Below are positions 1 to 64,000 of a stretch of DNA of 64,000 nucleotides, piece after piece. A program made the position numbers and the translations under genes. The stretch comes from Xiphophorus maculatus (lineage: Eukaryota > Chordata > Actinopteri > Cyprinodontiformes > Poeciliidae): the NCBI RefSeq assembly GCF_002775205.1, contig NC_036458.1:4370560-4434559 (forward strand), written 5' to 3'. The notes under the pieces were generated by a model. It saw nothing but the letters and a program-made list of their open reading frames with translations, did not search any database and was not told the origin of the DNA. Every line of letters begins with the position of its first letter. The first letter of the stretch is position 1.

Positions 1-3000
1 TTATGAGCCCAGAAAGTTTAACATTTGTTAGAAAAACTCCTGATTCATGTTAGAAACTTTCTACATAAAACCTGGATTTTTTTTAAGCTTCAAAAGTCAA
101 AAACTTTTTCTAATTATTTTTTAAAACATTTCTAAGATTAATCTCAAAATTTCTTTGTTTTCTAACACATTTTTGACTTTTCAGAAATTTTGTAAGTCTT
201 TAGCAAAAAGTTTTTTTCAAATCAACCTCAAAATTTCTGAATTTTTTTATTTTTCCTCGCAATGTTTTTATTTTTGGTGCCCAGAAATTTTTAAAAATAA
301 ATCTCAAAACTTCTGCGTCAACATTATCCTCCAACTTCTTCCTGCTGTGTTCTTCTTTGTGGTTTTCACCAGAGGCAACATCCGGTTGTTGATCACGTGA
401 CTCGTGTGACGCAAGACATTGCAGGTTTGCAAAATAAATACATTTCCATACGGGAAAATAATCCTCACTCTCGGATCAACACTTTTTATCAAAAAAGTAG
501 ATTTTCTTTTTAAATTAGCAAATTTATTTTCAAAATATTTAATTACACAGTTACCTCAAAACTACATTACTGCAATAATATACGGATTTACGACGAGCTC
601 TATGTTTTAAACATGATACAATAAGAAAACACATTAAAGTGACATTCACCTTCTTAATTAAACAAAACCAAAAAAATAAAAAATTTGAAAAGAATGTTCT
701 TTTTACCATTATACATTCATCGTCTGCCTGAAACATCTTCAGACCGTCTGCATAACAAACATCAGAGAAACTGTTGCCATGGAGCTTATAAACTCAATAA
801 ACAGCCCGGCTCCAAAGCACCAGGATATCAAAAGGCTTTATGAGGGAGAGTCGGGCCAGGACTGAGCTGACAGAGAAACCCTTCACCTCCGTCCAACATC
901 ACACACACTTACTGCCTCACGTACAATCAACAGTTTTCTTTCTCCTGGCGTGAAATGAGCAAAAACTCAAGAGCAAAACCAACTCCAGTCAGGTTTTATT
1001 TGCAGAGCAGGTTGTCCTTAAAGAAAGATGGATGTAATCGCTCACAGTTCGTTGTGTTGAGTCTGCGAGGCTTCCTGCAGCCGCCAGGGGGCGCCTCAGA
1101 AAGTTGGAGGGAAGATGAAGAAAAATAGTATAGAATCCAATAAATCATATTGGGGGTTTTTGTTTTCAAAATTGATATGTTTCCATTATTTTCGTAATTC
1201 CAGTTTGTCCAATTACATGGCTAATGGAAAAAGCACCTAGAGACACAAAGATAGTCATAAAGACAGTCTTCTGTTACCTGGAGAACATTTCCAGAATTAA
1301 ATGTGCCATCAAGATCTAGAGATACTGTGTTTATCTTTCGTCATATTGATTACTGCAGAATCAGCTCCAGGAGATCCAGAACAATTACATTAAATAATCA
1401 GCAGAGTTTCAATTTATCACATTTCCTGAACCAAAGCTGAAGTTTAGACCTTTTTACCAAAAGCAGGACATGCTAACCTGTGTGTCTATAGTAGCCAGTC
1501 TTCAGACTGAGACGGCAATTCACTTCTGTTTGGAACAAAAAAAAAACATTTAGACAGCCGGCTGTACGACTGTCTGACTTCACCGCTGGCCCCTGTTTCA
1601 GTTTGAGCCGCTGCCAGGAGCTCTCCAGACAGAAATGACAAAAAACTGCAACTGTACAGCTGAGAGAGGGAGGATGTTTATCCAAAAAACACAAGAAAAG
1701 CATTTAAAACTCTTAAAACACGAAAGCAAAAGTTTTTCTTTTTAACTCTAGAAAGATGTGAAATAAACTTTTGAAATGTTAGCGTATACACTGACTTCAG
1801 CATTGGGAAGAAACTCAGAGTTGCTGTGGATCATTTTAAAGGCGGTGAGTTTTAGAAGCATGTAGATCCAACAGCAGACACCAAATTCAACCCTGTGGTT
1901 AATATAAATACACAGTAACCCGGGGTCAAGATGTTTTACGCTAAAGAATACGGTAAGTAATTCTGAAAATTAAGAATTAAACATTAACCAATAGGAAGAG
2001 GAATCACACCTCCCACTTTATTTCAACCTTTGACCTACAATCTTCCCTTCTGTAAACAACAACTGCGCAGTGACTACTGTCCACTGCAGCTGCTCAGATC
2101 AAACCAAAATTTAAAGTTAGTTCATATAAACTCTTAGACGCCTTCCTGTTTCTGTCTCTGACGCAGGCCCACCACTGCAGCTCCTTCCTTTCTCTACTGT
2201 CACCCATCAGCTGCGACTTTGCACTTTGCCAAATATAAACCAGTTTCTTGGCCGAGCGACAAACTGACATGGGGAGGAGTCCGGCACGGTCGGTTCGGCC
2301 CAGGACAGGCTGAAGGACAAACAAGCAGAAAGGAGCGTTTGTAGTGAAACCTCGAGAGAACAACCCACCTGAAACAGTGAGTTTACTCCAGATTGTATCT
2401 TTTCAAACTTAACTGGCTCACCTGTTGTCTAGATTTTTTGCAAAGGGACCAGATACACTGCAAAAAAGTAAAATCTTACAGAGTATTTTCTTCTAGTTTC
2501 TGGTGCAGATATTTTTATCACAATTGGAATAAGACAAAACTAACTTGCAGGTAACTTTTCAGCAAGATATAGGAGCTTTAAGTAAATAATTCCTTAATAT
2601 TAACCTAAAAATGTGCTAGATTCACTGGCAGATTATTTCCTTTAAAGTACAAAATTTTCAGTGAAATACTTTAACAATGATAATATTTAATCAATATTCA
2701 AGAATTAGTGACTTAAAACAAGCTCCTATATCTTACTTAAATGTTACCTGAAAGTCAGTTTTGTCTTATTTCAGGTGTTCTAAGATATTTGCACTAGACA
2801 CTGGAAAAAATACTTGGTAAGACTTTGTGTTTTTGCAGTAAAAGTACTAGTTCAACTAATAGATTATTTTACTCAGAATAGCACATTTTTCCATGTTATA
2901 AGTGAAAAATCTGCTGGTGGAACCAGCACTTTTTAATATTAAGGAATTATTTGCCTATAAGAAGCTGCTATAACTTGCTGAAAAATTACTTGTAAGTTAG

Positions 3001-3269
3001 TTTTGTCTTATTTCAAACATACTAAAATATTTGCACAACTAGGAGAAGTACTTCATAAGGTTTTATGTGTTGGTTGTGTACCAAATCTGAAATGTTTAAA
3101 TCAGTTACAGTGCATGTTATGACTGAATTAACTGTTGATTTCTGCCTCTTCTTACATTAGACCCTACACTTTACCACTCTAAGTTACAGTAGATCATTCA
3201 GCTGTGTTTTAGAACTGTCAAAGTTTTATTTTTACAGCAGAAAATACCTAATTCCTTCCACTCCTGCAG
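1..3269. other. Intergenic DNA left of cox6a2, no gene recognised
   Basis: No coding exon could be supported here. Bases 1-330 are AT-rich and carry a degenerate run of AGAAATTT/TTTCTAG words that recurs in at least four other places in the window. The middle (about 780-2400) is more mixed in composition and could hold untranslated exons or the tail of a neighbour outside the window, but no open frame has convincing splice sites or a recognisable protein. A foldback element fills 2456-3072. Confidence 0.5.
2456..3072. repeat. Foldback element with CACTGCAAAAA ends, one and a half copies
   Basis: The left end reads CACTGCAAAAA followed by a TAAAATCTTAC-type arm. The arm returns as its reverse complement and ends in GTGTTTTTGCAGT near 2839. 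A second partial right half follows to about 3072, with the same words (GTTAGTTTTGTCTTATTTC, GGAATTATTT). No coding capacity is visible, so it is a non-autonomous palindromic DNA transposon. The same family recurs at about 10701, 19560, 22499, 50769, 62145 and 63690. Confidence 0.7.
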
Positions 3270-4513
3270 ATGTCCTTGTCTCCAGTTGCTTTGGCAGCTC
3301 GGCGAACGCTCGCTGCTGCGTCACACTCCAGTCATGAGGGAGGAGGTGAGCGAGTCTTTACTGACCTGTTAAAACAAACACAACCGCTTTCATGTTTCAA
3401 AACTGTCCTGTTGTTTGATCATTAACAGAGTCCCTACACTTTCCCCACAATAAAATTAAAACACTTTTCAAGCATTTTTAAGGTCAAAAACCACAACTTA
3501 GCTAAATTAGCTAAATAAACAGAAACAATTTTCCCGCCATTGTTTTGGCGCCCGCTCTAGCGCAGCGCCTCAATCTATAACTACACATTAGGTCTATTGC
3601 ACACAAAAAAGTAGGAGTAAATTTCTTCCAAATCACTCAGAGGTTTTTAGATTAATCTCAGACATTTTCTAGCAAATAAATTGGAAATGTTGAGCATGTA
3701 AAGTCAAAACAAAAGGAAATTTCTGAGCTCCAAAAGTTGAAAATTTGCAAAAGAAAAAGATGAAGAAAAAAAACTGTCATTTTGAAATTAATCTCAGAAA
3801 TTAATTTCAAAAGAAGAAATTTTGAAATGTATGAAATTTTAAAGTTTAACCTTTTCTAAAAAAATTTAAAAAAATAATTTTAAAAAACCCTGAAATTTTT
3901 AAGATTATTCTGAGAACTTTTCTAGAAAAAGAATCTCAAGTTGAAAGTCTTTGAAAGTAGAAAATTAAACATTTTTGAAACTCAGAAATGTCTGTTTTTC
4001 TACAAAATTTCTTAATCTAAAATATGTCTTTTTCAAGCAATTTTGTGACTTTTGAAACTCAGAAAATTTCCACATTTTTTATTTAAAAACTGTATATGTC
4101 TCAAAGTTTCTGAGACTTTGCTCATTTTGTTCTCCTTGTCCGTTTTACCTTTGTGTCGCAAATGCAAACCCGATTTTTCGCCACTGCATTTGATCAATTT
4201 GTTTCCGCAGCAAAAACCTGGAGGATCCTGACCATCGTGCTGGCTTTCCCCGGCGTCGGCGTCTGCATGGCCAACGCCTTCATGAAGGCGCAGGATCACC
4301 ACGAGCCGCCGGAATTTGTTCCGTATTCGCACCTGCGCATCCGCACCAAGGTGAGTTTGCAAACAGTTTTCGCGTTTTGATTTCCGTTTGAAACAACAGT
4401 AACTGTTTTATACTTATTTCCAGAGATTTCCTTGGGGCGATGGGAACCACACGTTGTTCCACAACTCCCACGCAAACGCTCTTCCTGAAGGCTACGAGGG
4501 CTCACATCGCTGA
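3270..4513 (+). CDS. cox6a2: Cytochrome c oxidase subunit 6A, COX6A2-like
   Basis: This is a nuclear-encoded small subunit of mitochondrial complex IV, a single-pass inner-membrane protein at the dimer interface. There are three coding exons: 3270-3345, 4211-4350 and 4424-4513. They join in frame into 101 residues, close to the usual 97-110. Residues 1 to about 25 are rich in Ser, Ala and Arg and look like a mitochondrial presequence. A hydrophobic segment ([17 protein letters not shown]) forms the membrane helix. The family signatures HLRIRTK and [13 protein letters not shown] are intact. AATAAA lies at 4582-4587. The [18 protein letters not shown] details look closer to the muscle/heart isoform 6A2 than to 6A1, and COX6A2 is a 16p11.2 neighbour of ARMC5 and RUSF1 in human, which supports the paralogue choice. 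Intron 1 is stuffed with AGAAATTT-type repeat. Confidence 0.93.
3590..4110. repeat. AT-rich degenerate AGAAATTT / TTTCTAGAAAA repeat in cox6a2 intron 1
   Basis: The stretch alternates words such as CTCAGAAATT, TTTCTAGAAAAA and TTTGAAACTCAGAAA on both strands, so it can fold on itself. The same low-complexity vocabulary fills the interiors of the elements at 5021-5285, 15195-15782 and 37836-38222, which suggests this is also the inside of a decayed foldback element. No clear terminal repeat was found here. Confidence 0.5.
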
Positions 4514-5604
4514 TCATTATTATTATTGATTATCTGAGCTGCTTCGAATACGCCGACCAAACGGAAACCTGCACCGCCAACAATAAAACAACTTCATCCT
4601 GGATTAAGCTGCTTCCGTTTTCTCTTATTCATAAGAAAACGTGCATCAAGCATCAGATATCCATTATGCGTTTTAATATATTATATTAGAAATGATTTGT
4701 TGCCGTTTGGAACCAAATGTCAGCCAGAAATATAAATTCCCGAAACAGTTAATCTATTAATCGCAATTAATCGGATTCGACGAATTTAATTTTTCTGGCA
4801 TTTAGCAAATAGAAACAATTTTGGTAATTCTAGCTGAACTAAAATAAGGGAAATTTTGTCTGACTTAACTTGAAACGGCGAGAGAAAAAAAAAGTCTTTT
4901 CATCATCTTTGAATATCTGGTTTCAACTGAAGTGACGAAATAAGCCAAATTTAGGCTTTAAATCAATGTTAGATGGCACTTTATTAGAAAACTGTGCAGT
5001 TTGAGTATCAAGTAAGAATGTTTCCGCCAAAAATTGTAAAATTTCTGTGCCTGAAAAGACGAAAGTTTGCTAGAAAAAAACAAAAATTTTTAGATTAACT
5101 TCAGAAATTTTCTAGAACAAAACTTGAAAGTTTGACAGAAATTTTTACATGTTTTTTTTATAGAAATAGTTCTGAGAAAAATCTCAACATTTGACGGTTT
5201 TTAAAAGCAAATTTTCAACTTTTCAAATTCAATTTTTTTTTTAATTTTCTAGACACTTTGAGACTTTTTGGCGGAAATTTGATGTCATGGTGCTGAACAT
5301 ACATTTTATGAGAGAAAAAAATAAACGACAGCAAAGTGGTGTGATAATATATTTATATGGCACAGATCATATGCTTCTTCCATTTAATATCATCTTTATA
5401 TGCAAAATAAACACCAAAGAAATTAAATTTGAAAATAAAAATACAAAAAGAAAAAGCATTTTAACAGATTTTTGTCAAACGGACATTCTTCTTTGATTGC
5501 ATCGAAATAAAAAAATAACGAATGCTTTGAAAATGATGGAAATAAAGCACCGCTCATTTATTTTTATTTTATTATCTGTGGTCAAAGTTTACAGATTTCT
5601 GCGC
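4514..5604. other. Interval between cox6a2 and armc5 3' ends
   Basis: The two genes are convergent. The interval holds the cox6a2 3' UTR with its polyadenylation signal at 4582-4587, a short foldback element at 5021-5285, and the armc5 3' end. Clustered minus-strand AATAAA words at about 5558-5573 are the likely armc5 polyadenylation signals. No further gene is visible. Confidence 0.6.
5021..5285. repeat. Short foldback element with TTTCCGCCAAAAA ends
   Basis: The left end has TTTCCGCCAAAAATTG at 5021-5036. The right end has its inverse, TTTTTGGCGGAAATTT, at about 5265-5280. Between them lies only AGAAATTT/TTTCTAG low-complexity sequence. The same ends flank the element at 37836-38222, so this is a family and not a chance palindrome. 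Confidence 0.6.
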
Positions 5605-8600
5605 TCAGACTAAAGCCGCTGAAACGAGGCTCAGCAGGTCCCGCTTCAGAGTCTCCGTACAGTCGGCCTCTCTGGTCAGTCTGCGAAGGCAATCCGCAAA
5701 CGGACAGGGTCGGTTCTGGAAGCCCAGCAGTACGGCGAGGCAGGCCCGACTCAGAGCTGGGTAGCTGTAGCGCTGGGAGAACCAGTACAACTGGGGAAGC
5801 GACACCACCAAACCAGTTAACGAGGGAGATTGATCCTCTTTTGAGTTGGACCCAGAAAGGTTCGTGTTCTGGTCCAAACTTCCACTGAGTCCAGTGAACG
5901 ATGCGTCTCTTTCTTCCACTTTTTCAGGCAAACCGTTTAGTTTTTTGGTCGGGGCTGTCACCTCTAGCTCCGACGTTGGAGTAGAACTCTTCTGGTCCGG
6001 TTGGGATTTTACGATGTGGGTTTTGTTTGACTGATTGGATTGATCGGACCAAGATTTGAGAAATGACAGAAAAACTTCCTCCAACTCCCTCTGGAGGTCG
6101 AGAACCAGAAACCTGGATGCGCCGATCATCGCTTCGCCTAGCGGGGATTTCTGGAAACCTCCAGCTGAAAGCGACTCGGCCCGTTCCAGTCTGTCCAGAA
6201 CCAGCGAGTTTAAAGTTTGACATTCCCCTCCGGTTTCCGGGTCCGAACCGAAGCGACAGCCGTGTAGGTAATGTAGCGGCGGCAGCAGCATACCTGCGCT
6301 CACATCTTTGATACGAATGGCTTCGTCTGCGTTGCACTGGGCTTCTTCTCCGAACCCGCCTCTCAGCAGAGCCCGGAAGTATTCAGAACCAGCTCCGGCC
6401 ACGGCCTCCCGGTTGGCTGGGAACCGGGTCGCATCATCAAGTTCCAAAACCAGGTCAAAGTCCGAACTCGCGTACGGACAGGATGAGTCTTCGAGGCGAG
6501 GCTTCTTCAACGGCGGCGGGGAAGCTCCAGTAGGAGTCGGGTTTGGGTTCTTTTCTACCGGTTTGGGTTTAACGGAACCAGTCAGAGCAGAAAGGCATCC
6601 GAACAGGAGAGGGAAATACTGAGGCTGAGAAGTCGCATCTGAATCCGACTCGTCCTCTTCCTCATCATCATCAAATGCGCAATCCAAAGGTTTCAGCGCC
6701 GCTAGGAGACCGCCGCAATCCAGGAGGAGCTTCTTCAATAAAGATTTGTTGCTGTTGAACAAAAATAAAGTTACATTTCTCCTTAAAGGCGCAGTAACTT
6801 TTTTAAAAAAGTATATCTTTTAAAATATTTGTTGAAACTGTCACCATGTTGAGACAGTATGAGATAATATGTGAAAAGATCAAAAACAGTCAATCAGAGC
6901 CAGGAGGAGGGTCTTAGCGCTGTCAATCATGCTCATGTACTCGCTGCTAAATGTCCTAATGACAGAGAAACATCTTACCATCACAGGAAATTATTTGAAT
7001 AATTGTGATTATTGAAATAATCGTCAACTAAATTAGTAATTGATTAATCGTTAACTGGAGTACACAGACTCAAAATCATACCATTTGCTGAAACAACAAA
7101 GAATTAGAATAAATATTCAAAAATAAAATTAAAAATGTTCTCTATACGTTTTGTTGCATTTAGTAAATATAAATAATTTTTGTAATTTTAACTAACAAAA
7201 AACAAGAAAAGTTTAGTTAAACTTCAGAAATTGAGATAAAAATTTGCCTGTTTTTTTATTAAATGTATGAAAATATCTGGTTTTAACTGTAAAAGTTTCC
7301 AAATGTGGGTTTTATTGCACTTTATCATTAAACTCTGCAGTTTAAATATCACTTTCAAAGAAAAATAAGTGCAAAATCATCCAAAATATAAAGAAACTGT
7401 CAACAGACATTTTAACATGTGAAAGAAAAGGAAATTTACACAAGTCAGAGAACAAGGTTTAAATGAAAACAGTAAGTTCCCATATTTAAAACAACGAGGT
7501 ACTCGCCTGGTGATGAATGGCAGCGACAGAGCGCAGTTCTTCCTGTCTGACTCAGAACCGGACAGCATCACGTGGGTGAGAACGCCAGAACCGAACCCGG
7601 ACTCACACTGGACACGCAAATTATTCAGCAGCGCGTCACCTACAAAGGCAGCAGGCGGAATAAATAGGGCTCAGTTCATGGTGCTCCAATTATAATCTCC
7701 ATTTTCATAATTTTATATGAAGTATTTAATGTGGAGCTGAAGAAAACAATTATTTTAGTAATCTATTCTTCTGATGATTAATCGAGTAATTGAATTTAAA
7801 AAAAAGGGTACATTCTGATTTCTCATTTAACCACTTAAACCTTTCTATATTATATTAAAAATATGTTAAAAACAATGCAAATAATTCAATTACCTTTCCT
7901 AAATAAGAAACTGCCACAATATCCTTTAGTTTACACATGCTTATTTGTAGCAAAGAATGCATATGCAGCTAAACATAATACTAAATAAGAACTTAAATAA
8001 GCCCTTTCTGCTTCAGTTATCAGTAAGGCTAATCCGTTGACTATTTTTCCAATTAATAATTGGATAGCAAAAGGTGCTTAATAGCAGAATTTTACAGAAT
8101 TTGAGCCAGGTAAAACTTAAATTATGCCAATAGTGGACTTCTGGGTAGAAGATATTTACAGACCAGGAAGACATTTTTTTTTTTACTTTAGTGCAAAATG
8201 TTTATATTTTGTTTTTAATACTGCTCTGAGTCTGTTTTTCTTTTACTAAATGGTCTTTTTTATGCTCCAGTTAACGATTAATCAATTACAAAATTTAATT
8301 AGTTGACAATCCAGTTGCAATAAAATGTTTATTTTCTCATTTAAAAAAAAAAATGAATTATTTGTTATTTTCATATTTTAATCCATTTCTAATATTGTAT
8401 AAAAGGCTTAAGTAATTAAATAAAAAAACATGCAGAAGGTGCCAATTTTCTTATTGATTAATCATCAAAAATAATCAATTAAATGCCAGAATCATTGATT
8501 AATCGCCAGGATAACTGATTAATCAATACCTAAACCAATTACTTGCTGCAGCCCTCCTCCTCTTACCGAGCTGTTTCACTTTGGTTTTCACTCTGTCCGT

Positions 8601-11600
8601 CTGCCTTTGTCGTCCCTTTGACCCATCTTCATTTGCGCAGAGACGGTGGCGAATCAGCGCCACGGAACCGGTCCGAACCAGTGCCTGCAAGCAGCTCGGG
8701 TTGCAGCTCAAACGGCAGAGCATGCGGAAGCACCTGCTGCTGGGGTCCTGGTGCTGGGTGAGGTAGCAGAGCAAGCCGGACATGACGGCCGAGCTAACCA
8801 GCGCCGCACTGGGGTCACTGGCGTGCGAGAAGCGGGACAGCAGCAGCAGGATGGGCGACTCCGGCGTCCAGGGCTCGGGGTGGTAGGGGTGATGGTACCC
8901 GCCGGATCGGGGTACAGAAGGAGGGCTTTCTAAAGAGACTTTAGCTAAGGAAGCTGCTGAATGAGAGCGCCGCCGTCTCTGTGAAGAGGAGAACTTTGAT
9001 GGGGAAACGGAGGAGGAAGCAGCCAGGGTTTGAAGATCGGAGGAAGACCAGGAGGAGGGTGAGGAGGAGACAGGTGGCAAAGGTGGAGCTGATTTTTTGA
9101 AAGCAGAGCTGGATGAAGGCGGTGTTTTAGGCGAAGGGCTGCAGTCTGGATTTGGGGAAGAGGTTTGAAACGAGGAAGATGAGGGGTGAAGACTCCCCCA
9201 TTCAGCATCAGCACAGGAGGAATCCAGCAGCTCTCCTTCAGACGAGATCAACCCCTCAGAAAGCAACCAGGACCTGCAGAGACGACATTCAGGGTCAGCA
9301 TTACTATGACTTTAATGTCTAGATATCATAACTTTAATCTCGGAAAGTCACGACTTTATTCTCATAATTTTATTTGTTCTTAGTATGGCCCTAACACTCC
9401 ATCAGACTAAGAGGTTATTGTTTATTATATTTTATAAATATGTCCAAGTCTAATAATGCAAGAAAATTATAATTTTCTGTTTATTCAGTCACCATTAAAT
9501 ACATCTGACACACAAAATAATGTTAAAGTTTAATTACTTTTTGTTTAAATTCACCATATTATAAAAAATGTGGCCTTTTATGTTATGGAAAGACGGCAGA
9601 CTCTTTTGATACAAGAGAAAACTCAGGTTTTTAATAAAATGGCCGCTTATAAATCAACATTAGATGAACTCGTTAATCAATTACTGGTCTGTCTGATTAT
9701 GTTTTCCATACCTGAGGCTTAAGAAGCTGGATGAGCTTTGCTCCCTCCCGGCCTCCTCCCTCCTGAATCCCTCAGGCGGGGGGAAGTCAAACGACTCCAA
9801 ACAGGAAGTGGGCAGCAGCTCGTTGTGAGCCATGTTGGACGCTGCGTTCACGTCCGCCCTCTCCGCTGCGTGTTCCTCTCCTCTTGCGAGCTTCGCCAGC
9901 TGCGCGACCAGAACAGGAACCAGGCCCAGCTCCTGCAGCTGCTCCATCGCAGACTCATCAAAAACAAAGTCCACACAGGCCAGGATGGCGAACCGGGACA
10001 GCGGGTGATTCTGGTAGGACGACAGGAATGTCATCAGAACCTCCAAACCGCCATTTTCTTTCACCTTGGCACGGTTCACCGCCTCTTTGCAGCACAAGCA
10101 TAAAGCCTTGAGGAAGACTCCAGATCTGAGCGGGTCCTTCTTCACCTCCTCTGTGAACCTCTGAATGACCCCCAGCGACCCCACCAGCGGCCGCAAGCAG
10201 CCCTGAGAGCAAACGTTAGCTAGCGTTTTCAGCGCCAGCTCTTCGAAATGTTCGCCAGACTCCCCCGTCGCCATGACACCAAGCTGCGTCAAGACGCCGG
10301 AGCGGGAAACCTCCCTGGCGCATTCGACGCCGCAGCCCCTGGTCAGCTCATGGAGGGTCCGCAGGGCGGCACGCCGCAGGCCGGGGGGGTATTCTGGGGC
10401 AATAAGGGGGGCGAGGGCAGATAGTGTCCCCTGGGTGAGCAGCGAGAGGCGGTTGGAGGGCGAGTCTGAGAGGTAGAGCAGCGCGCGAGCGGCGGACTGG
10501 GCGCATTCCAGTTTGGGAGAGGAGTCAGAGGGCGGAGCGACGGTGGGAGACGACGGAGCGGACGACAACGACACGCAGAGGAGGAGGAGAGCAACGCCAC
10601 CTAGAGGTGAATAAAAAACAATGAGAAATGTTTCATTCAGGCGTCCTGGAGTAGATCAGTGATGGGCTGCAACTAATAATTATTTGAATTAAAAAAAATT
10701 CACTGCAAAAACACAAAATCTTACCAAGTAATTTTACTTTCTTTTCTAGTAGAAATATAATATTACATTTGAAATAAGACAGAACTAACTTACAAGTATC
10801 TTTTCAGCAAAATATAGCAGATTCTGTTTAGTAGATAATTTCTTAATATTGATGAAAAAGTCCTAGTTCCATTGGCATATAAATTTATTTATAACAAGAG
10901 AATTGTAACATGTTATAAGTGAAATAATCTGCCAATAGAACTAGAACTTTTTCATCAATATTAAAGAATTATTTACCTATATTTATAAGTGCCATTAGCA
11001 CATTCAGCAGCAACTACAAGTTTGATGGACAGCACTAAGACCCCCCTGGTTTGACTGGGAGCCGTTCATTTCTTCAAATGGAAATGGTAGCTCAGGGACA
11101 TCAGTCAACAGACTGTCCAGGCCCAAATGCACACCACACTTTTCAGATTGCTATGTTAAATTTTGACTGTCTTTGAACAAGGCTGCACAGTATTACTGCT
11201 GTGAAATGTTTATCCTATAGTTTGCAAATTGCTTTAAGAGCAATTTGAATTCATGACACTTAGAATATAATAATAAACATGTTTTGATTGAATTCCCATT
11301 CTTTTGCAATATTATCATTCCAAACAATAGAAGTTAGTATATTGTGCAGCTCTGATATAAATCAAAATTAGGCATTACTTTTTGTTGTTTTATCACATAA
11401 ACTCAAATAAAACACACTTTTACTGTGCACTGTATGGTTATATATGGAATTACTAACAGTTTTAAAGCTTCAGAAAAATAGAAACGCTTTACAATTACCA
11501 GCAGAGTGGATGAGTGCAGAGCTCTCTGGATCCATAGCCAAGTTCCCTAAAGCCCTGGCAGCCCGGTTCTGGACCGTCTCTAGAGCCACGTTTCTCTTCA

Positions 11601-13493
11601 TTATGTCCACTATTAAAATTAACAAAAAGATTTTTAGATTTATTAAAAATCAATGACTGGGGTGGAAATTGCAACACACACAAAAAAACCTAAACAACAT
11701 ATAATGTAGAACAGGGGTGTCCAAAGTGTGGCCTGGGGGCCATTTCTGGCCCTTGAAAGGAAGTTGATGATAAAAATTTAGGCAACAAAATAAAAAACAA
11801 CTGATGACCCAAAAAGTTTGGAAATTGTCTTTTTTTTTTAAACAAGAAACCCTTTTAATGTTTTGGATCTTTTATGATATATATAGTTCAGGGGCGCCGT
11901 ACAGGGGGGAAAGTGATGACAATTCTAAGGGCCCCTGACCAACGGGGCCCTCCACAATTTATTTATTTATTTTTTGTTCATAGAAATAAAATAAAAATTT
12001 GGGGCCATGTCAATTACAAAATTAATCATATTGTATTTTCGAAGAATGTTTTTAGCAGTAAAAATGTTATGTTCCCACTCCCAGACCAAAAAACACACAT
12101 CCATATTTGCCCTGAACCCCCTGGATCTGCATGAAATGGTTCGTTCCTGCTTGGAGCTTTAGGGTGACGGTGTTCAGCAGCAGACAGTGGAAGACAAGAA
12201 CGACTGTGGCTGTCACTCTGCTGCTAAGAAAAATTATAAAATCAGGTTTTCAAAAGAATAAAAAATAGAGAGAGAAAAAGGCAAGAGTGTCAATTTATAA
12301 CCCAGTTTTTCTCCTCCAAGTGGTGGGTAGACTGTGTGAGATTATCAATCATTAGCATAGTTAGCTTAGCTACAGACAGTTTGCCTCCATTTCGCTAGCA
12401 TTTAATGAATTAAGGAAAAAAATTATCAAGATATTCATATATTTAACGTGTCCCTCTACATTTTACCACTGAACAACAGATGAGTCAGTCAGCAGCAGCT
12501 CTAATCCCCGTCCCTCCTGACCCGCCCTCTCCTAAGTGAAATTAAAGCTGCAGTATGTCACTTTTATAAAAATACATATATTTTTTTCACATATTTGTTA
12601 AAACTGTCATTATGTTGTGACAGTATGATATGAGTTAGATAGAAACGATGCGACAGCTAGTTCTAAGCTTGTGGCTTCTTTGTAGTTGTCATAGCAACTC
12701 CATAACAACTGCCTGCCAAGATGGCTGCCAGCTACAAAGTTCCTGGAAATGTGATGTCAGATGAAAACCATGTATACAGACTTAATGAAAAATTTGTTTA
12801 TTGGTGAGCAGGTTAAACTACAGAAAATAAAAATCATCGTAAACTAACTTGTGCATTTTTAATTTAAGGAATTTTGTGGCCCACCAGTAGTTTAGATTTT
12901 CTAGTTTTGGCCCCCAAAGCAACAAGTTTGAACACCACAGAAGAAGAAATACTCTTCACTCACCTACAATGTTTATCCCTTCAAGCTTGCACACCTAGAG
13001 AGGAGAACATAAAATATTTTTAATAAGAGTCTAAAAATAAATAGGAATAAAGGTTTTCTGAGTGTGATCTCACCTCTAAGCGTGTCTCCAGCTCAGTGCA
13101 ACAGTTGGCCAGGATGCTGAGAGCCAGGTCCAGAACTTTCCTGGAGCACTCGGGATGTTTGAGCAGGTTCAGCAGGACTTTGAGTCCACCTTTCTCCCTG
13201 AATCTGGCGATGCCTGCCTTGTCGCCCTTGATATGCTGCGTCCTGATGGCAACTAGGGCTCGCCACTGATGCATCTTTGACCGCTTGTCTGTGTCTTTGG
13301 ATGGGACTGTCTGATGCTCAGCCCGTCCTGGTGAACCAGGTTCACAGAGGTGGGCCAAACACCAGGTCAATGAGGATTCTGGTGTCAATGTTTGGCCTTC
13401 TTTGGGGCTTATTCTCGGCAGCTTTCCGTCACTTTTCACAGGTGATGAAGCCATGACTGATAAAACTGGCAGGTCACGCGATAACTTATCCAA
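5605..13493 (-). CDS. armc5: Armadillo repeat-containing protein 5
   Basis: ARMC5 is an ARM-repeat plus BTB protein that serves as a CUL3 substrate adaptor; the human gene is a tumour suppressor in adrenal hyperplasia. There are seven coding exons, 5' to 3': 13074-13493, 12964-12994, 11499-11609, 9712-10600, 8567-9273, 7507-7639 and 5605-6751. All phases agree and give 1145 residues (human about 935). The N-terminal [11 protein letters not shown] and [14 protein letters not shown] and exon 3's [17 protein letters not shown] match human closely. ARM repeats run through exons 1-4. Exon 5 carries a long Ser/Pro-rich linker and then [19 protein letters not shown]. The BTB-like region (about 860-1000) lies in exon 7 and contains [10 protein letters not shown] and LHYLHGCRF. 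The extra length relative to human is mostly linker. Exon 6 uses a GC donor. A second Met (MASSPV) lies 13 residues after the first ATG. Confidence 0.95.
6775..6975. repeat. Dispersed repeat, 'TTGAAACTGTCACCATGTTG' family
   Basis: This stretch in the armc5 intron shares a block with 12540-12780 and 42395-42540: a 'gcagtaac/tgtcacttttataa' start, TTTGTTGAAACTGTCA, then GACAGTATGAGATAA and GTGAAAA. Three copies in one window mark it as a dispersed teleost repeat. I could not assign it to a class, because no A-box/B-box pair or terminal repeat was clear. Confidence 0.55.
7740..8555. repeat. ATTAATCG-rich palindromic MITE, near full length
   Basis: The element occupies the armc5 intron between exons 5 and 6. 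It starts with TTTTAGTAATCTATTCTTCT and GATTAATCGAG, and ends with inverted versions (GATTAATCATC, CTGATTAATC) and TGCTGCAGCCCT. Diagnostic internal words are GGCTTAA, TTTGCTATCC-like and CTCCAGTTAACGATTAATC. Other copies, whole or partial, lie at 6985-7345, 18515-19203, 31060-31465, 45437-46215, 46875-47400, 49998-50520, 53697-53912 and 60845-61325. Confidence 0.65.
10701..10995. repeat. CACTGCAAAAA foldback element, truncated
   Basis: The left end CACTGCAAAAACACAAAATC is intact at 10701. The arm continues with ACAGAACTAACTTACAAGTA and GAAAAAGTCCTAGTTCCATT, then turns back with CTGCCAATAGAACTAG. The right arm is lost after about 10995. It sits in the armc5 intron between exons 3 and 4. Confidence 0.65.
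11713..12938. mobile_element. Non-autonomous DNA transposon with GGGGTGTCCAAA ends and nested inserts
   Basis: The left end is AGGGGTGTCCAAAGTGTGGC followed by CTGGGGGCCA. The right end, read on the minus strand, is GGTGTTCAAACTTGTTGC followed by TTTGGGGGCCA. They form imperfect terminal inverted repeats of about 35 bp. Inside is a second dispersed repeat beginning 'aggggcgccgtacagggggg' (about 11890-12130), and the GAAACTGTCA family at about 12540-12780. The whole composite lies in the short armc5 intron 2. No transposase is visible. Confidence 0.55.
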
Positions 13494-14347
13494 ACTTTGC
13501 TATTGTTTGTTCACCCAGAACACCGTTAGGCATCACAGGACACCACCAGTGAAGCAATAAGGCACAATGTAGCATATTTCTTCACTTTTGACAATTGCAG
13601 AGTTGCTAATTAACTAGCAACGCTCTTGAAAAAGCCTAACGGGCTATGCACAAACTACAAATACCGATAAGACAATGGAAAGTTGTGTCACCTGACGCCG
13701 CACTCCCTGATGGGAAACTGAGTCCCCATCCACAGATCCGCTCCATTTAAAAAAGGCCTGGCGCTTGAGAAGGCCTAGAAACCGCTATTCGACGTAATTG
13801 GCGTGTATCTGCAATACGTTATTTTTTTTAATTCAAATTGTAAAGAAAATGTTCTATTTTCGCAATGTTATGTTACCAGAGATCGAATATATTTTGTGGG
13901 AAAAAAAGTGCAATCGCCTTCGCTAGCCGCTAACGCCATCTTTAGCCAAACAACAAAACGGGGGCGGTCTCCGGAGTGGAGCAGGGGCCAAAGAGGTGGG
14001 TCTGTGACCGAAATCTGGAATTTGTAGTTTCAGTTCTGATTCAATTCCACTATTCTAATGTGCGCCCTCTTTCTACAAAAACTACATTGCCCATGGCAAT
14101 GCTATGCAGCAGCTCCCGTGAAACAACCAAACGCATTTAGGGATTGTAGTTTGTTATGGGATTCTTTAAGGTTTAAAATACACATGAAGGACTACAAATC
14201 CCATATTACAAAAGATCGTCGTAAGAGCAATCGTTTATTGACGGAAAAAAAATTCATCGATGCATCCGTAAAGGTTGTTAAATTCCGCGATAGAGACATA
14301 GAGGTGAATGAAAACTTTAAAATTTCTATGGGAATTTAGATAAAAAT
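13494..14347. promoter_or_regulatory. Divergent promoter between armc5 and the Myb/SANT gene, with ZNF143-like motifs
   Basis: The two start codons point away from each other across 854 bp. The right half carries several copies of the ACTACAATTCCCA-type motif bound by ZNF143/Staf: 14014-14028 (minus, ACTACAAATTCCAGA), 14081-14100 (plus, ACTACATTGCCCATGGCA), 14139-14150 (minus, ACTACAATCCCT) and 14191-14204 (plus, ACTACAAATCCCAT). A weaker match lies at 13654-13665. There is no obvious TATA box. Clusters of this motif are typical of TATA-less bidirectional vertebrate promoters, so shared regulation of the pair is likely. Confidence 0.6.
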
Positions 14348-16410
14348 ATGGAAGTAATTGAGGCGATAGTGATACAAAATGCTAATGCGGACGGAAAGGA
14401 GTCGGCTGCGTCCAACAGCGTGGGCAGCGATAGGATAAAAGCAGGTTAGTAACAGAGAGTTTGGAGTTAGACTTGTTTGAACCAGTCATCGCATGATGCG
14501 AGGAGGGACTGATGAGTGCGCAACACACTCCCACTTCAAATATCATGTGAACATTATCATTAGACTGTATCTAAATAAGAGACTTTTTAATTCAACAAAT
14601 ACACTTTAGATATATTTTGTCACATATAGAACAGCTTGTTCCGGTCTATTTGTTTTATCATTTTGTTGGAAATCATTATTTATTGAGTATGACATCCATC
14701 CTTAGGAAAAATAAGCTTCTTTATGCTTCTTTGTTGACATTATAGGGTTGCGGGAACACAGCGGTGCAAAATGTGGGGGTTCTCTCTATGCAACGCATAT
14801 GGGCGCTGCGCTAGAGGGGGCGCCAAAGCTATAGCAGAAAGTTATTTTAAGTAAGCATTTTCTGTGTTTAACAGCTGTTTGCGCACGTAAATAATATGAT
14901 TAATAACAGGCCACTTATTTTCCTGCCTTGTGTCCTGTTACACATACACCTCTGGGAACATGTATCCAGTATACAACGGCCAATAGAATGGCCCAATAGG
15001 GCCACTGTTTATTAAAAAAGGGTACATTTACAATAAAATTTTTTTGAAATTTTAAGGTTGATCCAAGAAATTTTCTAGAAGAATCTTGGAAATTTCTGAG
15101 TTTGAAAGGTTGACACTTTGCTACAAAAACTTAAATATTCTGAGATTAATCTCAGAAATGTCCACGTTTTTCTAGAAAGTTTTATTAATATACTTTTAGT
15201 GATAATTGATATCTGCACTGGACAACATTGTAGATTTTAAAAAAGGAAAAATTCTGATTTTGAGAAGTTGAAAATTTGCTGGAAAAAACTCATCCATGTT
15301 TTTGGAAGAAAAAAAAACTAGGAAATTCCTGGTTCTGAAAAGTTGAAAATCAACAAGGAAAATCTCTAAAATTTTCTAGAAAAATCTTTTTCAAAAATTT
15401 TTCTAGATTCTTGCTGAAGTAATCTAAAAATGTGGAGGATTTTTTTTCTATGAAATGTTTGACTTTTCAAGCTAAGAAATTTCCAATTTTTTAAAACAAC
15501 AACTTTTTTTTAGCACATTTTTACTTTTCAAGCTCAGAAATTTTCACGTTTTTTCTACAAAATTTCTGAGATTTTTCTTGCAAATGTTTTACTTTTCAAA
15601 CTCAGAAATGTCCACGTTCTCTTATAGAAAATCTTGTTTTTTTTCTAGCAAATCTTCGTGTTTTTTTTGTTGCTTTGTTTATCTCAGACACTTCTGAGTT
15701 TTTTTGCAGAAATGTACTCCTCCTTGCTTTTTTTTTTTTTTAACGGTCTTGCAGTGCAGATATCAACTGTCACTAAAATTATGTTGCGTTTTTTTTGTTT
15801 TGCAGAATTCATCTGGACTCTGCAAGCCACATGGCACCTGGTCAACACCCGGCTGGAAATGGATCAGGCGTTTGACCAGCCAGTGTGCAAGAAGAAGAAG
15901 CTGTGGGAAGTGGTAGCAGAGAAGGTAAACGCCAAGCTGAGGGAGTCAGGGGTCACGGACATCACTGTTAAGGCCTACGAATGCGACCTGAAGTGGAGAA
16001 ACATGCTGGCCACCTACAGGAAGAACACAGACCGGGCTCGGCGATTGGGCGTGGCCAGCATCCACTGGGAGTTCTTCAAAGCCATGCATGAGGTTCTGGG
16101 TAAGAGCCGGGAGGAGATCGAAGCCCAGCGCCAGGCCAAGCTCAGCGGAACCAGAGTGGGAAAGGCCATCTCCAGCAAGAGGTTCACGCCGATCCTCCCC
16201 ACGCCGCCCGCAGCAGCCGCTGCCGCCACCAACCGGCCCCCGCAGGACGTCCTGCAGCTCTACATGGAGCTGCAGGAGAGAAAGCTGAACATGTGGGCTC
16301 AGCAGAAAGCGCTGGAGGAGAGGAAGATCGAGGCCATTAACAACCTGGCCCAGGCTATCTCCAGTCTGGCTCAGACCAACACCCCACAGACGTCAAAGGA
16401 CGGACATTAG
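14348..16410 (+). CDS. Trihelix Myb/SANT-like DNA-binding protein, Harbinger-derived type
   Basis: There are two coding exons, 14348-14444 and 15806-16410, joining in frame into 233 residues. After a 32-residue acidic leader, a trihelix domain shows the three regularly spaced tryptophans W36, W66 and W96 (EFIWTLQATW, KKKLWEVVAEKV, YECDLKWRNMLATYRKNT) and a following WEFFKAMHEVLG helix. Then come a basic linker, a Pro/Ala stretch (residues about 170-185) and a Gln/Glu-rich coiled coil (LQLYMELQERKLN to the end). This is the architecture of the Myb-like partner protein of PIF/Harbinger transposons and of NAIF1/MSANTD-type host genes. It binds DNA and, by family precedent, may carry a HARBI1-type nuclease to DNA or into the nucleus. 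The likely partner is the neighbouring convergent gene. Minus-strand armc5 shares its promoter. AATAAA lies at 17028-17033. I do not recognise a formal symbol. Confidence 0.8.
15195..15782. mobile_element. Foldback element with CAGTGCAGATATCAA ends next to the Myb-gene splice acceptor
   Basis: The left end ACTTTTAGTGATAATTGATA, continuing into TCTGCACTG (about 15193-15221), is matched in inverse by CAGTGCAGATATCAACTGTC, continuing into ACTAAAAT (about 15753-15780). The interior is the TTTCTAG/AGAAATTT low-complexity vocabulary seen elsewhere. The right end stops about 23 bp before the AG of the acceptor at 15804-15805, so the element probably supplies the branch-point region. Confidence 0.65.
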
Positions 16411-16539
16411 TTCATAACGCATCAGAGGAAAATTTCACTTCTGTTGTGTTACTGTAGCAAGCCGACAATATAAAACTCAAAGTTTTTGTTTATGGTCCAA
16501 AACCGACTATACATGCAATATCATTGTCTGCAAACTTTC

Positions 16540-16640
16540 AGTTAAGTTTATTTGTAAAGCAAATTTCAGCAACAAGGCAGTTCAAAGTGCTTCACATCAT
16601 AAAAAAACAAAAATACAAAGTCATAAAAGACTCAGTACGG
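16540..16640 (+). repeat. Probable LINE/SINE 3' tail
   Basis: The words AGTTTATTTGTAAAGC, CAACAAGGCAGTTCAAAG and TGCTTCACAT form a 3'-end block that is widespread in teleost retroposons. Only about 100 bp remain. The class is inferred from memory of the pattern, not from a search. Confidence 0.45.
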
Positions 16641-17059
16641 TCAACAAACTGAGAAAACTGGAAACAAACATTACATTTTGATCATCAAAATCATCAATAC
16701 ACACCAAATATATTGGTCAGTGTTTCAGTTTTTACGGTTCAAAAGCAACTCAGAGGTAAGTTTTTAGTCTAGATTAACGTCACTGGAGGATGCTCCTGCA
16801 ACTGCCTGATAACACAGCTGTAAGCCGAACATTTTCTTTTCTACGTGTCCCAAAGTTATTTATTTTTCTACTTAAATGAGTTACATTTGGTGTCTGAATA
16901 TGAAAGAACACAAAAGATCCACTAAAGAAAAGGTGAACATGATTTTTATACATAATCAGAATTATTCCTGTAACACCTGTCATGTTAAAAAAATTTAATG
17001 TTTGTAGAGCTGCTACTATCTACAGAAATAAATACTATTATAAACGTGTCTGTATTATT

Positions 17060-17290
17060 ATCAGAGGTGGGTAGACGCCCAAAAATGTACGAAAGTAAGA
17101 GTAGCACTACTTTAACTTATTACTCAAGTAAAAAAGAAATATATTATATACATCTATAGATATATATAATATATACTTATATATAGTTGTCCAAGAAATT
17201 ACTCAAATAAGAATAAGAAAGTGTTTGGTAAAACGACGACTCAAATACATAATGTAGTATTTAAAAATTACATAATCTGATCAACCAGAA
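17060..17290. repeat. ACTCAAGTA-type palindromic repeat, fragment
   Basis: Repeats of ACTCAAGTAAAA and ATTACTCAAATAAG with GTAAGAGTAGCACTACTT match the larger copies at 19728-20205 and 28995-29545. The inverse words (ACTTGAGTAATTTTT) occur at the other ends of those copies, so the family folds back on itself. Confidence 0.55.
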
Positions 17291-17641
17291 TATAAAGCTA
17301 TGTGGAAATATTGGTATTTCAGCAAAATAAAAATAATTAATATAAGATAATGAATCCATGCAAAATAAATATTTTTCCAAATCGTGTTCTCCCAGTAAAA
17401 AACTAATAAAACTTTAACAAAAGCTGTGTTGGGAATTTTTTTTTTTTTGCCGTAATATTCTGTTGTCCAACTCACAGAAGAGTTGAACAACTGAAATAAA
17501 AACCATTTTTTGAGAATATCTTCTATCATTTGTAATTTCTTTTTAAGAAAAGAAGCGAGAAAAAACGGATGTGTTATGGAAAAATCGGACATTTTATTTT
17601 GAAGCCGTGTTGCAGCCTTATTTGTTACAGTTTATATTCTG

Positions 17642-18603
17642 TCACGTGATTCCAGAGTTAATGTTCCTCAACAACAGATCTGCAGCAGCATCCCGTCTCT
17701 GAACTCCCTCCTCATCTTCCTCCCCGTCCTTCTCCTCTTCCTCTGCGGTTCGGATATTCTCCATTTCAGAATCCAGTCGAAGTTCTTGTCCCATCCGCAG
17801 GAACACGTTGTGCAACACGCAGGCGGTCAAAACGACGGTTCTGGCCCGGTCGTAGTTTCCGATGTCCAGATAGCTGAGCCGTTTAAATCTGGCCTTCAGA
17901 CTGCCGACGGCCCAATCCAGGATCCGACAATGTTCCGCCAAGGTTCGGTTGAAGACTTCCTGTTTTGGTCCGCAGCTTCCGGTGTAAGGGGTGAGAATCC
18001 GCGCCGATAGAGGGTATCCGGTTCTGGCTACAAGGCAGGAACCGGGTGGCATCAGCTGAGGGTTCTGTTTGAGTCGGTCTGTCAGTATCCGGCCGCGGTC
18101 CGAATCGGAGCCGCTGCTGACTCTGCAGTGCAGGAACTGACCTCGACGGCTGCAGACCAGCTCCAGGTGTAACCAGCGGTCCGGATGGGCCGCCATCTTG
18201 AACCTCTTCTCCGCAGGTCCCAGACTCTCCAGGTCATGTTTTCCTGCAGGCAGGCGGATGGGAATCTGTGTGTGTCCCAAAACTCCCAGGACCCGAGGAA
18301 GACTACGGCCTTCATCCTCCTGACTATCCACCACCAGACCGGAAAATGGGAAAAGTGCCTTTGCAGCCTCTTCTCCTGGAAAACACATGGTTATTAAAAC
18401 ATTGATGCTCCAACATCATCCAAAAATTTACAATAAAATGTATTTTTATCTTAGTTTTATTACACATATATAGTTATGTATATAAGCTATGCTAATATAG
18501 AAGTTGTGTCAGATATATTTTTATCCAGTTGATTAATCGATTACTAAATTCGCTGATGTCTATTTCAATAATAAATTCATCACAATTAATTGTTTCAAAA
18601 TTG

Positions 18604-18635
<32 letters not shown>

Positions 18636-20604
18636 TGTATGTATGTATGTATGTATGTATATATTTCTGTATATATAAAATTTGGCACATTCTTTTGCAG
18701 ATTTTTCATTTAAGCCCAATTTAAGTACAATATTAGAAATACTTAAAAATAGAAATAAGTACTACTATTCTTTTTTTCAAATAAGAAAATAAATATTTTA
18801 TTGCCTAAGATGCAATAATGCATTATTCCTTTTGTAGGAAGGGATGCATCTGGAGCTAAAAAAAAAAAGTACTACCAACATCAACATGAAAAACTCAGTC
18901 CTCAGCTTGATCTGTTGATGAATTGTTCAATAACTGGACAGCAAAAGGTGCATAAAAGGACATTTTACTTAACAGAATTTGAATCGGGTGAAGCTAAAAC
19001 TGCAACATGAGGAGTTCTGGGTGCAACATATTTAAAAATGGAAGCATTTTTTGTTGTTTGCTTTGTAAAATACATGATTTTTGTACAATTTTGGTTTAGG
19101 TTCTGTTGAAAGTCTGGCAAATGGCCTTTTTGTTGAGTCTGTATTCTCCAGTTAACGATTAATTGACGACTCTTTCAATATTCAGTTAATTGTGTCAGCC
19201 CTAGGAACGTACCAAGCGGCCATCTGATTTGCTCGTCCGTTAGCGTGCTGATCCGCTCACAGAAGGAGAAGAAGATCCTGTGGATGTTTCCTTTCTCCAG
19301 CTGGAAGCGGCGGGACACGGAGCGGTAGCTGACCCGTTCAGACAGCAGGGACAGAGACAGGAGGACAGTGTGGGACAGAGACAAGCGAGCGCGTCCAGCC
19401 AGTCGAGACCCAGATGTGGAGCCTTGAAGCAGCTTTGAAATGTACTGGAAACAAAATAAATGTAACTGTGTTAGATATTCAGCGGACTTTATAAAGCGTC
19501 AGATGAAATTTATCCACTATATTCTAGATAAAATGTGTATTTCATCCAATTTGCTGCAAATCTGAGGTAAATTCAAGGTTAAAAATCATATATATAGGTT
19601 TAAATATAAAGACATTAGTTAGTTTTGTTTTATTTCAAGTGCACTAAGATATTTGCACCAAAAACTTGACTAAGTTACTTGGTATAATTTAGTGTTTTTG
19701 CAGCGTATTTATGTAAAATCAGAGGACGGTAGAATAGCCAAATACTGTACACAAGTAAGAATAGCACTACTTCAACATATTTTTTCTCAAGTAAAAGTAA
19801 AAAGTAGCCATCTAAGAAATTACTCAAGAAAGGGTAAAAAATATTTCAGATTAACAATCATTTAATACTTAAAAATTACATATTCAGACGACTAAAATAT
19901 AAAATTAAGTTGCAATTTTGGTATTTTAAGGACGAAAATGACAATAATTCATACAATTTTTTTTTAAAAAAACTAAATCTGGCAAAGGGACATTTTTCCA
20001 AATCAGTTTCTGTCAATAAAAACTTATGAAACTTTAACAAAAATTGCAGGTGTTTGTCTGTCTGGTGAATTTTTGGTTAAAAAGTTTGTTCGTCGTTAAG
20101 TGAAATGATAAAATCCAGAAATTTTACTCAAATAAGAGAAGCGATGCTTCATAGTAAAGTTACTCAAGTAAAAGTAAAAATACCCCTAAAAGTAAATTTT
20201 TTCACACAAAAAAAAAGTTAAGGAAAATATAACTAGGACTACCTGCCTCCGTGTAAAATATAAAACAGAGAACTGAATTTTATAATCACCGTGACTGCTT
20301 CACTGTCCGCTGTTTCTTGCTGGTTCTCGGATGCTGTCGCTCCCTTCTCGGTCGGACCAGTCAACCCGGCCGCTGTGGGTGAACCCCGGGGTCCAGGGCT
20401 CGGGTTGCCCCGCAGTAACCGCAGGTAAACGGCGGGAGAAGGCGGCTGCGCTTCGAGTCTCCCCACCAGCTCGGACTCCAGGATCTCCTCCACCGCCTGG
20501 TCCAGCCGGAGCTCCAGCTCCCCGGCTGACAGGGGCTCCCATTCCCGCTCCATCATGTCTAGAACCGCTCGGCCCGCAGATAAAACATGCTGCCTAAAAT
20601 CCAT
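17642..20604 (-). CDS. HARBI1-like protein, domesticated Harbinger nuclease lacking the catalytic triad
   Basis: There are three coding exons, 20290-20604, 19213-19444 and 17642-18375, joining in frame into 426 residues. Exon 1 (1-105) is a lineage-specific acidic/Pro-rich leader. Exon 2 carries a helix-turn-helix region (VSYRSVSRRFQLEKGNIHRI) that aligns with HARBI1. Exon 3 is the DDE nuclease fold: VLGVLGHTQIPI, LHLELVCSRRGQF, LVARTGYPLSARILTPY, LDWAVGSLKARFKRL and ACVLHNVFL align with the HARBI1 order. The active-site acids appear lost: Gly216 where DxxH is expected, Arg300 in the GDSGY position, and Asp336 for the Glu of IERAFG. The C-terminus is very acidic. AATAAA (minus) lies at 17593-17598. 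The open, spliced frame with a dead triad argues for an exapted host gene, perhaps a binding partner of the adjacent Myb/SANT protein. No formal symbol is assigned. Confidence 0.8.
18515..19203. repeat. ATTAATCG-type MITE with a (TATG)n microsatellite
   Basis: This copy lies in intron 2 of the HARBI1-like gene, between its second and third coding exons. It begins GTTGATTAATCGATTACTAA and ends CCAGTTAACGATTAATTGAC, then TGTCAGCCCTAGG. Its left arm contains an uninterrupted GTAT/ATGT tetranucleotide array at about 18604-18662, roughly 14 units, likely polymorphic. The right end stops about 10 bp before the donor side of exon 2. Confidence 0.65.
19560..19705. repeat. CACTGCAAAAA-family right-half fragment
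   Basis: The words TTAGTTTTGTTTTATTTCAA, GTGCACTAAGATATTTGCAC and TAGTGTTTTTGCAG are the right arm of the foldback family. The left arm is missing. Confidence 0.55.
19728..20205. repeat. ACTCAAGTA-type palindromic element
   Basis: It opens with ACACAAGTAAGAATAGCACT and TTTTTCTCAAGTAAAAGTAA, and closes with AGTTACTCAAGTAAAAGTAA and TACCCCTAAAAGTA. It occupies most of intron 1 of the HARBI1-like gene. No coding frame is visible. The same family is at 28995-29545. Confidence 0.55.
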
Positions 20605-22201
20605 CTGAGCTCATGGAGAAACAGAACCCGGTTCGGTTATCAGAACAGCGCAAAAACAACGAAGAGATCCATTTTATCGAGCGGAAGTATGCCAACTACT
20701 AAGCTAATGTTTGATGCCTTCACGGACTGTCGGAAATCTTTAAAGGAGCGCTGAAAAACAAAAACGACAAACGAAACCACAACAGAAAGTAGTAGGATGA
20801 CGTTTTGGGGGCTTTTTTCGACAGTGTGCAGCCTGAATAAGATGCCGACGTCACACCTGATACGGAGTAATATGGCTGCAAAACATCCGTGGCTTGCCAT
20901 GACTTTTAGCGACTTATCACGTGAACAAGCTTTTTCACGTGTGATTTGAATTTTATTTATTAAATGGTAGCACCGCAATTGCAAAGTTGTATATTTTCTA
21001 CATTAACGCAATATAAACAAATATTTGCACACATTTGTAATGGAAATGCAGTTATTGTTACCTTACCGGCAGAAGGTTCTTGGTTCAAATCCCAGTTTGG
21101 TGTCTTTCTGCATAAAGTTTGCATGCTTGATTACCCAGATTATTTTTTAGCTCACAATTGACCCATTACTTATTGTAAATCAAAATACCACACTGCACAG
21201 AGATGAAAAACAATTGTTTTAATGTTAAATCAGTTACAAGTGCAACTCTGGTAATGTCCACCTGTTTTAACAGCCTGAATTTGCAAACATGCTAACAAAA
21301 TGTGCTAAAACGGTTTCATTCCGCTCCTCAAGGGTCAGATTTCCTTTCTTTGAGATAAAAAAAAAAGGACCATCGATTTAATCTGAGGTTTGGATCTGCA
21401 AATATATTAGCTAAATTTAGGGGAAAGTGCAGCAATTAGTAAACTACAGTGGAGTGATATGATGGCCATTCAAGATGTTTTATGTATCCAAAATGTTTAA
21501 AATCTCCAAAGGTTTGACAGTAAAACAACAGTTCATCAATCAATGAGTTCAGTTTCAGTAGTTTCTGATGAAAACATTAACTACTGATTGGTAAAGAGTA
21601 ATAAAAACCAGTGGATCTCTTTTTATTTGAGTGTTGTTCAGAAGTTTTGAAATACAAACGGTAACTTAGAAATTCATACACTCCATTTTTATGGTTGCAA
21701 AACATCCAGGCAAAAGACAAAAAAAAAAACAAAAAAAACCCTACTTTCAGTTTAATAAAGAAACACACAAACACAAAACACTAAAAAAAAGCCACACTTA
21801 ATCAATTAAAACTCTTTAGCCAGCAAAACAAAGATTGTGAGCAAGGCAGCTTTCACCTTCCTCTAAATAGTCTAGAATTCATTAAATAAGAGGTACGATT
21901 CTTGGCTTCAGCCGTCACTAATCCCAAGATGGCCGACAGTGTTGTGACAGGTCCGTCAGGTTTCTCTGCAGGGTATCTTGTGAAACTTTTTTCTAACATG
22001 CCCTCGTTAATTTCAACACAAATAAACCACTTTAATCTCCCCTTAAATTTAAGGGGAATCTCTAATTATTTATGCCTCGTTTGAGAATTGTTGTCAGGAA
22101 AATGTCATTCGGCGAGGCTTCGCATCCCAGAATTGGACCCCACCCGATGCCCTCCCTCCGCCCCGATCTGTGGACCGGTTGTTGTTTTATGGCTCTGTCC
22201 T
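20605..22201. other. Promoter of the HARBI1-like gene and elob 3' region
   Basis: From 20605 to about 20950 is the 5' flank of the HARBI1-like gene; no TATA box is clear. The rest is AT-rich and includes the probable elob 3' UTR, with a minus-strand AATAAA at 21622-21627 about 580 bp below the stop codon. The open frames in this interval are short and have no recognisable product. Confidence 0.5.
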
Positions 22202-25200
22202 TCACTGCACCGCCTGCTCGTTGGCTGTGCTTCCAGAGTCCTGAGGCTTCATGACGTCAGGAAGCTCCGGCGGAGTGGAGAACGACTCGATGCTCAGCGG
22301 CTCAAACGAATCATCTGGGAAAGGAAACGGAGACGGAAAGTGAGGGAAAAAAATAAATATGTAAAAAACATCATCTGCAGACGAACCTGAAAGGCTTAAA
22401 TATAAAATCAGATTTCTTTCATAACAGATCAGATTTTAATCTATTTTTCTCACTTTCTTTATTCTAAAAAAATAAATGCCAGAAAACGTCAGAAAGTGAC
22501 AAAATCTTATTAGGTATTTTTCTAGTGCAGTTGAAAGAAGACAAAACAAACTTACAAGTAACTTTTCAGCTTATTTCTACAGCTGGCATCTAAGTTAGTT
22601 TTTAACTACTAACTTTTTAGTAGTTAAAATCTTACATATAAAATATTAGATTTTAACATAGGTAAAATCTAACATTTTAATATGTTAGAAGTTAAATAAT
22701 CTGCCAGTGGAACCAATACTTTCTAATCTGTATTCAATAATTCTTCACTTAAAACAACCTCCTTAATCTTGTTGAAAAGTTACCTGCAAGTCAGTTTTGT
22801 CTTCCAGTGTGCTAAACCAAAGCACCTAGGTTCAGGCACCTAGGTTTTGGTGCCTGAACCAAAACCTAGACCATAAATACTTAGTAAAACTAAGTAAGTG
22901 TTTTTGCAGTGTAACTCTTCTTTGAGTTGTATGACAGAGTTTTATAGTCAGGCTACAATAATTTTTCTTTAATTGTGAGAAAATAACTACAATATTAGCA
23001 GAACAAAAACATTTTACCAGAAAAACATGTCAAAATTAAGAGAAAAAGTCGTTTTAATGAGAAAAAAAGTCGTAAAGATCAATCCATGTGGTTTTCTTTG
23101 AAATGTACTTGTTTGCTCAATCGTTTCAAATTTCTGCTACTGGTAATAACTTGATGCTTATGTGTTAAAAGAAAAACTATTTATCAGAAAACTTGTCCCA
23201 AAGTATATCATCACAGCATACTTCGTTTTAATATTTTGTGTCGGAGTTCTAATAAAATTTGACTTTATTCTCCTAATTAAAATAAAATCGTAGCCTGGGC
23301 CTAATATTTTGCCATAAAGTTGACCTGAATTCAAAGTTCAAATAAATAGAAACTGTAAAACACACTTATCAAACAAGATGGTTGCCAATCTAAACTAAGG
23401 AAGCCCCTCATCCTTAGTATTGGTGAAAAAAAAATCTAGATTTTCCAAAAATTTAAACCCTCAAAAACCAAATATTCCAGCTGTAGCTCAGAGTGAAAAA
23501 TGAGCGAAAGTTTCCAATCAGAGAGAGCGACTCACCGCTGAGACGAAGCGCTAACCCCACTGTGGCGGGCGCCTGAGGTCGGGCCGTTTGATTTGTGAAG
23601 CCACAATTTCCAAGAGTCTGACTGTCACCAAGCACAACATCATCCTGAAGGACACAAGAGCAAAAACAATCCAGTTAATAAAAACTGCATAAAATCCTTT
23701 CAACCATTTTAAATGAAACACTATCCACCAGTTAAAGGAAGCTGATTGTTTTTCTTGAGGCTGAATACTTCTGGTAAGAACATCCCACACAGTTCCCTGT
23801 TTGCATTTTTACAGCTTTTGAACGCTTCCCGTTTCTTGTCTTTTTCGCCCCCTCCAGTTTATGACTCTTTCAGACATGTTCACTGACATCTGCTCTTGTA
23901 ATTGGTGTTGTAGATTTGGTCATTTCAGCACATTTTCCCCAAACACTTTAGTAATAACGTTGTAAAGCTACCCACCTGACATAATTGGAGGAAATTTAGA
24001 AGAATTCACTGACTGTCAACAACAATGCAAAATATATATGTTTGATTTGATTTTTGATTGCTTTTCTCTTCATCTTCACCAACAAAAAACTAAATATTTT
24101 CGCTTTTCAATCGTTCTTATTCATACAAAAGAATGAAACGTTCAGTATGACATTTAATCTGAAAGTTATGTTTATATCTTACTAACTCTGAACCCGACGT
24201 GTATATTTATGCAAGTAAAAGTCACCAGTTTCAGGGTAAAGTCTACACAGTTAAATCTAAAATGATTCACAGATTTATATGTAAAATTATTCTCATTCTA
24301 TCGAGAAGTTTTGCTTCTCATATAAAATGAGAAAGACATTTCAAAAGATAATGATAAAAAGGGGAATCAATTACAGGGGAAAAATGCTAGATTTTAATTC
24401 ATAACAAAAATAAACATTGGCATGTGCAGATTTTTTAAATGCCATTGGACAGCAGCCCATCCTGTTTTATAACTGCTGCTAAAACTAATAAACATACCTT
24501 AATATTCACATCAACAGATGTAATATGGGTGTTTTTAGGGATAATATTTCACCTTGAAAAGCATTTGATCTTCAGGTGGCCTCTTTAAAATGCCTTCAAC
24601 AATGCGCTTCAGTTCATAAACTGTGGTCGACTCTTTGGCATCTGTGAAGATGGTTGTCTTGTTGCGTCGGATCATTAAAAACACATCCTAAAAACGGAGC
24701 AAAGTAAAGCAGAAGTTAGACAAAAGAGATTTCAACTAAAACTAAAAATAATTTTGAACACTTCACAACATGAAACACTAGTAAGATTGGTAATTTATTC
24801 AGTAAAATTAATCGGAAATAATTATCTACATTTCTTACTGTGACACAAAGCTTTATATCAATATGTGAAACTTTACATCAAAGTGTCAAAACACAAAAAT
24901 AGAGTTTTGAACTCCCAATAGTGACTGAGCGGCAGATAAAACCTAAACCCGATAACTTTATATTTATTACAAATTCTTTAAAAGTCAACCTTTACTCTAC
25001 AAAATATGTTTAGAAATATTTTTCAGTGCTCTTTTGTGAATGTAGAACAGTTTAGGTTACCAGCCAAGTCACAGCTGGAACAAATTGTTCTACACAGATT
25101 GAAGATCCAGTGGTATATGTTCTATTAAAAATATGGATTGAAATCTTCTTTTTTGTGTGGGTAATTTTTTAAACAGGTTTCAAACTGTGTTTCAGAGAAT

Positions 25201-26266
25201 CTATAATGGATTCTGAATATTCCAGTCCAGGTCAATTCAATTTGGACAATGAACTGAATTGTCCAAATTCAATTCAATTTATTTAAAAATACTTTATTAA
25301 TCGTTGAGTGACGTTAAAAGTTACAGTTTTTGATGTGTGCCCTATCTAACACGGCTTAACTGCCAAAAAGTTTTAAAATTAACACTTTTTTCAATTACGT
25401 TAGTTATGTTAGGTCCATTTAAAAAGCTAAACTATTTTCAATTAATCTCGATTTATTGTCATGCCTATACCCATGTCTTATTCTCACAAAAGTTAAACAA
25501 TTCGCAGATATAAAAACGGTACTTTTAGGGATACTTGCTCAATGTGAAATGTTTCTGTTCAGGTTTTACCAATTTAAGTGACGTAAAATTCGAACTGGAG
25601 TTGATCAAAGATGGTCTATCGATCATTCGAGCAGTGAAATCCCCCTTTAATCAACAAGCAACCGTTCTTCTGTTGGGTTTATCACGATCAAACTGTTTAG
25701 CTGCGATAGTGTTACCCTATGCTAGTTAACCAAATATTAAGTTTTACTTCACGTCTCTATTATCCTAAACTACCAGGTAATAAACACACATAATGTTTGA
25801 GCTCTTCTAGCCTTAAATAATCTCTTGGAATTAGATTCTCAGCACCACTTCAACATAAATAGCCGTTAATGTTAGCCGAGCTACTTAGCTTCCTCGTCCT
25901 AATTTGGCAAATAAATTAAAAATACGTTTCTTGTTTAACTAGACATTATAAGAACATCATAGTTAGGCGACCTGTTCCTTGTCAGAACAAACTGTCGCCG
26001 AGTTTACTTTAAACCAGACAACTATAATCAGCTCAGTACAGCTGGTGTGTTGACGTTATTTAGCGGAAGCTAGCCGCTGTTAGCACGGGTTAGCTGAACA
26101 AAGACATCGGCTTTCAGATGGAGGTACGATGTTAAACGTGTCTGAACCGCAGATAAACAAACCGTTAACCGCTAAGAGAAGGGTTTGATGACTAAAACAA
26201 GTACGGTTTAGCGAATATATAGGGCGTTACACACTGTGAACTGAATCGGTTTTCCACACTCACCAT
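22202..26266 (-). CDS. elob: Elongin B
   Basis: Elongin B is a ubiquitin-like adaptor. With elongin C it forms the Elongin BC module of CUL2/CUL5 E3 ligases (VHL and SOCS boxes) and of the Elongin A transcription elongation complex. There are four coding exons: 26264-26266 (the ATG alone), 24553-24687, 23536-23644 and 22202-22314. They join in frame into 119 residues (human 118). Nearly every segment matches: [72 protein letters not shown] and the C-terminal ANEQAVQ. The start is fixed by the ATG immediately before a GTGAGT donor. Intron 2 and intron 3 hold repeats. In human this gene is at 16p13.3, so its place between 16p11.2-type genes is a fish-side rearrangement or a mammalian one. Confidence 0.96.
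22499..22912. repeat. CACTGCAAAAA-family foldback element in elob intron 3
   Basis: The arms are AAAATCTTATTAGGTATTTT and GACAAAACAAACTTACAAGT on the left, with GCAAGTCAGTTTTGTCTT and GTGTTTTTGCAGTG on the right. The right arm contains a small extra palindrome (CACCTAGGTTCAGGCACCTA, then GGTTTTGGTGCCTGAACC) at about 22825-22865 not seen in the other copies. Confidence 0.6.
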
Positions 26267-28070
26267 TTCTTGCGGTTGGCTGCACACTAAAAAAAAAAAC
26301 CTCCACTCTGCACAACGACAGCCGTGATGTCACAGTTAGGTGTAATACCGGACGTCTACCAGAAGATGGCGGTGTTGTAGATGGTAACAATGTGCACTGC
26401 CTGCTGACGTCATTGCTTCTGATCAATTTAGGGTTATCAAAATTCTGAGGGTCTTTTCTTGTTGAGAAAGTAGACATTTTTAACGTTTTCCCCTCTATTT
26501 TTTTCCATGTTTTTAAAAGCAAAATCTAAAAAATAAAAAGCATATGAATAAAACAGACAAAAGTCTGAATTTTTACAGAAATCTGTCTTTTTTTTTTTTT
26601 TTTTAGGCAGAAGTCTGTTTTTTGTTTGCTTCTTAATTTTTTCAGAATTTCTTTTTATCTATTTTTTCAGATAAAAAAAGTTCTTTTCCTGTTTTGAGGA
26701 GATTGGTTGTTATAAAAAATATGTTTCCAGAAATAAAATCTGGAAAAAAAATTCCCAGAATTTTGTCTTTTTTCTAAAAAAAAAAAAAAAAAAAAAAAAA
26801 GATCAGATTTCTGAGAAAAAGAAGTCAGAATAATTTTAATTTTTTTTGTTGGCCTTAAACCTTTTCAATAGATGAGTTATTTCCCACTAATCTAAATCCA
26901 GCATTTCGGATACCCACAGTGACAAAGTTGAAAATCATGGTTCAAATTAAAATGTAACTTATAAACCTTAAGATATTTTAATGGGATTTTATATTAGAAA
27001 ATCGTGACAATGCAATTAGCATTGGTGAATCTTCCAATGGCAATATTGACTCGGATTAAGTTTAGTCTTTCTCTGCCCCCCCCTCCCCATTATCAGTACG
27101 TCCCACCAATCAGTGATATAGATCTTGGTTAATAAGATCAGGCTAAAAAGTGAAATTTTAGTTTTATTAAACCAGAGAACGTTCTTCCACATGTTAACTG
27201 TTTTATTTGGAATAAAATCTGAAAACGATGTGTTACTTTTATACCACTTCACAATTATACACAAAATGCTGTGATATTTAAAATGGAACCATGGCACATT
27301 GCAACATGCCATCAACAACTGAAATCAAAATCTCCAGAAATACAAAATGCAAGAAATCAAAAATGTTTATTTCTAATGTCCAAAATAAATAAATAGGATT
27401 AAATATCAAAACACGAAGAAAATCCCTGGTAGATCCTCAACTGCAGTTTCTGTCCAGCAAATAAAGACTAATCTTGATCAGTCCATCAGGAATGTGACAT
27501 TTTCACACAGAAAACCTCATTCCTGTTCGCTGGTTTGGGAATGAAACCATGATTCAAATGACCTGAAAGGAAAAGTTAGAAGAACTTAAAAGATTACAGT
27601 TAGATATCCCTAGAGGTGATATACTGGCTAGAATGGGTTTATAGGCTACACAAAACATGTTCATTATATTTTTTACACAAAACAATTCTTAAATAAGATT
27701 TTATTTTAGTTCAGTTCAGAGTGAGCTCTTTTAGTTTGAGCTGGAATTCTGCTTCAGTTGCTAGGTAACGGACTGGCTTAGCTGGGGTTGCTAGGTAACG
27801 GACAGTTACATTCCGGAAGTTTCTGAAATGGCTCATTTTTCAAACAACAAAACACATTAACATATTGACTAAACATGGTGGGGTGTTTTATTTAAAGTGC
27901 TAGGGCTGTTTTTAGAAGCAGTAGAAACCCAAATGGAAGGATAAAAACAGCTTTAAAATCACTCAATGAATCTTTACGATTTGGATTGAAATTCCTTAAC
28001 TTCATGTTACATAAATGAAGACGTGCATTCAATGAAGAAACAGAAAAACAAAAACTTACCAAATTAACTT
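26267..28070. other. elob promoter and flank; poly-A/T tracts; 3' flank of the THAP/integrase gene
   Basis: Just above the elob ATG is its presumed TATA-less promoter. Bases 26580-26830 contain long T and A homopolymer tracts with AGAAGTCTG/CAGACTT-like inverted words. Bases 27613-27960 are a MITE fragment of the family also at 30311 and 47987. No gene is supported between 26.4 and 28.0 kb. Confidence 0.5.
27613..27960. repeat. MITE fragment carrying GTTGCTAGGTAAC palindromes
   Basis: It shares ACACAAAACATGTTCATT, CAGTTCAGAGTGAGCT, GGAAGTTTCTGAAATGGCTC and TTTTTAGAAGCAGTAGAAAC with copies at 30311-30802 and 47987-48550. Two perfect GTTGCTAGGTAAC words lie at 27757-27769 and 27787-27799. Confidence 0.55.
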
Positions 28071-31000
28071 CTATGTAACCACAAATGCGCTGTCTTGGAT
28101 CTTGGCGTTAACATACTAAGTAAACAACAAAGAATCAAAAAGGAAATCTGATATTATCAAACATATAATGAAATATTACAAATGTAGTTAAGCTGAAATG
28201 TTCATATCTTACATCCAGTCCTCTGGGGGATTTAATTGCCTCGCGTCCGTTGCAGCACAACAAAAAAAAAGGTCTCTCCTTAGTTATTGAATGCTGTTTG
28301 AAGCACAGACCGAAAACTTTGGCAGGTAAGTAAACATCCCAATCAGCCGCATGCTCCCCTGTTAGATCACTGACCATCCTGTTAGAGAAGCAGAAATGTT
28401 AGATCTTAATTGGGAATTGATTAACTTGATTTTATTAACAGTAATCTATGTAAGTTTCAAAGTATGTTGTACCTGTCAATCAGCTGCGGTGTGATTAAAT
28501 CCACACAGCCTGTCTGCTGATGATAAACCACGAGAGCAGTTGTGTCCTTTAGGTGATCTTTCAGCCCAAGATTAATCTAGTAAAGTTAAAAAAAAGACAC
28601 AATGTGAGAAAACAGTTTGATAAGCCAATATTATATCAGATTGTAAGGAAAACTAGTATCACAATTAAATTAAGCCATTCAGTGGCGACCCCAAGAGGTG
28701 GCAGAGGGGTGCCATGGTCCCTCGTGAAAAACATTGGCCATCCCACTCCAAACAATCATATTCAGGTAAGAGTACAGTACAGTTATCTTGTTCAATCAAG
28801 ACATAGATGTACAACCCAATAAGCAAATACATCAATTTATAAAATTAAAAATAGAATTATTTTTTTTAGCTGTGCCCCTCTAAAAGTTTTACTGACTTGG
28901 TCTATGAAAATTTTGGGGGGAACCACTGACATCTAAAAATTTATATAAATTGGCACTGAAACAATAATTCATGCAAAAGGAGCTTTATCATGAGTAGAGT
29001 ATATGTACTGTAAGCAGAGTTGAATAGAAACTAGTTATTTTTACTCAATTACACATACTTGAGTAATTTTTTAAAAGAAAAAATATATACTTTTAGGAGT
29101 ACTTTTTACTACACCTGAGTAATTTTATGATGAAATATTTCTACTCTTACTTGAGGAAAATGTCTGGATTTTCTACCCACTGAATGAAAAACAAACATGT
29201 TATAACCAAAAAGCCACCACACAGACACACCTGCAGCCTCTGTTAAAGTTTCATAAGTTTTTTTTAATTGAAAAACTGATTTGGAAAAAAAACCAACATT
29301 TTTTGTTATTTTTTGTTACTTATATAAATTATTGTTATTTTGGTCCTTAAAATACCAACATTTAACTTCATATTGTGGTCCGTCTGATTATGTAATTTTT
29401 AAATGTTAAATGATTGATCAGTTACTCAGTACTTGAGTAGACTATACCAAATACTTTTTACCCTGACTTGAGTAATTTTTTAAGATGGCTACTTTTTACT
29501 TTTACTTGATTCTAATTTTTGGGTGCACTGTCCACATCTGAGTGTAAAATATATTGGTATTGTTTTCAGTAAGGCTACATTTCTGTATTAAAATCAGTTC
29601 AAAATTAATGAACTACTCTATAAGTAAAGACTATTTTTATTTCACTGAGCTGCACTTTTACAAACCGTTCTTAATTGACTTTTATCAGCTTTCTACTTCA
29701 TGCCGCAGTCACACCAGTTTAATAACACACACACTCACTCTGTGGACTACGTCATGAGGCAGCCTGGAGAGGATTCTCAGCGGATACCCGAAGTGTGCGA
29801 TGATGTCGGCGATGTTCTTCGCCACGGCAGACGGGAGGCAGGACTGCATGGGGACGGCCTCCACCCACCTGGAGTAGAAGTCTGTCAGCGTTAAAATGTA
29901 CCTGTGTCCATTCAGCGTCTGCGGCAACGGCCCCCTGACGTCCAGTCCCAGCCACTGCCACGGCCCTTTCACCTGGAACCATAACATCCAGTAGTATCGG
30001 AAATAACAACTGTTCGTTTGAATTTCTGGCCAACTTTTTAGTAATTATGAAACTGAGAATACCTCTATAACATTGTCAGAGTCTTCATACTCTCTCTGTA
30101 GAAATTATTTCAATAGAATAATTACAATTATACACTATTTGTACAACAGAAAATCTTATTTTTAAATATTTGCTGCAACTTACACTGAAATCATCATCTG
30201 GAGCCCATTGGATATTCTGTTGATTTGTGAAAAAGAAAAAAATTGGACATGAAAAAATATATTAGATGATCATACAGGACTTAAACCCACCATCATATCA
30301 CAACATTATCAAAGGTGACCTATAATGCTTTCTTGAGCAGGTTAGTGTAAACTCATCGTTTACAGATGCATCTTTGAAAAGCAGAAATTAAACCTTTTAC
30401 GCATCTAACAAGAATGCAGCATATGGTGTCTGCATGATAAATCACTAACAAAGCACTTGTCTTTTCCAGTAGCCATTGTAGCGAATACTGCAGTAAAACC
30501 AGCTACCAAATGTATTGGAGCTCAGCTTGGGTTGCTTGGTGACGGGAGGAATTCCAGTAGGGTTGCTAAGTAACGGAAACCCTACTGTCACATTCAATGC
30601 CTGTTGAATGTGACTCGATATTCGGAAGGTTTTTGAAAGGATTAATTTTCGAGACACTAAAAATATTAACTTTTTGCCAAAAAAACCTAAAATGCTGGGT
30701 GCTTTATTAAAAAGTTTAGGCTGCTTTTAGAAGCAGTCGAGCCTCAAATGGAAATATAAAACGTGCAAAATATGAATTTTGCATCATAGTTCCCCTTTAA
30801 AGAAGGTAAAAATACACCTGTTCGATAACCAGGATGGAAAACTGCTAACCCACTTACCTGTGGCACACAGTAATCTCCATGAAAGAAATGTGGAAATGAG
30901 TCGATCTTCCTCAGCCGCTCATCAACTATGATTCTCCATTTTTCAGTGTTTTTATGATCTTTATCTCTGATCATAAATACAGAAAAGTTTAACACATTAA

Positions 31001-33822
31001 ACAGGTAAACATCCAAATATATACCAAGGAAAGAAACATGGATGCATCTGCAGCTACAAAAGTACTTCTAACGTGAAAAGTTCAGCCATTTCTGCTTGAC
31101 TTCATATCGCTACAGCGTAGGACAAATTTTTGACTACTAGTCCTACACTGTATTGATTAATTAATAGTTACTAATTGGATAATAGTTTAATATTAATAGT
31201 TTAATAATTGATTTGGTTTTATGGAATTCAAACCAAGTGAAGCTAAAAATGCCACTTGAAGAGTTTTGGGTAGAATATATTTAGAGATTAACCTTTTTTT
31301 TATCCTAATTGCAAAATATATATATATAATTTTGTCTGAATTACTGCTCTGAACATGTCGACCTTTCAACAAAAGGCCTTTTCCAGAATCTATAACTCCA
31401 GTTAACGATTAATCAATTACTAAATTATTATTTGAATAATAGACTAATTATTTCAGCTGTAATGTAAATTACCTTGAATTTAAGATACGACTTCAGTCAA
31501 CTGACAAAATTTTTGTACATAACCTGAATTGGTTTTGAAAACTTGTTTAAATTTGGAAATATATAAGAAAACTGAACTGAACTGAAATTTTAAAAAATTC
31601 TGATTTTTTAAAATCAGAATTATAAAAAAAAATCACATCAGTCTTCAACAAACCGATATTCTTCTCCTTTTTCAGTTGATTCACCTGGATGGTTGATGCA
31701 TTATTGATTAACGTCTTGAGGTTTTAATAGGGTTACCTACCCTGTTTGCTGTTCGTCTCTCTGGTTGAGTTCTTTGTTTTTAACGTTGCCGTTTGTTGCG
31801 ACAGGAGATGTTGCGGATGAAGCTGACTCTTTCTCCGAAGACTTAGCACTTACATTAGGCTGAATTCATATCGAAAAGAAGCAAATGAGCGCCCAGTGTT
31901 ATTATATATTTACATTTTAGATAAAAACATTTAATGAACTGATTAGGGTTTTACCTTATGTCTCCTACGCCCTCTGCCAGAAGAAACCTGCATAAAAAGG
32001 TGATGTAATAAGATTTTTTCAAAAAGCCAGAATATAAAATATATTTAAATGAGTCCATTCAAATTAGGAGATCTGAACACAAACCTTGTTTTTCTGAGTT
32101 TTGTCATGAGGTAAAAATATGGTGGGAACCGCGTCGTCTCGAAGAGTCACACATTTCCCCGTTCTGTCGATGTGCCGCTCCTCGAAATGATTGATGCAAA
32201 GCGCAGAGAAGCGAGTTGGAGCCCAGTCCTTCAACTTCATGTTGGAGAGCCATTTCTTAAGCTTTCTGGGATTGTACAGCGGAAACCTGCAGTAACATGT
32301 CGACCATTATATCAGAAAATAACTAATAGTTAATGGAAATTTGAGTATTAATAAGCTTTGAAATGGGTCTCCAGTTCCCAAATGTTTCGACAGTGCTGCA
32401 AAATATATAAAAACTAACTTTTAGAATGTTTTCTTCTGATTTTTATTCACTATTCAATAATTTTTACATTCATTTAGCCTAAGTGCTAGCCTCATATCTC
32501 TTGATTTTAGCTGGCAAGGAATTCTGTGGTTGAAAATTTTATCATCAAGTGATATAATATGACTTTATAAATCTGATGTTTGTCATGTTACCTAAAAATA
32601 AATGTTTCCACCACAATCCTCTCTTTTGATTTAAAAATAAGTGTAACAATCAGTGTTTTCCACAGCAGAACTGATCCTTTGGTCTTTTTCTGGACAGAAA
32701 TGCTCAGTTAACTTGAGGAGCAAAGCATCCAATCAGAAAAATTACCATGGCAAATAACATTTAAATAACTTATTTTAAATAATGTTTAATAATAATGATT
32801 TGCATTTTATAAAAAAGAAAATGTTATCTTAAATTCTTCAAACTTGGACTAGATTATTCTACAGTAAGAGCAGAATCGATAAAGTCAACTGAATATAGTT
32901 TACATAAAAAGCACCAATTCACAACAATAAACAAGTAATTTTAATTCTGTCAACATAAATTCCAGTTTATCCTAGTTATCAGACAATTTACCAAGTTCAG
33001 ATTATTATTCAGATTGGTTTAAAATGTTTTCTATCTAAAGACGCCAAGCAGAACGCAGCAATTCCACATAATGAGCATGTATGTGGGGATAGTAAGAAAG
33101 AAAAATCCCCTTAACAACCAGAACCTGCCATGACAAACTGTGGGGTTTGAGAAGAATTATTCAAATCTAGTTTGTGATTTATGAAACCTTTATTTTATTT
33201 GTCAACTAAAAATCCATATTACTGTCACTTGTTTTTATAAAAATATACTTTTTTTGCATCTGAATCACATTAGAACTAGTCCAGTTTAAAAACTACAATG
33301 TTTAGACTCTTCTAACCTGGAATAGATTACTCCAAACAAATAGCAAAATACTTAAAACTAAATTTGAGATTTCTAAAACCTTTGTTCGATTTGCGAAAGG
33401 TCAGGAAGGGGCAGTTTCAGTGTTAAAGTAGTTTTATTTTTGCACATTTCATGCCTGTTGGTCTGAAATGTGCAAACTAAACTAAAGTTTTGTGCAAACT
33501 CGAACTAAAAAGGATTTTCTGAAGACATTAGCCGCTTTCTTTTCACTCAAAACTCAACAACACTCCACTTAAAACCCTAAAAATTATTTTTTACCTCAAC
33601 TCAGATGTTGTCTCGATTTTGCACATTAATATAACGTTGGAAAACAACTTCTAGAACAAATTATTTAATGCTACGTATTGTTATTATTATTATTAACTAG
33701 CATTACATCTCTAAGCTAGCTACCTGCTATTTATTTACGTGTTCGTAAAGAACTCACTTAAAGAACTTAACATCCGGGTCTGTCGAGGTCTCGCAGTTGT
33801 AAGCACATTTATACCTTCCCAT
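28071..33822 (-). CDS. THAP zinc-finger protein fused to a GIN/gypsy-type integrase core, host gene
   Basis: There are ten coding exons: 33758-33822, 32085-32286, 31955-31987, 31741-31859, 30858-30966, 30184-30216, 29739-29972, 28473-28576, 28213-28378 and 28071-28115. All phases agree and give 369 residues. Residues 1 to about 86 are a THAP DNA-binding domain with the C2CH pattern (CAYNC ... CINH) and the terminal AVPTIF motif. A low-complexity linker follows (about 90-150). Residues about 188-300 resemble the catalytic core of integrases of GIN transposons and gypsy elements: PWQWLGLDVRGPLP, GHRYILTLTDFYSRWVEAVP and YHQQTG. The acidic triad of an active enzyme does not appear intact, so a non-catalytic, probably DNA-binding role is inferred. 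No symbol is claimed. A GIN-like exapted gene is the best comparison. Splicing across the integrase exons with strong GT-AG sites argues against an independent element. Confidence 0.75.
28995..29545. repeat. ACTCAAGTA-type palindromic element, long copy
   Basis: Left words are TTACTCAATTACACATACTT, GAGTAATTTTTTAAAAG and CTCTTACTTGAGGAAAATGT. Right words are CAGTTACTCAGTACTTGAGT, GACTTGAGTAATTTTTTAAG and CTTTTACTTGATTCTAATTT, then GGGTGCACTGTCCACATCTG. It lies in the THAP/integrase gene intron just below exon 7. Confidence 0.6.
30311..30802. repeat. MITE with AAAGGTGACCTAT / AGTTCCCCTTTAAA ends
   Basis: The left end AAAGGTGACCTATAATG and the right end (minus strand) TTTAAAGGGGAACTATGATG are imperfect inverted repeats. 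The interior shares CATCTTTGAAAAGCAGAA and GGTTGCTAAGTAACGG with the copies at 27613 and 47987. Confidence 0.6.
31060..31465. repeat. ATTAATCG-type MITE, partial
   Basis: It contains ACTGTATTGATTAATTAATA, GAAGAGTTTTGGGTAGAATA and CTCCAGTTAACGATTAATCA, and ends in AATTATTTCAGCTGTAATG. It sits in the THAP/integrase gene intron between exons 4 and 5. Confidence 0.55.
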
Positions 33823-34887
33823 TTTTTTACACCATAAAGTTAATGTTCGAAGAAAACGTAATGTTTTTAGAATTCCGACGTTTACAGAAAAGGATAAACG
33901 TTAGCGATAAAGAATACGCAACATCCGGTTCGTATTTTCAAAATAATAGCTCTATCTTAACCGTCGTCGTCAAAAAAAAAAAAAAAAAAAAGTGAAATAT
34001 TTTTAATGTTTATCGGAAAATTCTACTACTAATTTCAGGGGGAATTTGTAGTTTAAATTAATTAATTAATTAAAAAGTTCCGTAAATTCAACTGGTTACT
34101 TTTTTTTTAGCCTAACGGATGTTGGTACGTAAACCTAAAACTTTACAACAGGATGTTATTGGGGGTTTTTCTTGCATTTTTTTTGTAACCCTGTTATCTA
34201 GTGGCTAAAATATGTTATTCCTTTCGACTGGACAGCTAATGTGTAATTATAAGCACCCATGTGAATTAATTGAATACAAATGTAAATTCTTTTGAAGATT
34301 TATTTAGAGCATTTTTATGTTTAAAGTGAAATTTGCAACTGTAACAACAACAACAACAAAAAAAAACAAGTTGCACTTTAATAACACAAATTATAGCAAT
34401 CAAACTTTTAGGATATTTTCTGGGAATTTTGTATTGATTTATTTCTGGGCATAAACTCATTTTTATAAGCCTAGCTTGTAATTTTGAAATATAAGCTAAA
34501 ATAAATTATTCTTACAATTGATTGCTCATATAACTCTCAGGAAAACTAAAAAATGTAGCTGAAAATGTGCAAATGTCAGAGTCTGTTAGGATAGCAGGAA
34601 ACCCAACATGATTTCCAACTTGTGCATCCAATTCATTTGTAAACATGAGCTGTAAAATTATTCAAACGAAACATTAAAAAAACACAAATAAAAAATATTT
34701 TCATGCCTATGATTAAGGAGTAGGATAAATATGTGTGGAGAACGAAACTAACAGTTTAATCATTCTTTTTATTAAATTATACAAAAATATTTACATTCTT
34801 CTACAATGGTTCAGAGCTAACATTTTAATTTTAAATGAATTAGAAAACATTTAGACATTGAGATGTTTAATAAACCAAAAAAGCAGC
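33823..34887. other. THAP/integrase gene promoter and rusf1 3' region
   Basis: The two genes are tandem on the minus strand. Bases 33823 to about 33960 are the 5' flank of the THAP gene, with an A tract at about 33968-33990 just above. The rusf1 3' UTR probably ends near the minus-strand AATAAA at 34768-34773. No gene is visible between them. Confidence 0.5.
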
Positions 34888-37800
34888 TCAGCTGTTTTTT
34901 GTTTTCCACTCCACTCGCCACTCATCCCAGTCCAGCAAAGTCCTTTCTGTGTCCCATCCTGCAGCTTTAACACCTAAATATTACAGATTTATTAACAAAT
35001 CTCGTTCACAGAAACACAAACTACAAACTCTAACTTGTGTAAGCTCACCTTTGAGGAACGGAGAGAAATGTGCCTCCATCTGCTTCTGACTCTCGTGAAC
35101 AATTTCCCACAAATCTTAAATTAAGAATAAAAATGCAATGTGTATTTAATGAAGCATTGAAACAAGTTCTTGTGCAAATGCAGAACAGAAAATCTCACTC
35201 ACTTTGCTGCGTTGGTTTCAAAGTGGTTGGGCAACTTAGCATGTTGCTGACACAGGCAGCCTGGCACATTGCTCTGATTTCATCACGAACTGATGCATTT
35301 GTTCCCAAACAAACACAAATGCAGCCTGCAACAAGCAGAACAAGGTTGAAAAATATTTAACATTTAGTAAACTGAAGAGTCATTCAGTGGAAAAGGGTAG
35401 AATACCGTTTCTGATTCCCAACAGGAACGGCATGTTGTTTTCCTTTAAAGCCAAATTCAGTTCCTCTGAGCTATAAAACACACAAAGTGAATCAAAACAG
35501 AGTTAAAGTTTTAATCTGTGTTAGCAAAAATTATTTCTGGAATTACCTTTGAGCAACATCCTGTAACCTAACGCCAAGCTTAATTGGTGTGGTTTTTCCA
35601 AACTCTGAGAAATATGAAAAAAAATATTAATAACACAACAGGAATCACCTAAAAAAACAAAACAAAAATGGAAAGTTTTAACATACGCAGGAAAACGGGT
35701 TCTCTCTGATTGGCCTCAGTTGGACTCAGGATTCGTCCGTCCTTCAGGTACTGCTGCATCACAATGGAAAGCCGCGCCTCATTGAAGGTTTCCATGACAA
35801 CCGAACGCACGGCTTTGTAGTTAGCAAAGAGGTGAAGATCAGTAAAGAGGAAGAAGAGGGTGAGGGTCAGGCTGAAACACCCAAAGAATGAAGAATTATT
35901 AAACTTTTAAAAAGACAAAACATGTGTAAAAGTTGGAAATAACGTCAAAACTTACAATGGATTATCAGTGACAAGAGGAATCAGTAACAGGCTGACCAGC
36001 AAACCAGCAAGATTGACCAAAGTTTCCTGCAGAAAGCATGAGAGAAAACAAACTTTATTTATTATATTACTCTATTTATGTAGATATTATTGAAAATTTC
36101 ATTTATTTTAGTAGCTCTATTACTAGAAATAGAACATTTAAGTTTAAAATATTACATCAGACCAATAAAAAGAGATTTAATACTGAAGGGTAGGTTTAAC
36201 AAAAAGCCCATAATGACAGTAAATAGACAAACAAATAAACAAGTGCTTAACACAAAGTATGACAGAAAATCTAAGAAATAAAATAAAAAATCAAATGAAA
36301 AAATAAAAAAAGAGATGTGGGTTTAACCATATACACTGCAGGTCTTAAAAATAATTTTTCATTAAGCCCATAGTAACAAAAAATAAATAAAATAAAATAC
36401 AAAACACTTGTGCTACGCAAAATGTATAACTAAATTTTGTTATATAATATAATAAAGAACTTAATCTAATTTAAAAAATGTAAAATGTAGCCTTATTGAA
36501 AATATTGCTGGCAGTAAAGACACTTTTAAGCCCACAGAGACAAAAAACATTATTTAAATTTTTTAATTGCATATAAAAAGTATGATAAAAAAAATAGGAA
36601 GCAATAAATTAATCCAAAAAATTGCTGCCTTTTCAACAATTATGTTTTTTTTTAGCTTACCCAAAGTAAATAAGACTTTCCAGCAGTGAGAGCTGGTTTA
36701 TTGCATGTTTGATTTATCATATCAGAACATGATTTACATTTTAATTCACATTTTGTCAAAGGGGAGATTACCTGACTGCCATCTTTGGCAGAGATATCCG
36801 CCATGTTGTCCCTGCGCGCTTGATGAACAGTGAGTGCAGCTCTGGTCGCTCCTCCGGCGACGCCAACAATAGACTGAAGAAAACAAAAACAGGTAAACAC
36901 AAAACAGATTTTATGTTTTAATCGGTCAATTCTGCAGGTTTACCTATAACAAAAACAAGTTTGTTTCTCAAGAAACAAACTTCACGTCAGAAATTCCAGA
37001 ATTCAAACCATTCACAAGTCTTATAAAGCACTGAATCACAATGCATGAACGCCTACATGTTTGATTTAGCTTTTTTCATTAAGATTCTGTTAGAAACCTG
37101 GAGCTAAACTCAAACTGTAAGGATTTCACAGCATATCTGGACTGGAAATGACAACAAGTCTGAGAGTTAAATGAAAAACTATCTCAAATATTGATCTCAC
37201 AGAACAGCAAACTAAGCAGATGCTTCTCTGGTGTAAATACTTTATTTTTACCTTGAATATTCCTGCCGTGCAAACTATCAAAGTGAAGAAGGCCGGAAAG
37301 TGAGGGGCCAAGATTTCCATGAACATTGCAATGTCGTTAAGAACATCAGCAATAAGCCTGGAAAGGAATTACAACATTAAATAATTACGACAATGACAGC
37401 TGTAATTATAGGAGAGCAGAAGTATATTAAATTTCATTTATACCTCCACTTTTTAGCCTCTGAGTCCAGCTTACTCCTGAAGTGCAGAAAAAATAATTTA
37501 AAGCATTAAAAACATTCGCTAAATCTGCAAAGCAAATCGTAACTTACCCTTTCCTCCAGGCAAAGAGGATTCTGCCCAACATGCCAGTACCATCTGCAGA
37601 TAACACACACTTTTAAATAATAACATAACATGATTATTAATGTATTTATATAGATGTTTATGTTAAAGTTGCACCTCTTAATAACCAGGTAGCTGTGGCT
37701 GCAGCTACAGTTGCCTCCTGGTTTCCAACACCAACACCTCTGAGGGAAGCCTGCGTGGCCAGAGTCCCCGACAGAGAACTGGAGAAAGCCTGGAAATTAA

Positions 37801-38574
37801 AAAAAACTTCAGTCTGGCAGCTCCTAAGGTATAGCATTGTAGATAGAAAAAAAAGAGGAGTACATTTCCGCCAGAAAACTTTGAAAATGTTTAGATTAAT
37901 CTTGGACATTTTCACAAAAAAAACTGGAAAATTTCTGAGTTTGAAAAGTTGAAAATTTGCTAGAAAAAAACCCCCATACATTTTGAGATTAATCTCAGAA
38001 AAGATAAGGAACTTTTTAATCTCAAATTTTCAAAAATTCTTGAAAAAACTCAAAAATCAAACATTTCCAAGTTTTTCAAGAAAATTTCTGACAATATGAA
38101 AATTTCTGAGTTTTCTTTCTCATACATTTTTGACTTTTGAAGTCAGAAAATTTCTGATGTTATTTTCAAATTTTCTGAGTTTTTTGGCGGAAATTTACAA
38201 CATTTTTCTATCTATAACGACCCAAAAGTAGTCATAGGATACTCTGTATTGATTTAAATATTCACTGCACCTGAAGAGTATCCCAGAATTGGTACTGAAG
38301 GTAATCACTGCTGACGCTTTCTGGGTATCCTTGAGGCAGAAAGACGCTCTGAAACCAACAGTTAAAGCATCAAAATCTCAGTTTTTATAAACTAAGCTAA
38401 CTACAAAATATAAAAGGCGTTTACTTTAAAGAATCCAACAATTGAGTTGCCTCTTGACCCAGCTTCACTCCCATTCCTGGTCCTCTTCATCACTCCATCA
38501 CTTACTGAATATTTCCAAACCTGCCCGCTGCCGTATCTCTCGGTAGCTAACACCAAACTTCCGTTTGTATCCAT
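34888..38574 (-). CDS. rusf1: RUS family member 1 (C16orf58, DUF647)
   Basis: This is a member of the ROOT UV-B SENSITIVE family of membrane-associated proteins with poorly known function. There are fourteen coding exons: 38425-38574, 38271-38348, 37675-37789, 37548-37593, 37444-37476, 37252-37357, 36772-36873, 35956-36026, 35687-35871, 35547-35604, 35406-35470, 35203-35325, 35049-35114 and 34888-34973. All phases agree and give 427 residues (human 468). Family hallmarks are VFLPQGYPESVSSDYLQYQF, WLLRDGTGMLGRILFAWRKG, LNDIAMFMEILAPHFP and RAALTVHQARRDNMADISAK, then DGSQETLVNL and HLFANYKAVRSVVMETFNEA. The N-terminal half is the DUF647 domain. The C-terminal third is less conserved and Trp-rich at its end. 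It is shorter than human mainly at the N-terminus. In human, RUSF1 lies near ARMC5 and COX6A2, which matches this window. Confidence 0.95.
37836..38222. mobile_element. Foldback element with GTAGATAGAAAAA...TTTCCGCC ends in rusf1 intron 2
   Basis: The left end reads TTGTAGATAGAAAAAAAAG, then GTACATTTCCGCCAGAAAAC. The right end is the inverse: TTTTTTGGCGGAAATTTAC, then ATTTTTCTATCTATAACG. The terminal inverted repeats are about 45-50 bp and imperfect. The interior is AGAAATTT/TTTCTAG low complexity with no frame of interest. It is the longest and clearest member of the family that includes 5021-5285. Confidence 0.7.
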
Positions 38575-40320
38575 TGTTGGTGTACTGGAGACACCAGTGT
38601 GAAGTATAAATATACTAAAATATGTTAACGACCAGAATATGTAACATTTAATGTGATTTTAGATGAACCGGGAATGTTTTGGTTCACTGTTGACGTGTCT
38701 TTCAGTTTCTTCACGGTACTTCCGTGTTTACATCCGGGCTCGTTATTACTCAACTTCTCATTGGTGGATCCGGACGGAAAGGCGGGGCTTAAAAAGCACG
38801 AACTCAAGTTTTCCTTGGTTTATTTAGGCTCAAGGGATCAATTTTACGACTACAACCAACCAAGATGATACATTTCATGCTTTTATCGACAACTATATTT
38901 ATTGTGGTGTAATAATGTTGTTTTATTAGCCAAATAAAACAATATTTTATTTGGCTAAATAAAATATACACATTATACACACATTTGTGTGTATAAGCGA
39001 CATAAATGTCGTTTATACAAATTTCATACACTGGAAAGTCCGTTGTGAAGACTAAAAATGCGTTTAAAAGACCCTCTCTTTAAAAACATTTGTATTTTAA
39101 TTTATTGCCCTGGATACTATGCTGTATGTACCAATGAGTATTTTTACATTTTGTTCTTTGGAAATTTAGAGTTTGAACAAATCTGTGATTTACCGATGTT
39201 GAAATGAAAAATGTAAAAACGTGTAATGTTATTTTGCTAGTCACATTGATGGATTTTTTAAATTAATTGTTCTTGTTAATTGTAAAAGTAAGAACAAATT
39301 AAAGTAGTACACAATAAGCATTTAAAAAAAAAAAGAAAACAAAAGCTCATAAAAACAAATGTATTTAGATATTTTCGGAGTTGAAACGGTGAATTGAGAT
39401 ATTAAAAAAATCTTCCGTCTAACCATAAAACCAGTTTGTACTTCCACATAAATACTTGCTTCCCTCTCTACAATGCTGTGGAAACAATAATACTGAATTT
39501 TGTTCTGTTTTTTTTCTATTTTCCTAACACAAATCTAAAATAAAATCAGACAAGGACAACCTGACTATATACAAATTATAGTTATGACATCCTCATTCAT
39601 TCTTTAAGGGGGGAAACAAGTTATTTAAATGTCTTTGTGTAAAAAAAAGTTAATGTCATCATTAATATTCAGTCACATTGACAAGCTGTTTAGAAGGGAA
39701 GTGATGCTTTATATTTATGTTTTATGATACCATTTGGTTTTTGCGTGTTTTTTTGCATTATAATGGATTATAATAAAAGAATTCTGACCTTAATCTTCAA
39801 AGGTCAGAATTTTGAGATTAAAGTCAAAATTCTGAAAAAAAAAATAATTGTAAGGAAACAAAAGTCAGAATTGTGAGATTAAGGGATTCAAGTAAAAAAA
39901 TCTGAGAGAAAAAAGTTTATTGTGAGGAAAAAAATAGTCAGAATTTTTTAGATTAAAATCAAAATCAGAATTTTGAGATTAAGAGCAAAATTCTGAAAAA
40001 AGTCAGAATTTTGAATTTAATGTGAAAATTCTCAAAAGAACATCTAAATTTTGAAGAAAAAAAAATCAGACTTTAGTTTAATTCAGAAATTAAAGTCAGA
40101 TTTCATACAAATAAAATCAGAATTCTGAGATTAAAATCAGAATTCCAAGAAATAAACCCAGAGATTAAAATCAGAATTCTGAGATTAAAATCAGAATTCT
40201 GAGATTAAAATCAGAATTTTGAGATTAAAATCAGAATTTTGAGATTAAAGCCAAAATTGACCCAAAAAAAAAGTCTGTATTTTGAGACCAACAGAGTTGT
40301 GAGAAAATACTCAGGGTTTT
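38575..40320. other. rusf1 promoter flank and minisatellite-like DNA
   Basis: Just above the rusf1 ATG the sequence is GC-richer (about 38700-38820) and probably promoter. At 38905-39020 are nested hairpins (GCCAAATAAAACAATATTTT / ATTTGGCTAAATAAAAT and ACACATTTGTGTGTATAA / GCGACATAAATGTCGTTTAT). From about 39776 an AT-rich tandem array runs to 40290. No gene is supported. Confidence 0.5.
39776..40290. repeat. Minisatellite-like array of a GAGATTAAAATCAGAATTCT unit
   Basis: The core at about 40115-40255 has five or six near-perfect 20-bp units (GAGATTAAAATCAGAATTCT, variant ...TTTT). Degenerate units extend leftwards to about 39776. Unit sequence and length drift away from the core, as expected of an old slippage array. 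Confidence 0.7.
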
Positions 40321-40699
40321 GTTTTTCCACTGGCCCTAAACTGACTAGTTGTACTTAGAGGAATCCGGTCTTCGCGCTGTAATCATTAATAAGCTCCCAG
40401 TTTACCTGATGAACAGCTGCGTGTATCATGAAATGTCCTTTCTGTCATCACTGAGTCAACGGGGTGTGAATGTGTCTTATCTCTATAGGTTAGAGAGCAG
40501 ACGGAAGAAGAGAAACCAGGAACATCTACCAGTTTCAGAGTGGAAACTGTGGAGACTGGTTTCACAAATCCAGGTAACTTTGTCTGAGCTCAAGGCGCTG
40601 CAAGTACCGACACACCTTGGCCGCTGCCTCAGGAATGTGAACCGGGTAGAAAAGGGCTGATATGTTAGTTCGCTTTTTTTTTTTTTTAATCACAGCGAC

Positions 40700-40987
40700 T
40701 GACAACAAATACAGGAAGTAAAGGAAGACTCAACGGAGGAGAAAGAGTGCGACAAGTGTACGTGGAGAGAGAAGTCTAGCCAGTGAAGAGGGCGTGGAGG
40801 TTTCACACAGTTTCAGTCCCTGTTCCGGTCATATGAGGAGTCGGACTGGTTTCACAGGTCGAGATTTTTTACCCACTGGGAGACGGACATCGGTTTTCAC
40901 CGGCAGAAGGAATCGTTCAATCACCGATCCTGCTTTATTGATCTGATTATTGGACTTCAGAAGTGGATTCCTGTCAAAACTCACCAG
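40700..40987 (+). promoter_or_regulatory. tmem265: Probable 5' untranslated exon and promoter region of tmem265
   Basis: No in-frame start precedes the coding exon at 42016, which opens with a TTTTGCAG acceptor only two bases before the ATG, so at least one upstream untranslated exon must exist. The best donor is CACCAG|GTTTGT at 40987/40988, after a GC-richer stretch. The exon's 5' limit is unknown. Confidence 0.5.
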
Positions 40988-41570
40988 GTTTGTGTTTTGT
41001 AATTGAATGTTTAAAATGAGAATCAGATTTTTTTTTTTTATTTTAAAAAACGGCCTTATTATAGTATATGGTTTCTGACACTTTAAAGGCGAACTAACAA
41101 ATGATAAAAACAGGAAATTGCAACCAGAAATAATTTTCTGGCGCCCCTTCTATTGTGACGCCCCGATATGTTGCATACCTGTTTTTGTGTCACTGTAATG
41201 TAGTAATAAAAACGCTGCTATATTTAAGACATACATCTGTTTTCATCAGCAGAGAGAATCGCTCAATCACCGATCCTGCTTCATTCATCTGTTTATTCCT
41301 GTCAAAAATCACCAGATTTGTGTTTCAACTGAAGCTTTAAATAGAAAATCATATTTAAAAAACCAACAGCCTGATTAAAGGAATGCTTAATGAGTGGCAC
41401 AACAAAGTACTTTCTGACACATTATAGGTGTTAAATATTGAAAATGAGAAATAATTCCTCCTCTATTGTTTTGGCTCCACCATAATGTGGCGCCCCCTTT
41501 ATCATGGCGCCCCCACACGTCTTTTTGCGCCACTGTAATGTGGTAATAAAAACATTGCTACATTGTTACA
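40882..41570 (+). repeat. Tandem duplication of about 345 bp covering the tmem265 5' exon
   Basis: Copy 1 (about 40882-41227) and copy 2 (about 41228-41570) share AATCG(T/C)TCAATCACCGATCC, TGTCAAAA(C/A)TCACCAG, TGGCGCCCC and CACTGTAATGT(A/G)GTAATAAAA in the same order. Copy 1 has the GT donor after CACCAG. Copy 2 has AT there, so its exon copy cannot use that donor. Confidence 0.7.
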
Positions 41571-42017
41571 AGTGATTCACATGACTGTCTAATATTACAC
41601 AAGTTCAGAAACATTTCCTGAACCAAAAAACAGCCAAACAAAACACCGGCGTTCCTTTGAGTCGTTGACCGATTGAAGCACAGATTAAACACTAACTTGA
41701 ATTTCATGTTTTCAGTTTTGCCATGACAATCTACCGGCCCAGCAGGCTGCGGTTTCATTCAAGTCTGTCCGCTTTTTTTGTTTGTTTTCTTTTTTATATT
41801 GTTGCAGTGCCTCGGTGCTTTTATGTGACAAACCGAAACCTCTCTGACCTCAAAAACTCCCCTGACCATTAAGCAACATGATAATGACTCATTTGATTTG
41901 TTACACTGAAATGCAACTTAAGCATCAGAGGGAATGACATGAAGAAAATGGACTGTTTAGGAGAATTACTATATGCCAACGTAAATGAAAAACTAAAACT
42001 TGTCTTGTTTTGCAGAT

Positions 42018-43696
42018 ATGTCACAGTACGATGCAGAAAAAGGGTTAGAAATGCCACTGAATCATATACCTGGCTCAGCTGAAGACCAACAGGAGGATGA
42101 TCCTAATATAAAACACCACAGGAAACAAAGGAAGGACAAAGACAACATAGAAAACCACAGGAAACTGGCCATTTGCAGCATCATCTGTGGTTGCTCCTGT
42201 TTGGGATACAAGGCACTGGAAAATTCATTCCAGGTACTCCTAATTTCATTTGGATTAATTTATGCATTTTAAATCCAGTTTTTGTTGGTTTCGGTTTCTC
42301 TATGCAGTTCTTGAAACAGCTGTTAACATAATTACTACGATAAATGTCCCAAAAGTTATTCTCAGACCATTTTCAACCGTATTACTACTAATAATAATGC
42401 AGTATGTAACTTTTATAAGAGATATTTCTTTACGTATTTGTTGAAACTGTGACAGTTTGGTATCAGAGAGATAATTGTGAAAAATAAATCGCGCTCCTGC
42501 TGCCATTATTTTACTGAAATTTGTACTTATTCCTTTCACAAAATAGTTAAAGCTCAGTAAATTAGATCTGTAAACTAACTAAATGCCATTCCCACTCTAG
42601 GTTTTGTCTTTTCCGTCAAAGTTTGTAACATTTACTGTGAAATTGTGGGAAAAGAACTGAAGATATCAATGTACAGTTTTCCTCTTAGGGCCCAACAACA
42701 GTAGTATTTTATAATTATATAAAAAAATAAATGTTAATTAGTTCATGTTTGTAGTGATTGGGGATAAAATTTTACATGATGTAAGTGTGAAAAAATAGCT
42801 TTTTCTCATTTTATTTGTTGTTTTGTTTATTTATTTTGGATATTTAAGATGTCTTCCAGTTCCAGTATTAAATATTAGAATTTAAAGTTTATTGATCTTT
42901 TGGAGAATGTACTTGGAATATTATACCATTATTACTATTTATTACTTGAAAATAGTCTCAAAACAACAATATTATCACTTATTGCAATAAGTTCTGGGAC
43001 AATTTATCGTCCAGCAAAACTTATTATGTGAAAGTTAAAGTCAAGTCCAAGTTTACTTATGTAGCACATTCACAGTAAGCCCAGCTGACTAACGTGTTTC
43101 ACAATATCTCCAGCACCGTAGATATATGATAAAATAAAAAACAAAATTAAATTTGATAAAAGCATGTTGATGAAATTGACACTAAAATATCAATAAAATG
43201 ACAGGATAGAAAAGTTACAGCAATTTCTCAAAAATTTTGATCAATTAAGAACTACAAATATTTAAAATGTCACACTTTCATGTCATGCTGAAATTTAAAG
43301 TTCTAATTAATTTGAGCATTTTTGTTAATTTGCATCTCATGAGGTTAAAAGCTATTATTGTAATAACACCAGTATGATGTAAGTTCAAAACAAATGATGC
43401 TAATGATGGTAGGAATGATAATGTGGTGGAGGGTGGGGGTCCAAATTCAAATCTGCCCAGGGCCCCAAAAAGGCTTCTACCGGCCCTGCTGAGTATTTTA
43501 AACAGCTTTTGATGACTAATTTTTTATTTATTTTTTTCCTCAGGCTGAAAATGAAGAGGACAAAGACAAAAAACTAAAGTATTCACAAGAGGCGAAAAAG
43601 TACAGCATAATCTCCATTGTCACGCTGTTTGGGCTCCTTATCTTCATTCCTGTGCTGCTAGTTTTCGTCTCATATCTTCTGACATTGAGAGACTAA
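42018..43696 (+). CDS. tmem265: Transmembrane protein 265
   Basis: This is a small membrane protein of unknown function. There are two coding exons, 42018-42233 and 43544-43696, joining in frame into 122 residues (human about 108). Residues 1-49 are hydrophilic and highly charged. Residues about 50-67 (LAICSIICGCSCLGYKAL) are the first hydrophobic segment and match the human ATSIICGCSCLGVMAL signature. A charged loop follows, and residues about 91-117 are a strong second membrane helix. The layout and the Cys-rich first segment resemble the CD225/dispanin superfamily. AATAAA lies at 44340-44345, facing the convergent prr14 3' end. The human gene is in 16p11.2, in keeping with its neighbours here. 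The intron contains the GAAACTGTCA repeat (42395-42540). Confidence 0.88.
42395..42540. repeat. Dispersed GAAACTGTCA-family repeat in the tmem265 intron
   Basis: It shares GCAGTATGTAACTTTTATAA, TATTTGTTGAAACTGTGACA and GAGATAATTGTGAAAA with 6775-6975 and 12540-12780. Confidence 0.5.
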
Positions 43697-45073
43697 ACGA
43701 CTTCGGCAGAAAAACAAAAAAAGATTATGTGAACAACTTTGTATTTCATGGAGCAAAGTAACAAAAACAAAGCTGTGATCATTGATTATCATTAGAAGTT
43801 ACAACCACTACTTTTATCTCTCCAGTATTTAACGGAAACAAAACAGACGACTTTCATGTTTTTATACCCTGTGATATTTATTTACCATACGGACAAATTA
43901 ATTTTTTTTAAAAAAAAGTTAACATGTAAAATCCAGCATTGCCTTTAAATTTGACACGATTTGAAAAGTTGAAGATTTCCACACATTCAGAAAAACTGAA
44001 TACTTACATGTATTTTAATTGGGATTAATTAGTGAAAATCCTAAAGAGGCAAAATAAACTTTCAAAAGCTCCTTTATATACAGTTCTATAACAACTCATT
44101 CCTCAATATAGTTTATTATTAAAAGAAATGTATGAATTGTTACTGTATATACTAAAATCACAAATACAAGAGTAGATAAAACATTTTGAGCTTTGAGAAA
44201 TAATAAAAACAAATGGCATTATTATTATGGCAGTGCTTCAAAATGACATAATCTTGGCATTATTGCATTGTTACTTTACCTGTATTTTATTATTAAATGT
44301 ATACATGTCCTGTACTTTTATACAAACGATGTATTTTATAATAAAACATGTTTTTAAACATGAAGTTGGATGATTAATTCTAACAAAAGTTTTACAGTTG
44401 AGGCAACCTCATTTACAGCAACAAACAGCTACAGTTATTATGCATTTATGTACACAAAAATATGTATAAACTTGGCTGTTGACACGCCCACTTTTCCATG
44501 CATTTCAGTGGAAAAAACAAGAAGAAAAGACCATAGCTGGAAAATTTCAAACCCAAATAATTGATCGGTTTCCGCCCTGAGCTGAGTAAAGCGTAGTCCA
44601 AGTTGCTGGAAACTTATTTGATTGTACTTTTAAAAAAAAAGGAAAAAAACTTATTTACAAACAAAGTTTATTGTACTTACAAATCTCTTGCTGGCATCTT
44701 TAAAAGTTATATATTTATATATAGCCTTTAATAGCAAAACAAATAGCTGCCATTATACCTCGATGCTGCAAGGAGATGAAAACCTCACTTCAGAACAATA
44801 ATACAAATTAGAGAACAAAACTATCAAAAAATGAGTGATAATACTGTACAAAATATCAAGGATAATTTGTTTTATTTATTTTAAGAGTTTTACCAATAAG
44901 AGCAGTCTGACTGTGGAATAAATAAAACAATCTGTACAAATGTGTATAAATAACTTCTCCAAGTCGACATTTTTGTTCTGTGATTCACAGTTCTTCATCT
45001 TGCAGGCTACAAATGCTACAGATTTATTTAACTGGAGTTTTTCCACAACATTTAAACACGGACCGGCGCAGCA
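43697..45073. other. Convergent 3' ends of tmem265 and prr14
   Basis: It contains the tmem265 3' UTR with AATAAA at 44340-44345, then AT-rich DNA. The prr14 3' UTR enters from the right and has minus-strand AATAAA words near 44870-44885. No other gene is supported. Confidence 0.6.
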
Positions 45074-56899
<11,826 letters not shown>

Positions 56900-57360
56900 T
56901 GGACAAACTACTTGGGAGAGCAAGTCAGAGGGGAAAGTCAACATCCCATTTGCTCTCTTTCACTCAGCGTCTTTCTCCTTTTCCTGCAGGTCTCTGCAAA
57001 TCATGTGGGACGGAAACAAAGCAAACGGAAAAAAAACATGCAGGGCATCACATCTGAACAAAAAAAATAATACAAATAGTCCAAGACGGCAGAGTTGATC
57101 CTTACTTTTCTAAAAGCAGGGATGGCAAGTTTATTCTGAAATTAAAACAGAAGAATATACTTTATATAAACTGTAAAATTTCATGTACAACTTTTAAAAA
57201 AAAAAGTAAATTAAGAAAATTAATAATTAAAAGAGAATCCAGTTTAATACATTGTCACTTTTGTAAATGTTTTGGTTGCTGTACAGCTCCAGAGATTTTC
57301 TCTTAATGTCAGAAAGTTGTTATGATGCGCAACCGTGGAAACGGGGTATTGTTTTTCAAA

Positions 57361-57545
57361 TTTAAAAATGCTTTATTGATCCTCAAGAGAAATTAAATTT
57401 AAAATTCTTTAAAGAGTTATTGTAGCTAGTGATGGGTGTGAGTATGAATGCTCTCCTGTAGAGGTCTGTATAACAGCGAATTTGAAGAAGCCTCTGACTG
57501 AAGACACTGTTTTTCTAAGGGTTGTCCATCATTTTCTTGATCTTA
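57361..57545. repeat. LINE-like 3' tail, copy 1
   Basis: CTTTATTGATCCTCAAGAGA with AATTAAATTTAAAATTC is the kind of 3' end left by teleost LINEs. The adjoining AATTTGAAGAAGCCTCTGAC, then TGAAGACACTG, is shared with 59281-59430. Only a 5'-truncated tail remains. Confidence 0.45.
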
Positions 57546-58851
57546 TGTAAAATCCTTACATAATTAGGATAATTAGAATCTCAAAAGCTTTAAATAACTT
57601 CCTAACTACGACTCTGATAGGCAGGCTAACCGTTGTGATGCAACTGCAATTAGCAATAAAAGACTACAACAATGGATTTCTCTCAATTTCATGCCTTTAA
57701 TATCTAAAGGAACATGTTCACAAAGACCGAACAGTGATTTGAACAACATCTGAGTATTGAAGAGATAGAAACCATCATAAGCATTAATAATTTATACCTG
57801 CAATGGCAGACATGTTTTGTTTTGAAATGCAGATTTCTGAGTGCGTTCGACAACAACAAAAACTTTGAAAATCCGAGAATCTACTATAAAAGTGTCACTC
57901 TTCTGTCTCGTTGAAAGCAGCCCTCAAAAAAATAAATAAATACATAAATAAAAATAGCGTCTTCAGTCAGAGGACTCTTCAAATTTGTTGTAATATAGGC
58001 TGCTACAGGAGACCTTACCTGCCCACAGCCATCAACAGCTAATAACTCTTTAAATGTTGTTACAACATCTAACTTACATTCGAGTTCAATAAAACGCAAG
58101 TACACATTAAATATGAAATAAAACCGACCAAATTAAATTAACATAGTGGGAATTTAAAATTAGCCAACAAGTGCCCTCATTTTTTAAATATATCTTAATT
58201 GCTCAAATGATACTAAAATTACATTTAAAGACTTAAAAAAAAAAAAACTTTAACAAACTTTTCTTAAGCTTATCTTTATTTTTAGTGTTTAAAATGAAAG
58301 CAGTTTATTCCAACTCTGTGTTTTATTGTTTTTAAGTGACCTAAGCTACAGCGGGTAAGAGGGGAAAAGTTTTCAGCATCTAGCAACGGCATGGCGGTTC
58401 TAAGCATCTCAATAAATCTTTAATAAAACTGCGTGAATGGCACAAACAGCTTGGTATCGCAACATTTCAATTAGAGTTTTAAGTAAAACCGAACCAGCGG
58501 TCTGATCAAAACTGAACCTCGTCTAATAGCTGGAAGGAATGTTCTTCATTTCAAACTTTTATTAGCAAGCCAAAATGACTCTGTACAACTACGAACACCT
58601 TAGATACAGCAAAATTGCAAAATCTAAAGGATTTTAACTAGATGAAGGCAGAGCGTTATTGCAACTCCATATATACTCTACAGTTTTGCTACTCCCTATG
58701 TTTATCAATTGCAGTACCAGGTAATAGTCGTAGCCGGGAACTGTCATTTTTCAAAGCTTTCTATGACGTCTGTAAAATGAGCGGAAATAGTACCACATTA
58801 CGGTTCACTCGGTTACAGTAAATAAAACTAAATAACGTTAGCTGAACTCAC

Positions 58852-59110
58852 CTAAAGACTTCAACTTGACCGTGGGTCTGTATTCGTAACCCGCCGTAAA
58901 CAAGACATGCCGGACGGACGGACGGACGGACTGCAGCGGCGCCCTGCAGCGAATCGCTAATATATCCGTTTCTTTACAAATCTAACTACCAGACAAGACC
59001 AACCGACCAATCAGAACGTGAGTCTGATTCCGCCCGAAACGCCTTATTGAAATCTGACCAATCACAGCGTGAATTTCAGGGTCGTTGGTTCAGGGCAACC
59101 AATGAGGAGC
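58852..59110 (-). promoter_or_regulatory. prr14: prr14 untranslated first exon and CCAAT-rich promoter
   Basis: On the minus strand TCTTTAG|GTGAGT at 58852/58851 is a strong donor and nothing codes upstream of it, so this is the likely untranslated exon 1. It carries a short GGAC array (about 58914-58931). Three CCAAT boxes lie just above on the opposite strand: 59007-59011, 59058-59062 and 59099-59103. The spacing of about 40-50 bp suggests NF-Y-driven, TATA-less transcription. Confidence 0.5.
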
Positions 59111-59280
59111 ACAACTGGAAAAACATGAAAGCTGCTCTTTCTTCATGTCCTCGAATGAACTAATATTTTAAAATTATAATATACTGCAAACAATTTATCA
59201 GAGAACTAATACATTTAATCACAAAATTAATTTAAAAATAAATATCTAATTTCAAAATAAGTTCAAAAGACTATTTTCAT

Positions 59281-59430
59281 TCACTTCAATTCAAAAAATA
59301 CTTTATTTAAATTAAAAGTTGTAGTAACTTCTACCATCCGTATCTTCAGAGTTCTTGGTGATGCTGTAGGGGGGAAGATTCTCCGGAAGCAGTCAGTCTC
59401 ACAACCAATTTGAAGAGGCCTCTGACTGAA
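59281..59430. repeat. LINE-like 3' tail, copy 2
   Basis: It shares CAATTTGAAGAGGCCTCTGA, then CTGAAGGCTG, with copy 1, preceded by a TACTTTATTTAAATTAAAAG tail block. Confidence 0.45.
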
Positions 59431-60446
59431 GGCTGATGCTGTGTGCCTCATGACTGACATAACATACAGAAAAATACATACCAACAATAAAAACAATGTT
59501 TTAGTAATGAAATTTCAACTGCAGGACTTTACAATTGTTTTAAATGCACAATAAATGGAGGAGGAGAGGGAAGATGCTCATTCTTTTAGTGTTGAGTCAA
59601 TGACATCACAAAAGGCAAAACAGTCTAGTAAACCAAGAAAGTTTCAACAAAGTTCAGGTTTACATTCAAGCTTACATTCACATTCTTTGTGAATGTAAGC
59701 TTATTTTGAGGTGCCAATATGGTTTTCATGGTGCCTATTAATGTATATTAAACTATATTTTGTATTTCACCTACTAAAATATTTAGTTATAAGCTTTTCT
59801 TACTTTATGCATTTATTTTAACGGTGGCACCCTGTCTTCTCACATACACCTCAAATGTTTTGTTGTACGGCTTATGCATAAATACATGTAAAGGTGGAAT
59901 TTGATTTAAAACGTGAAATAATGGGAGCAGACTATTTGATTTCCAGTGAACTGTGATCAGTTACCTTGTGTAATGTTACAAGAAAAATGCAAGAATTTGT
60001 TTGTGGATGGGTAGATTTGATTTTGACTTAATGTTTTACAACAGAAAATCATAGTAGAAAACTGTCTAAGGCCATTTTTATAGCTGACTAAATCTAATTT
60101 AAGTTGTATCTTACAGTCTAATAACTAGCTTTAGTTTTTTAGGATGTTACTCTACAGTAAAGTATCCTGAAAACATTTTCTTCAATACAATCATGAGAAC
60201 AATTTGGTTTAAATTGCTGTTGAAGATATTCTGCCATTTGGATTTTTTATTTTGAAAATGTACATATTTACCACCCATAACATGACCTCTATCCAGACCA
60301 GGACAAAAGTTTATTTAAAAACAACTTGCAGAAAGCAAAAGGCAGAGTTAAAATATTCCATTTACACCAAAAACTCAGAAAAAAAGCCTGTAAAACAGGA
60401 AATGCTGACACAGAACATTGGTTGTGATTCATCTGATGCACATGAT

Positions 60447-62834
60447 TCATGTGTAGAGGTCAAAATCAATCCTTTTCGAGTTGTAGAACTGAGATCCCCC
60501 CTGATCCACCCTCCTGCAGTAGACGCCGCTGCTGAAATAGCCTTCATCCACCCAACCCTGCAGAAACAGAGTGTAAGAAGATTAAAGCCCACAAGGTCAG
60601 ACTGGGGTTAAATGGAGGACAAGTTAACAACTTTATTATCTAGTAAACATAATGGGATTTAGTAATAAACAAAAACATCTTTTAAGTCCTTTGTAATGCT
60701 GCACTTCTGCTTATGACCACAGAGATGAAGACTATTTACACTTAAAAATGCAATCTGCTTAGATTACAGCAATTTCTACCATTTAAAATTGAATTAATTA
60801 CAATATTTTACTTCTAGGGTTTAAATTCAAAGGCATCAATATATGACTAAAACGACTGATCATAATAATTGTGATTAATCGATTACTGGAACAATTGTCA
60901 ACTAATTTACTTATTATTTAATCATTAAATGAAGTTTACTGACTCAACAAAAACCCATTTGCTGAAAGTAAAACACGGTCAGAACATTAATTAAACCAAA
61001 CCTGTATAAAAATATATACATTTTGCATTTGTTTTCTCCTATTAACCATCTTTTGCTATCAATTTGCACAGCTTGATATTTTTTTTAGTTGCAGATGCAT
61101 CATTTGCTACAAAAGATCAAGTGTGAACTAAAGGAATGCTATATTATTACATTTTAAGCAATTAAATGTTTATTTTCTTATTTTAAAAAATAATTAAATT
61201 GTTTATTTGCATCTTTTAAAGCATTTCAAATATTGCATTAAAAAGGCTTGAATAAAAATGTGTACATTTTTTTTATCTGATTAATTGACGAATCATCAGA
61301 ATAATCAATGATTAAAATAATTCCTCTACATTACCTGCATCTGTTCGCTGGTGAAGGGCCCGTAGATTTCAGACTTCTCTTCGTTCTCCCATTTGTATTC
61401 CCACATGACTTCATCACTCACTAAAAAAATAGAAATAAATTAATCAAACCAAGCAGATATCAACTAAAAATAAAGGCAAACATAAAAAAATCTGACATAT
61501 TAACCTCTTTTGTCTTCCTCGTCTTTGTTTTCGGACTTTTCTCCAACCTTCTCGTCAAACTTGTCCCCAAACATGTCGAGCTCGTCGTCTTGCTTCTCAC
61601 CGCCGCTCCGTTTCTGCTCCACCGCCGGCCGCTTGCTGGTCATGCTCTTCATCATGTACGCCAGTTTTTCATACGTCTGCTGGTAAATTTCAAACATCCC
61701 GGATCCGACCAGTCTGTCCGCCAACGCTGTGAGCCTGTCGAGCTTCTCCGTGTCCCGGTTAGGCTCCTCTGTGGGATCTTTGTCTTCCCCCAACTTCGCC
61801 TTCTTTCGTCCACTGAGTCCTCCCAGCCTCCGGAGGGCGGTAGCGACCGTTTCTCCGGGTTGCAACAACTCAATTACGGCTTCGGTAAGCTGCTGCTGCG
61901 TTAAGGACGCCAGCGGATCCTCTGCCGGCTCGGCCTCCTCTTCCTCCTCATCTTCCTGGTCGGCCTGCTGCTCTTCTCTCTGTTTTTCTTCCTCAGCCTC
62001 GTCCTCATCGCCAGCTCTGCGTTTCCGTTTGGCTGCAAGGCCTTTCTTTTTTTTTTTGAAAGGCTGCTCTTTTATTCTCACCTGCAAGAAAAGCCTTTTA
62101 GTACTTGTTGCAAATTGCTTCACTGGAAGAACACCAAGTATTTTTTGTCTAGTTTCTACTGCAAATATCCTAGTACACTGGAAATAAGGCAAAACTAACT
62201 TACAAGTAACTTTTCAGCAACACATAGAAGCTTGTCTTAAGTCAATAATGCCTTAATATTCAATGAAAAAGTACTAGTTCCATTGGCAGATTATTTCATT
62301 TATGTCACCATCGACAACAGACACTACGCTGTTACCTAGCAACACCAGCCAAGCCCAGGCCGTCACCTAGCAACCAAATTCTAGTTCCACTGGCAGATTA
62401 CTTCACTTATTCAATTCAATTTAAAAATACTTCAACCAGTCCCAAAGGAAAATTAAATAAGACATTTTCCAAAGTTTTAAGTCAAATAATCTGCCAGTGG
62501 AACCAGAACTTTATCATCAATATTCATTCATCATTACTTAAACAAGCTCCTATATCTTGCTGAAAATTGACTTCTACATTAGTTGTTTTTATTTACATTG
62601 TACTGAGATATTTGTGATTTTGCAGTGTTGTAAAGTGTAAATAAACCAAACATAATATTATTTTATATCTAAATACCCAGTCTATGTTGTCAAGCCAGTT
62701 GTCTCTAATTTGTGTTTCCTTTTTGATGAAATAGTTTCCCTCGGAGTCAAAGTGTCCTTCTTGCATCTCTTCTTCCAGATTAAAAGGCGTAATGGAAACT
62801 CCTTCGTCGTAGTCAATTGTCGCTCCTTCTTGGC
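60447..62834 (-). CDS. cd2bp2: CD2 antigen cytoplasmic tail-binding protein 2, 3' part
   Basis: This is the U5 snRNP-associated GYF-domain protein (yeast Lin1/Snu40 relative), which binds proline-rich tails such as CD2 and PPQQ-type splicing factors. Four coding exons are in the window: 62677-62834, 61505-62081, 61335-61420 and 60447-60557, all in phase. The first enters with one base carried from an exon beyond the right edge, so the N-terminus is missing. Conserved blocks are [29 protein letters not shown] and an acidic/basic linker (AAKRKRR, then Glu-rich), followed by [11 protein letters not shown]. The C-terminal GYF domain has VMWEYKWEN, the signature [17 protein letters not shown], and [13 protein letters not shown] at the stop, identical in layout to human. 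AATAAA (minus) lies at 60310-60315. Confidence 0.94.
60845..61325. repeat. ATTAATCG-type MITE in the last cd2bp2 intron
   Basis: It contains TGTGATTAATCGATTACTGG, GACTCAACAAAAACCCATTT and TCTGATTAATTGACGAATCA. Its right end comes within about 10 bp of the exon at 61335. Confidence 0.6.
62145..62626. repeat. CACTGCAAAAA-family foldback element in cd2bp2 intron
   Basis: The left arm has GTATTTTTTGTCTAGTTTCT and GGCAAAACTAACTTACAAGT. The right arm ends in GTGATTTTGCAGTG. The middle has GTTACCTAGCAAC (62331-62343) and GTCACCTAGCAAC (62362-62374). Confidence 0.6.
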
Positions 62835-64000
62835 CTAAAAAACAAAGTTTCCATTGACAAATCAAACAAATTCCAACTATTTTTCTATAAGTTAAAGCAT
62901 AACCTTGCTTTTAATAAACTAAAACAATTTAATTAATTTAAGTTTATTTCATAGGAACAGACACAAATCAACACAGACAAACTGAACAAAACAGCAACCC
63001 CATGTTTGCATCATAATGCTTATAGCAGAAGTTAATTCACAGCACTTGTCTCTAGATGGGTTTTATAAACAGTACATCTAAAAACCAATAGAAATTGAAA
63101 TAATAATTATTTAAAATAGAAGAATGAAGCATACAGTGTTTTGCAAAGTTGCAAAAACTACATCATGTGATTTTATATGATCAAGACAAAGCAGTGGATA
63201 ATATTGAAAGGGATGGAAATGATAGCTGGTTTTCAGTTAGCATATTTTCCGCTAATATGCTAACAATAACAGAGCTAATTTTTGGCTTAGTTAATGTTAT
63301 GATGCTAACTTTGAAAACGTTTAGCGTACTTAGCTTCTCCCAAATAAATTTTTCTGGGTAAATCGTAAAGCACTAATTTACTTGGTTCTTTTGATGTACA
63401 AAATAAAATATAAATGAATCAAATTGAAGACAAGACATTACTAGTCAACACAACAGGTCAATGGCAGTTAGCTGAAGGGATGCTATTAGCTTCCTATGTA
63501 TCATGGTCAGTCTTTTATTGTTTTCAGCTTTCGCACTTCTAATAAATTCAATGATGGTTTAGCACTTTAGCATTAGCAGAAGTAGTGTTTCTCATTAGTG
63601 CTTTGGTGTTAACTTTTTAGTTAGCAATAGCAGTGGGTGATGTGGACTTAAAGTATTTTTGCAATATTTTGTGGGATATTTTATTCATAAAAGGTACGGC
63701 TTCCACTGGCAGATTATTTCACATATAGCAAGACATTTTTCCATGCTACAAGTGAAATAATCTGCCAGTGGAACTAAAACTGAGTTGCTAGGTAACGGGC
63801 TAGGCTTGGCTGAGGTGGAACTAGAAATCTTTCACCAATATTAAGGAATTCTTTTCTAAACAAGCTCCTATATCTTGCTGAAAAGTTACTTGTAAGTTAG
63901 TTTTGTTTTATTTCAGGTGTGCCAAGAGCTAAAAACTAGACCAAAAATACTTTGTAAGATTTTGTGTTTTTGCAGTGTTGGACTCTATTTAATAATTAGG
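62835..64000. other. Intron of cd2bp2 running off the right edge
   Basis: No upstream cd2bp2 exon was found here, so this stretch is probably intron. Bases 63200-63640 are unusually rich in GCTAA/TTAGC words, a common teleost intergenic texture. Bases 63690-63980 hold another CACTGCAAAAA-family copy with GTTGCTAGGTAAC at 63784-63796. Confidence 0.5.
63690..63980. repeat. CACTGCAAAAA-family element, right part
   Basis: TTCCACTGGCAGATTATTTC and its inverse ATAATCTGCCAGTGGAACTA face each other. The right arm runs GTTACTTGTAAGTTAGTTTT to TTGTGTTTTTGCAGTG at about 63978. Confidence 0.6.

Follow-up and report, generated by a model that had tools for sequence, protein, structure and literature searches.

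A convergent trihelix and HARBI1-like gene pair in Xiphophorus maculatus as a candidate linked Harbinger co-domestication with a probably cleavage-dead nuclease

The window, a stretch of 64,000 nucleotides of Xiphophorus maculatus DNA, contains two spliced reading frames that lie tail to tail, a trihelix/Myb gene on the forward strand encoding 233 residues and a HARBI1-like gene on the reverse strand encoding 426 residues. The exons of both genes are predictions from the DNA sequence, with GT..AG introns in each (one in the trihelix gene and two in the HARBI1-like gene). The locus comprises the following features:

13500..14750, no strand: stretch rich in CpG at the 5' end of the trihelix gene, common to the divergent probable armc5 start; possible two-way promoter
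14348..14444, forward strand: trihelix/Myb gene exon 1, predicted, start codon at 14348
15806..16410, forward strand: trihelix/Myb gene exon 2, predicted, carrying the trihelix domain at residues 36-129 and, at the C-terminus, a stretch of helical appearance by eye
16411..17641, no strand: 1231 bp separating the two stop codons, AATAAA motifs being present on either strand
18375..17642, reverse strand: HARBI1-like gene exon 3, predicted, with the DDE_Tnp_4 core and Gly216, Arg300 and Asp336
19444..19213, reverse strand: HARBI1-like gene exon 2, predicted, lining up with the part of Harbinger transposases that precedes the DDE core and carries HTH_Tnp_4 in the C11 protein
20604..20290, reverse strand: HARBI1-like gene exon 1, predicted, start codon at 20604, N-terminal region
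20250..21000, no strand: stretch rich in CpG covering the 5' end of the HARBI1-like gene; possible but weakly indicated promoter

The HARBI1-like coding sequence measures 1281 nt with the stop at its end, and both genes together hold 1983 nt of intact coding sequence. The convergent pair of intact spliced frames described in the earlier note was borne out by exon reconstruction and Pfam domains. The adjoining armc5, identified by a Pfam ARM_ARMC5 match, has its probable start ATG at 13454 on the reverse strand and is divergent from the trihelix gene, while the piece at 22205-22435 (reverse strand), for which Pfam gave no match, is presumably elob, as judged from its C-terminal sequence. The observed/expected CpG ratio reaches 0.90-1.10 in 500-bp segments starting at 13500-14250, compared with 0.64 for the whole window, and 0.90 and 1.03 in segments starting at 20250 and 20500. 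CpG richness is not limited to the 5' ends; the promoter reading of 20250..21000 is weak because HARBI1-like exon 3 is equally CpG-rich, its segments reaching 1.00 (at 17500) and 0.90.

The HARBI1-like protein matches PF13359 (DDE_Tnp_4) with an E-value of 2.9e-13 (50.2 bits, cut-off 24.8). As reference for its catalytic triad we used an intact-looking Harbinger transposase on contig C11 of the same assembly, whose catalytic D, D and E correspond to Gly216, Arg300 and Asp336, just as the earlier note had read them. At 23% identity overall, Gly216 falls opposite the D of IDGTH, Arg300 opposite the D of GDAAYP and Asp336 opposite the E of VERAFG; an SDSD near residues 272-275 was considered as carrier of the second catalytic D and rejected, the GDAAYP aspartate lying opposite Arg300. 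The claim of a dead active site draws its support from the losses at Gly216 and Arg300. Asp336 alone is no argument for it, because the HARBI1-type locus on C24 (L066), a probable HARBI1 by its motifs, also reads D at the third position (EIVDRTF). Having lost two of three metal-binding carboxylates, the HARBI1-like protein probably cannot cut DNA. Its sole match in a PDB sequence search, a methyltransferase at E 0.52, was taken as chance.

In a tree, two rows that we take to be of ISL2EU type split from eight Harbinger-type rows, the window protein included, with support of 100/100, which supports a Harbinger-type rather than an ISL2EU-type assignment of this sequence; the tree does not settle the place of the window protein, which has the longest branch, among these eight. 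A phmmer search among 1421 frames from six stretches gave a locus on C10 as best outside match (E 7e-7), followed by C19 (6e-5) and the C11 transposase (1e-3). The C10 locus is unpaired and triad-altered, so that the HARBI1-like gene may come from an older domesticated lineage rather than from a fresh insertion. The gene is distinct from the probable HARBI1 on C24, a contig other than that of the window pair, and thus fits an independent event.

The trihelix protein matches PF13837 (Myb_DNA-bind_4) with an E-value of 6.1e-12 (46.2 bits, cut-off 27) and, barely above the cut-off of 22, PF10545 (MADF; E 1.5e-4, 22.4 bits). A PDB sequence search matched it weakly to the GT-1 structures 2jmw and 2ebi, and Trp36, Trp66 and Trp96 align with GT-1 tryptophans. 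The protein has kept its three tryptophans of the helices as well as a basic patch and probably binds DNA. The K-K/R-X-K/R pattern occurs once in each protein (KKKK in the trihelix protein, KRFK in the HARBI1-like protein), so the pattern shows no one-sided nuclear signal. Vertebrate HARBI1 and NAIF1 represent the same two protein kinds; NAIF1 is of Pfam type Myb_DNA-bind_5, the trihelix protein matching Myb_DNA-bind_4.

Within its family, the trihelix domain shares 33% identity with the GT-1 piece and 18% with the C11 Myb, the single Harbinger Myb compared. Against a profile of 22 other Myb_DNA-bind_4 matches it scores 18.6 bits; the C11 Myb, itself one of the sequences in the profile, scores 112.3 bits. 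By eye, its subtype is unlike all other Myb_DNA-bind_4 matches in the alignment except L026, a trihelix locus at about 18.49 Mb on C16, which is its nearest relative in the assembly and has no listed DDE match nearby. A Harbinger origin of this gene is suggested by adjacency, orientation and domain make-up, not by the trihelix domain itself.

Many near-identical copies with terminal repeats, which the earlier note had named as evidence against domestication, were searched for in the 704-Mb assembly. The trihelix protein finds its own locus and one weak match (42% over 36 aa), and the HARBI1-like protein its own locus and weak matches, the next best being 27% over 77 aa. No inverted repeats above first-order randomised controls were detected between the flanks 12900-14347 and 20605-22100, the best matches at 15, 20, 25 and 30 nt being equalled or exceeded by 26, 30, 30 and 30 of 30 controls. 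The same test recovers the candidate terminal repeats on C11 (0/20 controls at 20 and 30 nt, 1/20 at 25 nt), on stretches chosen after these repeats were already visible; their motif is absent from the window with up to three mismatches allowed. Of the 25 longest among 94 inverted repeats in 13400-21600, a single pair encloses most of the locus (14620-14641 and 20923-20944, 22 nt, 77%), and it was rejected as element ends because its left arm falls inside the trihelix intron. The pair thus lacks the signs of a mobile element that were looked for, terminal inverted repeats and multiple related copies, and shows those of a PIF co-domestication in that the genes are adjacent, the frames intact and the element ends not found. 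Outside the assembly, neither of the window proteins nor the C11 transposase had relatives in viral contigs, and the C11 transposase had none in genome contigs.

A Harbinger-like element on C11 carries a Myb gene (forward) and a transposase gene (reverse) in tail-to-tail arrangement, flanked by candidate terminal repeats with 36-nt arms, and the convergence of the window pair therefore fits an inherited layout. The assembly holds at least 23 Myb_DNA-bind_4 and at least 49 DDE_Tnp_4 matches, from which a given DDE_Tnp_4 match would have a Myb_DNA-bind_4 match within 5 kb by chance with a probability of about 3e-4, or 1.6e-3 if Myb-like genes were five times more common. These values and the shared layout speak against two separate events, in which the trihelix gene would be a transcription-factor gene with a different source and the HARBI1-like gene would have been domesticated on its own, perhaps out of an older domesticated lineage like that of the C10 locus, the two being chance neighbours that share no complex. 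We consider such a history rather unlikely, but it draws support from the trihelix subtype, unlike the C11 Myb and closest to L026, as well as on C10 and C19, both triad-altered HARBI1-type loci with no Myb_DNA-bind_4-type frame in their 8-kb stretches, the former being the best outside match.

It is improbable that the pair is a lone old Harbinger copy whose decay is still to come and which serves no host function, even though stop-free DDE_Tnp_4 frames exist elsewhere in the assembly (30 of the 49 listed, including the window's own and, for instance, that on C11) and the window genes are known here from one assembly's DNA sequence. Decay is visible among the relatives, as the remaining 19 of these 49 carry internal stops, and the flanks show no terminal repeats. 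Six or more of the triad's nine nucleotides must have changed, and under a neutral model that assumes a D/D/E ancestor and a given indel rate, and considers a triad picked for being conspicuous, the probability that both frames stay open is 2e-5 for 0.05 substitutions per site and 3e-10 for 0.1. So altered a triad next to frames still open is very unlikely under neutrality and suggests constraint on both genes. Very improbable, finally, is a HARBI1-like protein that still cuts or nicks DNA via other acidic residues, the pair then being an enzyme on DNA. Asp336 is still acidic and has its equivalent on C24, whereas the first two carboxylates are replaced, and a single mutation in the triad drastically lowers transposition of rice PING (PMC4671723).

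We therefore favor, with a probability of about 0.5, that the pair is what remains of one Harbinger insertion from which the host retained both genes, a DNA-binding protein and its cleavage-dead partner. The common origin and independent co-domestication proposed in the earlier note agree with the Harbinger type of the HARBI1-like protein, the loss of two carboxylates, the single locus of each protein, the lack of terminal repeats in the flanks, the element-like layout and the distinct probable HARBI1 on C24; they find no backing in the trihelix domain, whose resemblance to the C11 Myb is low. If the pair works as other Harbinger pairs do, the trihelix protein would use its C-terminal part to bind the HARBI1-like protein at the N-terminal part, which the latter has retained along with the DDE_Tnp_4 signature. 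The trihelix protein may then carry its partner into the nucleus and set it on specific DNA, where the HARBI1-like protein could serve chromatin or transcription factors as an adaptor.

According to PMC7282668, all three domesticated pairs studied there (HARBI1/NAIF1, HDP1/HDP2 and ALP1/ALP2) have kept the protein interaction, which runs, where mapped, through the nuclease N-terminus and the Myb C-terminus. PMC9710019 cites the finding that HARBI1 interacts with NAIF1 and requires it to be located in the nucleus. The latter work describes the insect linked PIF co-domestications DPLG7-DPM7, APLG1-APM1, APLG2-APM2 and LPLG2-LPM2, in which transposase-derived and Myb/MADF-derived genes are likewise adjacent in many species and ascribed to one insertion, with missing element ends and intact frames among the criteria. 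For the insect pairs, however, several species were compared for synteny and selection, whereas the window pair is known from one assembly; the dead triad as such is not discussed in the main text ('DDE' is absent, 'catalytic' occurs once). The Arabidopsis pairs ALP1/ALP2 and HDP1/HDP2 also combine a triad-lost nuclease (DGA in ALP1, lost in HDP1) with a Myb-derived partner, but ALP2 has no adjoining nuclease gene and has lost the DNA-binding tryptophans (PMC7282668, PMC4671723), while the window pair is linked and its trihelix tryptophans are kept. In the miiuy croaker, ADF-1L is a Harbinger-derived Myb/MADF regulator like the trihelix gene would be, acting on 7SL and described in the accessible text of PMC11893794 without a paired dead transposase.

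No linked fish Harbinger pair appeared in the literature search listings. Linked co-domestication is already known from insects and triad-dead pairs from Arabidopsis, to which the window pair is a likely fish addition. More tentatively, at a little under even odds, it could represent a vertebrate linked co-domestication independent of HARBI1/NAIF1, in which the original trihelix partner would guide a cleavage-dead nuclease turned adaptor, and an animal counterpart of ALP1/ALP2 and HDP1/HDP2 with the founding linkage and the DNA-binding tryptophans. The role of a cleavage-dead transposase in the vertebrate nucleus is a poorly answered question, even for HARBI1. Should the two genes prove to be jointly conserved in fish, a vertebrate would join the insect and plant cases of Harbinger genes tamed as a pair, which would support the published model that the nuclease is kept because its Myb partner brings it to DNA.

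The window corresponds to C16:4370560-4434559 in an assembly of 704 Mb in 101 contigs and holds two convergent spliced genes, referred to here as the trihelix gene and the HARBI1-like gene:

14348-14444, 15806-16410 (+), trihelix gene, 233 residues
20604-20290, 19444-19213, 18375-17642 (-), HARBI1-like gene, 426 residues

All three introns have GT..AG borders, and the 1231 bp between the two stop codons contain AATAAA motifs for each strand. GC content amounts to 0.49-0.64 in the exons (HARBI1-like exon 3 measured minus its last 16 bases) versus 0.27-0.32 in the introns. Pfam searches assigned Myb_DNA-bind_4 (6.1e-12) and, barely above the cut-off, MADF (1.5e-4) to the trihelix protein, and DDE_Tnp_4 (2.9e-13) to the HARBI1-like protein. 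The plant trihelix factor GT-1 is a weak PDB match of the trihelix protein (E 0.0022 and 0.0033), with which its three helix tryptophans align; PMC7282668 describes these tryptophans as important to how Harbinger Myb proteins bind DNA.

According to the tables of 23 and 49 listed matches, Myb_DNA-bind_4 and DDE_Tnp_4 occur near each other only in the window and at a Harbinger-like element on contig C11 (L038, G000:C11:18750501-18759500):

L038 2249-8607, Harbinger-like element, both frames open, with 36-nt candidate terminal repeats
L038 2249-2284 and 8572-8607, candidate terminal repeats, 36-nt arms, 81% complementary
L038 3805-4266 (+), Myb_DNA-bind_4 frame, 75.1 bits (Pfam)
L038 6459-5335 (-), transposase, open frame with canonical D, D, E

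Here, the Myb and transposase frames converge tail to tail between the 36-nt arms. Chance alone would place a Myb_DNA-bind_4 match within 5 kb of about 3e-4 of the DDE matches. This is the strongest argument that both window genes derive from a single element. A partial Myb frame similar to that of C11 was also seen on C3 (L031), and 11 of the 23 listed Myb_DNA-bind_4 matches cluster on C17 (G000:C17:12597762-12862242), where multi-domain trihelix genes possibly form a local family.

The earlier note had named many near-identical copies elsewhere in the genome, with terminal repeats and target duplications, as evidence against its reading. In searches of the whole assembly, whose counts are minimum values where repeats or large families are concerned, the HARBI1-like protein retrieved its own exons and weak distant matches on C10 (27% over 77 aa, E 0.015) and C19 (26% and 34%, E 0.03 and 0.7), while the trihelix protein retrieved its own exons and a weak match around 18.49 Mb on C16 (42% over 36 aa, E 0.04). 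Comparing the flanks 12900-14347 and 20605-22100 gave no inverted repeat above chance, with 26, 30, 30 and 30 of 30 first-order randomised controls equal or better at 15, 20, 25 and 30 nt. Applied to C11 stretches that were picked after repeats had already been seen there, this test was equalled by 0/20, 1/20 and 0/20 controls at 20, 25 and 30 nt.

The 375-aa C11 transposase, with its motifs IDGTH, GDAAYP and VERAFG, served as comparison enzyme for the catalytic triad. Gly216, Arg300 and Asp336, previously read as a dead triad, indeed face its first D, second D and E in the alignment. While these positions were correct, Asp336 alone is uninformative, because a C24 locus that we take to be HARBI1 from its motifs also has D there. 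Two further HARBI1-type loci were compared by eye in alignments of open-frame pieces:

L064 (G000:C10:3309501-3317500) 1913-4463, C10 locus, in pieces, triad changed to A, G, Q
L065 (G000:C19:17763501-17771500) 1984-4216, C19 locus, triad changed to T, E, E

The HARBI1-like gene is therefore not the sole case of an altered triad in this assembly. Neither locus has a Myb_DNA-bind_4-type frame within the 8 kb read.

These loci also bear on ancestry. Among 1421 frames from six stretches, phmmer ranked C10 as best outside match of the HARBI1-like protein (E 7e-7), followed by C19 (6e-5) and the C11 transposase (1e-3), so the HARBI1-like gene may stem from an older domesticated parent. In a maximum-likelihood tree of 10 rows, three of them less than half filled, two presumably ISL2EU-type rows, labelled by motif, split from eight Harbinger-type rows with full support; among the latter the HARBI1-like protein has no resolved place, and it carries the longest end branch of the tree (1.83). 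The trihelix protein scored 18.6 bits (E 1.4e-4) against a profile of 22 other Myb_DNA-bind_4 matches, far below the 112.3 bits of the C11 Myb, itself included in the profile. Given this low score, a Harbinger ancestry of the trihelix gene is inferred entirely from position, orientation and domain type. Co-domestication has been annotated where a MADF protein adjoins a domesticated transposase, as such proteins evolve fast, according to PMC9710019.

Neutral change was simulated on both coding sequences, as a provisional stand-in that is no full equivalent of cross-species dN/dS. With substitutions alone at 0.1 per site, the frame stayed open in 4.8% (trihelix) and 0.65% (HARBI1-like) of 2000 runs; adding indels at an assumed 0.1 per substitution, 70% of them frameshifting, brought the joint value to 2.9e-10. 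The triad codons GGA, AGA and GAT are at least six nucleotide changes, out of nine, away from codons for D, D, E, a distance that in a binomial calculation has a 5% chance once 35% of sites differ (about 0.46 substitutions per site). Assuming a D, D, E ancestor, the triad change postdates the last self-driven move, and under this model open frames would not be expected across that span without selection. An open frame alone is weakly informative, since 30 of the 49 listed DDE_Tnp_4 matches, including the window's own, contain no stop and 19 do.

CpG observed/expected reaches 0.90-1.10 over the trihelix start (windows starting 13500-14250) and 0.90 and 1.03 over the HARBI1-like start (windows starting 20250 and 20500), compared with 0.64 for the whole window; HARBI1-like exon 3 shows 1.00 and 0.90, so CpG richness extends beyond the 5' ends. 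The probable armc5 start codon at 13454 (-) and the trihelix start codon at 14348 (+) are divergent and about 0.9 kb apart, which suggests a common two-way promoter. Elsewhere in the window, a THAP domain frame (32067-32306, -; PF05485, E 6.3e-12) represents another domain type shared with transposons, a short frame weakly similar to integrase cores (29712-30044, -; rve E 0.0098, below cut-off) could be a gene piece or what remains of a Gypsy-type integrase, and an 817-aa open frame (51292-53742, -) had no Pfam match at E 0.01.

The literature searched describes linked co-domestication for insects, triad-dead pairs for Arabidopsis and HARBI1/NAIF1 for vertebrates; no linked fish pair was evident in its titles and abstract openings. 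Harbinger-derived Myb genes of vertebrates (MSANTD2 family) are reportedly the subject of a further paper, which could already cover the trihelix gene. The trihelix protein has a net charge of +7 and KKKK at residues 61-64, and the HARBI1-like protein a net charge of -3 and likewise one match to the K-K/R-X-K/R pattern (KRFK at 239), so a nuclear signal on one side only is not shown. Where mapped, the nuclease N-terminus of Harbinger pairs binds the Myb C-terminus, an interaction kept in the three domesticated pairs examined despite triad loss in ALP1 and HDP1 (PMC7282668); the ALP1 triad is given as DGA in PMC4671723. Functional precedents are the Harbinger-derived regulator ADF-1L in miiuy croaker (PMC11893794) and nxhl, termed a Harbi1 homologue, with a role in angiogenesis (PMC8558974). 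By analogy, the trihelix protein would bind DNA, import its HARBI1-like partner and position it, and this putatively cleavage-dead partner may recruit chromatin factors.
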